Part shown: positions 1 to 56,376 of the stretch, piece after piece
Layout of the letters: each line of letters starts with the position of its first letter
Numbering within the stretch: the stretch's first letter is position 1
NCBI GenBank assembly: GCA_013298215.1
Contig: JAAFKE010000022.1
Coordinates: 1-56,376 of the forward strand
Source of the DNA: Cytophagales bacterium
GTDB lineage: Bacteria > Bacteroidota > Bacteroidia > Cytophagales > Spirosomataceae
Length of the DNA: 56,376 nucleotides
Reading direction: 5' to 3'
Translations under genes and position numbers: made by a program
The notes under the pieces: generated by a model
Told to the model about the DNA's origin: nothing
Databases searched by the model: none
The model's input: the letters and a program-made list of their open reading frames with translations, nothing else

Positions 1-124
<124 letters not shown>

Positions 125-213
125 AAGTATCTAATTTGTATTCTTGTTCTTTTTGCAGTTTTCATCTGCTTAATTTACCTCCATCATTTTCAATGAACTT
201 TCCCTTTTCGACA

Positions 214-229
214 AAGCCGCGTTCGGCTT
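214..229 (-). other. hairpin in the rRNA operon leader
   Basis: AAGCCG (214-219) and CGGCTT (224-229) form a 6-bp stem with a 4-base loop, between the promoter candidate and the 16S 5' end. It would be transcribed in the leader and may serve in antitermination or pre-rRNA processing. That role is inferred from position only; I see no clear boxA beside it. Confidence 0.4.
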
Positions 230-246
230 CTTCGTTGTTGGGAGTG

Positions 247-276
247 CAAAGGTAAGGCAAAAATTATGTTTGTCAA
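247..276 (-). promoter_or_regulatory. rRNA operon promoter, Bacteroidota type
   Basis: On the minus strand TTGACA (276-271) is followed by TACCTTTG (254-247). There are 19 bases between TTG and the TAnnTTTG element, which matches the known Bacteroidota sigma-ABfr consensus. It lies about 120 bp upstream of the 16S 5' end. It is one of the best promoter matches in the window, as expected for rRNA. Confidence 0.75.
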
Positions 277-351
277 GTTTTCTACAAAAAAAGGTGCGAA
301 AAAAATGAAAAAACTTCGTTTAGACAAACAATCCATTCGCAAAGTACTATT

Positions 352-1653
352 TCAACCGAGTAGGTATGCCTTAAAAGTGCTGAAATGGGTATCCATTGGT
401 ATTGATTTTTTGGGTTTATCCAGCAATTCTTTCAGCCTGGATGGCACGGGGGTGCTGTATCCGACGGCCTTATCTACAACATTCAAAAATTTGGCGGGGT
501 GAGCAGTTGCCAGACATACGCCTACCGATTGACCTGGCTGCTGGGTACTTTGAAATGCTTTTAGGCCCAAATAGCCAACTGCGGTGTGTGGACAGGCCAC
601 GTAGGCGTACTTTTGGGCTATTTGCTGGATGGCGTTGCGGGTTTGGGTGTCGGTGTACGAATATCCAGTTACGTTTGCTTGAATGTTGGTCAGCTCGTCC
701 CCGAAAAAACGGTTTAGGCGCACGAAGTTCGACGGACTACCAACGTCCATGGCGTTGGAGATGGTCTCTACCGATGGCAGCGGCTCGTAGTTGCCGCTGG
801 TGAGGTAGCGCGGCACTACGTCGTTTTGGTTGGTTGCGGCTATAAAATGCCCCACGGGCAGCCCCATTCTTTGTGCCAGCACGCCCGCGCTCAGGTTGCC
901 GAAGTTGCCACTCGGAACAGAAAAAACCACGGGTAGGCCTCGTTCTTTTACCTGGGCGTAGGCTCTGAAATAGTAGAATGACTGCGGAATGAGCCGGGCA
1001 ATATTAATAGAATTTGCCGATGCTAAATTGAACTTCTGGTTGAGTTCTTGGTCTAAAAAGGCTTGCTTAACCAGTGCCTGGCAGTCGTCGAAGGTGCCGC
1101 TGAGTTCGAGGGCGGTTACGTTGTGGCCGAGGGTGGTGAGTTGCTTTTCTTGAATGTCGCTCACTTTGCCACTGGGATATAATATAGTGACCTTTATATT
1201 GGGCAAATTAAAAAAGCCCTGTGCCACCGCCCCGCCAGTGTCGCCCGAGGTGGCCACGAGGATGTGGATTTCTTTCTGCGATTTTTCTAAGAAATAAGAC
1301 ATTATTGAGGCCATGAAGCGCGCACCAAAGTCTTTGAAGGCCATCGAAGGCCCGTGGAAGAGTTCAAGAACGTGGGTATGGTCGTCGAGCGCTACGGTTG
1401 GTGCGTCAAAATCAAAGGCTCTTTCTATTACCTTGGCGATGTCGGAGGCGGGAATTGTATCACCAAAGAGTGTCTTGGAGACTTCCAGCGCAATTTCGTT
1501 GAAAGTTCGATCTTGGATCGTGTCTATGAAAACGTTGGAGACTTTCGGAATATAGTCTGGCATATAAAGACCATTGTCGGCGGGAAGACTTCTAAAAAGA
1601 GCCTCTTCAAAACTGGCTTTTAGGTTGCCGTTTTTAGTACTGCTGAGAATCAT
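352..1653 (-). CDS. thrC: threonine synthase
   Basis: A 433-residue PLP enzyme that converts O-phosphohomoserine and water to threonine, the last step of threonine synthesis in the cytosol. The PLP-lysine motif MAFKDFG lies near residue 105-111, and LVATSGDTGGAV and FSVPSGNFGNL follow as phosphate- and cofactor-binding segments. The N-terminal part matches the Thr_synth_N type found in bacterial long-form ThrC. Length is normal for the family. It starts at an ATG, with a TAnnTTTG candidate 28 bp upstream. It reads toward the rRNA promoter, and no other threonine genes are adjacent. Confidence 0.95.
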   Translation of the reverse strand: MILSSTKNGNLKASFEEALFRSLPADNGLYMPDYIPKVSNVFIDTIQDRTFNEIALEVSKTLFGDTIPASDIAKVIERAFDFDAPTVALDDHTHVLELFHGPSMAFKDFGARFMASIMSYFLEKSQKEIHILVATSGDTGGAVAQGFFNLPNIKVTILYPSGKVSDIQEKQLTTLGHNVTALELSGTFDDCQALVKQAFLDQELNQKFNLASANSINIARLIPQSFYYFRAYAQVKERGLPVVFSVPSGNFGNLSAGVLAQRMGLPVGHFIAATNQNDVVPRYLTSGNYEPLPSVETISNAMDVGSPSNFVRLNRFFGDELTNIQANVTGYSYTDTQTRNAIQQIAQKYAYVACPHTAVGYLGLKAFQSTQQPGQSVGVCLATAHPAKFLNVVDKAVGYSTPVPSRLKELLDKPKKSIPMDTHFSTFKAYLLG

Positions 1654-1681
1654 TGACTGCTTTTGGTTATGACTAAAACGG

Positions 1682-1689
1682 CAAAGTTA
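1682..1689 (-). promoter_or_regulatory. -7 element candidate for thrC
   Basis: On the minus strand TAACTTTG matches TAnnTTTG and sits 28 bp before the thrC start codon. No convincing TTTG -33 partner is seen at the right distance, so this is only a half-supported promoter. Confidence 0.35.
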
Positions 1690-1737
1690 AGACACTACGC
1701 GGCAGATTATGACTATTTCGGTTGATTTTTAGTGCTC

Positions 1738-2412
1738 TCAGCCCCAAACCTGGTCCCAGCATTCCATGATGAGAAGATCGCCGACCTGGGCCTTTATCCG
1801 CACAAAACCATCTCGGAGCACCTCATTGCTGTTGCCAGACCGCTGTCCGAGAACAAGGGCTTCGTTTAATAAATCGTATTTTAGGCCCTCGGTGGTTATT
1901 CCCGTCACCGTTCCAACTGGAATAAGCGAGATGGGGGTGGCGGCGGTGTACCATTTCTCGAAAGTACCCCGCAGCGGAAATACCTTGGAGTAATCGTCGA
2001 GAAGCACAATTTTGATCTGGTCTTTGTAGCGAACGATGTTGGTGAGATTGGAAATTGTGTGGTCTGCGCGGCGCCCAGTGGCCCACACAATATTTACGGC
2101 TGGAAAGCCCCGCTGAATCAAAAACTCGATTCCTTTCTCTAAATCGGTTTTGTTTTGGTCGGGCGTGTGAACGATCTCGAGCGGGTATTGGTGCGCCAGG
2201 ACTTTTTGCGGATCGAAAGTGCCGTCGAAGTCTCCCAGCAAAACATCAATTTTAATGTCTAAGTCGAGCACTCGGTGCGCTGCGCGGTCTAAAACAACCA
2301 CGTAAGGACTCCACTCGAGCAACTGACCCAGAAGCTCTTCGGAGCAGGCTTCGCCGTTGGCAATCAGCAGGGCGGGTTCTTGTTTGTCTCGAACAATGTG
2401 GTGGGACGACAT
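1738..2412 (-). CDS. thiN: thiamine pyrophosphokinase
   Basis: A 224-residue protein of the thiamine diphosphokinase family, which transfers pyrophosphate from ATP to thiamine to make thiamine diphosphate. The GDFDG motif (60-64), the DQNKTDLEKG segment (85-94) and the TGRRADHT motif (112-119) are the family's nucleotide- and metal-binding signatures. The last motif is usually written GGRxDH; here the first residue is Thr. It probably forms a transcription unit with the lipoprotein gene upstream, whose stop lies 9 bp before this start. No TPP riboswitch is visible nearby. Confidence 0.88.
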   Translation of the reverse strand: MSSHHIVRDKQEPALLIANGEACSEELLGQLLEWSPYVVVLDRAAHRVLDLDIKIDVLLGDFDGTFDPQKVLAHQYPLEIVHTPDQNKTDLEKGIEFLIQRGFPAVNIVWATGRRADHTISNLTNIVRYKDQIKIVLLDDYSKVFPLRGTFEKWYTAATPISLIPVGTVTGITTEGLKYDLLNEALVLGQRSGNSNEVLRDGFVRIKAQVGDLLIMECWDQVWG

Positions 2413-2421
2413 TCTGAGTTC

Positions 2422-2988
2422 TTAACGACTACCCGTTTGGTCTTTTCGGCTGGGTTCGTACCCTTCGGCAAAGAGCGGGTACTGGTCAAAAATAGTTCTC
2501 ACCACACTCTTATAATATTGAGCGGTATTGTTTTGCTGCCTAAAAATTCCTGATGCGTACCCACGCCAAACAACTTGGTCCGACTCAGCATCGATCAACG
2601 AGATAATGAGTGTACCTTTATCTAAGGCGTATTTTACGGGTTCGTATTTGTAGCTATCGTCCTCGGTTTCTGTCCAGGCTTTAATGACTGGCTGGGTATA
2701 ACCTTGGTAGCGTAGGTTGTCGTAAAAAATACCGTAGTTTACCAACAGAGTGGGCTTGTTGAGGGTCAGTTTGTAGCCCCGGGCTTGCATTTGGCGGTGA
2801 ATGGCATTATAAACCTCCGTGCAGATATTGCCCGTGTCTCGCTCGCACTCCAAAAACGCATACGACGAGTAAGTCTTAAAATTAGTATCGTAGCTGTAGT
2901 CGTGTTCTACAAATAATTTTTTGTTGAGCGTGCAACCCGACACCGTCAGAATGGCCACTGCGAGCAAATAAAATTTTATCGATTTCAT
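2422..2988 (-). CDS. DUF4136-like lipoprotein
   Basis: A 188-residue predicted lipoprotein. The N-terminus is a short charged and hydrophobic signal ending in the lipobox TVSGC (Cys19). The body fits the DUF4136 type: a YDTNFKTYSSYAF segment near residue 33-45, a middle region with RQMQARGYK, and a closing strand around VVWRGYASG (near 140-148). DUF4136 proteins are common, uncharacterised envelope lipoproteins of Bacteroidota and Proteobacteria. It ends 9 bp before the thiamine pyrophosphokinase start, so co-transcription is likely, but no functional link is known. Confidence 0.7.
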   Translation of the reverse strand: MKSIKFYLLAVAILTVSGCTLNKKLFVEHDYSYDTNFKTYSSYAFLECERDTGNICTEVYNAIHRQMQARGYKLTLNKPTLLVNYGIFYDNLRYQGYTQPVIKAWTETEDDSYKYEPVKYALDKGTLIISLIDAESDQVVWRGYASGIFRQQNNTAQYYKSVVRTIFDQYPLFAEGYEPSRKDQTGSR

Positions 2989-3048
2989 GCAACAAGTTGA
3001 TTATCTGTAAATTTTATGAAAGTTAGCAAAAAAAACAACGCCCGCAAC

Positions 3049-4080
3049 TTATCGACCAAGGTAATATTTTAGGGCTTTTGCAAATTCGGAGGCCGACACC
3101 TCCACGTCCCAGACGCAATGCCCCACGCGCTGGTCTAACAACGAAAACCTAAGTTGGCCGTCTTTGTTTTTTTTGTCTTGGTGCGCCAATGCCAAAATGG
3201 TATCGAACTCTGTATCAGTTATTTCGACGCGTCCAAACACCGAGAATATAAACTCTTCTATGTGGTCAAGTGTTTGGGCATCTATCATTCTTTTACGAAA
3301 AGCCACGTATGCCTCCATCACCATGCCCGTCGCCACGGCTTCGCCGTGCAAAATTCGGCGGGTGGGTTGGTTCAGCAAATACGTTTCTAAGGCGTGGCCA
3401 ATGGTGTGCCCAAAGTTGAGTATTTTGCGGAGCCCCTGCTCGGTGGGGTCTTGGCCAACTATTTTTTGCTTTATTGCTACGGAGTGCGCAATAAGATCAT
3501 CCCAATTTTGCTGGTGCAAATCTTTGGTACGTATCTCGTCCCATTTTGCAGCGTCGGCAATGAGACAGTGTTTGATGACCTCGGCAAAACCCGAGCGCAG
3601 TTCCAGATACGGCAGCGTTGCCAAAAAAGATTGATCGATCAGCACTGACTGGGGCTGGGCAAAGACCCCGATGTGATTTTTAAATCCCTCAAAATCAATC
3701 CCCAACTTGCCACCCACGCTTGCATCGACCTGCGCCAACAGGGTGGTCGGAATCTGAATAAAATCGATGCCGCGCTTGTAGGTGGCGGCGCAGAAGCCCC
3801 CCATGTCGCCGATGACACCGCCCCCCAAGTTTACAACCAACGCGTGGCGATCTAAACTAACCTCGGTCATGGCGGCCCATATTTGGGTGCAAGTAGCCAG
3901 GTTTTTGTGGGTTTCGCCAGCAGGCACCACCAGCGTGTGGTGTTTGGGGAGTATTTTTTTTAGCGCGGGGTAACAATGTTTTTTTGTGTTAGTGTCGGCA
4001 AGAACGAAGATTTTGGAATACCTTTTTTGTGCCAAAAAATCGGGCAGGCTCGTCGAAACAGGGGAGATGATTACGGACAT
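3049..4080 (-). CDS. aroB: 3-dehydroquinate synthase
   Basis: A 343-residue enzyme that cyclises DAHP to 3-dehydroquinate, step two of the shikimate pathway, using NAD and a divalent metal. The glycine-rich NAD-binding segment GGGVIGDMGGF is near residue 85-95, followed by IPTTLLAQVDASVGGK. Metal-ligand regions FAEVIKH, NFGHTIGHALE and LHGEAVATGM are all present. Length is typical. It starts at an ATG and is divergent from the SusC gene; a TAAATTTG element lies 30 bp upstream. Confidence 0.95.
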   Translation of the reverse strand: MSVIISPVSTSLPDFLAQKRYSKIFVLADTNTKKHCYPALKKILPKHHTLVVPAGETHKNLATCTQIWAAMTEVSLDRHALVVNLGGGVIGDMGGFCAATYKRGIDFIQIPTTLLAQVDASVGGKLGIDFEGFKNHIGVFAQPQSVLIDQSFLATLPYLELRSGFAEVIKHCLIADAAKWDEIRTKDLHQQNWDDLIAHSVAIKQKIVGQDPTEQGLRKILNFGHTIGHALETYLLNQPTRRILHGEAVATGMVMEAYVAFRKRMIDAQTLDHIEEFIFSVFGRVEITDTEFDTILALAHQDKKNKDGQLRFSLLDQRVGHCVWDVEVSASEFAKALKYYLGR

Positions 4081-4109
4081 ATTTGCGATTTAGGTGGTAT
4101 TTTCAAACT

Positions 4110-4117
4110 CAAATTTA
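4110..4117 (-). promoter_or_regulatory. -7 element candidate for aroB
   Basis: The minus strand reads TAAATTTG, a match to TAnnTTTG, 30 bp before the aroB ATG in the divergent aroB/susC gap. No good -33 TTTG is seen, so confidence is limited. Confidence 0.4.
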
Positions 4118-4138
4118 ATAAAATTCGTGTATTTATTT

Positions 4139-4146
4139 TATATTTG
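4139..4146 (+). promoter_or_regulatory. -7 element candidate for the first SusC gene
   Basis: TATATTTG matches TAnnTTTG and lies 38 bp before the ATG at 4184, in an AT-rich divergent intergenic region. The -33 region holds TTTA-like sequence rather than TTTG. Confidence 0.4.
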
Positions 4147-4183
4147 TGTTATTCTAAATTATTCAAAACCAACGTACATCTCT

Positions 4184-7100
4184 ATGATTAACTTTCTACA
4201 AAGCAATTTAAAATTCGGGGTTTTGCTGTGGTTGGTGGTTCACCAAGCCATTGGCCAAGACCGCGTGGTTTCGGGCAAAATTACGAGCACCGACGAAGGC
4301 ACCATACTGCCAGGCGTGAGCGTGGTGGTGAAAGGCACAACCCGTGGCACAAACAGCGATGCCGACGGCAATTACAGGGTAAACGCCAAAACTGGTGAAA
4401 CAATCATTTTTAGTTTCATTGGAATGGTGCGCAAAGAGGTGAAAGTGGGAACGGCCACGACCATAAACGTAGAACTACAGTCGGACGAGTCGCAGCTGAA
4501 CGAAGTTGTGGTGACGGCTCTGGGCATTAAACAAGAAAAACGGCGGCTGGGCTACGCCGTGCAGGAGGTGAAAGGCCAAGAAATAGCCGAAACCCAGCGC
4601 GACAATTTTCTGGTGTCGTTGCAGGGGCGCGTGGCTGGCTTGAGCATGACCACCACCAGCGGCACGCCGGGGGCATCAGCCCAAATTACGCTGCGCGGAG
4701 CCAGTTCGATTGGTGGCAATAACTCGCCGCTCTACGTGGTAGATGGCCTGCCGATCAGCAACAATACGTTTGCCCAAGGCGCATTAGTAACCGACCAACC
4801 CAACCGCTCCAACGATTACATAAACCGCGCGGCCGACATTAACCCCAACGATATTGAGACAATAACTATATTGAAAGGCCCCGAAGCAGCGGCCCTCTAC
4901 GGTATTGAAGCGGCGGGAGGTGCCATTGTCATAACCACAAAAAAAGGAAAAGCAGGACGCGGGAACATTACCTACGACACCAACCTGCGGTTCGAAAACG
5001 TGTACCGTTTCCCGGCCATTCAGCAAGTATATGGGCGGGGCATCAACGGAGTTCCCGACCCCAATATCCAGTCTTTCTTTGGACCAAAGTTTGACGAAAA
5101 TACCCAGATTTTTGACAACAAGAACGCTTTCTTGCAAACTGGAAAAACCCAACAACACAACTTGAGTTTCGACGGAGGCTCGGAAAAAGCCACCTACCGG
5201 CTTTCTACTTCGTATACCAACCAGCAGGGAACCATACCGACCAGTACGTTCGAGAAACTGTCGGTGCGCCTCAGCAGCAGTGTCAAGCTCACGCCCAAGC
5301 TCACCATGGAGCCGTCGTTCAACTTCATTACCACAAAAATTGGGAAGATTATCACCAGCGACCAGGGCGTGTTGTTGAGCTTGTTGCGGTATCCGTCGAA
5401 CGACGATATGACCAACTTCCTTACGCCAGCGGGCAACCGCCGACGTTTGTTGGCCGACAACGCCGAGCTGGACAATCCGTTTTTTAACGTCAATAAAAAC
5501 AAAAACACCGACCGCACCAATCGCATCATCGGAAACATAAATCTGAACTATACGCCCACGAGTTGGCTGAGTTTTTCGGGGCGTTTTGGGGCTGATATTT
5601 ACTCGACACTTGGCAACTTTTTTATGCACCCAGAGTCGAACCGGGGCATTGCGGGGCGCGGATTTATTGAAAATTATGCCGAAAACAGTCAGTTAATAAA
5701 CGCGAACATATACGCTACGGCCACCAAAAATTTTGGCAAATTTGAAACCAAACTCTTGCTCGGTTCTACGATAGACGACAACACCTACGAGGTAACCTCG
5801 GTCTACGGCGAACAGTTGTATATTCCAGACTACAACAGCATAAACAACACCCTGCCCACCACCCAACGCAACAAATTGACGCTCAGAAAGAAGCGTTTAC
5901 TGAGCGTACTGGGGAGTTTCAACATGAGCTACAACGACCTGTTGCACCTCACCATTACGGGGCGCAACGACTGGTCTTCTACCTTGCCAGTGGCCAACAA
6001 CGCTTTTTTTTACCCGTCGGTGAGTTTGTCTTACGAGTTTACCAAGATGGCGGCTCTGAAAGAATCTACCTTTTTGTCGGACGGCAAGCTGCGTATTTCA
6101 TACGCACAGGTGGGCAAAGATGCGCCGCCATACTTGGTGCAGTCGAGCCTCACGCCCCAGACCACCACGGGCGGTGGCTTTGGCTACGGTTTCTTTGGGG
6201 GTAATCCCGACCTGAAACCCGAGTTTAGCGAAGCATTCGAGGCGGGTTTTGACTTGTTTTTTCTAAAAAATCGGATCGAGCTCGACGTAGCAGTTTACCA
6301 AAACACCCGCTCGAAACAAATTGTGAGCCAACGCCTAAGCTACGGCACTGGTTTTGTGTTTGGGTTGCTCAACGGCGGCACGTTCTCGAACCGGGGCTTG
6401 GAGGTGCAACTCAACGCAAAAATTATCAAAAAAACCGCGTTTAGTTGGGACGCAAACCTGAACTTTACAACCCTCGCCACCAGCGTGCGCGACCTACCAG
6501 CGGGTGTGCCCGAATATTATAACTCAGACACGTGGCTGTTTGGGAACGCCCGCGCGAGTGCGTTTGTGGGGCTTCCTGACCTGCAAAGGGCGTTTTCGGC
6601 GTTCAACTTGGTGGCCAACGAACGCGGCGCGGGCAGTGCCACCGCCATTGGTGGGTGGAGCTACCTGCGCAACCCACGCGGCGATATATTGGTGAACCCA
6701 ACCACTGGCTTGCCCATTGTAAACACAAACTTTTTGCCCATCGGCGACCGCAACCCCACTTTTACAATGGGATTGCAAAACACTTTTAGGTACAAAAACC
6801 TGCGCGTGTCGTTTCTGTTGGACATCAGAAAGGGCGGCGACGTATTTAATGGCAACGAGCGCTACCTGATGGCTACTGGCTTGAGCCCACGTACACTCGA
6901 CCGCGACACGCCAGTGATATTTAATGGTGTGCTGCGCGACGGACGCGAAAACTCCGATACCCCAACGGTGAACAACATCGCCATTACGCCGTCGGCGCAG
7001 CCGCTCAACTACTACGCGTCTCTGCCCGAAGTTGAGTACGTGGAGCGCGACATAAACTGGGTTCGGATGCGCGACGCGCGGATTGAGTACCAGTTTCCTA

Positions 7101-7309
7101 AGGCGGCCCTTGCCCGCACCAAGGTATTCCAAAATTTGAGCGTGTTTGTGAACGGCACCGATCTGTTTTTGCTCACCAACTACACGGGCGCAGACCCCAA
7201 CGTGAACGGCACAACCGCCACCAGTACGGGTGTGGGCGCGGCGGGTTTCGACTACGGCAAGTTGTCGGTGCCGCGCGGCCTGGCGTTTGGTATTAGATTT
7301 GGGCTCTAA
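4184..7309 (+). CDS. SusC/RagA-family TonB-dependent outer-membrane transporter
   Basis: A TonB-dependent channel of about 1041 residues, the membrane half of a SusCD nutrient importer. The chosen ATG (4184) gives a clean signal peptide ending near AIGQ; the longer open frame from 4094 would put a non-signal tail in front. A CarboxypepD_reg-like domain (VSGKI...GVSVVVKG...GNYRV) follows at about residues 26-105. The SusC signature LNEVVVTALGIKQEKR leads into the plug domain and a long beta-barrel ending in the aromatic-poor strand AFGIRFGL. Its SusD partner starts 68 bp downstream. No glycosidase is nearby, so the ligand is unknown. Confidence 0.93.
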   Translation: MINFLQSNLKFGVLLWLVVHQAIGQDRVVSGKITSTDEGTILPGVSVVVKGTTRGTNSDADGNYRVNAKTGETIIFSFIGMVRKEVKVGTATTINVELQSDESQLNEVVVTALGIKQEKRRLGYAVQEVKGQEIAETQRDNFLVSLQGRVAGLSMTTTSGTPGASAQITLRGASSIGGNNSPLYVVDGLPISNNTFAQGALVTDQPNRSNDYINRAADINPNDIETITILKGPEAAALYGIEAAGGAIVITTKKGKAGRGNITYDTNLRFENVYRFPAIQQVYGRGINGVPDPNIQSFFGPKFDENTQIFDNKNAFLQTGKTQQHNLSFDGGSEKATYRLSTSYTNQQGTIPTSTFEKLSVRLSSSVKLTPKLTMEPSFNFITTKIGKIITSDQGVLLSLLRYPSNDDMTNFLTPAGNRRRLLADNAELDNPFFNVNKNKNTDRTNRIIGNINLNYTPTSWLSFSGRFGADIYSTLGNFFMHPESNRGIAGRGFIENYAENSQLINANIYATATKNFGKFETKLLLGSTIDDNTYEVTSVYGEQLYIPDYNSINNTLPTTQRNKLTLRKKRLLSVLGSFNMSYNDLLHLTITGRNDWSSTLPVANNAFFYPSVSLSYEFTKMAALKESTFLSDGKLRISYAQVGKDAPPYLVQSSLTPQTTTGGGFGYGFFGGNPDLKPEFSEAFEAGFDLFFLKNRIELDVAVYQNTRSKQIVSQRLSYGTGFVFGLLNGGTFSNRGLEVQLNAKIIKKTAFSWDANLNFTTLATSVRDLPAGVPEYYNSDTWLFGNARASAFVGLPDLQRAFSAFNLVANERGAGSATAIGGWSYLRNPRGDILVNPTTGLPIVNTNFLPIGDRNPTFTMGLQNTFRYKNLRVSFLLDIRKGGDVFNGNERYLMATGLSPRTLDRDTPVIFNGVLRDGRENSDTPTVNNIAITPSAQPLNYYASLPEVEYVERDINWVRMRDARIEYQFPKAALARTKVFQNLSVFVNGTDLFLLTNYTGADPNVNGTTATSTGVGAAGFDYGKLSVPRGLAFGIRFGL

Positions 7310-7377
7310 AAAACGTTTGTATAAACAAAAAATACACTGGGTTTTCCGTTGGTGTAATTACATAAAATAGAAAGACA

Positions 7378-8898
7378 ATGAAAAAAATACATATAATATT
7401 ACTGTTTATCAGCGCTTTAAGTTTGAGTAGCTGCGCCGAGTACCTGGACATTAACCAAGACCCCAGCAACCCACAAGTGGCGGAGGGATTTGTGCTTTTG
7501 CCACCTATTTTGCAAAACATGGTACGTGGCGAAGCTTTTGACGCGCGTTTTGCAGGACAATACGTGCAGAACTGGGCCAACGCGGGGTCGGGAGATAGCT
7601 GGGACAGGCACGGCTATTTAACTGGTAGCGATGCGGGCGGCGAAAAATGGAGCATCCACTATTTTAGAGGAGGTAAAAATATCGATCTCATCATTCAAGA
7701 TTCGCAAGAAAAACAAAAATGGGATTATTCGGGCGTGGCCAAGGCCATTCGGGCGTGGAGTTGGCAGTCTACCACCGACTACACGGGCGAAATGATCCTC
7801 AAACAAGCCTGGGAACCAAACCGTTACGTGTTCGATTTCGACTCCCAAGAAGACGTTTACAAGGAAGTAATTCGTTTGAGCGAAGATGCCCTAACCGACC
7901 TCAACCGCACCGACGGCGCAGTGGCGGTGGCGTCTCTGGCGCGCGGCGACCAAGTTTACCGGGGAGACCGCACCAAGTGGATTAGGTTTGTGAACGCCGT
8001 ACTGGCTCGCAACGCCCATCACCTAAGCAACAAAGCCAGCTACAACCCCGACAAAGTCATTGAGTACGTGGACAAGGCCCTGGCCAGCAACGCCGATAAT
8101 TTCAACGTACCCCACGACGGTACCAGCACGGCAGATGCCAACTATTTTGGGCCGCTCCGCAACACCATGGGTAGTTTTAGGCAAACTAACTTTGCCGTGA
8201 ACTTGATGAACGGGGTTCTTTACCCTGGGGTGATAGACCCACGCCTACCGCTGATATATACGGCATCGCCCGACGGCACTTTTCGCGGGGTGATTCCTCC
8301 CTTTGGCGACATTAACAATACGGTGGGCAACCTCCGCCGCATTCCGACCCTCTGGGGGCCGCTGCCCGCCGCCGCCGGGCAGGTCATTACCACGGGCAAA
8401 AATGTGTTTCAAGACAAAGCCAACCACCCAATTATTACCTACGCCGAGCTACAGTTTATCAAAGCCGAAGCCGCTTTTAGAAAAAAAGACGCGGCCACCG
8501 CACTAACGGCATACCGGCGCGGCATTGATGCCAACATGGACTGGAACGGCGTGGCCGCCGCCGACAAGGCGCGGTATTTGGCCAGTGCGGCCGTGGCTCA
8601 AACTGCCAATGCCTTGACAATGAGCACCATCATGCTGCAAAAGTACATCGCAATGATTGGTCACGGAAGTTTGGAAACGTGGGTGGATATGCGTCGCTTT
8701 GCGTACAGTTCCGACGTTTACACGGGTTTTGCGCTGCCTACTGGCACAAATATTTTTGCCGACAACGGTGGAAAGCCAGTACAGCGCGTTCGGCCGCGCT
8801 TCAACTCGGAGTACGTCTGGAACCGCACGTCTTTGGATGCAATAGGCGGCAACAATCCCGACTTCCACACAAAAGAAATGTGGTTTACCAAGCCTTAA
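7378..8898 (+). CDS. SusD/RagB-like surface lipoprotein
   Basis: A 506-residue lipoprotein that should cap the preceding SusC transporter and bind its ligand at the cell surface. The lipobox LSLSSC (Cys19) is followed by the SusD-family opener YLDINQDPSNP. Helical TPR-like segments occur through the middle (WDYSGVAKAIRAWSWQSTTDYTG) and the conserved YAELQFIKAEAAFR helix is near residue 358-371. The composition is closer to the SusD-like 2 (PF12771) group than to classic RagB. It forms an operon with the SusC gene upstream and the DUF4397 gene downstream. Confidence 0.9.
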   Translation: MKKIHIILLFISALSLSSCAEYLDINQDPSNPQVAEGFVLLPPILQNMVRGEAFDARFAGQYVQNWANAGSGDSWDRHGYLTGSDAGGEKWSIHYFRGGKNIDLIIQDSQEKQKWDYSGVAKAIRAWSWQSTTDYTGEMILKQAWEPNRYVFDFDSQEDVYKEVIRLSEDALTDLNRTDGAVAVASLARGDQVYRGDRTKWIRFVNAVLARNAHHLSNKASYNPDKVIEYVDKALASNADNFNVPHDGTSTADANYFGPLRNTMGSFRQTNFAVNLMNGVLYPGVIDPRLPLIYTASPDGTFRGVIPPFGDINNTVGNLRRIPTLWGPLPAAAGQVITTGKNVFQDKANHPIITYAELQFIKAEAAFRKKDAATALTAYRRGIDANMDWNGVAAADKARYLASAAVAQTANALTMSTIMLQKYIAMIGHGSLETWVDMRRFAYSSDVYTGFALPTGTNIFADNGGKPVQRVRPRFNSEYVWNRTSLDAIGGNNPDFHTKEMWFTKP

Positions 8899-8956
8899 CT
8901 CTTCCATTTAAGGGCAATAGGTCAAAAGAAGTTTTCAATTTATCACACGTATTCGT

Positions 8957-9724
8957 ATGAAAAAGATACAATATTTTATTCTAACAATGATAGGAACGGC
9001 GTTTTTGTATGCCTGCGGCAGCGAGAACGACGTTTTCAGGAACACCCGGCTCGCCACTGGCGCGCGGGTGAAGTTCATTCACGCGTCGCCGGGGTCGCCG
9101 GGGGTAGAGATCAGGGTGAACGACCTCAAGTTTTCGGGCGTGGCCACGGTGGCACCCGCCACCCCCAACGTAATGAACTACGGCGCGGTGTTTCCGGCGG
9201 TTGAGTACGCCGCCATTCCCGCTGGCAGCCCCAACGTAAAGATAGTTGTACCCGCCACCGCCACCACCCCCGAAGCCGTGGCGGTTTCGGCCAACCTACC
9301 CACCGAAGACAACAAGGCTTATTCGGTTTTTGCGGCGGGTTCTGCCCCAAACATCGTTCCAGTGGTGCTTGCAGACGTGCTGCCACCAGTTAGCACCACC
9401 AAATTTTTTGTTCGTTTCGTCAATCTAACGCCCAACTCAACCAGTGCCGACGTGACGTTTAACAGCAATCCACTGTTCTCGAACGTACCCTTTCGGGGCG
9501 GAAACGCCACTTTTACCGAATTAGATGCCCCGCTCACGGCGGGCTCAGGCGTGTTCAATACCACCTTTGCGGTTCGGGTTAGCGGAGCGACGGGCACTAC
9601 GCCGCTGATCGGAAACCTGGCTTTAACGAACGTTAGGCCAGGGGCTGTGATTACGGTATATAGTCGCGGGGCGTTTGGCAACACTACTACGCCCGTGTCG
9701 GTGACATCCTACTCCAGCCGTTAG
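8957..9724 (+). CDS. DUF4397-like lipoprotein
   Basis: A 255-residue predicted lipoprotein with a signal ending FLYACGS (Cys20). The body has two similar beta-rich halves. The first opens with ARVKFIHASPGSPGVEIRVN and the second with FFVRFVNLTPNSTSADVTFN, the typical DUF4397 pattern of extracellular immunoglobulin-like folds. Codon use is very GC-rich with GCC/ACC runs. It is the last gene of the first SusCD locus and is followed by a terminator. It may act as an accessory surface protein of that importer; this is inferred from position. Confidence 0.75.
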   Translation: MKKIQYFILTMIGTAFLYACGSENDVFRNTRLATGARVKFIHASPGSPGVEIRVNDLKFSGVATVAPATPNVMNYGAVFPAVEYAAIPAGSPNVKIVVPATATTPEAVAVSANLPTEDNKAYSVFAAGSAPNIVPVVLADVLPPVSTTKFFVRFVNLTPNSTSADVTFNSNPLFSNVPFRGGNATFTELDAPLTAGSGVFNTTFAVRVSGATGTTPLIGNLALTNVRPGAVITVYSRGAFGNTTTPVSVTSYSSR

Positions 9725-9734
9725 ATTTTTTTAA

Positions 9735-9776
9735 GAAAAAAGGGAGTGCGGCTTTCACCCCGCACCCCTCTTTTTT
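9735..9776 (+). terminator. terminator after the SusCD/DUF4397 locus
   Basis: A GC-rich stem (GGGAGTGCGG paired with CCGCACCCCTC, one mismatch) has an A-run on its left and TTTTTT on its right. It lies 10 bp after the DUF4397 stop codon and 20 bp before nuoA. The A and T runs on both sides make it able to work in both directions. Confidence 0.75.
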
Positions 9777-9796
9777 CAAACAAAACCTGCCACAAA

Positions 9797-10270
9797 ATGT
9801 ATTCGGACTTTGGACAAATATTGTTGTTTATCATCGTTGCCATTGCCATTATTGGGGCAATTCTGATCGCGAACAAGATCATCCGCCCCAATTTGCCAAA
9901 CGAAGAAAAACTGACCACCTACGAGTCGGGCGAAGACCCCGTTGGTAACGCCAACGTGCAGTTTAACGCCCGATTTTACGTGGTGGCACTCGTTTTTGTG
10001 TTGTTTGAGGTGGAGTTACTATTTTTATTTCCGTGGGCAACGGTGTTTGGACGGCCCGAGCTCATTGCCCAGACCAACGGCCGCTGGGGCTGGTTTGCGC
10101 TGGGCGAAATGCTCATTTTTGTGGGAATACTATCGCTCGGATTGGCCTACGCGTGGGTCAAGGGCTACTTAGACTGGATCAGGCCAGAGCCCAAGAAGCC
10201 TGACTACGCCTTGAAAATTCCGAAGGATTTATACCAAAAAATAAACCAAAAATACTCAACCCACCGTTGA
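9797..10270 (+). CDS. nuoA: NADH-quinone oxidoreductase subunit A
   Basis: A 157-residue membrane subunit of respiratory complex I. Three membrane segments are visible: about residues 6-27, 61-85 and 97-118. The family signature TYESGEDPVGNANVQFNARFY is at 41-61, and FEVELLFLFPWA is in the second helix. The ATG at 9797 is chosen because the extra upstream codons are charged and overlap the preceding terminator. No other nuo gene is in the window, so this copy sits apart from the rest of the complex. Its last 15 bp overlap the convergent aminotransferase gene. Confidence 0.93.
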   Translation: MYSDFGQILLFIIVAIAIIGAILIANKIIRPNLPNEEKLTTYESGEDPVGNANVQFNARFYVVALVFVLFEVELLFLFPWATVFGRPELIAQTNGRWGWFALGEMLIFVGILSLGLAYAWVKGYLDWIRPEPKKPDYALKIPKDLYQKINQKYSTHR

Positions 10271-11071
10271 GCGTTCAAACAGGCTGTAGAGCAATTGAGT
10301 GCGTTTGCCTGGCTTGCCGTTGCCAATGGTCAGGTCGCCGACCTGCGTAACTGGCATGGCCCACTTGGTGGTGCTGGTTGTAAAGGCTTCGGAGGCCGTT
10401 TCTAATTCGGCCATCATCAGGGGTCGGATCTCTACTTTAAAATGACTTTTGGCCAATTCTAACATCACCCGCCGCGTGATTCCGTGCAGAATATTGGTGC
10501 CCGATGTGATGAGGGTGTCTCCCTTAAAAATAAAAAAATTGCTGCGCGTTAGCTCGCTAATTTCGCCGCGCTGGTGAAACAACAAATCTTGGGCGTTCTG
10601 CGCTTTCAGCTCTTTTTCCATCAGCACCATCTGAAAGTAGTTTGTGGTTTTTACCTCGGGCATGAAACGGACAAACTCGTAGGGGATTACTTTCAGGCCG
10701 TTTTGGTAGGCCTGCGGATTGTCTTTGGGCAGGTTTTCGACCAGAATCGCAAAGTTGGGCGTGGCCATGGCCACACTGTCGGGCGAGTAGCCGCCCGTGA
10801 CTACGAACCGAAACGCTACCTCTGGCTGGCGCGAGAGCTGGTACAATTCGGTTAGAACATCGGCAGTTTGGGCTTGGCTCATGGGGAGGTCGAGCCCCAT
10901 TTTGGCGGCCGAGTTGCTAAACCGCTCCCAATACCAGTCCCACTTGAAAGGCTTGCCCTGGTAGGTTCTAAAATAATCGAACATTCCGTAGCCGCGCAAA
11001 ATAGCCAGATCATTTATTTTAAGGCCGACCATCTCGTAGGGCATGATCTCCCCGTTGAACCAACAAAACAT
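10256..11071 (-). CDS. class IV aminotransferase (branched-chain aminotransferase or aminodeoxychorismate lyase type)
   Basis: A 271-residue fold-type IV PLP enzyme. The N-terminal GEIMPYEMVGLKINDLAILRGYGMFDYFRTYQGKPF pattern (split here across residues 6-42), the PLP-lysine segment around TNYFQMVLMEKELK, the SELTRSNFFIFKGD stretch and the ITRRVMLELA helix are typical. BCAT-, D-amino-acid- and PabC-type members share these features, and I cannot separate them here. The gene is short for a BCAT (usually over 300), which favours a PabC- or D-amino-acid-like enzyme. It converges on and overlaps nuoA by 15 bp. Confidence 0.85.
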   Translation of the reverse strand: MFCWFNGEIMPYEMVGLKINDLAILRGYGMFDYFRTYQGKPFKWDWYWERFSNSAAKMGLDLPMSQAQTADVLTELYQLSRQPEVAFRFVVTGGYSPDSVAMATPNFAILVENLPKDNPQAYQNGLKVIPYEFVRFMPEVKTTNYFQMVLMEKELKAQNAQDLLFHQRGEISELTRSNFFIFKGDTLITSGTNILHGITRRVMLELAKSHFKVEIRPLMMAELETASEAFTTSTTKWAMPVTQVGDLTIGNGKPGKRTQLLYSLFERSTVG

Positions 11072-11419
11072 ATTTCTTGAGTGCTACCGCACAATTAAGG
11101 TTTGAAAATAACGGGCAGTACGCGTACTGTCAATGGGCCGCCTACGTTTGTTGGTGTTGTACCAATTAAGTTGAAGCCGTTTTATGGCATCAAAAATAAA
11201 ACTAATTCGGGGCATTGCCAACGCAACAACGCATTTGAAGGAGAAATTATCGCGCCAGTACTTTGCCTTGTGGGGTAGTTTTATGTTTGCAACAGACATC
11301 AAAACCGCAAACGAAAATGACAGGTTGGTAGGCGCAGTTGGCAAAAAAGCAGATTTTCTGTATGATTTGACCCCGTTTTGGCGTAATTTTCGGCTCGTTG
11401 AATTGTAAACCCAAACAAA
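11072..11419. other. 348-bp divergent gap between aminotransferase and response regulator
   Basis: No recognisable gene. Two short open frames cross it: plus 11184-11408 (74 codons) and minus 11084-11344 (86 codons). Neither has a familiar motif, signal or good start context. TATGTTTG at 11282-11289 with TTTG at 11262-11265 (16-base spacer) is a weak promoter candidate reading toward the response regulator. Confidence 0.4.
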
Positions 11420-12583
11420 ATGGCAAAAATTATCATCGTTGATGATGAAAAAAGTATCCGAGCTGCCCTAAGAGACATTCTCGAGTACGAAAACTACGAG
11501 GTTGATGAAGCCAAAGACGGCGAAGAAGGCTTAGAAATGATCCTTAAAAACCACTACGACGTGGCTCTTTGCGACATTAAAATGCCAAAAATGGAGGGCC
11601 TCGACGTGCTACTTAAAGCGGGCGAAGCCAAGCGTTCGACCCAGTTTATTATGATTTCGGCCTTCGGAAACGTTGAAAATGCCGTTGAAGCCACCAAGCG
11701 CGGAGCCTACGACTTTATAACCAAGCCACCAGATTTGAACCGGCTGTTGGTGTCGGTCAGGAATGCCATCGAAAAATTTAAGCTTGTTTCTGAAACCACT
11801 GCGCTCAAAAACCAGATATACAAAAAGAATGAGATAATCGGAGAATCCGAACCGATTAAACGCGTCAAAGACACCATCGACCGGGTGGCTCCCACCGAGG
11901 CACGCGTGCTGGTGACAGGCGCAAACGGTTCTGGAAAAGAGATGGTGGCCAAACAAATTCACGAAAAAAGCAACCGCGCCAACAAGCAGCTCATTGAGGT
12001 AAATTGCGCCGCCATACCAAGCGAACTCATTGAAAGTGAGCTGTTTGGACACGAAAAGGGTGCGTTCACATCGGCCATAAAACAACGCATTGGCAAGTTT
12101 GAGCAGGCCGATGGAGGCACACTCTTCTTGGACGAGATCGGCGACATGAGCCAGTCGGCGCAGGCAAAAGTGTTGCGGGCCTTGCAAGAAAGCAAGATTA
12201 CGCGCGTGGGCGGCGACAAAGAAATAAAGATCAACGTGCGCGTCATTGCGGCAACCAACAAAGACCTCAAACGCGAGATTCAGGAAGGAAATTTCAGGGA
12301 AGACTTGTTCCACCGTTTGAGCGTGATTATGATTCACGTGCCGCCGCTGGCCGACCGCAAAGAAGACATTATCTTGCTAACCAATAAGTTTTTGCACGAC
12401 ATTGCCGAAGAATACGGCCAAATGCCCAAGGCCATCGAACCCGAGGCCATGAAATACCTGCAAACACAAGCCTGGACGGGCAACGTGCGCGAGCTTCGCA
12501 ACGTGATCGAGCGGTTGGTGATTATGTGCGGCGAACAGATTACGTTCGAGGAAGTGAAACTCTACGCCTCGATAGGTAACTAA
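11420..12583 (+). CDS. sigma-54-type response regulator lacking a DNA-binding domain
   Basis: A 387-residue protein with an N-terminal receiver domain (about 1-120; acidic pocket D8/D9, phospho-acceptor D52 in ALCDIKMP, conserved Lys in TKPPD) and an AAA+ sigma-54-interaction domain (about 140-370). Walker A is GANGSGK (167-173) and Walker B is TLFLDEIGD with D238/E239. The sigma-54 contact loop reads GAFTSA (214-219) instead of the usual GAFTGA. The protein ends right after the lid helix WTGNVRELRNVIERL and a few more residues, so the Fis-type HTH seen in NtrC-like proteins of about 450 residues is absent. No histidine kinase gene is adjacent. Confidence 0.9.
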   Translation: MAKIIIVDDEKSIRAALRDILEYENYEVDEAKDGEEGLEMILKNHYDVALCDIKMPKMEGLDVLLKAGEAKRSTQFIMISAFGNVENAVEATKRGAYDFITKPPDLNRLLVSVRNAIEKFKLVSETTALKNQIYKKNEIIGESEPIKRVKDTIDRVAPTEARVLVTGANGSGKEMVAKQIHEKSNRANKQLIEVNCAAIPSELIESELFGHEKGAFTSAIKQRIGKFEQADGGTLFLDEIGDMSQSAQAKVLRALQESKITRVGGDKEIKINVRVIAATNKDLKREIQEGNFREDLFHRLSVIMIHVPPLADRKEDIILLTNKFLHDIAEEYGQMPKAIEPEAMKYLQTQAWTGNVRELRNVIERLVIMCGEQITFEEVKLYASIGN

Positions 12584-12654
12584 GAGATAGTTTTGAATTA
12601 TACAGTGATTGAATCAAATAAAAAACGTCGATTGTTTAGTTGCAATGACTTAGG

Positions 12655-13836
12655 TTGGAGATGATTAAAAAGATTTTTTTGCAAAAAGGTAAAGACATAC
12701 CCGTGCGGAGGTTCCATCCGTGGGTTTTTTCGGGAGCCATTGCACAAACCAACACCAAACTTCAAGACGGCGACCAGGTACAAGTACTCGACCACCAAGA
12801 AAATTACCTGGCCACGGGACATTACCACAACGGTAACATTGCCGTGAGGCTGTTTTGTTTTGAGGACATTGAAATCGATGCTGACTTCTGGACCCACAGG
12901 CTGCGCGCGGCGTTGGCTGTGCGCCAAAGTTTAGGGTTTACCGACACCAACTGCTACCGGCTGGTGCACGGCGAAGGCGATGGCTGCTCGGGACTGGTGA
13001 TTGACTGGTACAACGGCGTGGCTGTTTTTCAGGCGCACTCCATAGGTATGCACTTGGCTCAGGCTCAGATTGTGGCCGCCTTGCAAGAGATTTATGGTGA
13101 GCAACTCCGCGCCGTTTACGATAAAAGCACCGAAACACTGCCCGAACAATACGCCAAGACGATCAGAAACAGCTATGTATTTGGACAAACGCAAGTTCCC
13201 CACGCCGTTTTAGAAAACGGACATACTTTTATGATTGACTGGGAAACGGGCCAAAAAACGGGGTTTTTCCTCGACCAGCGCGACAACCGCGCACTGTTGG
13301 CACGGTACTCCAAGGGCAAAAACGTGCTCAACGCTTTCTGCTACTCGGGGGGATTCTCGGTGTATGCGCTCGGTGCGGGTGCGCAAAATGTAGATTCTAT
13401 CGACGCGTCGCAAAAAGCCATTGACCTAACAATCAGAAACATAGAGGCCAACCACCTCACCGACGCATCGACCCACAACATAGCAGACGACGTGATGCGG
13501 TACTTCAAAAACGATGACACCGTTTACGACGTAATGGTGCTTGACCCCCCGGCCTTTGCCAAAAGCTTGTCGGCGCGCCACCGCGCCGTGCAAGGCTACA
13601 AGCGGCTCAACGTCGAAGGTCTCAAGCGGCTTGCACCAGGTGGTATTTTGTTCACCTTCTCTTGCTCGCAAGTGGTAGATCGAGAGTTGTTTTACAACAC
13701 GGTGGTGGCAGCGGCCATGGAAGTTGGCCGCCAGGTGCGGGTTTTGCACCAACTCACCCAACCCGCCGACCACCCGATCAACGTTTTTCACCCCGAGAGT
13801 AACTACCTGAAAGGGTTGGTTTTATACGTTGAATAA
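12655..13836 (+). CDS. rlmI: 23S rRNA (cytosine-C5) methyltransferase, RlmI family
   Basis: A 393-residue class I SAM-dependent methyltransferase. An N-terminal PUA-like domain (about 5-80, PVRRFHPWVFSGAI) is followed by an EEHEE-like middle part and a Rossmann methyltransferase domain. The SAM-binding motif is NAFCYSGGFSVYALGAGA (near 224-241), the catalytic DPPAFAKS is near 298-305 and FSCSQVVD near 335-342. RlmI methylates C1962 of E. coli 23S rRNA. Two in-frame ATGs (12655, 12661) are possible starts. Confidence 0.9.
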   Translation: MEMIKKIFLQKGKDIPVRRFHPWVFSGAIAQTNTKLQDGDQVQVLDHQENYLATGHYHNGNIAVRLFCFEDIEIDADFWTHRLRAALAVRQSLGFTDTNCYRLVHGEGDGCSGLVIDWYNGVAVFQAHSIGMHLAQAQIVAALQEIYGEQLRAVYDKSTETLPEQYAKTIRNSYVFGQTQVPHAVLENGHTFMIDWETGQKTGFFLDQRDNRALLARYSKGKNVLNAFCYSGGFSVYALGAGAQNVDSIDASQKAIDLTIRNIEANHLTDASTHNIADDVMRYFKNDDTVYDVMVLDPPAFAKSLSARHRAVQGYKRLNVEGLKRLAPGGILFTFSCSQVVDRELFYNTVVAAAMEVGRQVRVLHQLTQPADHPINVFHPESNYLKGLVLYVE

Positions 13837-14110
13837 CGCACAGAACCAACCCATAAAATAGCGTGAACCCACCGCTGCTACTTCAAATGACCGCGCAGAA
13901 AACAGGTGCCTTTTCGTGTTTTTGGAGAAGGCTCGTCACAAAATCGCTCGTTATAACATCTTTATAGTTGTCCGTGAACGGCTACCGTATCTACGTACTA
14001 CATTCGTTTACTTCTCCAACGACAACACGTCCAAAGCGTCGCCCTCAACCCATCGCAAGATGCTATCCAAAAATCTTTAAATAAGTGGGACTCCGTAGTT
14101 AGAAACTGCT
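13837..14110. other. 274-bp gap before hemA, possible gene remnant
   Basis: No intact gene. On the minus strand one short frame (about 14072-14005) reads RFLDSILRWVEGDALDVLSL and then ends in a stop. It looks protein-like but has no start and an in-frame stop just ahead of it. It may be the decayed end of a lost gene, or chance. Confidence 0.25.
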
Positions 14111-14132
14111 GCCCAATCGGGTGGGCGTTTTT
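14111..14132 (+). terminator. hairpin with T-run upstream of hemA
   Basis: GCCCA (14111-14115) pairs with TGGGC (14122-14126) across a 6-base loop and is followed by GTTTTTA. The shape is that of an intrinsic terminator on the plus strand, though the stem is short. No gene ends just before it; the nearest is rlmI, 275 bp upstream. Confidence 0.45.
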
Positions 14133-14198
14133 ATACCCTTTATTTTAAACTTTTCCGTTAGTCAGTTGCTTTTAGTATTGCGAGCCAAATGGCGAATA

Positions 14199-14234
14199 TT
14201 TGTTTTTTTAATAGCACCGAATACCTTAATTTTG
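14199..14234 (+). promoter_or_regulatory. promoter candidate for hemA
   Basis: TTTG at 14199-14202 and TAATTTTG (TAnnTTTG) at 14227-14234 are separated by 24 bases, slightly more than the usual 17-23. The -7 element ends 24 bp before the hemA ATG, which suits a short leader. Confidence 0.45.
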
Positions 14235-14258
14235 CGTTTATTTTCAGCATCAGCACAC

Positions 14259-15530
14259 ATGAATCCGTTCAGAGGCATTAGCATATCCCATATTTCAGCT
14301 CCAATTCACGTTCGGGAGCAAATTGCACTTAACCAAGATGAGAGTAAAGCGTTCATGCTCAAACTTCGGGAGTTTTTCGATGCCACCGAACTGCTGGTGG
14401 TATCGACCTGCAACCGAACTGAGGTGTATTACATTGCCGCCCAAAACGTTAGCCACGATATTATAAAACTGCTGCTCATCGAAAAAGGGCTGCCCGACAC
14501 TTTGGAGCATTTCGCTCCTTACTTTCAGTATTTCGACCAGCAAAACGAGGCCGTTCAGCATTTGTTTGAAGTGAGCGCTGGTTTGCACTCGCTCGTGGTG
14601 GGCGATATGCAAATACCAAACCAAGTAAAACACGCCTACCAGTGGTCGGCCGATGTGCAGATGGCGGGGCCTTTCTTGCACCGTTTGATGCACACCATTT
14701 TTTTTACCAACAAAAAAATTACCCAAGAAACCGCTTTCAGAGACGGCGCAGCATCGACCTCGTATGCGGCCGTGGAGCTAATCGAAGAAATAACGGCCCT
14801 CAAAGCCAACCCCAAAGTGCTGGTTTTGGGGCTGGGAGAAATCGGCGCAGACGTGTGCCGAAACCTGAAAGCCAAGAACTACGAAAACATTTTTATTACC
14901 AACCGAACCCACTCAAAAGCCCAAGCACTGGCGCAAGAAACTGGTTTTGAGGTAGTTGATTTTGAAAATGCCCACGCTGCCATCCACCGCGCAGACGTGG
15001 TGCTGTCGTCGATTGCTGGCAGTGAGCCTTTCATTACTAAGCGTATTTTACAACAGAGCGCGGGATTATCTTTTAAATATTTGATCGACCTATCGGTTCC
15101 GCGCAGTGTAGCCAACGACGTGGAAGAGATTGCGGGCGTGGTGGTTTATAACATAGATACCATCCAGAACCGGGCCAACGAAGCACTAAATCAGCGGTTG
15201 GCCGCCGTGCCGCAGGTGCACCAGATCATCAACGAGGCCATCGGCGAGTTCAATAATTGGTCGCAAGAGATGGTTGTATCGCCCACGATTCAGAAATTGA
15301 AGGGTGCTTTGGAGGAAATTCGCCAGAAAGAAATGGCGCGTTTTGTGAAGCAACTAACCACCCAAGAGACCGAAAAAGTGGAGGCCATTACCAAAAGCAT
15401 GATGCAAAAAATCATTAACCTACCAGTACTCCAACTGAAAGCAGCCTGCAAACGCGGCGAGGCCGAAACGCTCATCGACGTGCTGAACGATCTATTTAAT
15501 TTAGAAAAACAGCCCGCCGCCGAGCATTAG
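14259..15530 (+). CDS. hemA: glutamyl-tRNA reductase
   Basis: A 423-residue enzyme that reduces glutamyl-tRNA with NADPH to glutamate-1-semialdehyde, the first committed step of tetrapyrrole synthesis. The catalytic motif STCNRTE holds the nucleophile Cys51. An NADPH-binding VLVLGLGEIGADV segment is near residue 187-199, and a C-terminal dimerisation helix region follows. The ATG at 14259 is chosen because the family begins at this point; the upstream extension from 14121 would be hydrophobic and atypical. It overlaps the convergent tex gene by 4 bp at the 3' end. No other hem gene is adjacent. Confidence 0.94.
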   Translation: MNPFRGISISHISAPIHVREQIALNQDESKAFMLKLREFFDATELLVVSTCNRTEVYYIAAQNVSHDIIKLLLIEKGLPDTLEHFAPYFQYFDQQNEAVQHLFEVSAGLHSLVVGDMQIPNQVKHAYQWSADVQMAGPFLHRLMHTIFFTNKKITQETAFRDGAASTSYAAVELIEEITALKANPKVLVLGLGEIGADVCRNLKAKNYENIFITNRTHSKAQALAQETGFEVVDFENAHAAIHRADVVLSSIAGSEPFITKRILQQSAGLSFKYLIDLSVPRSVANDVEEIAGVVVYNIDTIQNRANEALNQRLAAVPQVHQIINEAIGEFNNWSQEMVVSPTIQKLKGALEEIRQKEMARFVKQLTTQETEKVEAITKSMMQKIINLPVLQLKAACKRGEAETLIDVLNDLFNLEKQPAAEH

Positions 15531-17656
15531 AGTTTTGTGCTGAGGGCGATGCGCTTGCGCTTTACATCTACTTCGGTGATTTTTACGCGCACGGCTTCGT
15601 GTATTTTCACTATTTCGTTGGGGTCTTTGACGAACCGATTGGCCATTTGCGACACGTGCAACAGGCCGTCTTGTTTCACACCCACGTCCACGAAAGCCCC
15701 AAAGGCCGTTATGTTGGTCACAATACCTGGCAGAATCATTCCTTCGCGGAGGTCTTCGATGGTTTTCACGCTCGGGTCAAACTCAAAGTGTTTCAACTGC
15801 GCGCGCGGGTCGAGCCCTGGCTTGTCGAGTTCTTTCACAATGTCGAGCAGCGTGGGCATTCCTACGGTTTTGGAGGTGTACTTTTGCAGGTCGATCTGTT
15901 TTCTCAGCGCGGGTTTTTGCATGAGTTCGGCCACGGTAGTGCCCAAATCTCGGGCCATTTGCTGAACAATGTCGTAGCTTTCGGGGTGCACCGAGCTGTT
16001 GTCCAACGGATTGGCGGCGGCGGGTATTCTCAAAAAACCCGCCGCTTGTTCAAACGCCTTGGCCCCCAAACGCGGCACTTTGAGCAGGTCTTTACGGGCG
16101 GCGAAGTTTCCGTTTTCTGAGCGGTATTCAACGATATTTTTGGCCAGGCTCGGCCCCAAACCCGCCACGTAACTTAGCAGATTTTTGCTGGCGGTGTTCA
16201 CGTTTACGCCCACCAAGTTCACGCAGCTTTCTACCACGTTGTCCAACGATTTTTTGAGCAATGTCTGCTCAACGTCGTGCTGATACTGCCCCACGCCAAT
16301 CGATTTGGGGTCGAGTTTGACCAGCTCGGCCAAAGGGTCGAGCAGCCGTCGGCCAATAGACACCGCCCCGCGTACCGTGATGTCTTTGTGCGGAAACTCC
16401 TCGCGCGCCACCTCCGACGCCGAATAGATGGACGCACCCTGCTCCGAAACCATAAAAACGGTAATGCCCTCGGCGGCAAAGTGTTTGTCCAAAACCATTT
16501 TAGCAAAAGCCTCCGACTCCCGCCCCGCCGTGCCGTTGCCCACCGCCACGGCCTCGACCTGGTGTTTTTTGATTAAATTCCGCAACGAATCCTCCGCATC
16601 TTGGGGCTTGTCGAACGGGTAAACCACCGCGTCGGCGCGGAGGTTGCCCTGCGCGTCCAGACACACCACCTTGCAGCCCGTTCGGTAGCCCGGGTCGATG
16701 GCCAGCACCTTTTTTTGCCCCAGTGGGCTGGCCAGCAGCAGTTGCCGTAGGTTGTCGGCAAAGATCTGAATGGCGGCGCGGTCGGCTTTTTCTTTCGACA
16801 AATTAGAAAACTCGGCCTCGATACTTGGTTTGAGGAGTCTTTTGTAGGAATCTTTTACGGCTATTTCGATCTGGGTGCGGCTGGCGGCCACGCCCTTCAA
16901 AAAAATTCGGTTGAGCGTTTCGACGGCCTGCTCGGCATCTGGCCCCAGATCTACGCTCAAAAAACCTTCGTCTTCGCCCCGCCTAATGGCCAGCAAACGG
17001 TGCGACGGTATTTTGTTGAGCGCCTCCGAAAACTCGAAATAATCGCGGTATTTGGCGGCTTCGCCCTCTTTGTTTTTTTTGACTTTTGCAGTCACGATGG
17101 CCCCCCGGTCGAACACGTTGCGCATTCGGTTGCGGGCATCGGGGTTTTCAGAAACCCACTCGGCCATAATGTCGCGCGCGCCCTGCAAAGCGTCCGCTAT
17201 TTTGGGCACGGCTTGGTTCAAAAACTGGGCGGCCCTGCGCTCTGGGTCGGTTTCTTTGCCCTCAAAAATAACCAGCGCCAGGGGTTCTAAGCCCCTTTCG
17301 GCGGCCAGCATGGCGCGGGTTTTGCGCTTTTGTTTGTAGGGCAGATAAATATCTTCGAGTTCTTGGAGGGTATAAACGGCCTCGAGTTTTTGCTGCAACT
17401 GGGGCGTAAGTTTGCCCTGCTCGGCAATGGCTTTGAGAATGGTGGCGCGGCGTTTGTCGGCTTCGAGCTGTTTTTCGTAGGCTTCTTTGATGGCAAAAAG
17501 TTGCACCTCGTCGAGTTGGCCCGTCATTTCTTTGCGGTAGCGGGCAATGAACGGCACTGTGCCGCCCTCGTCGAAGAGCTGGATGGTGGTGGTGATTTGA
17601 CGAGACGAGATGCCGCCCGAAAGCTGAGAAATAATTTGAAGCTGCGACTGGTTCAT
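15527..17656 (-). CDS. tex: Tex-family S1 RNA-binding transcription accessory protein
   Basis: A 709-residue Tex protein, a nucleic-acid-binding factor linked to transcription. An N-terminal helical region contains FIARYRKEMTGQLDE, followed by a YqgF/RNase-H-like domain with VLAIDPGYRTGCK (near 325-337). Helix-hairpin-helix motifs follow (NLLSYVAGLGPSLAKNIV), and an S1 domain (about 635-707) starts GMILPGIVTNITAFGAFVDV. The open frame extends upstream to 17755, but the ATG at 17656 gives the family's normal N-terminus MNQSQLQIIS. A promoter candidate sits just upstream. Confidence 0.93.
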   Translation of the reverse strand: MNQSQLQIISQLSGGISSRQITTTIQLFDEGGTVPFIARYRKEMTGQLDEVQLFAIKEAYEKQLEADKRRATILKAIAEQGKLTPQLQQKLEAVYTLQELEDIYLPYKQKRKTRAMLAAERGLEPLALVIFEGKETDPERRAAQFLNQAVPKIADALQGARDIMAEWVSENPDARNRMRNVFDRGAIVTAKVKKNKEGEAAKYRDYFEFSEALNKIPSHRLLAIRRGEDEGFLSVDLGPDAEQAVETLNRIFLKGVAASRTQIEIAVKDSYKRLLKPSIEAEFSNLSKEKADRAAIQIFADNLRQLLLASPLGQKKVLAIDPGYRTGCKVVCLDAQGNLRADAVVYPFDKPQDAEDSLRNLIKKHQVEAVAVGNGTAGRESEAFAKMVLDKHFAAEGITVFMVSEQGASIYSASEVAREEFPHKDITVRGAVSIGRRLLDPLAELVKLDPKSIGVGQYQHDVEQTLLKKSLDNVVESCVNLVGVNVNTASKNLLSYVAGLGPSLAKNIVEYRSENGNFAARKDLLKVPRLGAKAFEQAAGFLRIPAAANPLDNSSVHPESYDIVQQMARDLGTTVAELMQKPALRKQIDLQKYTSKTVGMPTLLDIVKELDKPGLDPRAQLKHFEFDPSVKTIEDLREGMILPGIVTNITAFGAFVDVGVKQDGLLHVSQMANRFVKDPNEIVKIHEAVRVKITEVDVKRKRIALSTKL

Positions 17657-17678
17657 GGGTTGTGGCTTGAATGGGTTA

Positions 17679-17707
17679 CAAAAGTAGTACATCGCGCCAG
17701 AAACAAA
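17679..17707 (-). promoter_or_regulatory. promoter candidate for tex
   Basis: On the minus strand TTTG (17707-17704), 17 bases, then TACTTTTG (17686-17679) fits the Bacteroidota consensus. The -7 element ends 22 bp before the ATG at 17656, which supports that start over the longer frame. Confidence 0.6.
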
Positions 17708-17877
17708 AACTTGATCCTTGCACGATAATCGCCAAACGCCGAACGATACGCGCATAAAACACTAAAAAACAGCGACTTACGCCCCTACCCTGCACCCATT
17801 ATTTCTGTTCGGGCGTTTGCACAATCGTTTTAAGAAAATATAGTTATCTTAGCCCCACAGTTAAAAAAACACTCGCT

Positions 17878-18573
17878 ATGGTCAAGATCCCCGCTTTCGT
17901 ACTTACTTTTTTGTTGGGCGTTTCGGCAGTTCTCTCGCAAGACTGCAACAACGGCTACTTTGCCTTCAAAAAAGGAACAAAAATGCAGCTCACCAGCTAC
18001 GACAAAAAAGACAAAATAGTGTCTACGACTAACTACGAATTGAAAGGCTCGAAAGCTGAAAGTGGAGGTTTTAACTACGTTTTTGGCAGCGAAACCTACG
18101 ATGCCAAAGGAAACCTACTGGCCAAAGCCGACGTGAACGCCCAGTGCGCCAACGGCGAATTTAGAACTGATGTGCGCAACTTATTGTCTGACATGACTCC
18201 CAAAACAACTGGGATGGAAGTAATTGTATCGGGCGACCAACTTACTTATCCTCAGCTACTTACGATTGGCCAAAAACTTAAAGATGCGGCCATAACGGTC
18301 AAGTTTTCGATGAAAGACCTGGGCATGAACATCATGAACACGACCTTCAACATTACCGACCGCAAGGTGGAGGGATTCGAGAGCGTAGAAACCCCCGTCG
18401 GGAAGTTCGACTGCGTGAAGATAAGCTACGTGACCAGTTTCAGGCTCATGGGCAACCGTACCGCCAAATCGGTGGAGTACTTGGCCAAGGGCGTGGGCAT
18501 GGTAAAATCCGAGCAGTTCGACGACAAAGACCGCAAGCAGTCGTCGATGTTATTGACCAAATTAGAAAAATAA
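17878..18573 (+). CDS. exported protein, TapB/DUF3108-like
   Basis: A 231-residue predicted periplasmic protein. The signal peptide runs to about residue 20 (LLGVSAVLSQ) and is followed by DCNNGYFAFKKGTKMQLTSYD. The FKKGTKMQL opening, the repeated beta strands and the late segment VETPVGKFDCVKISY with VEYLAKGVGMVKSE resemble the TapB/DUF3108 fold found in many Bacteroidota envelope proteins. Function is unknown. It ends 38 bp before the methyltransferase gene in the same direction, but the two products are unlikely to act together. Confidence 0.6.
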   Translation: MVKIPAFVLTFLLGVSAVLSQDCNNGYFAFKKGTKMQLTSYDKKDKIVSTTNYELKGSKAESGGFNYVFGSETYDAKGNLLAKADVNAQCANGEFRTDVRNLLSDMTPKTTGMEVIVSGDQLTYPQLLTIGQKLKDAAITVKFSMKDLGMNIMNTTFNITDRKVEGFESVETPVGKFDCVKISYVTSFRLMGNRTAKSVEYLAKGVGMVKSEQFDDKDRKQSSMLLTKLEK

Positions 18574-18611
18574 ACCCCTTGCACGCCCCCCTTAAAAATG
18601 AACCAAAACCA

Positions 18612-20318
18612 ATGGATGCAGTGAACAAATTAATACTTGGCGACAATTTAGAAATACTCAAACAACTCGACAGCGAAAGCATAGACTTGATTTACCTCGA
18701 CCCACCGTTTTTTAGCAACCGAACCTACGAAGTTATTTGGGGCGACAGTGGCGAGATTCGCAGCTTTGAAGACCGTTTTAGCGGGGGAATCGACCACTAC
18801 ATTGCTTGGCTCAAAGATCGGGTTGTCGAAATGCACCGAATCCTCAAAAACACGGGCTCAATTCTCCTGCATTGCGATTGGCACGCCAACGCTTACATAC
18901 GCATCGAAATTTTAGACAAGATTTTTGGCTACCAAAACTTTCGCGGAGAAATTATCTGGCAAAGAACTAACTCGCACAATGACGCGAAGAAAAAAATTGC
19001 AGTTCTGACCGATACGATTTGGTATTACTCTAAGTCCCAGGATGCCACTTACAATCAAATATATTCTGCCCATAAAGAAGAATACGTTGCCAGTTTTTAC
19101 ACCCAAAATGATGGAGATGGCAGAGGCGTTTACAGAATTGACAATATGGCCAGCCCAAGCCCGAGACCCAATATGATGTACGAATGGCAGGGGTTTCCTT
19201 TTCCAGCAAAAGGGTGGCGATATGAGACAGCTACCATGCAAAAACTGCACGATGACAGAAGAATTCGCTATCCAACGGACAAAAACGGAAATTACGATTT
19301 TACCAAACGACCAGGACTAAAGCGGTATTTGAACGAACAAAAAGGACAACTTTTGGGTAACGTTTGGACGGATATTCAGAATGTACAAGCACACGCCAAG
19401 GAGCGCATTGGCTACCCAACTCAGAAACCAGTATTGCTTTTAAAACGCATTGTTGAGATGGCGAGCAATGAGGGCGATGCCGTTTTGGACCCGTTTGTTG
19501 GTGGCGGAACGACCGTGGCCGTGGCAGATAAACTAAACAGGCGCTGGATTGGCATTGACCAGAGCGTGCAGGCCGTGAAAGTAACCGAGTTTAGGCTCAA
19601 CAATCAGCAAGATTTGTTTAGCAAGCCATTCGTGGTGCAGCTCCATAAATACGACTACGACACCCTGCGCTACAAAGACGCTTTTGCTTTCGAGACTTTT
19701 ATGGTGCAGCAGTTTGGCGGCACCACCAACACAAAACAGCGTGGCGACTTGGGGCTCGACGGCAAGACCAAAGAGGGTGTGCCGATACAGGTAAAACGCA
19801 GCGATGGCGTTGGCCGAAACGTGGTTGATAATTTTCTTTCGGCGGTGCAACGGTTCGACAAAAAACTGTTCGACCAGAACATTGCCGAGCGAAAACCGAT
19901 TGGCTACATCATTGCGTTTTCTTTTGGCCGTGGGGCGATCGAAGAAGTGGCCAGGCTCAAAAACAAAGAAAACACGGCCATCAACTTGGTAACGGTCGAG
20001 AGCATTGTTCCGATTGCCAAAAAGCCAACTTTGACAATTGCCGTGAACGATTTGGGCAAAGACAAAAAGCAACTTCGAGAAATAGAATTTACGGCAACCG
20101 CAACGAGTTTGGCCGACATAGAGTTTTATGCCTGGGACTTTGCCTACCAAGCCGACAGGGGCTTCAAGCCAGAAATATTAATTGACAAAGCAGGAAAACA
20201 AACGCATAAATTTAAAGCGGGACTCTATAACATTGCCGTGAAGGTGGTGGACAACGACGGCCTCGACAACATGGAGGTCATTAAACTAAAAGTGAACGGA
20301 ACGATTGAAAGGAATTGA
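18612..20318 (+). CDS. DNA methyltransferase fused to Mrr-like nuclease and PKD-like domain
   Basis: A 568-residue fusion. The N-terminal part is a beta-class N4/N6 amino-methyltransferase: the catalytic DPPF (30-33) comes first and the SAM-binding DPFVGGGTT (293-301) later, with RIGYPTQKP between them. The middle region has an Mrr-type PD-(D/E)xK nuclease pattern: LGLDG (D383) and then IQVKRS (Q393, K395). The C-terminus (about 485-563) ends with HKFKAGLYNIAVKVVDNDG, which looks like a PKD domain and is normally extracellular. A TTG at 18579 is an alternative start, but the ATG at 18612 begins directly at the NKLILGDNLEIL opening of the family. It is probably a self-contained restriction-modification enzyme; specificity is unknown and no separate specificity or helicase gene is adjacent. 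Confidence 0.85.
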   Translation: MDAVNKLILGDNLEILKQLDSESIDLIYLDPPFFSNRTYEVIWGDSGEIRSFEDRFSGGIDHYIAWLKDRVVEMHRILKNTGSILLHCDWHANAYIRIEILDKIFGYQNFRGEIIWQRTNSHNDAKKKIAVLTDTIWYYSKSQDATYNQIYSAHKEEYVASFYTQNDGDGRGVYRIDNMASPSPRPNMMYEWQGFPFPAKGWRYETATMQKLHDDRRIRYPTDKNGNYDFTKRPGLKRYLNEQKGQLLGNVWTDIQNVQAHAKERIGYPTQKPVLLLKRIVEMASNEGDAVLDPFVGGGTTVAVADKLNRRWIGIDQSVQAVKVTEFRLNNQQDLFSKPFVVQLHKYDYDTLRYKDAFAFETFMVQQFGGTTNTKQRGDLGLDGKTKEGVPIQVKRSDGVGRNVVDNFLSAVQRFDKKLFDQNIAERKPIGYIIAFSFGRGAIEEVARLKNKENTAINLVTVESIVPIAKKPTLTIAVNDLGKDKKQLREIEFTATATSLADIEFYAWDFAYQADRGFKPEILIDKAGKQTHKFKAGLYNIAVKVVDNDGLDNMEVIKLKVNGTIERN

Positions 20319-20354
20319 GTAGGTATGAAAGTGGCGGAGGTTTTGCCGCAACAC

Positions 20355-20464
20355 TTGTTAATTATTGCAAATGTTTATCAGCCGTTTGTTAATTGTTGTA
20401 AAGTGTTGTATGCTTGTAAATCATTGATAAACAGCTCATAGCACCCAGCTGTTGTTAATTGTTA
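20355..20464. repeat. three TTGTTAATT-type repeats with an inverted repeat
   Basis: Three 13-bp copies of TTGTTAATTRTTR lie at 20355-20367, 20386-20398 and 20452-20464. Between them TGTTTATCA (20372-20380) and TGATAAACA (20425-20433) form a 9-bp inverted repeat. The stretch is very AT-rich and lies in the 373-bp gap between the methyltransferase and the TonB receptor. It may be a protein-binding site or a transcript structure; nothing identifies which. Confidence 0.5.
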
Positions 20465-20502
20465 ATTTAGTGATTGTTAAATAAAAAAAGACCAGCAACT
20501 AA

Positions 20503-20673
20503 ATGTCAGAGGCAAGGATTGAAGGTAATAACACAACCATTGTCGAGTATATTGAAACAAAGCTAACCGAGCCTGCGAGCGTTCCCTCTGGCATAAAAGA
20601 AATACAGAATATTGAAAAAGTACAGATGCGCGGGCACGGTACGCCGCTGCCGCCCCGTCCTACGTCAGCATGA
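20503..20673 (+). CDS. possible 56-residue small protein
   Basis: An ATG-started frame of 56 codons (MSEARIEGNNTTIVEYIETK and on) ending in PLPPRPTSA before a TGA. It is polar with a proline-rich tail, without signal peptide or known motif. It follows the AT-rich repeat region and ends 19 bp before the convergent TonB receptor stop. It could be a real small protein, the remnant of a larger gene, or chance. Confidence 0.25.
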   Translation: MSEARIEGNNTTIVEYIETKLTEPASVPSGIKEIQNIEKVQMRGHGTPLPPRPTSA

Positions 20674-20691
20674 CAAAACATTGATTTAGCA

Positions 20692-23028
20692 TCAAAACAC
20701 AAGCCGCATTTTAAGCGATAGATTGCGCCCGATTTCGTCCGAAAAATACCTAAAACGGTTTAGGTAGTCGCGGTAACGAAGATCAAACACATTATTAACG
20801 GCCAGTTGTAGGGTAATGTAACTTGGTTTTGTGGTTGCTTCGCCGCTGGTGGGTTTGAGGGCAAACTTCGCGTGCAGGGCCGCGTTCCAGAGCGAATACG
20901 CGGGCGGTGGTGGTACAAAATCACTGTTGGGTGGCACGTTTCCTTGCCGCGCCACCCACAAGTTAGTCACGCTCAACCACCGATCAGAAGTACGTTTAGT
21001 GCTTCCCAAATCAAGTTTCAACGTGTTTTCCCAGCGGTTGGCGGGAATCAGCACCAAATAGTCTGCGTTGGTTTGGTCGCGGGCGTAGAGGTAGGCCAAC
21101 TTGCTGATGTGGGTTAGGCGGGGCGACAAAGCCCAGTTGGTGGTGAGGTCGAAACCCGAAAAAGTAGCGTCTGTTTGCGTGGCCTTAAAATAAGGAAAAG
21201 CCCCGCGCACCGTCAGAATGGGCGCTGGCTGCGGTTTGAAATAAATATAATTCTGAATACTATTGTGGTATAAACTCAGGTTGATGCCGAGCTTTTTGGT
21301 TTGGTAGTCGACGTTGCCGATTAGGTTAATGGCGTTTTCTACCCCCAACCTGTCGTTTCCTTCTTCGTAGGCCGCCGCGCCGTGGTGCACGCCCGCGCTA
21401 AAAAGCTCGTTCACGTTGGGCGCACGCCAAGCCCTGCCCACGTTGAGCCGCACTGTAAGCGCATCCGAAAACCGACGCACCGCGCCGAGCGTTCCAGACA
21501 CGCTCCGAAACGGCAGCCGCACGTCGTTGCGCACGCGGTTCACGAAGCGGTAGGCCAGCAACTGCCGCGCGTCGAAGCGCAGGCCCGCCTCGAACTCCCA
21601 TTTTTTTTGTACCAACCGCTCCACCACAAATGCCCCGACGTTGAAGAGTTCAAAATCGGGAATGAGCGGACGGCCATCCATGAAATTATACTGGTACAAC
21701 CCGCTGAGGCCAACCTGCCCCGTTATTTTTTTGGCAATCGGGGCGTGTTCCAGCGTCAGGTCGGTGCTCAGGGTCGTGATTCTGAACAGCAGTTCGGGCA
21801 AATTTAGTGCCGCGCGCGCGTCGTTGAGGGGCCGGTGCAGGTCGTATTCGGCGCGGCGGTTATACTGGCGGGCAAAAGTAAGCGTGAGGCGGTTGTTGTT
21901 TTTGAAGCCGTAAAAAGCTTTTGCTTTCAACAAGTCGTGGCTCACCAACTGGTTCGGGCGGCCAATTTGGTACGAAAAATCTGATTTCACGAAAGGCTCC
22001 CCGTTGTCGAAAACCCGCTGCAAATCAGAAACACTGCCAATGTGCGCCCCCGAAAAAATACCGATGTTGGTCTCGAAGCGACTGTAAAACGCCTCCACCC
22101 CAAACCGCTGGCGTTTGTAGCCCACGGCCAGCGAATAGTTTTGCTCGCTCAGGCCCGTGTTGTCCAAAAAATAGTTCGGCGTTTTTAGGTTTCCAGCCCT
22201 TTTGAGTGTGCCTTGCGCCCGCCACCCAAAGCCACGCCACTTGCCCAAACCACCCTCCAAGGTAGCCGATGCAACGCCCTGCCGAGCGTTGCTAAATCCA
22301 ACCAAATTTACTTCGCCGCCCACTGGCGCGTCAATCGGCAGGGCGTTGGGTTCGACCAAAATAATTCCTCCGATGGCATCCGAGCCGTATTGAACGCTGT
22401 TTGCGCCCTTGACAACCACGAGCTTTTGGGCCACGAAGGCATCAATTTCTGGGGCGTGTTCGGAGCCCCACTGCTGGGCTTCTTGGCGCACGCCGTTGTT
22501 CATAATCAACACGCGGTTGGAGTGCAGGCCAGCTATAACTGGCTTGGCAATCGAAGCCCCAGTTTGGAGCATCGTCACACCCGTGAGGGTGGCCAGCGCG
22601 TCGGCCAGCGACTGCCCACGGGTTTGGGCCAGGGCATCGCCGCTGACGGCTTGGACGGGTTGGCTCAAAAGCGTGGGTGTTTTTTGAGCCACAATCTCTA
22701 CGTCGTTCAGGTGTATTTCGGTTTCGGACAGTTGCAGGTTTTCCTCCGCTCCGTGGGCCAGGTTTATAACCTGGTCGGTGTCTCGGTAGCCAACAATGCG
22801 ACAAACCAGCGTGTATTTTCCCTGGCAAACGTTCGTGATCTTGTACTGCCCATTCGCGTCGGCAGTGGCCGACTGCCGCGTTTCTTTCAAATAAATGAGT
22901 GCGCCCGGCAGTGGTTGTTTGGTGGCGTTGTCGCGCACGCTGCCTTTTACGAAACAGTCGCAGGGTGTTTTTTGGGCATAAACAAACGTGGGCAACGCCC
23001 AAAGTAGTATGGCGGCAAACTTATACAT
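20692..23028 (-). CDS. TonB-dependent outer-membrane receptor with carboxypeptidase-regulatory-like domain
   Basis: A 778-residue outer-membrane receptor. A signal peptide (about 1-18, ending VYAQ) is followed by a CarboxypepD_reg-like domain (about 25-110, VKGSVRDNATKQPLPGALIYL), a plug domain (about 118-235, with NRVLIMNNGVRQEAQQWGSE and VVKGANSVQYGSDAIGG), and a 22-strand-type barrel ending LSLKMRLVF. The VHHGAAAYEEGN segment and the NYIYFKP stretch recall ZnuD-type metal receptors, but this is only a resemblance. No SusD partner is present. A cobalamin riboswitch was looked for in its 178-bp upstream gap and not seen. Confidence 0.88.
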   Translation of the reverse strand: MYKFAAILLWALPTFVYAQKTPCDCFVKGSVRDNATKQPLPGALIYLKETRQSATADANGQYKITNVCQGKYTLVCRIVGYRDTDQVINLAHGAEENLQLSETEIHLNDVEIVAQKTPTLLSQPVQAVSGDALAQTRGQSLADALATLTGVTMLQTGASIAKPVIAGLHSNRVLIMNNGVRQEAQQWGSEHAPEIDAFVAQKLVVVKGANSVQYGSDAIGGIILVEPNALPIDAPVGGEVNLVGFSNARQGVASATLEGGLGKWRGFGWRAQGTLKRAGNLKTPNYFLDNTGLSEQNYSLAVGYKRQRFGVEAFYSRFETNIGIFSGAHIGSVSDLQRVFDNGEPFVKSDFSYQIGRPNQLVSHDLLKAKAFYGFKNNNRLTLTFARQYNRRAEYDLHRPLNDARAALNLPELLFRITTLSTDLTLEHAPIAKKITGQVGLSGLYQYNFMDGRPLIPDFELFNVGAFVVERLVQKKWEFEAGLRFDARQLLAYRFVNRVRNDVRLPFRSVSGTLGAVRRFSDALTVRLNVGRAWRAPNVNELFSAGVHHGAAAYEEGNDRLGVENAINLIGNVDYQTKKLGINLSLYHNSIQNYIYFKPQPAPILTVRGAFPYFKATQTDATFSGFDLTTNWALSPRLTHISKLAYLYARDQTNADYLVLIPANRWENTLKLDLGSTKRTSDRWLSVTNLWVARQGNVPPNSDFVPPPPAYSLWNAALHAKFALKPTSGEATTKPSYITLQLAVNNVFDLRYRDYLNRFRYFSDEIGRNLSLKMRLVF

Positions 23029-23206
23029 CTATACATAGACACACGGGCGGTCAAATAAATTTCAAGATGGGCCGTTTATTTGTGCTATTTTCTTTTTTTT
23101 AACCACCGATTACCAATTAACAGCGGGCGTTCTGCGGCCTGCTTTGGGGCAAAGATATTTTTTATTTGCACCAAAGTTCTGCGCATTTTAACTAAATTGC
23201 CAGCCT

Positions 23207-23665
23207 ATGATAGCAGTAATTCAGCGCGTTAGCAACGCCTCGGTTGTGGCCGAGGGACGCACCACGGGCCAAATTGGCGTTGGTTTTTTGGTACTTTTGG
23301 GCGTTTCTAATTTCGACACGCGCGACGACGTGGCGTGGCTCGCAAAAAAGATCGTAAATATGCGGGTGTTCGCCGACGCACACGGCAAGATGAATGTAGA
23401 CCTTAAAAACGCGGGTGGGGGCATCTTGCTCGTTAGCCAGTTTACGCTTCATGCCAACACAAAAAAAGGCAATCGCCCCAGCTTTATGGATGCCGCCCGC
23501 CCCGAAGTGGCCATTCCGCTCTACGAAGCCATGGTGACGCAGTTGGAGTTCGAGCTGGGCGCTCCCATTCAGACGGGTACGTTTGGTGCCGATATGCAGG
23601 TGTCGCTCACCAACGACGGCCCCGTTACAATAATCCTCGATTCAAAAAACCAGACCACCGAATGA
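23207..23665 (+). CDS. dtd: D-aminoacyl-tRNA deacylase
   Basis: A 152-residue proofreading enzyme that removes D-amino acids (and glycine mischarged on tRNA-Ala) from tRNA. The two catalytic-pocket signatures are present: SQFTL (77-81) and the C-terminal NDGPVTI (136-142, the Gly-cisPro motif). Length matches the family. Its last 4 bp (ATGA) overlap the start of the amidase gene, so translation is probably coupled. Confidence 0.94.
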   Translation: MIAVIQRVSNASVVAEGRTTGQIGVGFLVLLGVSNFDTRDDVAWLAKKIVNMRVFADAHGKMNVDLKNAGGGILLVSQFTLHANTKKGNRPSFMDAARPEVAIPLYEAMVTQLEFELGAPIQTGTFGADMQVSLTNDGPVTIILDSKNQTTE

Positions 23666-25152
23666 AAGAACACGAATACCTCCAAAACGACGCCACCGCG
23701 CTGGCAGCATTGGTTCAAAAAGGCCACGTAACAGCCGCCGAACTGCTCCAGCTGGCCATTGACCGCGCCCAAAAAGTAAATCCTCGGATCAACGCCATCG
23801 TGCAGCCGCTCCACCAAAAAGGGTTCGACATGATCGAACAAATACCCAAAAACGCCCCCTTTGCTGGCGTGCCGTTTTTGCTCAAAGACCTCGAACTCGA
23901 ATGGGCGGGTACGCCCCTGCGGTCGGGGTGCAGGGGTTTTAATAATTACGTTTCGCAGCAAGACAGCGAACTTGTGGCGCGTTTTAAGGCGGCAGGATTG
24001 GTGCTTTTTGGCAAAACCAACACGCCCGAGTTTGGCCTAACGCCCTACACCGAGTCCGAACTTTTTGGCCCCGCCCGCAACCCCTGGAACTTGGCGCATT
24101 CGAGCGGTGGGTCGAGTGGCGGGTCGGCGGCGGCAGTGGCGGCGGGCATTGTGCCGATGGCCTCGGCCTCCGACGGCGGCGGATCAATCAGAATTCCCGC
24201 GTCGTGTTGCGGACTTTTCGGAATAAAAACCTCGCGCGGGCGCACGCCCATGGGCCCACGCTACGGCGAAAGCTGGTCGGGGGCTATTGTGTCGTTTGCC
24301 CTCTCGCGGAGCGTGCGAGACTCGGCCGCGCTGCTCGATGCCGTGCACGGCGAAACACCCAACGCTCCCTATCTGATCGAAAAACCCGCCCGCCCCTACC
24401 TGCAAGAGCTGCAACGAGCCCCAGGCAAACTGCGCGTGGCCATGTGTACGGAACACGTTTTTGCAGGCCAAAAAATAGACGATCAGTGCCTACAAGCCAC
24501 CCGACAAACCGCCCAATTATTAGAAAACCTCGGGCACAGCGTCGAAGAAATAGCGCTTCCCTACTCGGCAGAGGTGTTTACAAAAACTTTTGTGACGATG
24601 GTAGTGGGCGAAACTGCCGCTGGACTGCGCTCGCTCGGAGATTTTTTGGGGCGCAAAGCCACCAAAGCCGACGTGGAACTGAACACCTGGTTTTTGGCCA
24701 AGTTGGGCGAGGCATATTCGGCGGCTGACTACGCCTACGAGAAAAACAACTGGAATGTACTGACCCGTAAAATGGGCGACATTCACCAAAAATACGACGT
24801 TTTACTAACGCCCACCATGGCACGGCCACCGCTCAAAATAGGTGAACTGCAAAACTCCACCGCCGAAAACGCGCAAATAAAATTAGTAGATACCCTCGGC
24901 TTGTACGGATTGGTAAAGGGCGGCAAGGCAATAGACCAATTGGCCGAAAAAGCGTTTGGTTACATTCCCTTCACCCCGATTCAGAACATGACGGGCCAGC
25001 CTTCTATGTCCGTCCCGCTGGTTTGGGGAGAAAATAACCTACCGATTGGCACCATGTTTACGGCAAAGTTTGGGGCAGAAGACCTACTTTTTAGGCTCGC
25101 CGCGCAGTTGGAAGAAGCAAAGCCGTGGTTCAATAAAATGCCCGATTTGTAG
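23662..25152 (+). CDS. amidase-signature family amidase
   Basis: A 496-residue amidase-signature enzyme. The Ser-cisSer-Lys triad is visible: Lys75 in LLKDLELE, the cis-Ser in [13 protein letters not shown] (148-160), and the nucleophile Ser175 in DGGGSIRIP. The family hydrolyses C-N amide bonds. Some members are GatA, but gatB and gatC are not nearby and the C-terminal half is not GatA-like, so a stand-alone amidase of unknown substrate is more likely. It starts in a 4-bp overlap with dtd. Confidence 0.88.
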
Positions 25153-25187
25153 TAGCAGTAAGCACCGTGTTCTTGTCTTTTTGAGCG

Positions 25188-25228
25188 ATAACCCGCATCG
25201 GCACGGTCGGTACACCGATGCGGGTTAT
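25188..25228. terminator. bidirectional terminator between amidase and MFS genes
   Basis: A perfect 14-bp inverted repeat, ATAACCCGCATCGG (25188-25201) and CCGATGCGGGTTAT (25215-25228), with a 13-base loop. It lies between two convergent genes. Its right arm contains the stop codon of the MFS gene (25225-25227), so the hairpin starts to form before that gene is fully transcribed. There is no long T-run on either side. Confidence 0.7.
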
Positions 25229-26457
25229 TCGGTATAATCGAGGTCTTTGCCGAAGGTTTCCTCCATGGTGAGCAACGAGACAAAACCAACCAAAAAGCAG
25301 ACCGCCGCCACCATAGCCCCCGCCTGAATGACCCCGTAGGCAGGTTTGAGGGCCTGAAAAGCTGGAATGGTGAGCAACGTGGTGGCGCGGACGTTGTTGG
25401 CAATAGAAGTGGTGGCGGTGGCGCGGAGGTTTGTGCCAAAGTGCTCGGCCGAGACCGTCAAAAACATGGCGATGAAACCAATGCAGAAACCCATGATGCC
25501 AATGGTAGCATAAAAACCAACAGCCGACCCAATGCCCCCGAACAGATAATAAACGCAGGTGAGAAAGGTCATAAACATCATAATGCCAATGGCTTGCCGG
25601 CGCGATTGAAGGGCCTGGCTCAGAAATGCGCTGAAAACATCTCCCAGCACGGTACCCAAATACAGGTACATGACGCACTGGCCTGGCACGATGCCCGAAA
25701 TGCCCAGGGCTTGCCCAAACTCGTTGCCAAAAGTAGCCAGCAAACCAATGCACAGGTAGGTAGGAACGGAGATTCCCATGCAGCGAATGTATTTTAGAAA
25801 ACGGGCTCGGTTGGTAAAAAATGACAGAAAATTGCCCCGACTGGCAACTTCAACGCGTGCTTTTTGGTACATCCCCGATTCAAAAACCGACACCCGTAGC
25901 AGCAGCAGCATGAGGCCCAAGCCCCCGCCGATGAAGTAGGTGGTGCGCCAGTCGAACTGTTTGACGGTAAAGAAAACAACCACCGGGGCAAACAAGCCCA
26001 CGCTGGCCACAATAGAAGAGCCGTAGCCACGCAAATGTTTGGGCAAAATTTCGGACACCAGCGTAATGCCCGCGCCCAGCTCGCCAGCCAAACCGAGCCC
26101 AGCCACGAACCGCAAGAAAGCGTATTGTGGCGCATCTTGCACAAAACCACAGGCAATATTGGCCAAAGAGTAGGTGATAATAGACCCGAAAAGTACCGAC
26201 AGTCGCCCGCGTTTATCGCCCAAAATACCCCAGCAAATGCCCCCAATGAGCAAGCCTACCTGCTGCCAGTTGTAGATACTGCCGCCAATGACCGACACGT
26301 CTGCCTCCGACAGCCCCAAATCTTTGAGGCTTGGCACGCGCACAATGTTGAACATCAGCAGGTCGAAAACATCTACGAAGTAGCCGAGCGCGGCCACAAT
26401 GACGGGCAAAGAAAACAGCTGGCGGTACGAAGTCGAATCGGTAGAGGTTGGGTTCAT
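25225..26457 (-). CDS. MFS transporter, metabolite/sugar-type
   Basis: A 410-residue major facilitator protein with about 12 membrane segments. The family loop motif GDKRGRLSVLFGS lies between helices 2 and 3, near residue 80-92. GLGLAGELGAGITLVSEILPKHLRGYG (split at 120-146) matches the metabolite:H+ symporter and sugar-transporter group. The substrate cannot be told. It follows dxs by 15 bp and is probably co-transcribed with it. Confidence 0.85.
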   Translation of the reverse strand: MNPTSTDSTSYRQLFSLPVIVAALGYFVDVFDLLMFNIVRVPSLKDLGLSEADVSVIGGSIYNWQQVGLLIGGICWGILGDKRGRLSVLFGSIITYSLANIACGFVQDAPQYAFLRFVAGLGLAGELGAGITLVSEILPKHLRGYGSSIVASVGLFAPVVVFFTVKQFDWRTTYFIGGGLGLMLLLLRVSVFESGMYQKARVEVASRGNFLSFFTNRARFLKYIRCMGISVPTYLCIGLLATFGNEFGQALGISGIVPGQCVMYLYLGTVLGDVFSAFLSQALQSRRQAIGIMMFMTFLTCVYYLFGGIGSAVGFYATIGIMGFCIGFIAMFLTVSAEHFGTNLRATATTSIANNVRATTLLTIPAFQALKPAYGVIQAGAMVAAVCFLVGFVSLLTMEETFGKDLDYTE

Positions 26458-26472
26458 GCGCGGTTACTGCGT

Positions 26473-28401
26473 TCAAACAAGGGTTTTCTCGCCCACCAAT
26501 TCGGCCACGGTTTGGGCAATGCCTTCGGGATCGAAACCACATTCGTGGTGCAGTTCAATTTGCTCGCCGTGTTCAACGATCCGATCCGGAATACCCAGTC
26601 GTTTCACGCGGCTGGTGTAGCCGTGGTCGGCCATAAACTCCAGTACGGCACTACCCACGCCGCCCATGATGCAACCATCTTCGACCGTCACAACGCGGTC
26701 GAAGTTCTGGAAAACTTCGTGGAGCAACGCCTCGTCGAGCGGTTTGGCAAACCGCAGGTCGTAGTGAGCGGCATCAATGCCTTGTTTTTCGAGCGTCTTG
26801 CACGCCTCGGCAACGTAGTTTCCAATGTGTCCGATCGTCAGGATAGCCGCATCGGTGCCGTCCTTTACTTTTCGTCCCTTCCCAATTTTCAATTTCTCGA
26901 ACGGCGTGCGCCAGTTGGGCATCACGCCCTCGCCACGGGGGTAGCGAATGGTGAAGGCACTTTTGAGAGCCTTGGTTTCGTCCAACGACGCGGTGTACAT
27001 CAAGTTTCGTAGTTCTTGCTCGTTCATGGGAGCGGCCACTATCATGTTCGGAATGCACCGCATGTAGGCAATATCGTAGGCTCCGTGGTGCGTTGGGCCG
27101 TCGGCTCCCGCAAAACCTGCCCTATCTAAACAAAAAACAACCGGCAGTTGCTGAATACAAACATCGTGAACCACTTGGTCGTAGCCACGCTGCATAAAAC
27201 TCGAGTAGATATTGCAAAAAACGGTGAGCCCACGCGTGGCCATTCCCGCCGAAAACGTCACGGCGTGCTGCTCGGCAATGCCCACGTCGAACGCCCGATC
27301 GGGCATGGCTTTCATCATAATATTGAGCGACGACCCCGATGGCATGGCGGGCGTAACACCCACAATCTTGGCGTTTTGTTCGGCCAGCTCTACGATGGTA
27401 TGGCCAAAAACGTCTTGGTATTTGGGGGCTTGGGGCGTGTCGTAGGTTTTTTTGCGAATCTCGCCCGTCAATTTATCAAACAACCCGGGCGCGTGCCACT
27501 TGGTTTGGTCTTTTTCGGCGGGGCCGTATCCTTTGCCCTTCATGGTGAGGCAATGGAGAATTTTAGGCCCAGGAATATTTTTAAGGTCATTCAACACCGT
27601 CACCAGGTGGTCGATGTCGTGGCCGTCGATTGGCCCAAAATACCGCAACTGCAAGGCTTCAAACAAATTGCTCTGGTGCAGGAGCGTGCCTTTGAGGCCA
27701 GTCTCAATCTTTGAAACAATTTCTTGCGCCGTTTTGCCAAACGTGCTCATTTTACCGAGCAAGTTCCACACTTCGTCTTTTACTTTGTTGTAGGTCTGCG
27801 AGGTGGTTATGTCGGTCAAGTATTCTTTGAGTGCACCCACGTTGGGGTCTATACTCATGCAGTTGTCATTGAGAATAATGAGCAGATTGGAGTCGGTAGT
27901 GCCCGCGTGGTTCATGGCCTCAAAAGCCATCCCCGCCGTCATGGCTCCGTCGCCAATCACGGCAATGTGCTGTCGGTTGGGTTCTTGGTTATGAATAGAC
28001 CCCATGGCCATGCCCAAAGCCGCCGAAATAGACGTGGAAGAATGCCCCACGCCGAAGGTATCAAACTGGCTCTCGCCCCGGTTCGGAAACCCCGACAGGC
28101 CGCCATACACGCGGTTGGTAGCAAAATTATCGCGTCGCCCCGTTAGTATTTTGTGGCCGTAAGCTTGGTGGCCCACGTCCCAAACCAACTGGTCGTCGGG
28201 CGTATTAAAAACGTAGTGCAGCGCCACCGTGAGCTCTACCACGCCGAGGCCAGCCCCAAAATGGCCGCCATAAACCGACACGTTGTCGATAATATATTGG
28301 CGTAGTTCATTACAAACTTGGGAGAGTTGGGCGGGGTCTAACTGGCGAAGGTCGGCAGGAGAATCAATGGCACCTAATAGCTTACCGGGCGTTATGAGCA
28401 T
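26473..28401 (-). CDS. dxs: 1-deoxy-D-xylulose-5-phosphate synthase
   Basis: A 642-residue thiamine-diphosphate enzyme joining pyruvate and glyceraldehyde-3-phosphate, the first step of the MEP isoprenoid pathway. The N-terminal WDVGHQAYGHK is near 74-84 and the TPP motif starts at VIGDGAMTAGMAFEA near 147-161. The transketolase pyrimidine-binding domain follows with GIAEQHAVTFSAGMA, and a transketolase C-terminal domain ends the protein. Length is normal. One of the better promoter matches of the window lies 59 bp upstream. Confidence 0.96.
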   Translation of the reverse strand: MLITPGKLLGAIDSPADLRQLDPAQLSQVCNELRQYIIDNVSVYGGHFGAGLGVVELTVALHYVFNTPDDQLVWDVGHQAYGHKILTGRRDNFATNRVYGGLSGFPNRGESQFDTFGVGHSSTSISAALGMAMGSIHNQEPNRQHIAVIGDGAMTAGMAFEAMNHAGTTDSNLLIILNDNCMSIDPNVGALKEYLTDITTSQTYNKVKDEVWNLLGKMSTFGKTAQEIVSKIETGLKGTLLHQSNLFEALQLRYFGPIDGHDIDHLVTVLNDLKNIPGPKILHCLTMKGKGYGPAEKDQTKWHAPGLFDKLTGEIRKKTYDTPQAPKYQDVFGHTIVELAEQNAKIVGVTPAMPSGSSLNIMMKAMPDRAFDVGIAEQHAVTFSAGMATRGLTVFCNIYSSFMQRGYDQVVHDVCIQQLPVVFCLDRAGFAGADGPTHHGAYDIAYMRCIPNMIVAAPMNEQELRNLMYTASLDETKALKSAFTIRYPRGEGVMPNWRTPFEKLKIGKGRKVKDGTDAAILTIGHIGNYVAEACKTLEKQGIDAAHYDLRFAKPLDEALLHEVFQNFDRVVTVEDGCIMGGVGSAVLEFMADHGYTSRVKRLGIPDRIVEHGEQIELHHECGFDPEGIAQTVAELVGEKTLV

Positions 28402-28459
28402 CTTAAAATTGTATTTGTTGTTGGGTAATGTTTAACCGATTTCCTATCAAAAGCGTTTG

Positions 28460-28491
28460 CAAATATACGGTATGTTTCGGCTATATTCAAA
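28460..28491 (-). promoter_or_regulatory. promoter for dxs
   Basis: The minus strand has TTTG (28491-28488), a 20-base spacer, and TATATTTG (28467-28460): both boxes are exact matches at the correct distance. It would give a leader of about 50 bases before the dxs ATG. Confidence 0.7.
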
Positions 28492-28514
28492 CGAAGCATC
28501 TGCGAGTTTTGCGC

Positions 28515-28910
28515 CTAAAACTTCTCTTTGTTGAGGGCCGTGGCTACGCCCTTGGTGGTTATTTTATTGGTTTGAAGGTCAAATATCTCCGTCGAAATCT
28601 CTGCGATGTGCTTGTCGGCGTTCACCGATATAACTTTAAAAACGGCTTCGTAATCGGTATCTACGAACATAGGGCGCAGAAATTCGAGGGTTTGTTTGAG
28701 GTACACCGACCCCGCACCAGGCCACTGCGTACCGAGCACTTTGGTAAAAACACTCGCGCCCAACATTCCGTGAATAATAGGGCGTTTGAAGGGCGTACTG
28801 GCGGCAAAGTCAGCGTCTAAGTGCAACGGATTATCGTCGCCCGATACCCGTGCAAAAGCAATAACGTCGGCCTGCGTGAACCTAAATTGGTGTTTAAAAA
28901 CGTCGGTCAT
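28515..28910 (-). CDS. MaoC-like (R)-hydratase / dehydratase
   Basis: A 131-residue hot-dog fold protein. The hydratase-2 motif is FARVSGDDNPLHLDADFA (near 19-36, with the catalytic Asp and His), followed by RPIIHGMLGASVF. MaoC-like enzymes hydrate trans-2-enoyl-CoA, as in PhaJ. The open frame extends to 28934, but the ATG at 28910 (MTDVFKHQFRF) fits the family better. It stands alone between dxs and the FAD/Fe-S oxidoreductase, so its pathway is unclear. Confidence 0.85.
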   Translation of the reverse strand: MTDVFKHQFRFTQADVIAFARVSGDDNPLHLDADFAASTPFKRPIIHGMLGASVFTKVLGTQWPGAGSVYLKQTLEFLRPMFVDTDYEAVFKVISVNADKHIAEISTEIFDLQTNKITTKGVATALNKEKF

Positions 28911-28957
28911 GGGACTAAATGAATGATGTTGCAACTATGTAATTGTCAGATATTTAT

Positions 28958-29021
28958 TCAAAACTCAACACCGCGCGGGCGGCCCCGTCAAAACTCAAAA
29001 CTCAATAATTCAAAACTATTA
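28958..29021. repeat. short TCAAAACTCAA repeats
   Basis: Three exact 11-bp copies of TCAAAACTCAA start at 28958, 28988 and 28995, followed by a partial copy near 29010. A GC-rich patch (CCGCGCGGGCGG) separates the first from the others. They lie just past the stop codon of the FAD/Fe-S oxidoreductase. No function is apparent; simple-sequence slippage could explain them. Confidence 0.4.
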
Positions 29022-29027
29022 CTTATT

Positions 29028-32000
29028 TCACAGCAACGCTTCGAACAAAATTTCGGCGGGGTGAAGCGCGCGCCGGTGCGTGCCGTCGTGTATCTGGTGG
29101 CGGCAACTCGTGCCAGCGGCTGCAATAATCACGTCGTCGGCCTGCTTGCGCACGGTCGGAAAAAGCACCAGTTCTCCGATCTGCATCGACAGGTCGTAAT
29201 GCTCTTTTTCGTACCCAAAGCTCCCCGCCATGCCGCAGCAACCCGACGGAATGAGCTGCACCTGGTAATTAATTGGCAACGACAACATTTTTTTGCTCGG
29301 TACCAGGCTCGACACCGCTTTTTGCTGGCAGTGGCCGTGGAGTTTAATAACCCTGCTTTCCCGCGTGAACGAGCTGGGCAAAATCCGTCTGGCATCAATC
29401 TCGCGGGCTATAAACTCCTCGAAAGTGAGCGCGTTCTGGGCCAATAACTGGGCGGCCTCCAGCAGCTCGTCCGACACTAAATCTGGGTACTCGTCCCGAA
29501 ACGTCAGAATAGCCGACGGCTCAATGCCCACCAAGGGCGTTTGGGCAGTAATGAGGTCTTTGAGCAACCGCACGTTGGTTTCGGCCACTTTGCGGGCATC
29601 TCTCAACAAACCCTTCGACAGCTGGGGGCGGCCCGAACTGGTGTGCCCAGGAATAACAACTTGGTAGCCCAATCTTTGGAGCAGCGAGATGGCTTTTTTG
29701 CCGATCTCCACGTCGTTATAGTTCGTAAATTCATCACAAAACAAATAAACCAGCCCCCTGGGCACTGGGGGCGAGGAATTAGTTTGTTTGGCAGCCACAT
29801 CGGCAAACGACCTCCGGAGCGTTCGACTGGCCAAGAGCGGCATGGTGCGGTCGGGGTGAAAACCCACCACGCGGTTGGCCAGCCGGCGCAGGGGCGTGGT
29901 GTCGAAAACAAAATTGTAGACCCACGGCACGTAAGACGCTATTTTGGTGAGCGTCGTAAAATTGCCCACCAACCACGACCGCAACGGCACGCCGTTCGCG
30001 TCGTAATAATGCTGCAAAAACTCGGCCTTCAACTTGGCCACGTCCACATTCGACGGGCACTCGCTCTTGCACCCCTTGCAACTCAAACACAAATCATAGA
30101 CTTCTTTCACGTCCTTGGCGCTGGTGCTTTTAAGGTAGCTATCGTCAAAAGTACCGTCGGCATTGGCTGGGCTGTGGGTCAAAAACTCGCGCAAAATATT
30201 TGCGCGGGCGCGGGTACTATCTTTTTCGTTTCGGGTGGCCATGTAGCTCGGGCACATCGTTCCCCCGCTGAGTTCGGTCTTGCGGCAATCGCCCGAGCCG
30301 TTGCATTGTTCAGCGTGTTGCAGCACGTTTTGGTCCTGGAAACGAAAAAACGTTTTCATATCAGCCGTTTGCTGGTCGGCTTCGTAGCGCAAAAACGTGT
30401 CCATCGGCGGGGTGTCCACAATTTTGCCAGGGTTCATAATATTGCCAGCGTCCCAGGTGCGTTTTATCTCCTTAAAAAGTTCGTAGTTGTGTTGCCCCAC
30501 CATCTGCGGAATAAACTCCCCGCGCAACCGCCCATCGCCGTGCTCGCCCGAGAGCGAGCCGTCAAATTTTTTGACGAGCTTTGCAATCTCCTCCGCAATC
30601 ATCCTAAACTGGGCGTGGCCTTCGCTGGTTTTTAGGTTTATGATGGGGCGCAGGTGAATCTCGCCCGAACCAGCGTGGGCGTAATGCACCGCCGACATCC
30701 CGTTTTTGGTCAAAATTTCGTTAAATTCTCTAATATACTCGGGCTGGTCGTTCACGTCCACGGCGGTGTCTTCAATCACGGCCACGGCCTTGGCATCGCC
30801 CGGTAAGTTTGCCAGTAGCCCCAGGCCCGCCTTGCGGAGCGTCCACACCTTTTTTGTATCGTCGCCAAACAAAAGTGGGTACGCATAACCCATGTCAGCC
30901 GCCCTCAGATCGGCTTCCAAGGCGGCGGCGGTGGCTTCGACCTCGGCCACGGTGTGGCTCGACACATCTACCACTAAAATAGCGGGGTACTCGCCCGACG
31001 GCTTTTTTTGGACGAAAAAACTATTCTTCAATTGTTCGGGATTGCTCGCCGCGCACTCCAATATATAGTTATCAACCAGCTCCACGGCCTGTGGTTTGTA
31101 TTTGAGGGCAATGATGGTGGCACGCAAGGCTTCATCGATGGTGTCGAAGTGCGCGCAAAGCAAGCCCTGCGTTTGGGGCGGCAGTGGTACGAGGTTCAGT
31201 TTTATCTCCGTCAAAAAACAAAGTGTTCCCTCCGACCCTGCCAACAGTGCGCACATATTAAAATTGCCCTGGCCGCCAAAGGGCGCACTGTCCAGAAGCA
31301 TATCCAACGCAAAACCAGTATTGCGGCGTTCGACGGTTTTTTTGGGGAAGTTGCGCCTAATTTCGTCCTGGTTGGTTTCGTCGGCGAGCATATCGCGGGT
31401 GCTGCGGTAGATTTGCCCCTCCAACGAGTTTATTTGTGCTTTTGCGGTTAGTTCTTGGGTAGTTATCGGGCCAAAAGTAGCGCGGCTGCCGTCGCTCAAA
31501 ATGGCTTTCACCTCCAACAGATGCTCCCGCACCGACCCGTACACAATCGAATTGGATCCGCACGAATTATTGCCCACCATGCCGCCAATCATGGCGCGGT
31601 TGGCCGTTGAGGTTTCGGGGCCAAAATAGAGGCCGTGGGGTTTCAGAAAAAAATTGAGCTCGTCGCGCACCACCCCAGGTTGCACCCGCACCCAACGCTG
31701 GGCAACATCAACCTCAATAATTTTAGTAAAAGTCCGCGACACGTCCACCACAATGCCATTGCCCACCACCTGCCCCGCCAACGACGTGCCAGCAGTGCGC
31801 GGAATGAGCGACGTGCCGTGGGCGTGCGCAAAATCGATGAGCGTTTTGAGGTCGGCTTCGTGGGCAGGAATGGCCACGGCCAGGGGCATTTCGCGGTAGG
31901 CCGATGCGTCGGTGGCGTACAGGGTGCGCATCACGCTGTTGCCAAAGTGCAGTTGCCCGTCCAAGCGAGCGGCCAATTGCGGGAGCGCAACGTTAAAATC

Positions 32001-32039
32001 TGTGGTATTATTTATGTTTTGAACGGCTTGTGTTTGCAT
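29028..32039 (-). CDS. FAD-linked oxidase fused to Fe-S domain (YdiJ / D-2-hydroxyacid dehydrogenase type)
   Basis: A 1003-residue two-part dehydrogenase. The N-terminal half is a PCMH-type FAD domain (PRTAGTSLAGQVVGNG near 80-95, GGMVGNNSCGSNS near 153-165) plus an FAD-oxidase C domain (HAGSGEIHLRP, SGEHGDGRLRGEF). The C-terminal half carries Fe-S clusters: cysteines around CNGSGDC (near 578-584) and the ferredoxin-like CLSCKGCKSECP (near 650-661). A CCG-type domain near 930 contains SGCCGMAGSF. Such fusions oxidise D-lactate, glycolate or D-2-hydroxyglutarate and pass electrons to the quinone pool; the exact substrate is not readable here. Confidence 0.9.
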   Translation of the reverse strand: MQTQAVQNINNTTDFNVALPQLAARLDGQLHFGNSVMRTLYATDASAYREMPLAVAIPAHEADLKTLIDFAHAHGTSLIPRTAGTSLAGQVVGNGIVVDVSRTFTKIIEVDVAQRWVRVQPGVVRDELNFFLKPHGLYFGPETSTANRAMIGGMVGNNSCGSNSIVYGSVREHLLEVKAILSDGSRATFGPITTQELTAKAQINSLEGQIYRSTRDMLADETNQDEIRRNFPKKTVERRNTGFALDMLLDSAPFGGQGNFNMCALLAGSEGTLCFLTEIKLNLVPLPPQTQGLLCAHFDTIDEALRATIIALKYKPQAVELVDNYILECAASNPEQLKNSFFVQKKPSGEYPAILVVDVSSHTVAEVEATAAALEADLRAADMGYAYPLLFGDDTKKVWTLRKAGLGLLANLPGDAKAVAVIEDTAVDVNDQPEYIREFNEILTKNGMSAVHYAHAGSGEIHLRPIINLKTSEGHAQFRMIAEEIAKLVKKFDGSLSGEHGDGRLRGEFIPQMVGQHNYELFKEIKRTWDAGNIMNPGKIVDTPPMDTFLRYEADQQTADMKTFFRFQDQNVLQHAEQCNGSGDCRKTELSGGTMCPSYMATRNEKDSTRARANILREFLTHSPANADGTFDDSYLKSTSAKDVKEVYDLCLSCKGCKSECPSNVDVAKLKAEFLQHYYDANGVPLRSWLVGNFTTLTKIASYVPWVYNFVFDTTPLRRLANRVVGFHPDRTMPLLASRTLRRSFADVAAKQTNSSPPVPRGLVYLFCDEFTNYNDVEIGKKAISLLQRLGYQVVIPGHTSSGRPQLSKGLLRDARKVAETNVRLLKDLITAQTPLVGIEPSAILTFRDEYPDLVSDELLEAAQLLAQNALTFEEFIAREIDARRILPSSFTRESRVIKLHGHCQQKAVSSLVPSKKMLSLPINYQVQLIPSGCCGMAGSFGYEKEHYDLSMQIGELVLFPTVRKQADDVIIAAAGTSCRHQIHDGTHRRALHPAEILFEALL

Positions 32040-32074
32040 CTATGATTGCGTAATATTTGTAGCAGTACCAACTA

Positions 32075-32082
32075 CAAATTTA
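32075..32082 (-). promoter_or_regulatory. -7 element candidate for the FAD/Fe-S oxidoreductase
   Basis: TAAATTTG on the minus strand, 35 bp before the ATG. No TTTG is found at the -33 distance. Confidence 0.35.
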
Positions 32083-32135
32083 CTGCCCATGTTTCAATAA
32101 ATGCGCCAAGATGGCAAAATGATTGTAAAAACGCC

Positions 32136-32885
32136 CTACAAAACCTCCACATTGCGCCCGCGCCAGTCTTGTAGTAGCGCCGAATCTTGCTGATAATTGG
32201 TAATGAGGGTGTCAATATCGGCATAATCACAAATGCGGTGGTTGGCCACAATACCCAGTTTTTCGGATCCAGCACAAACCACTATTTTGGCGGCCTTCTG
32301 AATCATCTGGCGCTTCATCATTGTTTCCTCGTAGTCTCTCAGCGTAAGTCCTTCATTGACACTAATGCCCACCACACCCATAAAATAAGTATCTACCCGC
32401 AAAGAACTGATGCGCTCGATCACGTCAGATCCAGCCGTAATCTGGTAACGCTTGTGGAAACTCCCCCCCAGCAATATTACCTCGGTGTTTGGGTGTTCGA
32501 TGAGCGACAGCGCCAAGCGCGGATTGTTGGTAATAATCGTTCCCTCAAAACTTTTAGGAATTTGTTCGGCTACGTAAATGTTGGTTGTGCCGCCGTCCAT
32601 CAAAATGGTTTGCCCATCCTCAAATAGCTTTTGGGCCTTGGCGGCTATGATCTCAATTTCGGTGCTGTCAATGCCAATCTCCCGCCGAACGTTCATTGGA
32701 ATAAAAGAATTGGCAATAACCCCACCGTGAACTTTCTTTAACATTCCGCGCTCTTGCAGCTCAATGACATCGCGCCTAATGCTGTCGTAAGACACCTCTA
32801 ATTCTTGACTCAATGAGATTAAAGACACCTTTCGGTCAAAATTGAGTTTGTCTAAAATATGTTGTTGTCTGCTGTCTTTGTGCAT
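32136..32885 (-). CDS. DeoR-family transcriptional regulator
   Basis: A 249-residue regulator with an N-terminal DeoR winged helix (about 6-58; RQQHILDKLNFDRKVSLISL then SYDSIRRDVIELQERGML) and a C-terminal DeoRC sugar-phosphate-sensing domain. That domain has ILMDGGTTNIYVAEQ, ITNNPRLAL and VDTYFMGVVGI. The ATG at 32885 is chosen because the family starts here; the longer frame adds an unrelated tail. It is divergent from the second SusCD locus and probably controls it and itself. DeoR-type repressors usually respond to phosphorylated sugars, which suggests a sugar-like signal. Confidence 0.9.
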   Translation of the reverse strand: MHKDSRQQHILDKLNFDRKVSLISLSQELEVSYDSIRRDVIELQERGMLKKVHGGVIANSFIPMNVRREIGIDSTEIEIIAAKAQKLFEDGQTILMDGGTTNIYVAEQIPKSFEGTIITNNPRLALSLIEHPNTEVILLGGSFHKRYQITAGSDVIERISSLRVDTYFMGVVGISVNEGLTLRDYEETMMKRQMIQKAAKIVVCAGSEKLGIVANHRICDYADIDTLITNYQQDSALLQDWRGRNVEVL

Positions 32886-33204
32886 AGATAAATAGCAAAT
32901 TTGCAAATTGTTTGCAAATAAATGCAATTTATTTTTGAAATACCGCATTTCGTTTGGCTATATTTGCAGACTCGAATAATAATAGCAAGTTTTTGTTGTA
33001 AATTACTAATAAAGTAGTGCTTTGATAACAATTTATCAAAAATTGGTGGCTGTAATTTGTTTGTTTGCAATTAAATAAACTAAATTGCAGACCGATTTTG
33101 TGCAAAGTATGATTTTTTAGTGTCAAAATAACACTTTGCTAAGATTTAGTCTATTCAAAACCAGTTAATTTACTATTTATTTTCAAACCAAATCAATTCA
33201 ACCT
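32886..33204. other. AT-rich control region between DeoR regulator and SusC
   Basis: A 319-bp divergent gap without a gene. Besides the operator candidate it holds TATATTTG at 32959-32966 (TAnnTTTG on the plus strand, but 239 bp before SusC) and the inverted pair around TTTGATAACAATTTATCAAA (33021-33040, arms TTTGATAA/TTATCAAA). Several further TTTG words occur. The start of the SusC transcript is not obvious. Confidence 0.4.
32899..32919. promoter_or_regulatory. candidate DeoR operator, tandem TTTGCAAAT sites
   Basis: The perfect 10-bp palindrome ATTTGCAAAT (32899-32908) is followed 11 bp later by GTTTGCAAAT (32910-32919), about one DNA turn apart. They lie 14 bp upstream of the DeoR-family gene's start codon. 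A partial copy, GTTTGCAATT, occurs at 33063-33072 nearer the SusC gene. Position and symmetry fit a repressor-binding site; binding is inferred. Confidence 0.45.
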
Positions 33205-36200
33205 ATGATGAATCACTACTCAGTGAATCAGATCGGCAGAAAGTTTTTTCTGACCGCACTCGGGCTGGCCATGGCGTTCCTAACGTGGGCGCAAGAGCAA
33301 CAAGTATCGGGTAAAGTAACGGACAGCGCAGGCACAGGAATGCCAGGCGTCAGCGTAGTTGTGAAAGGCACCCAGCGTGGTGTAAACACTGACGTGGATG
33401 GTAACTTCAAAATTGCGGTGCCCAGCAACGCAACGTTGGTATTTTCTTTTGTAGGCTACAGCCCACAAGAGGTTGCAGTGGCTGGCCGCTCGTCTTTCAA
33501 CGTAAAGTTGGCCGAAGAAGCCTCAGCACTCAACGAAGTAGTAGTAGTAGGTTACGGTGAGCAAAAGAAAAGAGACATTACAGGTTCGGTATCTGCCCTC
33601 AAAGCAGCCGATTTCAACGTGGGTGTTGCTCCGTCGGCTGACCAGCTGATGCAGGGCCGCGCCGCTGGTGTTCAGATTATTCAAAACAACGGTGCACCAG
33701 GCTCGGCCACAACGGTACGCGTTCGCGGTGGTACTTCTTTGACCGCTGGTAACGACCCACTCTACGTAGTAGATGGCGTGCCTTTGGACAACTCGGTGAC
33801 TTCGCCAGGTGGCGGTGCCAGCCAGTTCGACGTGGGTATTCGTAACAACGGAAACAGCAACCCCCTCAACTTCTTGAACCCCAACGACATCGCGTCGATG
33901 GACATCTTGAAGGATGCCTCGGCAACTGCCATCTACGGAGCGCGGGCGGCCAACGGTGTGGTTTTGATTACAACAAAAAGAGGCGTAAAAGGTGCTGGTA
34001 AGGTGACCTACGACGGTTCTTACGGTGTTTCTACCCTCCGCAAAAAATTAGACCTTATCAATGCCGCTGACTGGAAAGCATACTCGGCGGCCAATGGCGG
34101 CGGTGCAGCTGGAAGTGGCGATGTTGATGTTCAAGACGCAGTTTTCAGAACTGGTACTACCCAAAACCACAACGTTGGCGTAAGCGGCGGTGGCGAAAAT
34201 AATTCTTACTACGTATCGGTGGGCTATTTTGGCCAAGAGGGTATCGTTAAGGGTTCAGACATGAACCGCGTGTCGGCTCGGGTAAACTTGCAGCAACGCG
34301 CCATCAACAACCGCTTGGTGATCGACTTCGGTTTGACTGGCTCACGCGAGCGTCAGAAGCAGATTCCAGGTGGCGAAGGTGGTAACTTCCAAGGTGGTGT
34401 GTTTGCGGGTATGTTCAAGTGGAACCCAACCCAACCACTCATCAACGCCGACGGTTCTTTCAACCAAATATCGACTTCGTTGCCCAACCCATTGGCGTTG
34501 ATCGGTTTGGTTGATGACAACTTGACAACCGACCGCATTTTGTCGAATATATCGGCTGAGTTCGAGATCACTAAGGGCCTGAAAGCAAAAGCGTTTATTG
34601 CCGCCAACTCATCAAGTGGAATCCGCGACACGTACTATTCGCAGCAATTACTCAACTACGTGGCCTTCGGTGGCGTAGCTTACGGTGGCAAGGCTAACTT
34701 CTCAAGTTACCAAGTAGATTACACCCTTAACTACACCAAAGAAGTAGCCAAAGGACACAATCTTTCGGCACTGGCTGGTTTTTCTTACCAGAACTTCAAT
34801 CGCCAATTTGGCGCATCTACTACGCGTAACTTCTTGAACGATGCCTTGGGGCCAAACAAATTAGAGTCAGCATCTGACTTCACTGTTCCTTCGACCTCAT
34901 CGCGCGACAAAAAAGAGATTCAGTCTTACTTCGGTCGCGTAAACTACGACTACATGGGCAGGTATCTTTTAACTGCCACGGTTCGTTCGGACGGTGCGTC
35001 AGTATTTGGAGCTAACTACAAAACGGGTATTTTCCCATCGTTTTCGGCAGGTTGGAGAATCAGCGACGAAAGTTTCATGAAGAATCAGCAGTTGTTCTCA
35101 AACTTGAAATTGCGCGTGGGTTACGGACGCGTTGGTAACGCCAACATCGACCCATACCAGTCTTTAACTACTGTAACGGTAGATCCGAGCAAGTCGGCTA
35201 TTTTGGGCAACGAATACAAACTGGGTGTAGGCTTGTCGCGTGCGCCAAACGCAGATTTGCGTTGGGAATCAACTTCGTCGTTGAACATCGGTTTAGATTT
35301 CGCCATGCTCAACAACCGTCTGCAAGGTTCGGTTGAAGTGTTCGACAAAACAACCAACGACTTGTTGTTCAACGTTCCAATTCCACAGCCAGCACCTTTC
35401 AATAGCCAATTGCAGAACATTGGTTCGCTGTACAACCGTGGTATCGAGTTCGAGATCAAATCGACTAACATCGATAACGGTAAAATCCGTTGGACTACCA
35501 GCTTCAACTTCACAACTTTGAAGAACCAAGTAACTAAGATTCGCGAAGGAGCGGCCTTCATCCCATTGGCCTCGGCCCAGGGAGCGGGTGCATCTGGCGC
35601 ACCGATCCAAATTACGCAAGTTGGCTACCCAATTGCTACTTTCGTGGTTGATCCGATCGTAGGCTACGGCCCCGAAGTAGGTGGTGCCGCAACCCCAAAA
35701 TACGGCCCAAAAACGGGTATCGACCTGATCGCTACGGGCGAAAGCTTGGTCGGAACGGGCTTACCAACCATGTACGGCGGTATTAGTAACGACGTAAAAA
35801 TTGGCCAGTTCGACTTCTCGTTGTTCTTGCAATATCAGGGGGGAAACAAAGTGTTTAACAACACTTTCTACGAATACTCGCGCCGCGACAACATCATCAA
35901 GAACGGTTACGGTGCAGTTAAACCACTTTACAACGACCCAGAAACGCGTCCTAACACTGATTTCTTGGAAGATGGTTCGTTCTTGCGGATCGGAAACTTG
36001 TCGGTTGGCTACACAATCCCATCGTCGGTATTCGGCAAAACAGTGAGCAACGCCCGCATTTATGTGTCGGCACAAAACTTGCACGTTTTCACCAAGTACC
36101 GTGGATTTGACCCAGGCGTAAGCACCCAGTTATCGGGTTCTAACTCACTCGGCGTTGATTACCTGGCCTATCCATTGCCACGTAACATCATGGTGGGCTT

Positions 36201-36216
36201 GAGCGTAGGGTTCTAA
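33205..36216 (+). CDS. SusC/RagA-family TonB-dependent transporter, second locus
   Basis: A 1003-residue TonB-dependent channel. The signal peptide (about 1-29, ending LTWAQ) is followed by a CarboxypepD_reg-like domain (QVSGKVTDSAGTGMPGVSVV and on, to about 115). The SusC signature EVVVVGYGEQKKRDITGSVS comes next, then the plug (VRVRGGTSLTAGNDPLYVVDG) and a barrel ending NIMVGLSVGF. An ATG at 33208 is an equally possible start. Codon choice shifts to GGT, CGT, AAC and TTG compared with the GGC-rich neighbours, as in highly expressed genes. It pairs with the SusD gene downstream and is probably controlled by the divergent DeoR-type regulator. Confidence 0.95.
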   Translation: MMNHYSVNQIGRKFFLTALGLAMAFLTWAQEQQVSGKVTDSAGTGMPGVSVVVKGTQRGVNTDVDGNFKIAVPSNATLVFSFVGYSPQEVAVAGRSSFNVKLAEEASALNEVVVVGYGEQKKRDITGSVSALKAADFNVGVAPSADQLMQGRAAGVQIIQNNGAPGSATTVRVRGGTSLTAGNDPLYVVDGVPLDNSVTSPGGGASQFDVGIRNNGNSNPLNFLNPNDIASMDILKDASATAIYGARAANGVVLITTKRGVKGAGKVTYDGSYGVSTLRKKLDLINAADWKAYSAANGGGAAGSGDVDVQDAVFRTGTTQNHNVGVSGGGENNSYYVSVGYFGQEGIVKGSDMNRVSARVNLQQRAINNRLVIDFGLTGSRERQKQIPGGEGGNFQGGVFAGMFKWNPTQPLINADGSFNQISTSLPNPLALIGLVDDNLTTDRILSNISAEFEITKGLKAKAFIAANSSSGIRDTYYSQQLLNYVAFGGVAYGGKANFSSYQVDYTLNYTKEVAKGHNLSALAGFSYQNFNRQFGASTTRNFLNDALGPNKLESASDFTVPSTSSRDKKEIQSYFGRVNYDYMGRYLLTATVRSDGASVFGANYKTGIFPSFSAGWRISDESFMKNQQLFSNLKLRVGYGRVGNANIDPYQSLTTVTVDPSKSAILGNEYKLGVGLSRAPNADLRWESTSSLNIGLDFAMLNNRLQGSVEVFDKTTNDLLFNVPIPQPAPFNSQLQNIGSLYNRGIEFEIKSTNIDNGKIRWTTSFNFTTLKNQVTKIREGAAFIPLASAQGAGASGAPIQITQVGYPIATFVVDPIVGYGPEVGGAATPKYGPKTGIDLIATGESLVGTGLPTMYGGISNDVKIGQFDFSLFLQYQGGNKVFNNTFYEYSRRDNIIKNGYGAVKPLYNDPETRPNTDFLEDGSFLRIGNLSVGYTIPSSVFGKTVSNARIYVSAQNLHVFTKYRGFDPGVSTQLSGSNSLGVDYLAYPLPRNIMVGLSVGF

Positions 36217-36229
36217 AAAAAGTTGATAC

Positions 36230-36291
36230 TCAAAGAAAGATTTGAAAACATTTTTTGTAACAATCCGTTAATAATTCAAATCTTTCTTTGA
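36230..36291 (+). promoter_or_regulatory. 17-bp perfect inverted repeat between susC and susD
   Basis: TCAAAGAAAGATTTGAA (36230-36246) and TTCAAATCTTTCTTTGA (36275-36291) pair perfectly over 17 bp with a 28-base loop. The repeat lies inside the 124-bp gap of one operon, and no T-run follows directly. A partial attenuator, an RNase-processing site or a 3'-end stabiliser for the susC message are possible roles. The stem is AT-rich but long. Confidence 0.75.
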
Positions 36292-36340
36292 ATAAATCAG
36301 GTACATTAAGAGACAAAAAATTTAACACAAGTTTAAGAAA

Positions 36341-37852
36341 ATGAAAAATAATCTAAAAATTTCCGTCATGCTGGCCGCCGTTCTTTCGGTAACCGCGTGC
36401 ACAGACTTGGTTGAGAAACCGTACAGTGAGGCACTACAAGCAGACTTTTTTACCAATGCAAAGTCGTTTGAGGCTGCCCTCGTACCAGCCTACGCGTCGT
36501 TGCGTGGCTACATTTGGAACTACTGGAACATCAGCCAGCATAGCTCTGACGAAACGCAAGTACCAACGCGCGGTGGTGACTGGGGCGACGGTGGCCAGTG
36601 GGTTCGCATAAACGGCCAGCAGTTTCTACCAAACGAAGGTTTGATTGATGGTCTTTGGGGTGATCTCTTTACGGGTGTATCGCGTTGCAACAACGCAATC
36701 GAGACCTTCAAAGGCGCACCAGACTCAGTAAAAGAGAAAGCCATATTTGTGGCCGAAGCCCGCACACTGCGCGCATTCTACTACTACTTGCTGATGGATA
36801 TGTTCGGAAACGTACCTATCGTAGAGTTGGCTTTGTCTGACCCTGCCAACCCACCAGCACAATCTACCCGGGCGCAAGTTTTTGCATTTTGTGAGAAAGA
36901 AATAAAGGAGTCACTTCCTGGCCTGCTCGCCGACGCGCCATACGCACGTATCAACAAAAACGTAGCAAACGCCATTTTGGCTAAAATGTACTTGAACGCT
37001 GAGGTTTTCACTGGTACTGCTCGCTTCGCTGATTGCATTACTGCTTGCGACGCAGTTATCAACTCTGGTAAGTACTCTTTGGAGGGAAACTACTTTGACA
37101 ACTTCAAGCTTGCCAACGAAGGCTCGAAAGAGAGCATCATGATTGCTGGTTTTGCAAGCACGAAAGACTTAGGTTTCCCAAATCAGAACTTCTATATGCG
37201 TACTTTGCACTACAACCAAGTAGCTGCGGCAGCTTGGAACGGCTTTTGTACCATATCTGAGTTCTACAACACTTTCGACGCAACTGATCCGCGCCGCCAA
37301 GTGATGTGGGTTGGTCAGCAATTCTCTGACCTCACATGGCCTGCCCAATCAAAATCAGGTAAGCCATTGACCGACCGCAACGGAAACCCGCTTGCTTTCA
37401 CAGTTGAGGCACCAATTACAAACGCCACAGAAGTGAACGGAGTTCGCATTCCAAAGTACCAGCCAGACTTGGCCGCACCAGGTGGTCAGGGCGAAAACGA
37501 TTTCGTGATCCTGCGTTTGGCAGACATCATTCTGTCGAAAGCCGAAGCCTTGGCTCGTTCAGGAAACACCGCTGCTGCTTTGCCGTTGATAAACCAAGTT
37601 CGTGCCCGTGCTTTTGGTAACACTTCTAAGAATTTGACCTCGATCACAGTGCCATTGATCTTGAAAGAGCGTGGCAACGAGTTGTTCTGGGAAGGTTTCC
37701 GTCGCCAAGATCAGATCCGTTTCGGAACGTTCTGGGATGCTTACACCAACAAGCCATCGACAATTGCCGACAAAAACAAGACCGTTCTGTATCCAATTCC
37801 AACCAACGCTTTGGCCTCAAATCCAAAGTTGAAGCAGAATCCTGGTTATTAG
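36341..37852 (+). CDS. SusD/RagB-family surface lipoprotein, second locus
   Basis: A 503-residue lipoprotein, ligand-binding partner of the SusC gene upstream. The lipobox VLSVTAC (Cys20) is followed by the typical TDLVEKPYSEAL start. Conserved RagB helices are visible: AEARTLRAFYYYLLMDMFGNVP (split near 135-156), ANAILAKMYLNAEVF and ILSKAEALARSGN. The closing RGNELFWEGFRRQDQIRFG segment belongs to the SusD_RagB domain. Codon bias matches the SusC gene. A strong terminator follows 21 bp after the stop. Confidence 0.95.
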   Translation: MKNNLKISVMLAAVLSVTACTDLVEKPYSEALQADFFTNAKSFEAALVPAYASLRGYIWNYWNISQHSSDETQVPTRGGDWGDGGQWVRINGQQFLPNEGLIDGLWGDLFTGVSRCNNAIETFKGAPDSVKEKAIFVAEARTLRAFYYYLLMDMFGNVPIVELALSDPANPPAQSTRAQVFAFCEKEIKESLPGLLADAPYARINKNVANAILAKMYLNAEVFTGTARFADCITACDAVINSGKYSLEGNYFDNFKLANEGSKESIMIAGFASTKDLGFPNQNFYMRTLHYNQVAAAAWNGFCTISEFYNTFDATDPRRQVMWVGQQFSDLTWPAQSKSGKPLTDRNGNPLAFTVEAPITNATEVNGVRIPKYQPDLAAPGGQGENDFVILRLADIILSKAEALARSGNTAAALPLINQVRARAFGNTSKNLTSITVPLILKERGNELFWEGFRRQDQIRFGTFWDAYTNKPSTIADKNKTVLYPIPTNALASNPKLKQNPGY

Positions 37853-37873
37853 TCATACCCAATAATTGTTAAG

Positions 37874-37909
37874 ATAGGGAGCGGGCGCAAGTCCGCTCCC
37901 TATTTTATT
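37874..37909 (+). terminator. strong intrinsic terminator after susD
   Basis: ATAGGGAGCGG (37874-37884) pairs perfectly with CCGCTCCCTAT (37893-37903) around an 8-base loop and is followed by TTTATT. It separates the abundant SusCD message from the FG-GAP genes, which begin 46 bp later with no visible promoter of their own. Confidence 0.85.
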
Positions 37910-37948
37910 GAAAGGGTGTTTAAATAAAAACGCCTAAAAAACAACGCG

Positions 37949-40900
37949 ATGCAAACCCCCAAAAAAACTCACCAGTTTGGCCAACATACCCCGTTGAAGG
38001 TACTGGCTGGGCTACTTGTCTTGTTGGTAACAAATTGCCAGCCAACTCCACCGCAATTATTTAAGACCCTCTCCCCCACCGAAACGGGGATTGAGTTTAC
38101 GAATAACGTCGAAAACCGCGACGATATGAACATATTTAACTACCGCAATTTTTATAATGGTGCGGGAGTGGCAATCGGCGACATAAACAACGACGGATTG
38201 GCGGATGTGTTTTTGACTTCAAGCCGAGGTGACAATAAACTATTCCTCAATAAAGGTGGCTTTAAATTTGAGGATATAACCCAGAAAGCGGGCGTGGCAG
38301 GCACCCACGGCTGGACTACGGGTGCAACCATGGCCGATGTGAACGGGGATGGTCTGATGGACATCTACGTTTGCAACTCGGGCAATATACCAAACGACAA
38401 CCGCGCCAACGAACTGTTTATAAACAATGGCGACCTAACTTTTGGCGAAAAAGCAACTGAATACGGCCTCGACGACCAAGGGTACTCGACGCACGCCGCT
38501 TTCTTTGACTACGACCGCGACGGCGACTTGGATATGTTTTTGCTCCAAAACAGCTCGTACCCCGTCAATAAAATAAATAACCAAAACATTAGAAACCTGC
38601 GCGACCAAGTGGCAGGACAGAAACTTTATAACAACACAGGAAAGGGACGTTTTGAGGACGTATCGGAGCAGGCTGGCATTTATGGCAGTTTGATCGGCTT
38701 CGGGTTGGGCATAACGATCGGCGACGTGGACGATGACAATTGGCCCGATATTTATATTTCTAACGACTTCTTTGAGCGCGATTACTTGTACATAAACCAA
38801 AAAAATGGAAAGTTTGCCGAGGTATCCAAAGACCAAATGGGCCACGGAAGCCTGTCGTCGATGGGCGCGGACGTTGCCGACATGAATAACGATGGACACT
38901 TGGACATATTTGTGACGGATATGCTACCAAATGACGATAAACGCCTCAAAACAACAACCACATTTGAGGATTACAACGTCCAGCAGATGAAACTGAAAGA
39001 CGATTTCTACTACCAATACAGCCGCAATATGCTCCACCTTAACAACGGCGACCGTACTTTTAGCGAAGTGGCCTGCTTGGCTGGCGTGCAGGCTACGGAT
39101 TGGAGTTGGGGGGCTTTACTTTTTGACATGGATAACGACGGCCAAAAAGATATTTTTGTGGCCAATGGCGTTTACAAAGACGTGATCGATCAGGATTTTG
39201 TGCAGCTGCTCAACGACGAGGAAACCATGCGCCCCTACACCACGGGGCAAAAAAGATTTAATTACAAAGATTTTGTGGACAAAATGACTTCCACTCCGAT
39301 CTCGAATTATGCGTTTAGAAATGAAGGAAACCTAAAATTTGCCAACAAGGCCAAAGATTGGGGTTTGGCCGCGCCGAGTTTCTCGAACGGGTCGGCGTAT
39401 GGCGACTTGGACAACGACGGCGATTTAGACCTGATCGTAAGCAACGTAAACCAACCACTGAGCGTTTTTAAAAACCAGTCGGTAGAGCAAAACAAGACCC
39501 ATTTTTTACGGATAAAACTAAAAGGAGCCGCCAAGAATACGAACGGCATTGGGGCGCGGGTGCGGGTCTTTGCCGCAGGAAGTTCGCAGATTTTGGAGCA
39601 GATGCCCAACCGGGGCTTTGAGTCATCGTCGGATCATGTGATGGTGTTTGGCCTGGGAACCGCCACCAAAATTGATTCGGTGCGCGTGGTTTGGCCAAAT
39701 GACAAAGCACAAACGATTAAAAAAGTGGCCATAAATACTGACTTGGTACTCGAAAACGCCAAAGCCGACCAACAATTTATACCCAAGATTGAATCCAAAA
39801 ACAAACCATTCAGCGACATTACGGCGCAGTCGGGGCTACTCTACACCCACAAAGAACAGGAGTTTGTGGACTACGACCGCGATATTTTACTGAAACAAAT
39901 GCTCTCGCGCGAGGGGCCAGCCCTGGCAACTGGCGATGTGAACGGAGATGGATTGGAGGATGTTTTTATTGGCGGGGCCGCGCGCGGAAAAAAGGCCGTG
40001 TTTGCACAACTGCCCAACGGAACGTTTAAGGAATTGACCCAGGAGGGTTTTGTGGCCGATGAGATTTCGGAGGCATTAGATGCCGTTTTGGTGGACGTGG
40101 ACAAGGACAAAGACCTCGATTTGTTTATAGCTACGGGCAGTAACGAGTATTTTGCGGGTTTCGAGGGGCTGCAAGATTTGCTGTATTTGAACGACGGGAA
40201 GGGCGTTTTTACGAAAGACAACCGCTTGCCTAAAATCACAGAAAGCGGCTCGAGCGTGGCGGCGGGTGATTTTGATCGGGACGGGGACGTTGATTTTTTT
40301 GTGGGTGGACGGCTGGTCATTGGAAGGTACGGCCAAAGTGCTCCCAGCCAACTGTACGAAAACAATGGCAACGGAGTATTTAAGGAGAATATTAACAAAT
40401 TGATGCCCCAAAACGCGGCCCTGGGCATGGTGACGGATGCCGTTTGGGCAGACATTGACCAAGACAACTACCCCGAGTTGGTGATTGCGCAGGACTGGGG
40501 AACGGTGGAAATTTATAAAAACCAGGCTGGTAAAACGCTGAAAAGCATCGAAAACGAAACCCTTGGCCAGCACAGCGGCTGGTGGAACAGGATCGAGGCC
40601 ATGGATTTGGACAAGGACGGTGATTTGGATTTTGTACTGGGTAATTTGGGACAAAACAGCCGAATGAAACCGCAAACCGACCAGCCCGTGAACCTGTACG
40701 CGGGCGATTTTGACCAAAATGGGTCGGTGGAGCAGCTCATTAGTTGCGCCAACGAGTCGGGGGGAATGTACCCGTTGGTGATGAAGGCTGACCTCCAAAA
40801 ACGAATCCCGGGCATTAAAAAGCAGTTTCTCAAACACAGCGATTACGCCAACAAAACGGTCGAAGAAATATTTGGGAAGGACGTTATTAGCAAGGCCACC

Positions 40901-41290
40901 CACCGAACCGTGACGGACGGCAACAGCTGCGCGTTGATGAACGACGGCGGGGGCAAATTTACCTTCAAGCCGTTGCCAGTGGAGGCGCAGTTCTCGCCCA
41001 TTTTTGGCATAGAACGTTTCGATTACAACCAAGACGGCATAGTGGACCTGCTGCTGGCGGGCAATTTCTTTGACGTGCAGCCCGAAATCGGCCGCTATGA
41101 TGCCAATTATGGCCTGGTGCTGATCGGAAAAGGCAACGGCGAGTTTAAAACGGTGCGCCCGCGCGAGTCTGGTTTTTTTGTGAAGGGACAGGTGCGTAAC
41201 ATCCGAAAAATAGTGCTGAAAAATAAAACAAACTGCTTCATTTTAGTAAAAAACAATGCTGATGCTCAAGTATTTTCATTCAAAAAATAG
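37949..41290 (+). CDS. FG-GAP/VCBS-repeat protein with ASPIC-UnbV domain (first paralog)
   Basis: A 1113-residue exported protein of the CRTAC1-like type. The N-terminal signal ends in LLVTNC (possible lipid-modified Cys30, though Asn before it is unusual). FG-GAP/VCBS repeats with calcium-loop motifs of the type DxNxDGxxD run through both halves (DINNDGLADVF, DVNGDGLMDIY, DYDRDGDLDMF, DMDNDGQKDIF). An ASPIC-UnbV domain lies at about 515-600 (NGIGARVRVFAAG, MPNRGFESSSDH, VRVVWPND), followed by a second propeller-like half. Likely a calcium-bound beta-propeller on the cell surface. Its end overlaps the next paralog by 35 bp. Confidence 0.92.
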   Translation: MQTPKKTHQFGQHTPLKVLAGLLVLLVTNCQPTPPQLFKTLSPTETGIEFTNNVENRDDMNIFNYRNFYNGAGVAIGDINNDGLADVFLTSSRGDNKLFLNKGGFKFEDITQKAGVAGTHGWTTGATMADVNGDGLMDIYVCNSGNIPNDNRANELFINNGDLTFGEKATEYGLDDQGYSTHAAFFDYDRDGDLDMFLLQNSSYPVNKINNQNIRNLRDQVAGQKLYNNTGKGRFEDVSEQAGIYGSLIGFGLGITIGDVDDDNWPDIYISNDFFERDYLYINQKNGKFAEVSKDQMGHGSLSSMGADVADMNNDGHLDIFVTDMLPNDDKRLKTTTTFEDYNVQQMKLKDDFYYQYSRNMLHLNNGDRTFSEVACLAGVQATDWSWGALLFDMDNDGQKDIFVANGVYKDVIDQDFVQLLNDEETMRPYTTGQKRFNYKDFVDKMTSTPISNYAFRNEGNLKFANKAKDWGLAAPSFSNGSAYGDLDNDGDLDLIVSNVNQPLSVFKNQSVEQNKTHFLRIKLKGAAKNTNGIGARVRVFAAGSSQILEQMPNRGFESSSDHVMVFGLGTATKIDSVRVVWPNDKAQTIKKVAINTDLVLENAKADQQFIPKIESKNKPFSDITAQSGLLYTHKEQEFVDYDRDILLKQMLSREGPALATGDVNGDGLEDVFIGGAARGKKAVFAQLPNGTFKELTQEGFVADEISEALDAVLVDVDKDKDLDLFIATGSNEYFAGFEGLQDLLYLNDGKGVFTKDNRLPKITESGSSVAAGDFDRDGDVDFFVGGRLVIGRYGQSAPSQLYENNGNGVFKENINKLMPQNAALGMVTDAVWADIDQDNYPELVIAQDWGTVEIYKNQAGKTLKSIENETLGQHSGWWNRIEAMDLDKDGDLDFVLGNLGQNSRMKPQTDQPVNLYAGDFDQNGSVEQLISCANESGGMYPLVMKADLQKRIPGIKKQFLKHSDYANKTVEEIFGKDVISKATHRTVTDGNSCALMNDGGGKFTFKPLPVEAQFSPIFGIERFDYNQDGIVDLLLAGNFFDVQPEIGRYDANYGLVLIGKGNGEFKTVRPRESGFFVKGQVRNIRKIVLKNKTNCFILVKNNADAQVFSFKK

Positions 41291-44200
41291 CCAAATTGGC
41301 GCACTCATCGTAACAATTGGTGCGCTTATGGGCAGTTGCAAGACGGACAATAAACCCGTTTTTAAGCTCTTAAAGGGCGCATCGACGGGGATAAGGTTTG
41401 AAAACAAGCTCGCCGAAACCAAGGATATTAACATTTTAGACTACCTGTATTTCTACAACGGAGGCGGCTTGGCGGCGGGCGATGTGAACAACGATGGCCT
41501 GACGGACTTATATTTTGTGTCCACGCAGGGCGACAATAAACTGTACCTAAACAAGGGGAAAGAAAAAGAGAACCCGTTTACTTTTGAAGATGTGACCGCG
41601 CCAGCGGGCGTGAAAGGCAGTGCCAACTGGCAAACGGGGGTGACGATGGTGGACATAAACGCCGACGGGAAACTGGATATTTATGTGTGTGCGGTGGGTA
41701 AATACAAATCGTTGAAAGGCAAAAACGAATTGTATATTAACCTCGGAAACGACGCGAAGGGCGTACCCAAATTTGCCGAAAAAGCCGCCCAGTATGGCCT
41801 GGATTTTAGCGGATTTTCGACCCAAACCGCTTTTTTTGACTACGACAAAGACGGCGATCTGGACGCGTATTTGCTCACCCACGCCACCCACAGCGTGAGT
41901 TCTTACGACAAAGTGTCGGCGCGGGCACTGACCGACTCGACGGCGGGCGATGTGCTTTACAGAAACGACAACGGCAAGTTTGTGGACGTGAGCCAGCAAG
42001 CGGGCGTTTACCAAGCACCGATGGGCTACGGTTTGGGTATTTCGGTGGCCGATTTCAACAACGACGGCTGGGACGATATTTACGTGTCGAACGACTTTCA
42101 CGAGGATGATTATTACTACCTCAACAACCAGAAGGGTGGCTTCGATGAGGCCATGAAAAAAAGTTTCAAACACCTCAGCAAGTACTCGATGGGCTGCGAT
42201 GCCGCCGACATAAACAACGACGGGTGGGTGGATATTTTTACGGCAGATATGCAACCCAACGACGAAAAGATCGAAAAAGCGTCGCTTGGTGAGGACGCGC
42301 TCGATGTGTATATGTACAAACTCCAACTGGGTTTTTATTACCAATACAGCCGAAACGCGCTCCATCTCAATATGCAAGGCCAACGGTTTGCGGAGGTGGG
42401 TACGCTGGCGGGGGTGTCGGCCACGGACTGGAGCTGGTCGCCGCTGATGGCTGATTTTGACAACGACGGTCAGCGCGACCTGTTTGTGTCGAACGGGATT
42501 CCTAAACGCCCCAACGATTTGGACTACATCAAATACATTAACAGTGATTCGCTGCTCAATATGCTGTCGGGAAGCCCGCTCTACAGTACCAAAAGCAAAG
42601 ACAAGTCAGCCTTGGAACTGATGCCAAACGGGCAAATGCACAACTATATCTTTAAAGGCAACGCAAAATACCAGTACGAAGACCAGTCGAAGGCGTGGGG
42701 TTTCGACCAGCCGACGGTATCGAACGGAGCCGTGTATGCCGACTTAGACAACGACGGCGACTTGGAAATTATAACCAACGACCTGAACCAACCCGCTGGT
42801 TTTTACCAAAATATGACCCAAGAAAACACGCCAACAACGGGCGCGTTTGTGCGGTTAAAATTGCTGGGCGATGGCAACAACACCGCAGGAATTGGCGCAA
42901 AAGTGATCTTGAAACACAAAGCCAAGATGCAGGTGGCTACCCAGCAACCAACGCGGGGTTTTGAGTCGTCGTCGGAGCCAATTATACATTTTGGTATGGC
43001 AACCGACGAAACGATCGACAGTTTGATCGTGATCTGGCCGAACCAAAAAATGCAAGTTTTGACCAACGTAAAGCCAAACCAAACGCTGGCGCTCGCCCAA
43101 AAAAATGCCCTTACGAGTGCGATTGCCTACACCTACGCACCAGTGCCGAAGGCTGTTTTTAATGAAACGGTGGACGCGGTTTCGGCAACGCACCAAGAGA
43201 ACCCATACTACGAACAGAGCCGCGAGTCTTTGATGCCATTCAAGGTATCGACGGAGGGCGCGCGAACGGCGGTGGGCGATGTGAACGGCGACGGGCGGCA
43301 AGATTTTTACTTGGGTGGTGCGCGCGACAAGCCAGGGCAGCTATTGGTACAACAAGCCAACGGTAAGTTTGTGGCCAGCAAGCAAATAGCCTTTGAAAAA
43401 GACTCGGTGTATGAAGACGTGGATGCCGCTTTTTTTGATGCCGACCGCGACGGAGACCCAGATTTGTACGTGGTTACGGGCGGTAACGAGTTTTTTGGGA
43501 CGATGCCCGAGCTGAACGACCGCCTGTATATGAACGACGGCAAGGGGAACTTTGCCCGCGCCAGCGCCAACTTACCCGCCATGACCGACAACAAAAGCTG
43601 CGTGGCAACGGCCGATTTTGACCAGGACGGCGACATCGACGTTTTTGTGGGGGGGCGCGTAGTGGGATATAAATACGGCGAAACCCCAAAATCGTACCTC
43701 TTAATAAACAACGGCAAGGGACGTTTTGAGGACAAAACCGAACAAATTGCGCCCCAATTGCGGCACGTGGGCATGACCACCGCCGCCGTTTGGGCCGATA
43801 CTGACAACGACAAAGACCCCGATTTGGTGGTGGTAGGAGACTGGATGCCGATTGTTGTTTTTGAAAACCAAGGCGGCAAAACCCTCACAAGCAACCGCCA
43901 AGGCAAGGAACTCGAACAAAAAAGTGGCTTCTGGCACGCAATAGAGGCCGCCGACTTTGACAACGACGGCGACATTGACTTTATGGTTGGGAACCTGGGG
44001 CTCAACAACCGACTGATAAAGCAGGCCGCACCCGCCCTCAAAATGTACGTGAAAGATTTCGATGGCAACGGATCGACGGAGCAAGTTTTGGCCTACCTCC
44101 GCGACGACAGTTGGTATCCGCTCAACAGCAAAGACGAGCTTGGCAAGCAAATGCCTGGCATTATCAACAAACGATTTACGACCTACGGCGATTTTGCGGG

Positions 44201-44654
44201 CAAAACCCTAACGCAGGTATTCAAGGCCGATGAGCTACGGGGAAGTACCGAAAAAATGGTGAACACCTTCGAGTCGGTGTACGTAGAAAATCGGGGAAAG
44301 GACGGATTTGTGGTGTCGGCACTGCCGCGCGAGGTGCAGTTTTCCAAAATATTTGCGCTATCGGCGGGCGATTTCGACGGAGACGGTAAGTTAGATGCCG
44401 TTTGCGGTGGTAATTTTTACGGGGTAAGCACCTACCAAGGCCGCTACGATGCCAGTTTTGGGTGGTTTTTGAAGGGCAACGGCAAAGGACAGTTTGCGGC
44501 GGTGTGGCCAACCAACTGCGGCCTGATGCTGGATGGCGAACTGCGGGATTTGAAAAAAATAAACGTGGGTAGAAATCCCTCTATTTTAGGAATTTTTAAC
44601 AACCAAAAACCGCAGATTTATCGTTATCTTGGCAAGAAAAACGTACTCTTATGA
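41256..44654 (+). CDS. FG-GAP/VCBS-repeat protein with ASPIC-UnbV domain (second paralog)
   Basis: A 1132-residue paralog of the preceding protein. The start codon lies inside the previous gene (overlap 35 bp); an in-frame ATG at 41262 is also possible. The signal peptide ends with the lipobox ALMGSC. Calcium-loop repeats include DVNNDGLTDLY, DINADGKLDIY and DFNNDGWDDIY. The ASPIC-UnbV part (AGIGAKVILKHKAK, QPTRGFESSSEP, IDSLIVIWPN) is near 540-615. Shared segments such as YYQYSRN, LHLN and ATDWSW show that this and its neighbours arose by duplication. A 4-bp ATGA overlap leads into the next gene. Confidence 0.92.
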   Translation: MLMLKYFHSKNSQIGALIVTIGALMGSCKTDNKPVFKLLKGASTGIRFENKLAETKDINILDYLYFYNGGGLAAGDVNNDGLTDLYFVSTQGDNKLYLNKGKEKENPFTFEDVTAPAGVKGSANWQTGVTMVDINADGKLDIYVCAVGKYKSLKGKNELYINLGNDAKGVPKFAEKAAQYGLDFSGFSTQTAFFDYDKDGDLDAYLLTHATHSVSSYDKVSARALTDSTAGDVLYRNDNGKFVDVSQQAGVYQAPMGYGLGISVADFNNDGWDDIYVSNDFHEDDYYYLNNQKGGFDEAMKKSFKHLSKYSMGCDAADINNDGWVDIFTADMQPNDEKIEKASLGEDALDVYMYKLQLGFYYQYSRNALHLNMQGQRFAEVGTLAGVSATDWSWSPLMADFDNDGQRDLFVSNGIPKRPNDLDYIKYINSDSLLNMLSGSPLYSTKSKDKSALELMPNGQMHNYIFKGNAKYQYEDQSKAWGFDQPTVSNGAVYADLDNDGDLEIITNDLNQPAGFYQNMTQENTPTTGAFVRLKLLGDGNNTAGIGAKVILKHKAKMQVATQQPTRGFESSSEPIIHFGMATDETIDSLIVIWPNQKMQVLTNVKPNQTLALAQKNALTSAIAYTYAPVPKAVFNETVDAVSATHQENPYYEQSRESLMPFKVSTEGARTAVGDVNGDGRQDFYLGGARDKPGQLLVQQANGKFVASKQIAFEKDSVYEDVDAAFFDADRDGDPDLYVVTGGNEFFGTMPELNDRLYMNDGKGNFARASANLPAMTDNKSCVATADFDQDGDIDVFVGGRVVGYKYGETPKSYLLINNGKGRFEDKTEQIAPQLRHVGMTTAAVWADTDNDKDPDLVVVGDWMPIVVFENQGGKTLTSNRQGKELEQKSGFWHAIEAADFDNDGDIDFMVGNLGLNNRLIKQAAPALKMYVKDFDGNGSTEQVLAYLRDDSWYPLNSKDELGKQMPGIINKRFTTYGDFAGKTLTQVFKADELRGSTEKMVNTFESVYVENRGKDGFVVSALPREVQFSKIFALSAGDFDGDGKLDAVCGGNFYGVSTYQGRYDASFGWFLKGNGKGQFAAVWPTNCGLMLDGELRDLKKINVGRNPSILGIFNNQKPQIYRYLGKKNVLL

Positions 44655-45352
44655 AAAAAAACGCGCTTTTGATACTCGCTATTATAGTCGTTTCGGTGCT
44701 TAATCTCCGCGCTCAGGGAAGTGTGTTGCCCTTTGCGTCGTCGCAGCTGGTGGACGGAATCGGGGCCGTTAATTCCCAGGCTAACTCAACCCTTTTTGCC
44801 AAAAAATACAACACCATCTACGACAATACCCCCTACCTACCCGCCCAAAATATGGTAGCGGGATATTTTGTGCAGGCCAACGGGAAACGTTTTGAAATTG
44901 AGAAAATGGCCTACAACGCCTACGAAAAACGGGTAGAGTACGCGGTAAAAAACGATCTCTTTTTTCCAAAAGAACAAATCATTGAGTTCGGATTTGTGTC
45001 GGGAGAGGTTTTTCAACGAAATTTTAAGCCGATGGACGACCACGACGAGGCGACGTATTTTCAGGTGATTTACAACGCCAAAACCCGCCTGCTCCTCCAC
45101 ACGCGAGCGGCGCTGTTGGAGGTGGCAGCCTACAGTTCGGCAGACAAAATGAAGCACTTCGACGCTACCGATACGTACTACGTACTAAAAAGCGACGGCA
45201 CTTTTTCAAAGTCACGCCGGTTGAATGGCGAGCTTTTGGATGTTTTGGGCGATAAAAAAACACTGATTGATGCCTTCATAGACACCAACAAATTGAAGTG
45301 CAAGTCTGCCAGCGATCTAAAAAAAGTACTGGCCTATTACGACTCACTATGA
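44651..45352 (+). CDS. exported protein of unknown function within the FG-GAP operon
   Basis: A 233-residue protein I do not recognise. It has a clear Sec signal peptide (about 1-22, ending LNLRAQG) and no lipobox Cys. The body is rich in Tyr, Asn and Lys, with FEIEKMAYNAYEKRVEYAV and LLLHTRAALLEVAAYSS as the most regular stretches and a helical C-terminus (SDLKKVLAYYD). It overlaps the FG-GAP genes on both sides by 4 bp, so all four are probably translated in a coupled way. A small periplasmic or surface partner for the propeller proteins is a reasonable guess. Confidence 0.75.
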   Translation: MKKNALLILAIIVVSVLNLRAQGSVLPFASSQLVDGIGAVNSQANSTLFAKKYNTIYDNTPYLPAQNMVAGYFVQANGKRFEIEKMAYNAYEKRVEYAVKNDLFFPKEQIIEFGFVSGEVFQRNFKPMDDHDEATYFQVIYNAKTRLLLHTRAALLEVAAYSSADKMKHFDATDTYYVLKSDGTFSKSRRLNGELLDVLGDKKTLIDAFIDTNKLKCKSASDLKKVLAYYDSL

Positions 45353-48300
45353 CAGGAAAAAGGTTAGTTTACGGGTGGTGGGTGGTGGGTATGCTCCTCG
45401 GTGGGTGTTCGTCGCCCACGCTTTTTAGGGCTGTCGATGCGGCCGAAACATCCGTAAACTTTACCAACGTACTCACCGAGTCGGAGACCCAGAATGTACT
45501 TGCCTACGAGTATTTTTACAACGGAGGCGGGGTGGCCGTAGCCGATTTTGACAACGATGGCCGCACCGATGTGTATTTTACGGGAAACCAGGTGGCAAAT
45601 AAACTGTACCTAAACCAGGGCGATTGGAAATTTGAGGACGCAACCCAGCGGGCGGGCGTGGCGGGCCGAGCCACCAGTTGGAAAACTGGCGTGACCGTGG
45701 CCGACGTGAACGCCGACGGCTGGCTGGACATCTACGTGTGCTACTCGGGAAACGGCTCGCCCGAAAGTCGCAGAAACCAGTTGTTTGTTAGCCAGGGACT
45801 TACGCCCGAAAAAAAGTTAGTGTTCACCGAGCAAGCCCAAGCCTACGGACTGGCCGACGAGGGGTACTCGACCCAAGCAACCTTTTTTGACTACGACCAC
45901 GACGGAGATTTAGACCTGTTTCTGATTAACCACAACCTAAAAAACTACCAACGCAAAGAAGCAGCAGCCATGAAAACCGCCGTTGATGCGTTCGCGGGCG
46001 ATAAACTTTACCGAAACGATGGCACGCATTTTACGGACGTGACCACCGCAGCGGGTATTATCAGCAATCCGCTGGGGTTTGGGCTGGGCGTTTCGGTGGC
46101 TGATTTCAACGGCGACAACTGGCCCGATATTTACGTGGCCAACGACTACGTGGAGCAAGATTATTTGTACTACAACAACCGCAACGGGACGTTTAGTGAG
46201 GTAGGAAAAGACGTAATCGGGCATTTTTCGTACTCGGCCATGGGAACCGACGCCGCCGATGTGAACAACGATGCCGTTCCTGATATTTTTAGTTGCGATA
46301 TGCTCCCCGCCGACAATGCGCGTCAGAAAAAACTGGCCTTCCCCGACAATTGGAACGTACAGCAGTCGATGCTTCAAAACGGTTTTCATTGGCAAAATAT
46401 GCGAAATATGTTGCAGCTCAACACCAACAAAGGGCGTAGCTTTAGCGAGATTGGCCAGCTGGCGGGGGTCTCTAACACCGATTGGAGTTGGGCACCGCTC
46501 CTGGCCGACTTTGACAACGACGGCTTTAAAGACCTATTCGTTTCCAACGGTTTTGTGCGCGATCTCACCGATTTAGATTTTGTAAAATACCAACTCGGCC
46601 AACAAGAACAAAGTACCAGCAAAACCACCCAAACCCTGCTGGCACAAACCAAACAGATGCCCGCCACGGCCACGCACCACTACATTTTTAGAAACAAAGG
46701 CGATCTTACCTTTGAAGACAAAGTGGCCGACTGGGGATTTGAGCGACAGACGGTGGCCTGCGGGGCGGCCTCCGCCGACCTCGACGGCGACGGCGACCTG
46801 GACTTGATTACCAACAACACCAACCAAACCGCCTGCCTTTACCGAAACTACCAGCAAGAAAGCGCCCCCCAGCAATATTTGGCAGTGAAACTTACTGGCG
46901 AACCCAAAAACCCGTTTGGAGTGGGTGCTAAGGTCTTTGTTTATGCCGCACAAGGTGTTCAATACCAGGAGCTTATGCCCACAAGGGGGTTTCAGGCTTG
47001 CGCCCACGTGCCGCTGCACTTTGGGATGGGGCAGGTCAAAAAAATAGACTCGGTGGTGGTGGTATGGCCCAACGAAAGGGTATCGAGGCATTATTTAGTA
47101 CCGACCAACGTGCCGCTGGTGGCTCAGTATCAACAAGCAACCGCTGCACAAAGTGCCGCAATAGTCGCAGAAAAAACTTTTTTTTCGCCCACCACTGTCC
47201 CCGACTTTACCCACGTCGAAAACCCCACGATCGACTTCAATCGGCAAATACTGCTACCAGTGATGTACTCGCGCACGGGTGCGCGAATGGCCATTGGCGA
47301 TGCCAACGGCGACCAACTAACCGATTTTTACGCGGGCGGTGCACAGGGGCAAGCAGGGGTTTTGTACGTGCAAAAGCCCGACGGATCGTTCGTTGAAACG
47401 GCACAGCCCGCCTTCGAGATCGATAAAATATACGAGGATACGGATGCCGTTTTTTTTGATGCCGACGGCGATGCGGACGCAGATTTGTACGTGGTGAGTG
47501 GCGGCTACGAATGTGCCTGGGACGACGAGTTGCTGCAAGACCGATTGTATCTGAACGACGGCAAAGGAACGTTTGCGCGCGCCAGCTATCAAGCAAAAAA
47601 TACCAACAATAGCTGCGTGAAAACTTTTGATGCCGACGGCGATGGCGACTTAGACCTTTTTGTGGGCGGCGCTGTGCAACCTGCCCGCTACCCGATAGCC
47701 GACGACAGCCAGCTGCTAATTAACGACGGAAAAGGACACTTTGAAACCCAGGCACTGGCACTGGGCTTGGTAGCCGATGCCGCCCTGGCCGACCTCAACC
47801 GCGACGGACGGCCCGACTTGGTGCTGGTGGGCGAGTGGAGCGAGCCGCGATGGATTGAAAACCAGCCCGCAGGATTATTCAAAAACAAAATAGCACACCC
47901 AATGGGTGCGGGCGCAAGCTGGTGGACGAGACTGGTGGCCAACGACTTAGACAACGACGGCGACCTCGATTTTGTGGTAGGAAACCTCGGACAAAATAAC
48001 CAATTGAAGGCTTCTACGGACGAGCCAGTTACGCTCCAATACGCCGACTTTGACCAGAATGGTACGATCGACCCCTTCATTTGTTCCTTCAATTTGGGCA
48101 GATCGTACCCAATTGCCAGCCGCGACGAGGCATTGGAACAGGTCGTTGGTCTGCGCAAAAAGTTTGTTGATTATAGCTCTTACGCCACGGCCACCCTCGA
48201 AGATTTGTTTGCTGACGACGCGCTCAAAAAAGCCACCAAACTAACCATAACCGAGAACCGAAGCGGCCTTTTGATTAACAACGGAGGCAAGTTTACGTTT

Positions 48301-48615
48301 GAACCGCTGCCAGCACAGGCGCAGTTTGCGCCCATTTATGCCATTGAAGTAGCCGACGTGAACAAAGACGGAAAGAAAGACCTGATTCTGGCGGGAAACA
48401 ACGCAAATTTTAGGATTAGAATTGGCAAAATGGATGCCAACCCTGGTACGGTTGTGCTGGGCAACGGAAAAAACAGGTTTGAGTACGTGGCCGCCGCAAA
48501 GACGGGGCTGCAACTCGGCGGAGACACCAAAGACATGAAACGCATAACCACCAAACGAGGGCAGACTCTGCTGTTTTTTACCAACAACGACAAACTTAAA
48601 GGCTACGTTTTTTAA
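45349..48615 (+). CDS. FG-GAP/VCBS-repeat protein with ASPIC-UnbV domain (third paralog)
   Basis: A 1088-residue paralog. The ATG at 45349 overlaps the preceding stop by 4 bp and gives a canonical lipoprotein signal ending MLLGGC (Cys19); the longer open frame from 45298 is therefore rejected. Repeats such as DFDNDGRTDVY, DVNADGWLDIY and DYDHDGDLDLF lie in the first half. ASPIC-UnbV features (FGVGAKVFVYAAQG, MPTRGFQACAHV, DSVVVVWPN) are near 525-600, and a second repeat block follows. The gene ends 7 bp from the convergent dehydrogenase-cytochrome gene. Confidence 0.92.
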   Translation: MTGKRLVYGWWVVGMLLGGCSSPTLFRAVDAAETSVNFTNVLTESETQNVLAYEYFYNGGGVAVADFDNDGRTDVYFTGNQVANKLYLNQGDWKFEDATQRAGVAGRATSWKTGVTVADVNADGWLDIYVCYSGNGSPESRRNQLFVSQGLTPEKKLVFTEQAQAYGLADEGYSTQATFFDYDHDGDLDLFLINHNLKNYQRKEAAAMKTAVDAFAGDKLYRNDGTHFTDVTTAAGIISNPLGFGLGVSVADFNGDNWPDIYVANDYVEQDYLYYNNRNGTFSEVGKDVIGHFSYSAMGTDAADVNNDAVPDIFSCDMLPADNARQKKLAFPDNWNVQQSMLQNGFHWQNMRNMLQLNTNKGRSFSEIGQLAGVSNTDWSWAPLLADFDNDGFKDLFVSNGFVRDLTDLDFVKYQLGQQEQSTSKTTQTLLAQTKQMPATATHHYIFRNKGDLTFEDKVADWGFERQTVACGAASADLDGDGDLDLITNNTNQTACLYRNYQQESAPQQYLAVKLTGEPKNPFGVGAKVFVYAAQGVQYQELMPTRGFQACAHVPLHFGMGQVKKIDSVVVVWPNERVSRHYLVPTNVPLVAQYQQATAAQSAAIVAEKTFFSPTTVPDFTHVENPTIDFNRQILLPVMYSRTGARMAIGDANGDQLTDFYAGGAQGQAGVLYVQKPDGSFVETAQPAFEIDKIYEDTDAVFFDADGDADADLYVVSGGYECAWDDELLQDRLYLNDGKGTFARASYQAKNTNNSCVKTFDADGDGDLDLFVGGAVQPARYPIADDSQLLINDGKGHFETQALALGLVADAALADLNRDGRPDLVLVGEWSEPRWIENQPAGLFKNKIAHPMGAGASWWTRLVANDLDNDGDLDFVVGNLGQNNQLKASTDEPVTLQYADFDQNGTIDPFICSFNLGRSYPIASRDEALEQVVGLRKKFVDYSSYATATLEDLFADDALKKATKLTITENRSGLLINNGGKFTFEPLPAQAQFAPIYAIEVADVNKDGKKDLILAGNNANFRIRIGKMDANPGTVVLGNGKNRFEYVAAAKTGLQLGGDTKDMKRITTKRGQTLLFFTNNDKLKGYVF

Positions 48616-48622
48616 AGAACAA

Positions 48623-50581
48623 CTACTTTTGTTGCTTGTCGCCCTGATCCGACAGGTTTACCAGTGAGTTTATCCAAGCCGCTATTTTGAGCGCATCAGC
48701 ACGCGGTACTTGGGGCATCGGTGCCATTTCGGTGGCGTATTCTGGCCAGTTTTGGGGCTGGGGTTTGTAGATCAACTCCACGATTTTTTCGTTGCTATAT
48801 TTACGTTTGGCCACTTCGGCGTAGGCGGGGCCAACCTGCCGCTTGTTGGTTTGGTGGCAAGCCAGGCAAGTATGTTTTGCCAAAAGCGGCTGCACTTCCG
48901 CAAATGTTGGGGCGGTTTTGGTGTTCTTGGGTTTCAGCGCAGGCTTTGCGGCGGCGGCTTTTTCTTTGGCTACGGCGGTCTTTTTGGTACTCAACTCGCT
49001 CATGGCAAGCGCATTACCGTCGGGAATGTTGTTCAACGTGTAGTAGGCGGTATTGTGCAAAAGCCCCAGCTGAGGGTCGTCTTGGCTGCGGATGCCGTCC
49101 AGTTTTAATTCGTGAATATAATACTGGCGCAGGTTGTCCAACACAACGCGCACCCGCAGGCCATCCTCCGACACCCGAACACCTTTTATTGGCACTTCTT
49201 GGCTGTTGATGGTCGGGCTGCCATAAACGGGGTGGTACTTATAAATAAACGACTTTGTGCTGTACGAGGCCAAATCCTCGGCGTTTTTTCTGGCCACGGG
49301 CATCGTAAATTCTATCTCAAAACCATCGGGCATGGCCTTCACGGTTTTCATTTCAAAGGGCATTTTGCCCGTCCAAAAAATCCGCTCCAGTCCTTCGCCT
49401 TTTGTTCCTGCCGAGCCCCAACCCCGGTTGGTTTCGCCCGCAAAAAGCGACCCGTCGTTGCCAAAAGCCATCCGAAGTACGCCCGACTGAAACCCACCCC
49501 GAAAATCGAAGGCCGCTCCCTGAAACTCGCCCTTTACTTTTTCCATGCACACGCGCATGATTTTACTCTGGCCTTGGTCGCCCACAAAAAGCTGGCCAGC
49601 AAAAGGCCCGAAGGCTCCCTTGGTTTCATCTCTAATAATCTCGGCGTTAGAAATACCCAAGATGCCGTGTGGCAGCCATACGGCGGGCGTTTTTATTTCG
49701 GGAAACCGCTCTTTGAGTTTAAAAAAGGGCATTCCTGGGTCTTTTTCGATGTTTTCGGGTTTAATGTACGGCCCGCCAGGTTTCGACATTCGGGGGTCGG
49801 CAGCGGCATAGAGTTGTTCGGTGGTTAGTTTTATTGGTGAGTTGGGGAGCGTATTTGCCCAGCGCAAACCCGCAGGATGCCCCGTAAATGCGCCCTTCGT
49901 CACGTGCCAAACCCCGCCCGAACCCATCCAGTCGCCCTGGTTATCGGTATAAAAAAGGTCGCCATCTACCATGCCCAGGCCGCACGGCGAGCGCATCCCA
50001 GTGGCCCAGGGCTCAATTTTTCCAGTTGGATCAATCTTCATTACCCACCCACGGTACGGCACGCGGCTTTCGCCGCGCCACCACTCTTGTTCGCCGAAGG
50101 CCACGTTGCCACTCACAAAAAAACTACCGTCGGGGGCAACCTTCGGCCCAAACGAGTACTCGTGGTAGTGCGACGAAATAGGCCAGGCCGCAATGGTTTC
50201 GTAGCGGTCGGCGCGTCCATCGCCGTCGCGGTCGGTCAGTTTAGTGAGCTCGCCGCGCTGCGCCATAATCAAGGAGCCATCTTTATAAACCAGGCCGAGG
50301 ATTTCGTGGAGGCCACTCGCAAATTTTTTAAAATAAGGCGCTGTATTGTTTTGCTGCGCGGCGTTAGACACCAACCAAACCTCGCCCCGGCGCGTAGCCA
50401 GCGCAAGCCGCCCGTCGGGCAGGGTGGTCATGCCGCCCACTTCGAGCAGCACCCCCTCTGGCACGGGCAACGTAACCATTTTGTAGTATTTGTCTTCGTT
50501 GGTAGGAGCCGGCGGCATATTTTGGGCGAAAACAAGGGGCGAACACGCCACAAAAGAAATCAGAAAGAGTAGTTTTTTCAT
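48623..50581 (-). CDS. sorbosone/PQQ-type sugar dehydrogenase-like protein with cytochrome c domain
   Basis: A 652-residue exported protein. The signal peptide runs to about residue 19 (SPLVFAQ). Residues about 30-400 look like the beta-propeller of glucose/sorbosone dehydrogenases (GGMTTLPDGRLALATRRGEVW, KVAPDGSFFVSGN, FVGDQGQSKIMRV, FGNDGSLFAGETNRGWG). A calcium-loop-like DRDGDGRADRYE lies near 118-129. A linker rich in Ala and Lys precedes a mono-haem cytochrome c domain: haem motif CLACH (572-576) and a Met ligand in the EMAPMPQ segment. It probably oxidises a sugar-like compound and passes electrons on in the periplasm. It converges on the FG-GAP operon. Confidence 0.85.
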   Translation of the reverse strand: MKKLLFLISFVACSPLVFAQNMPPAPTNEDKYYKMVTLPVPEGVLLEVGGMTTLPDGRLALATRRGEVWLVSNAAQQNNTAPYFKKFASGLHEILGLVYKDGSLIMAQRGELTKLTDRDGDGRADRYETIAAWPISSHYHEYSFGPKVAPDGSFFVSGNVAFGEQEWWRGESRVPYRGWVMKIDPTGKIEPWATGMRSPCGLGMVDGDLFYTDNQGDWMGSGGVWHVTKGAFTGHPAGLRWANTLPNSPIKLTTEQLYAAADPRMSKPGGPYIKPENIEKDPGMPFFKLKERFPEIKTPAVWLPHGILGISNAEIIRDETKGAFGPFAGQLFVGDQGQSKIMRVCMEKVKGEFQGAAFDFRGGFQSGVLRMAFGNDGSLFAGETNRGWGSAGTKGEGLERIFWTGKMPFEMKTVKAMPDGFEIEFTMPVARKNAEDLASYSTKSFIYKYHPVYGSPTINSQEVPIKGVRVSEDGLRVRVVLDNLRQYYIHELKLDGIRSQDDPQLGLLHNTAYYTLNNIPDGNALAMSELSTKKTAVAKEKAAAAKPALKPKNTKTAPTFAEVQPLLAKHTCLACHQTNKRQVGPAYAEVAKRKYSNEKIVELIYKPQPQNWPEYATEMAPMPQVPRADALKIAAWINSLVNLSDQGDKQQK

Positions 50582-50614
50582 CGGTTGAACGTTTCTGAGA
50601 TTAACGAGTCCAAT

Positions 50615-51232
50615 TTAGCTAATTTTCTGATCCGACCGCACCATTGCCTGCTTAAAATCTTCCCACGTGTCAATGTCCGAAAGTATTTCGAGGCGTTGGT
50701 AGCTTATTTTCTTTGTTTCAAATTCCGCAACGGTCTGCGCAAAAAGATCAGGCTCGCTCCAAGGTTTGTTTTCAAATACGAAATCCAACCGCTCGGCCAT
50801 GCCAATCAGGTAGTAGCCCCCGTCCTGGGCTGGCCCAATCACAACCGACGAACCGTTGAGTGCCTCAAACGCATCTTGAATGTGTAACTCATTTATTTCC
50901 AGGCAGTCGCTGCCGACGATAACCACTTTTTTTGCCCCCAGGGCAAACTGTTCCCCAAAAGCATTTTTCATACGCTGACCCAAGTCATTGCCTTTTTGGA
51001 GAAATTTTTGGTAAACGCCCCCCTCCCACAAATCGGTTTCGTTGATAAAGTCGCCGTAATAAACGTTCAGCCGCACGGCTGGGTGCAACGGCTGGGTGAT
51101 GCGTTGGGTGTATGCCAACAAATATTGGTACACCTCCACCGCTTTGGCGTGGCCAACGCTCGCCGCTACGCGCGTTTTGACCTGGCCAGCTATTGGATTT
51201 TTGACAAATATGATGAGCGAAGAATCAGACAT
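50615..51232 (-). CDS. TIGR04282-type glycosyltransferase (DUF2064)
   Basis: A 205-residue GT-A-like transferase. It starts with LIIFVKNPIAGQVKTRVA (the NTP-binding signature) and has VVIVGSDCLEI near 105-115 and IGPAQDGGYYLIGM near 132-145. This family is called rSAM/selenodomain-associated transferase 1 or, in arsenosugar pathways, the ArsS-linked glycosyltransferase. No arsenic or radical-SAM gene lies nearby, so its role here is open. It starts 106 bp from the divergent acyltransferase gene. Confidence 0.8.
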   Translation of the reverse strand: MSDSSLIIFVKNPIAGQVKTRVAASVGHAKAVEVYQYLLAYTQRITQPLHPAVRLNVYYGDFINETDLWEGGVYQKFLQKGNDLGQRMKNAFGEQFALGAKKVVIVGSDCLEINELHIQDAFEALNGSSVVIGPAQDGGYYLIGMAERLDFVFENKPWSEPDLFAQTVAEFETKKISYQRLEILSDIDTWEDFKQAMVRSDQKIS

Positions 51233-51338
51233 CCGATTAATTGTAGGTTAGGGTTTCGGTTTCTGGACATAATTACGGAATTTTGAGCTAAAACGATTAC
51301 AAATCCAAAAACTTCGTCCTACCTTGTTTTATTCCTTC

Positions 51339-52229
51339 ATGCGTTTTTGGTGCCGATTGGCGTTGCTTTTCTTTGTTCGGCGGCGGTTCGTCGACGGCCT
51401 GAGCCACCTGCCCGCCAAGGGCCCCGTGCTGCTGGCAGCCAACCACCCCAATTCGTTTTTCGATGCCGTGGTCATTGGGGCCTACCTGCGCCGGCCCATT
51501 CACACCCTCACCCGCGCCGATGTTTTCAGAAAACCACTGGCAGCATTGTTTCTGCGGGGCATTAACCTGATCCCCGTTTTTAGGGTGTCGGAGGGGGGGC
51601 GGGCCAATCTGAGCAACAACGACCAGACTTTCGAGGAGTGCCAGGCCATTTTCAGAAACAACGGAGTGGTGGTTATTTTTGCGGAAGGAATATGCCTAAA
51701 CCAAACCCAGCTGCTGCCCCTCAAAAAAGGCGCGGCGCGTATTGCCCAACGCGCCTGGGCCGACCCCGAAATTGGTGATAAACTAATCGTCATTCCCACT
51801 GGTTTGTGGTACAATTCTTTTCGGGATGCTCCCAAAGACGTGGCCCTGCGCTTGGCAAAGCCCATTTTAAAGCAAGATTTCGGCGAGTTCGACGAGCGAA
51901 TGATGCGGGTCTTTAACGACCAACTAACCACCGAATTGAGCAAACTCGTTGAGCCGCCAGCTGGTTATAAAACCCGCAAAACCACAAAGAAACTGTGGAT
52001 GCAAACAATGGCGGGCGGGTATTTCTACAAAATTTGCCGCCAATACGCCCAAAAACTAACCGCCCGTACTGTTTTCTACGACTCCGTTTTGTTTGGCATA
52101 CTCCTTTTTTTGTACCCGATCTACGTACTTTTAGCGAGTACTTTGGCTGGGTTGGGGCTGGGTTGGGTTGGATTTTTTGTAGCCTTCGGGGGCGTTGTGG
52201 CGGCGGGCTACTGGGCGGCTAAATCCTAA
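51339..52229 (+). CDS. 1-acylglycerol-3-phosphate acyltransferase-like protein
   Basis: A 296-residue PlsC-family acyltransferase, expected to acylate a lysophospholipid-type acceptor at the inner membrane. The acyl-binding motif reads AANHPNSFFDAV (near 35-46), with five residues between His and Asp instead of the textbook four. A GINLIPVFR block and a FAEGICLNQ block (the EGT/EGx motif) follow. One or two membrane segments occupy the C-terminus (SVLFGILLFLYPIYVLLAST and after). A TTG at 51324 could extend it by 5 residues; the ATG is preferred. Its 3' end overlaps a small minus-strand frame by 4 bp. Confidence 0.85.
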   Translation: MRFWCRLALLFFVRRRFVDGLSHLPAKGPVLLAANHPNSFFDAVVIGAYLRRPIHTLTRADVFRKPLAALFLRGINLIPVFRVSEGGRANLSNNDQTFEECQAIFRNNGVVVIFAEGICLNQTQLLPLKKGAARIAQRAWADPEIGDKLIVIPTGLWYNSFRDAPKDVALRLAKPILKQDFGEFDERMMRVFNDQLTTELSKLVEPPAGYKTRKTTKKLWMQTMAGGYFYKICRQYAQKLTARTVFYDSVLFGILLFLYPIYVLLASTLAGLGLGWVGFFVAFGGVVAAGYWAAKS

Positions 52230-52321
52230 AGCCATGGTTTATTTTGTTGCTGAGTGTTCCGCAATTTGCCTGAACTACTACCGCCCATGCCTGTTTTGAT
52301 TTTTGCTTTGGTGTTGGCCAT
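52226..52321 (-). CDS. 31-residue small protein in repeat half A (copy 1)
   Basis: An ATG-started frame of 31 codons, MANTKAKIKTGMGG at its start, then SSSGKLRN and a polar tail. It begins 15 bp after the stop of the ATPase gene on the same strand. A second copy of its first 18 residues exists at 54338-54394 with mostly synonymous changes (aca/acg, ggc/ggt twice), but there the ATG has become AGG. This pattern suggests selection on the peptide, or a recent origin from a coding sequence. No function is known. Confidence 0.45.
   Translation of the reverse strand: MANTKAKIKTGMGGSSSGKLRNTQQQNKPWL
52265..52320. repeat. repeat half A, copy 1
   Basis: About 55 bp that match 54338-54392 with roughly eight mismatches; the core GTTTTGATTTTTGCTTTGG is identical. 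It lies directly downstream of the ATPase gene, whereas half B lies upstream of the same gene. In the other copy, A and B are only about 45 bp apart. Confidence 0.75.
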
Positions 52322-52336
52322 GACCGAACAACGTGT

Positions 52337-53518
52337 TTATGATTTTACTAAATTTAATGCTTGTAAATATTTGTGCAATTCTGCTAAGTTACACACGCGC
52401 CATTGTGGTTTCAATAAATAATCACCGCCGTCGGTCGTAACTAAGAAGTTGTGGGTAGTCTTTAAATCTTGTATGGCTTCGGTGGAGCCTTTGCCCAGCG
52501 ACTGAATCGTCGAGAGTTTTATTTCTATCGAAACCACTGGCTCAATGCCCTTTACCAATACCAAATCTATTTCTGCTCCATTGGCGGTTCTGTAAAAATA
52601 CGGCATTACGGCATCGTTGAGACTGTTGCAAATTTGTTCTATCACGTAGCCTTCCCACGAGTTGCCCACTGCGGGGTGCGCAATGAGCGTATCGTAGGTG
52701 TTGAGGTCTAACAAATAATGCAAGTTGCCCGAATCTCTCACATAAATTTTGGAACTTTTGACCAACCGCTTCGGAATATTGACGTGCCAGGGCTGCAAAG
52801 TACGCACAAGGTAGGCTTGCTCTAAGAGGTTGATGTAGCTTTTTATTTTGCGCTGGTCTATTTGTAACGACTTGGCCAAATCTGATATATTCAACAAAGA
52901 CCCCTGCAAATTGGCCAACATTTTGAATATACGGTACAACGTTTGTGGACTTTCGCCGATACCCAATTGCACCAAATCTCGCTCGGCATACGACTGAATA
53001 AAGTTTCGTTGCCAAGCCCACCAAAGAGCATCGGTAGGGGCCAAAATGGCCGAAGGATAACCGCCTCTTAGCCAATGTTGTTGTGGCAAAATAGCCTCTT
53101 TTGTCAATTCGCTGAGGCCAAAGGGTTGCAATACCTCAAAGGCAATACGCCCTGCTAACGTTTCTTGACTTTTGGCCAAAAACGCTGGCGAAGCCGACCC
53201 CAACAATATGAATCGCCCTGCTTTACGATTAGAATCTATCAGCGAGCGAAGCATCGGAAACAGCCCCAACATCCATTGCACCTCGTCAATAATTACGGTT
53301 TTGGCCGTGTATTGGCTCAAAAACCATTCAGGGTCTTGGCTTATCCGCTCGTAGGTGCTTGGCAGTTCCAAATCGAAATAAACGCTTTCGTTGGGCAGCT
53401 CTTCTGCCAATGCCTTCACCAAGGTAGTTTTACCTACCTGCCTCGGCCCCACCACCCCCACCACAGGAAAATAAGACAACAACTCTTCGATATTCCCTTT
53501 TTGCTTACGTTCTATCAC
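52337..53518 (-). CDS. AAA ATPase with DUF4143 domain
   Basis: A 393-residue protein of the AAA_14/DUF4143 family. Near the N-terminus, Walker A is GPRQVGKTT and Walker B is VIIDEVQWM. LLGSASPAFLAKSQETLAGR follows as the sensor region. The C-terminal DUF4143 domain has a nuclease-fold-like pattern (NGAEIDLVLVKG, then SIEIKLS). The GTG at 53518 is chosen since homologues start near IERK; a TTG at 53527 gives 3 more residues but lies inside a hairpin arm. Codon use is more AT-rich than in the left part of the window. Such ATPases are widely scattered and often horizontally moved; their function is poorly known. The gene sits between the two halves of a duplicated repeat. Confidence 0.88.
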   Translation of the reverse strand: MIERKQKGNIEELLSYFPVVGVVGPRQVGKTTLVKALAEELPNESVYFDLELPSTYERISQDPEWFLSQYTAKTVIIDEVQWMLGLFPMLRSLIDSNRKAGRFILLGSASPAFLAKSQETLAGRIAFEVLQPFGLSELTKEAILPQQHWLRGGYPSAILAPTDALWWAWQRNFIQSYAERDLVQLGIGESPQTLYRIFKMLANLQGSLLNISDLAKSLQIDQRKIKSYINLLEQAYLVRTLQPWHVNIPKRLVKSSKIYVRDSGNLHYLLDLNTYDTLIAHPAVGNSWEGYVIEQICNSLNDAVMPYFYRTANGAEIDLVLVKGIEPVVSIEIKLSTIQSLGKGSTEAIQDLKTTHNFLVTTDGGDYLLKPQWRVCNLAELHKYLQALNLVKS

Positions 53519-53521
53519 ATT

Positions 53522-53562
53522 ATTCAAGTAATTTTTACAAATTTAGTTAAAATTACTTGAAT
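53522..53562 (-). promoter_or_regulatory. 14-bp inverted repeat enclosing the -7 element of the ATPase gene
   Basis: ATTCAAGTAATTTT (53522-53535) and AAAATTACTTGAAT (53549-53562) are perfect inverted repeats with a 13-base centre. The centre contains TAAATTTG on the minus strand (53545-53538), a match to TAnnTTTG. One arm also covers the alternative TTG start. The layout is that of a repressor operator placed on a promoter, perhaps for autoregulation. No clear -33 TTTG is present. Confidence 0.6.
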
Positions 53563-53601
53563 GCTTGGCGAATGACTATTTAAAAAGGTAGTCTTGGTCT
53601 A

Positions 53602-53660
53602 AAAAGCGTTTGGAAACGCAAAACCTTTGGGCAACCGATTCGGAAATCGGTGCCAGCGGA
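53602..53660. repeat. repeat half B, copy 1
   Basis: About 59 bp matching 54437-54495 with only a handful of differences. It contains the small palindrome GCGTTTGGAAACGC and a stem ACCGAT/ATCGGT around TCGGAA. On the minus strand it reads PLAPISESVAQRFCVSKRF within an open frame that ends at 53576 and lacks a start codon. Three of four codon differences from copy 2 are synonymous in this frame, while the plus frame would change residues each time. Confidence 0.75.
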
Positions 53661-53688
53661 GTATTGGCTTTTTTGGCTACAAGCTATC

Positions 53689-53722
53689 TTGCTTTCAGTT
53701 AGAAAAAATTGATTTATATTTG
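53689..53722 (+). promoter_or_regulatory. promoter candidate for the toxin-antitoxin pair
   Basis: TTG (53689-53691), a 23-base spacer, and TATATTTG (53715-53722) fit the Bacteroidota consensus at its longer spacing. The -7 element ends 16 bp before the antitoxin ATG, giving a very short leader. Confidence 0.5.
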
Positions 53723-53738
53723 TTAAAAAAACAGTGAT

Positions 53739-53969
53739 ATGACAACTACGTACCAATTTTCTATTGAAGAACTATCAGTAGATTTCGTTCGAAAACTCAA
53801 AAAATTTCACCAAAACGGGACTGTTACACTTTTGGTTGATACTGTTGATGAAACCGAATTTTTGCTCCAAAACCCTAAAAATAGAGAGGTTTTACTGAAA
53901 TCGATTGCCCAAGCTGAGAGGGGAAATTTGGTTACAGTCAATTTTGAAAACCCTGCTCAAAAGCTATGA
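53739..53969 (+). CDS. antitoxin partner of YoeB
   Basis: A 76-residue protein directly upstream of, and overlapping by 4 bp (ATGA), a YoeB-type toxin. It starts MTTTYQFSIEELSVDFVRKL and ends with LLKSIAQAERGNLVTVNF, the C-terminal toxin-binding pattern of many Bacteroidota antitoxins of this type. The N-terminal DNA-binding part is not a clear Phd/YefM fold, so the assignment rests mainly on gene order and size. Confidence 0.75.
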   Translation: MTTTYQFSIEELSVDFVRKLKKFHQNGTVTLLVDTVDETEFLLQNPKNREVLLKSIAQAERGNLVTVNFENPAQKL

Positions 53970-54223
53970 GAAACATTATGTTTACTCCCATAGCTTTTGA
54001 GCAGCTAAACGAGTGGGCTGAGTCTGATTTTACAACGTACCAACGCATCGTTAGGCTCATCAATGAGGTAAATCGCACTCCTTTTCATGGAATTGGTAAG
54101 CCCGAACCGCTAAAAAATGAATTAAAAGGCTACTGGTCAAGACGAATTACCCAAGAACACCGATTAGTTTATAAAGTATCCAATGAGCTACTGACAATTA
54201 TTGCCTGCAAAAACCACTATTAG
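53966..54223 (+). CDS. yoeB: YoeB-family mRNA interferase toxin
   Basis: An 85-residue toxin of the Txe/YoeB family, which cuts mRNA at the ribosome. The catalytic residues of E. coli YoeB (E46, R65, H83, Y84) all have counterparts one position later: Glu47 in GKPEPLK, Arg66 in QEHRLVYK, and His84-Tyr85 at the C-terminus in CKNHY. The KGYWSRRI segment is also typical. It should be neutralised by the overlapping upstream gene. The pair lies between the two copies of repeat half B. Confidence 0.92.
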   Translation: MRNIMFTPIAFEQLNEWAESDFTTYQRIVRLINEVNRTPFHGIGKPEPLKNELKGYWSRRITQEHRLVYKVSNELLTIIACKNHY

Positions 54224-54241
54224 ATTTTATTCAATTGATAT

Positions 54242-54394
54242 TCAATTGAATAAAAAACAGATAACTGCCACTTCATCTACCTGCTTTTCACCCTCCAAAC
54301 ACCGCCGTTTTTTGGTTTCTTTTTTATCCCAACGGCTTTTGCCTGAGTTGATACCACCCATACCCGTTTTGATTTTTGCTTTGGTGTTGGCCCT
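54242..54394 (-). pseudogene. start-less copy of the repeat-A small protein
   Basis: The minus strand reads RANTKAKIKTGMGGINSGK and continues as a charged tail (SRWDKKETKKRRCLEGEK) to a stop at 54242. It corresponds to the 31-residue frame at 52226-52321, but its ATG is replaced by AGG and the tail differs. A longer frame to 54586 exists in this phase, but its N-terminal part runs antisense-like through half B and is not convincing. Confidence 0.4.
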
Positions 54395-54495
54395 TTCAAA
54401 ATGTAGTCTTCGCTTGGAGCAAAGACTACATTTTTGAAAAGCGTTTGGAAACGCAAAATCTTTGGGCAATTGATTCGGAAATTGGTGCCAGCGGG
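54338..54495. repeat. bipartite repeat A-hairpin-B, copy 2 (compact)
   Basis: Half A (54338-54392) and half B (54437-54495) are joined by a near-perfect inverted repeat. TTTCAAAATGTAGTCTT (54394-54410) pairs with AAGACTACATTTTTGAAA (54422-54439), with one extra A and an 11-base loop. In copy 1 the same halves flank the ATPase gene instead of this hairpin. The unit could be a small non-autonomous element, or the site into which the ATPase cassette entered. Confidence 0.7.
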
Positions 54496-54509
54496 GAAAC
54501 GGATTTACC

Positions 54510-56237
54510 TCATTTTTTTGCATTTGGCAATTTGAACAACGCCTTATAGCCGATTTGAAGTTGGGTAAAATTGGCTTCTTTGGCATTGCTGTTCATTACA
54601 TGGTACGACCGCAAGAATATTTTGTCTTTGCTGTTGGCAATGGGAAAATAGAAAATCTCGGCTTCGGTACGGTAAAAAAACTCGTAGCCACCATTGGTAT
54701 AAGTAGAGAGCTTATTATTCCATATTTTTTGGCAGTAGACCATACCTGCCAAGTTAAGGCCGAAGTTGCGGTACTGAAAGACGGAGTAACGCCCCTCAAT
54801 TCCAAAGTCGAAAGTATTGCTCGTAATTCCTTGATACTGTTTTGTGCCAGTGAGTTTACTTTGAGCCTGGTCAATATCCCCCTGCCTATCAAACCAACCA
54901 AAATTGCAGAACACATTCAGCTCGGCAGTATTGTAGAAGGGTGTTACAAATGTAAAAATATTGAGTTTCAAGCCAATGTCAAGGTATTTGCGCTGATTGA
55001 CCAACATTCTGTTTATACTGATAGTATCCTTTTTCCCTATGATTGTATCGGCAATTACACTGCTAAAACCGTTTTCAAATCGGCTATATTTGAGGTAGGG
55101 CGAAATGTAGTTGAGCATAAAATTCATTTTGTGTTTGGTGGGCATGGTACGCAAGAAAATCTTGGCCGATGCCTCCGTTTGAAGCAAGGCATTACCACGG
55201 TCGGCTTTAAATAAATTGAGTGCGTCAGAGTAAACATTTAAATGAATATAAGAATTAAGCGATGTTTTGACATACATTTTTGAGACCGAATCTTTCTTAG
55301 TGAGTACTATAAGTGTATCTTTAGGTGGGTAGTTTAGTCCCGATTTTATGTCGTAGTCAAGCAAATCGAACATTCGAATAACAGATTTAGGGTTACTTTT
55401 TCCGATTAGGTAAAAGTACCGGTATCGATCATTTAGTAACTGATGTCTAAAAGAAATACCCACACGGGTGCGGCGCTTGTTAAACCGATTGTTCCACAAA
55501 TTGCTGTACACCTCATCCGTCTTACCAGAATAGGCTTTAATCTCAGCCGCAACGCCATACTTAAACAATACCTCTACTCTGCTAATACTGTCAGTTCTTA
55601 TTTTACCCTCAAATTTTTGAACTTCAGTTATATATCCTCTTTCATTATTTTTGCTGGCTTTTAGAAAACGATTAATAACGGCTAAGTTTTTTATTCTGAT
55701 TATTCCAATTTCTTCGCTGGTATCTTTGTCAGTATTGACTACATGTTTAACAATAGCCGAGATTTCAGCTTCGTATTTCTTCTGTGCTATTCCCTCATCA
55801 TTGAGGATAATCACACATTCCCCCCCTATGATTTTCGTTATTTTACCCCCTTTCACAATAGCCAATTCTAAGGTTATTGTTTCTTGCTCTTCGTTGTTAT
55901 CTTTGATAGTGAGCAGTTGAAAGCTCAAACTCTGAATCGCAGCAGTAGAGGACTGAAAAGTAAACGTGCTTGGCCCCCGCAGTTTAAAATCTTTGGTTGC
56001 GGTGGCATCGGTTTCTTTGACAGAATACTTAATCTCAATTGTTGAATCTTTGGGTATTTCGCCCATCAATCGAATGGCAATAAACGTACTATCACCTTCA
56101 TGAATTGTAATTGTATCTTCTTCAAAGCCAGCTTTTAAGCTATCGGCCACGGAAACACATACCCTGCTGGTGGGCTTTAACGCCCAGCTATTTGCGCCCC
56201 AAATAGCCATGACAAAAAGTAGAAGATTTTTTTTCAT
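54510..56237 (-). CDS. exported Calx-beta-like / outer-membrane-like protein of unknown function
   Basis: A 575-residue protein with a signal peptide (about 1-19, FVMAIWGANSWA) from the ATG at 56237; eight further codons upstream are possible. Residues about 35-145 resemble a Calx-beta domain (IHEGDSTFIAIRL, TIKDNNEEQETITLELA). The C-terminal 250 residues alternate polar and aromatic positions (YISPYLKYSRFENGFSS, NFGLNLAGMVYCQ, TQLQIGYKALFKL) and may form a beta-barrel. I do not recognise the family. Base composition is AT-rich like the ATPase and toxin-antitoxin genes, which fits recent acquisition. Confidence 0.7.
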   Translation of the reverse strand: MKKNLLLFVMAIWGANSWALKPTSRVCVSVADSLKAGFEEDTITIHEGDSTFIAIRLMGEIPKDSTIEIKYSVKETDATATKDFKLRGPSTFTFQSSTAAIQSLSFQLLTIKDNNEEQETITLELAIVKGGKITKIIGGECVIILNDEGIAQKKYEAEISAIVKHVVNTDKDTSEEIGIIRIKNLAVINRFLKASKNNERGYITEVQKFEGKIRTDSISRVEVLFKYGVAAEIKAYSGKTDEVYSNLWNNRFNKRRTRVGISFRHQLLNDRYRYFYLIGKSNPKSVIRMFDLLDYDIKSGLNYPPKDTLIVLTKKDSVSKMYVKTSLNSYIHLNVYSDALNLFKADRGNALLQTEASAKIFLRTMPTKHKMNFMLNYISPYLKYSRFENGFSSVIADTIIGKKDTISINRMLVNQRKYLDIGLKLNIFTFVTPFYNTAELNVFCNFGWFDRQGDIDQAQSKLTGTKQYQGITSNTFDFGIEGRYSVFQYRNFGLNLAGMVYCQKIWNNKLSTYTNGGYEFFYRTEAEIFYFPIANSKDKIFLRSYHVMNSNAKEANFTQLQIGYKALFKLPNAKK

Positions 56238-56272
56238 TGTTTTATGTGTTCTTAGATTCAAGTAATAAATGC

Positions 56273-56292
56273 AACAACAGCTTGCTGTTGTT
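56273..56292. other. 9-bp hairpin upstream of the Calx-beta gene
   Basis: AACAACAGC (56273-56281), TT, GCTGTTGTT (56284-56292): a perfect short hairpin 36 bp before the gene start. It may be part of the promoter or leader; no function is evident. Confidence 0.45.
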
Positions 56293-56305
56293 AGTCAAAA
56301 AGAAA

Positions 56306-56351
56306 CCACCTGCTGCTCTTTGGGTCTATAGACCCAAAGAGCAGCAGGTGG
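56306..56351 (-). terminator. 46-bp perfect palindrome
   Basis: CCACCTGCTGCTCTTTGGG at its left end continues through CTATAG at the centre to a mirror-image right half, 23 bp per arm with no mismatch and no spacer. On the minus strand it is followed at once by TTTCTTTTT, so it most likely terminates a leftward gene lying beyond the right edge. On the plus strand the nearest T-run is 12 bases away. Confidence 0.65.
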
Positions 56352-56376
56352 AGGCGAAAAGATTTTTTTCTTATCT

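Follow-up and report, generated by a model that had tools for sequence, protein, structure and literature searches.

The window, a 56,376-nt stretch of a contig from a Cytophagales bacterium (JAAFKE010000022.1), contains a gene for an ATPase of the PDC-S01 type that is situated within one of two copies of a bipartite repeat (Table 1). The halves of the repeat, A and B, have the same order and lie on the same strand in both copies. In the compact copy they adjoin (54338–54494) and are joined by a hairpin, whereas in the split copy, which spans 52265–53659, the ATPase gene lies between them. When the halves were compared with the 3.55 Mb genome, the second copy was recovered with E-values of 4e-13 (A) and 2e-18 (B), far below those of the next best places (0.2 and 0.3), and therefore the pairing is not due to chance. 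These results confirm the bipartite, hairpin-joined repeat of the preliminary description and its placement of the ATPase between the halves, but the coordinates that it assigned to the gene (52265–53660) correspond to the A-to-B span and not to the reading frame. The toxin gene located between the two repeat copies is assigned by domain scores of 112.2 bits (PF06769) and 101.8 bits (TIGR02116), and the ORF that overlaps its start has no match in Pfam, PADLOC, or NCBIfam.

Table 1. Features of the PDC-S01 locus and its repeat (positions in the window).
Feature	Position	Strand	Basis or remark
Acyltransferase gene (PF01553)	51324..52229	+	Pfam; convergent with the ATPase gene
Half A, left (split) copy	52265..52319	+	87% identical over 55 nt to 54338-54392
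Putative inserted unit (ATPase gene and start-codon palindrome)	52320..53578	-	Lies between A and the hairpin remnant; the compact copy lacks it; inferred borders, accurate to a few bases
ATPase gene, 396 aa (AAA_14 + DUF4143; PADLOC PDC-S01)	52337..53527	-	Pfam, PADLOC, conserved residues, models, fold matches
Palindrome over the TTG start codon of the ATPase	53522..53562		ATTCAAGTAATTTT...AAAATTACTTGAAT; score 14
Remnant of hairpin left arm, split copy	53579..53595	+	Matches the compact copy at 14/17 positions; in register with half B
Half B, left (split) copy	53602..53659	+	93% identical over 58 nt to 54437-54494
ORF, 76 aa, probable antitoxin	53739..53969	+	By position; overlaps the toxin start
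YoeB-family toxin gene	53966..54223	+	PF06769, TIGR02116; between the two repeat copies
Half A, right (compact) copy	54338..54392	+	Pairs with 52265-52319
Hairpin joining A and B, compact copy	54398..54434		37 nt; fold z -6.9
Half B, right (compact) copy	54437..54494	+	Pairs with 53602-53659

Both domains of the ATPase score above the curated Pfam cut-offs (83.8 bits against 27 for AAA_14 and 144.5 bits against 28.1 for DUF4143), and the protein matches the PADLOC PDC-S01 model with an E-value of 1.3e-87. Across 48 sequences, residues G27, G32, K33, T34, D81, E82, E297, E335, and K337 are invariant and E319 and D321 are nearly so; we take these positions to represent intact Walker motifs and catalytic-type residues of the PD-(D/E)XK kind. 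A structure search with the whole model, which covered mainly residues 1–305, returned 2qen and 2fna as the best matches (Z 17.6 and 16.6; rmsd 3.0; 252 and 254 residues). Searching the sequence against solved structures gave P-loop matches only, and the matches listed from a viral structure library were of a general AAA kind. For the C-terminal domain, the top Foldseek rows (best E only 0.014, none below 0.001) include Bax1, McrC, Card1, VRR_NUC, AgeI, and BamHI, which are presumably all PD-(D/E)XK nucleases, and we regard this DUF4143 domain as probably PD-(D/E)XK-like. The gene is a predicted bacterial defence gene. PDC-S01 has been presented, in the accessible part of the source, as a putative defence candidate in which an ATPase is fused to a PD-(D/E)XK member, and as the fourth most common defence across prokaryotes (PMC12988326). 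The archaeal arCOG03166 is described, in what is accessible of that work, as an AAA+ ATPase with HTH and RecB nuclease domains that is 'likely involved in defense (or some plasmid gene)' (PMC4158269); by our own reading, PDC-S01 and arCOG03166 are one family.

In the preliminary description, A and B were proposed to delimit a mobile unit that carries the ATPase, of which the compact copy would be an empty or MITE-like form. The shared order and orientation of the halves agree with this idea; the distribution of the halves does not. The genome holds only the two copies, 2 kb apart, and no other with E < 0.2. Neither half occurs in the DNA examined at any of 80 named ATPase relatives (best matches of 13–17 nt, E of 0.35 or more), a comparison that the preliminary description had itself set as the test. 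The wider search that it suggested, in 99 related genomes, gave no locus with both halves among the matches listed. The outer ends of A and B share no inverted repeat of at least 16 nt; for shorter repeats and for target duplications at A/B, inspection was by eye only. Because the genome has no further match with E < 0.2 and the relatives lack the halves, we conclude that A and B do not delimit a mobile unit, a role that we now consider very improbable; with two local copies only, a dispersed MITE or IS end is ruled out. What survives of the earlier proposal is that the ATPase resembles an inserted unit and the compact copy an unoccupied form. Consistent with the preliminary description, Pfam detected no family of transposases or reverse transcriptases among the seven proteins of 48623–56243, two of which had no match at all. 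A 26-nt piece of half A had no exact match in a species-genome collection from which the source's own or near genomes are possibly absent, and a 27-nt piece of half B had none in viral contigs. In a search of plasmid DNA with the whole region as query, the one match was to the YoeB part. Of the known RNA families, only 16S reached its gathering score, with a fragment at the end of the window.

The differences between the repeat copies look, by eye, codon-like in one frame per half (plus strand for A, minus strand for B), and A and B may be protein-coding debris. Half B differs between the copies at four positions, each a C/T difference when read on the plus strand; G-U pairing preserves the stem at three of them (also by eye). 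Against a conserved RNA in half B, however, the fold is no better than shuffles in copy 2 (z 0.30) and only somewhat better in copy 1 (z -1.82; minus strand, -2.62).

The repeat homology extends slightly to the left of the split half B: TTTAAAAAGGTAGTCTT (53579–53595) can be aligned to the left hairpin arm of the compact copy. The presence of this damaged hairpin piece beside B in the split copy suggests that the A-hairpin-B arrangement came first. The compact hairpin resembles dispersed hairpins of a related genome, one of which directly follows an apparent gene end; it is not among the results of a terminator scan. We consider it somewhat probable that a spacer was duplicated and that a PDC-S01 gene then inserted into the left copy with a palindrome of its own, as part of a unit that is gained and lost at gene junctions. 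Specifically, local duplication of a roughly 158-bp spacer (A, a terminator-like hairpin, and B) would have produced the two copies that now bracket the YoeB toxin-antitoxin pair. The PDC-S01 gene, together with its start-codon palindrome, would have entered the left copy at a point between A and the hairpin, and the right copy would be the unoccupied site. The earlier suggestion that a cassette had moved thus receives support in its essentials, but it took the wrong features as the ends.

We infer this direction of the event. In the opposite one, which we judge unlikely, a longer A-ATPase-B segment was duplicated and the right copy then lost the ATPase, leaving A-hairpin-B. Gene loss with a hairpin left behind is seen in relatives, and at five Dyadobacter ATPase loci a homologue of the acyltransferase (43% identical) is likewise convergent with the ATPase gene. 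The ATPase could accordingly have been present here before the repeat, which counts against insertion. No ATPase was found near 14 acyltransferase loci of other genomes within the DNA examined. The hairpin remnant speaks against such a loss, as does the difference between the compact-copy hairpin and the ATPase palindrome. These two are unrelated in sequence, which also counts against the insertion, as does the presence of unrelated hairpins at junctions of the same kind (L219 and L278).

The marker of the unit is not A/B but the palindrome over the ATPase start codon, which recurs at relatives. With a palindrome called at a score of 12 or more at most 110 nt upstream of the start (a threshold set after a first look), 52 of the 80 ATPase relatives have one, compared with 5 of 244 other gene starts at the same loci and 3 of 400 shuffles. 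At least one member has a palindrome in 36 of 50 site groups; the 28 relatives under the threshold count against the insertion. The window palindrome is the sole copy of its kind in the source genome, and in 222 family genomes the type occurs at three places, of which the two others are also next to an ATPase. Palindrome similarity tracks protein identity (Mantel r 0.67 with orthologous sites included, 0 of 2000 permutations; 79 of the 80 loci plus the window), and when orthologous sites are left out, the Spearman correlation is 0.30 for palindromes and 0.05 for flanks. The window palindrome resembles Emticicia and Arcicella copies and not that of the closest protein (Runella limosa), again a point against the insertion. 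Mismatches between the arms (GT+TG 6, CA+AC 9) show no excess of G-U over A-C, and we therefore treat the palindrome as a DNA feature and not as an RNA hairpin. Perfect arms are no proof of selection, because strand switching in replication can also perfect them. We found no report of palindromes at PDC-S01 genes in the accessible portions of the open-access literature (including PMC12988326, PMC13356809, PMC4406477, PMC4158269, and PMC9769881).

We hypothesize that the PDC-S01 protein recognizes its own palindrome, presumably through a winged-helix region. The palindrome would then act as an operator that covers the start codon and would probably double as the end where cutting or joining of the unit takes place, with movement driven by the nuclease. 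Alternatively, the palindrome is a self-regulatory operator only, and the gene and its operator spread by ordinary horizontal transfer and homologous recombination and are lost by ordinary deletion, with no mobility of their own. This alternative has a considerable probability, if short of an even chance. It accords with the location of the palindrome at the start codon and its match to the protein family, with the related core found in a Rhizobium copy and in an Agrobacterium plasmid copy, and with decayed genes that retain the palindrome (L162, L163, and L252). By itself, however, it leaves three observations unexplained: the second, matching palindrome that follows the gene, the palindrome-only sites, and a neat insertion in Runella.

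Regarding the first of these, 26 of 78 loci have matching flanks on the two sides of the gene, and in 19 of the 26 both copies are palindromic. Counted by site, flanks match in 10 of 48 representatives, 7 of which are palindromic in both copies, and the mean was reached in none of 5000 permutations. Downstream windows, first intended as a palindrome control, scored in 23 of 78 loci; most of the palindromic ones carry the upstream core, and some (L083, L093) are unrelated hairpins. In two of the ten matched representatives (L119, L133), the matching segments are not clearly the start-codon palindrome. Nothing matching follows the ATPase gene in the window, which has one palindrome only, and this counts against the insertion.

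The palindrome-only sites were observed directly at gene junctions of relatives. At one Dyadobacter junction (48 genomes), those read comprise eight full sites with palindrome and ATPase (one of them broken), six with the palindrome only, and four empty ones. Comparable variation occurs at an Emticicia site and at the Runella araB/araA junction, where the unit is neatly inserted between the two genes. Some of the palindrome-only sites clearly or probably arose by deletion; in Runella, two of them retain the final 65 nt of the ATPase reading frame. This counts against the insertion, as do the lack of a visible target duplication at the window, Dyadobacter, and Runella borders and the fact that the genomes compared are all from outside the genus of the source organism. 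Under the insertion hypothesis, gene junctions would acquire the PDC-S01 gene with its palindrome (one on each side in some lineages) and later lose it, and the loss would sometimes leave a lone palindrome. A more general proposal, which we offer tentatively and hold to be doubtful, is that PDC-S01 is a minimal mobile element: a single gene for an AAA/winged-helix/nuclease protein that would recognize cognate palindromes at the start of the gene (and at its end in some lineages), and a unit that would insert at gene junctions without a conventional transposase and leave solo palindromes as footprints. Should each PDC-S01 gene form a unit with a palindrome of its own, selfish spread and not defence may account for some of the abundance of these genes, and the palindrome provides a handle on what the protein recognizes. 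The window presents what look like occupied and unoccupied copies of one site, side by side.

Among known systems, PDC-S01 has the same domains (AAA_14 and DUF4143) as the window ATPase, and the accessible part of its literature makes no mention of a start-codon palindrome, a second palindrome, or empty, solo, and full junction states. MITEs and insertion sequences likewise have empty and occupied sites and short palindromic leftovers, but they differ in the transposase, terminal inverted repeat, and target duplication, none of which was seen here, and A/B is not a dispersed family. In one Runella genome, the araB/araA junction that elsewhere holds the ATPase contains a GxxExxY gene (TIGR04256) with CACATAG-type repeats on both sides; this single-gene unit shares the junction and differs in protein family and repeats. 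In REP/RAYT systems, palindromes flank a gene for a DNA-processing protein and other palindromes occur elsewhere without the gene. The ATPase unit shares both of these properties. However, the REP/RAYT protein is an HUH (Y1) transposase and not an AAA_14 + DUF4143 protein, and REP/RAYT palindromes are many, whereas genomes matching the strict palindrome pattern do so at one to three places each.

The preliminary description reported two repeat halves, A and B, that adjoin each other through a hairpin in one copy and are split by an ATPase gene in the other, and this pattern was found as described, with A preceding B on the same strand in both copies. The local gene order is acyltransferase (plus strand), A, ATPase (minus), B, a 76-aa open reading frame and a YoeB toxin gene (plus), A-hairpin-B, and a 577-aa gene (minus) without a Pfam match. 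The two repeat copies therefore bracket a toxin–antitoxin pair, and the ATPase gene lies within the left copy. Upstream of the toxin–antitoxin pair, positions 53697–53730 match 33 of 34 nt on contig C27 (locus L047, 2237–2270), where an apparent further small gene follows, and are perhaps a shared promoter. Upstream of the 577-aa gene, two 23-nt arms form a perfect, loopless palindrome (56306–56351). Elsewhere in the window, positions 38140–48615 hold three neighbouring paralogous stretches (about 60–82 per cent alike in DNA in register, spaced by about 3.3 and 4.0 kb), whose repeats are presumably FG-GAP-like, and the 5′ end of a 16S rRNA gene occupies positions 1–124 on the minus strand, at the contig end.

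Coordinates of the bipartite repeat and of the ATPase gene in the window
Feature	Left copy	Right copy	Strand	Remarks
Half A	52265–52319	54338–54392	same in both	55 nt, 87% identity
Half B	53602–53659	54437–54494	same in both	58 nt, 93% identity
Hairpin		54398–54434		joins A and B in the right copy
ATPase frame	52337–53527		minus	
Start-codon palindrome	53522–53562			

When each half was searched against the 3.55 Mb source genome with E allowed up to 10, the best-scoring places after the two copies had E-values of only 0.2 and 0.3. Among the matches listed for 99 related genomes (E up to 1), there were only short ones and none with both halves, and several in one genome (G048) span the hairpin alone. 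The compact-copy hairpin is similar to a dispersed hairpin type of G048, and because the one example read there lies directly 3′ of an apparent gene end, we read it as terminator-like; it was not among the entries of a simple terminator scan. The left copy seems to have formerly been A-hairpin-B as well, because TTTAAAAAGGTAGTCTT, which adjoins the left B, aligns at 14 of 17 positions with the left arm of the compact-copy hairpin. All four differences between the B halves are C/T when read on the plus strand, and a stem that is kept paired via G-U contains three of them. The local A/B repeat is in itself ordinary.

A and B had also been proposed to be the ends of a mobile unit with the ATPase as its cargo and the compact copy as an empty or MITE-like form. 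Flanks of this kind are absent around the best 80 of 223 ATPase relatives, where the best matches to either half are 13–17 nt long with E-values of 0.35 or more (the flanks searched were shorter than 2 kb before the gene in 10 of the 80 and shorter than 1 kb after it in 7). Common to the relatives instead is a palindrome at the start codon. A palindrome was counted when it scored at least 12 in the 110 nt upstream of the start, a threshold set after a first look at the data; 52 of the 80 relatives have one, compared to 3 in 400 dinucleotide-shuffled sequences and, among the starts of other genes at the same loci, 5 in 244. Because some loci represent the same site in sister species, they were grouped by flanking DNA into 50 site groups, 36 of which have the palindrome in at least one member (34 if only the first member is counted). 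On the downstream side, the palindrome score is reached at 23 of 78 loci, some with unrelated hairpins. The flanks on the two sides of the gene match each other in 26 of 78 loci, 19 of which have palindromes in both copies. Among site representatives, flanks match in 10 of 48 (mismatched pairs do so in 1 per cent of cases, and none of 5000 permutations reaches the observed mean), with both copies palindromic in seven of the ten.

On these sequence comparisons, the palindrome travels with the ATPase gene. Specifically, its similarity rises with protein identity across all pairs of 79 of the best 80 loci and the window (Mantel r = 0.67; 0 of 2000 permutations), and after removal of 36 shared-site pairs the Spearman correlation is 0.30 for the palindrome versus 0.05 for the flank. 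The palindromes closest to that of the window belong to an Emticicia MAG and to Arcicella copies, and not to Runella limosa, which has the closest protein; this mismatch speaks against a simple shared history. In 222 family genomes, the window-type pattern occurs at three places, namely the window and two beside an ATPase. A commoner pattern occurs at 27 places in 23 of the 222 genomes (reversed control: 0 places); one locus was examined in each of these 23 genomes, which left out four places, including L163 in G217, and among the loci examined the ATPase is full in 10, broken in one, reduced to its tail in one, and absent within about 3 kb in 11. Lone ATPase-type palindromes, with no ATPase in the DNA around the junction, were observed at loci L201, L202, L204/L207, L209/L211, and L212/L213; three of these junctions retain the palindrome in two Runella genomes each. 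Two other contigs of the source genome (C46 and C56) carry distant ATPase relatives with upstream palindromes (scores 14 and 12). Five plasmid copies were fetched from 365 plasmid records with a relative: in those of Rhizobium and Agrobacterium, which score 9 and 8, the start codon has a similar yet imperfect core; the two from Runella score 13 and 10, and that of Emticicia has no such palindrome at its ATPase (score 8, other sequence).

Fixed junctions were compared in Dyadobacter (g32), Runella (g31), and Emticicia (g27), genera taken from 100 per cent matches to named loci (L067 by protein; L073 and L112 by DNA). The Dyadobacter junction lies between a glyoxalase-like gene and an acyltransferase gene; among the junctions read in 48 genomes searched (the rest being unread or without a match), eight have palindrome and ATPase (one broken), six have the palindrome only, and four are empty, with 16–31 nt between the anchors. 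The Emticicia site is full in several genomes, whereas G193 has the palindrome only, G192 has no palindrome and a rearranged right side, and G194 has another hairpin. An unrelated hairpin takes the place of the palindrome in one genome at the Dyadobacter junction (L278) and in one at the Emticicia junction (L219). Ten loci were read at the Runella araB/araA junction: one is full, three have no room between the genes, two retain a perfect palindrome together with the final 65 nt of the ATPase frame, another three hold apparent remains in a more advanced state of decay, and one has a GxxExxY gene in place of the ATPase. This last gene (L165, Runella genome G220; 983–1396, TIGR04256; feature span 930–1497) has AACCACATAGACACATAGGNCACATAG on each side and an extra inverted copy before araA, a further example at the araB/araA junction of a single gene with repeats at its borders. 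On Agrobacterium plasmid pAt1D1460, the palindrome is kept and the ATPase is mostly deleted. The remnant sites show that some palindrome-only sites arose by gene loss. A serious rival explanation, to which we give somewhat less than even chances, is that the palindrome is a plain operator and that the gene was spread by ordinary transfer and lost by ordinary deletion.

For the window, the evidence best supports a joint insertion of the ATPase gene and its palindrome into an A-hairpin-B copy, the left one of two; no target duplication was seen at the window, Dyadobacter or Runella borders, and no transposase was found among the seven proteins of 48623–56243 scanned with Pfam. The ATPase-family protein most likely recognises the palindrome, whose position over the start codon suggests that the protein may repress its own gene. 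The palindrome may also mark the end of an insertable unit, as is suggested by its matched second copy and by the lone palindromes.

The ATPase has AAA_14 and DUF4143 domains (Pfam), matches PDC-S01 in PADLOC, and shares 42–62 per cent identity with the 47 of the best 80 relatives that were aligned. The predicted model of its 396 aa has a mean pLDDT of 92.4, and residues 1–274 match the archaeal ATPases 2qen (Z 17.6) and 2fna (Z 16.6); from this fold match and the family description, we infer a winged helix. A separate model of the C-terminal part (pLDDT 89.2) has weak structure matches (best E 0.014), several of them to nucleases that we take to be PD-(D/E)XK enzymes. An alignment of 48 sequences shows conservation of the Walker and nuclease-type residues.

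We found no report of the palindromes of this ATPase family in searches of the open-access literature. The gene family itself (PDC-S01) is already known and is called a candidate defence system (PMC12988326; PMC4158269).
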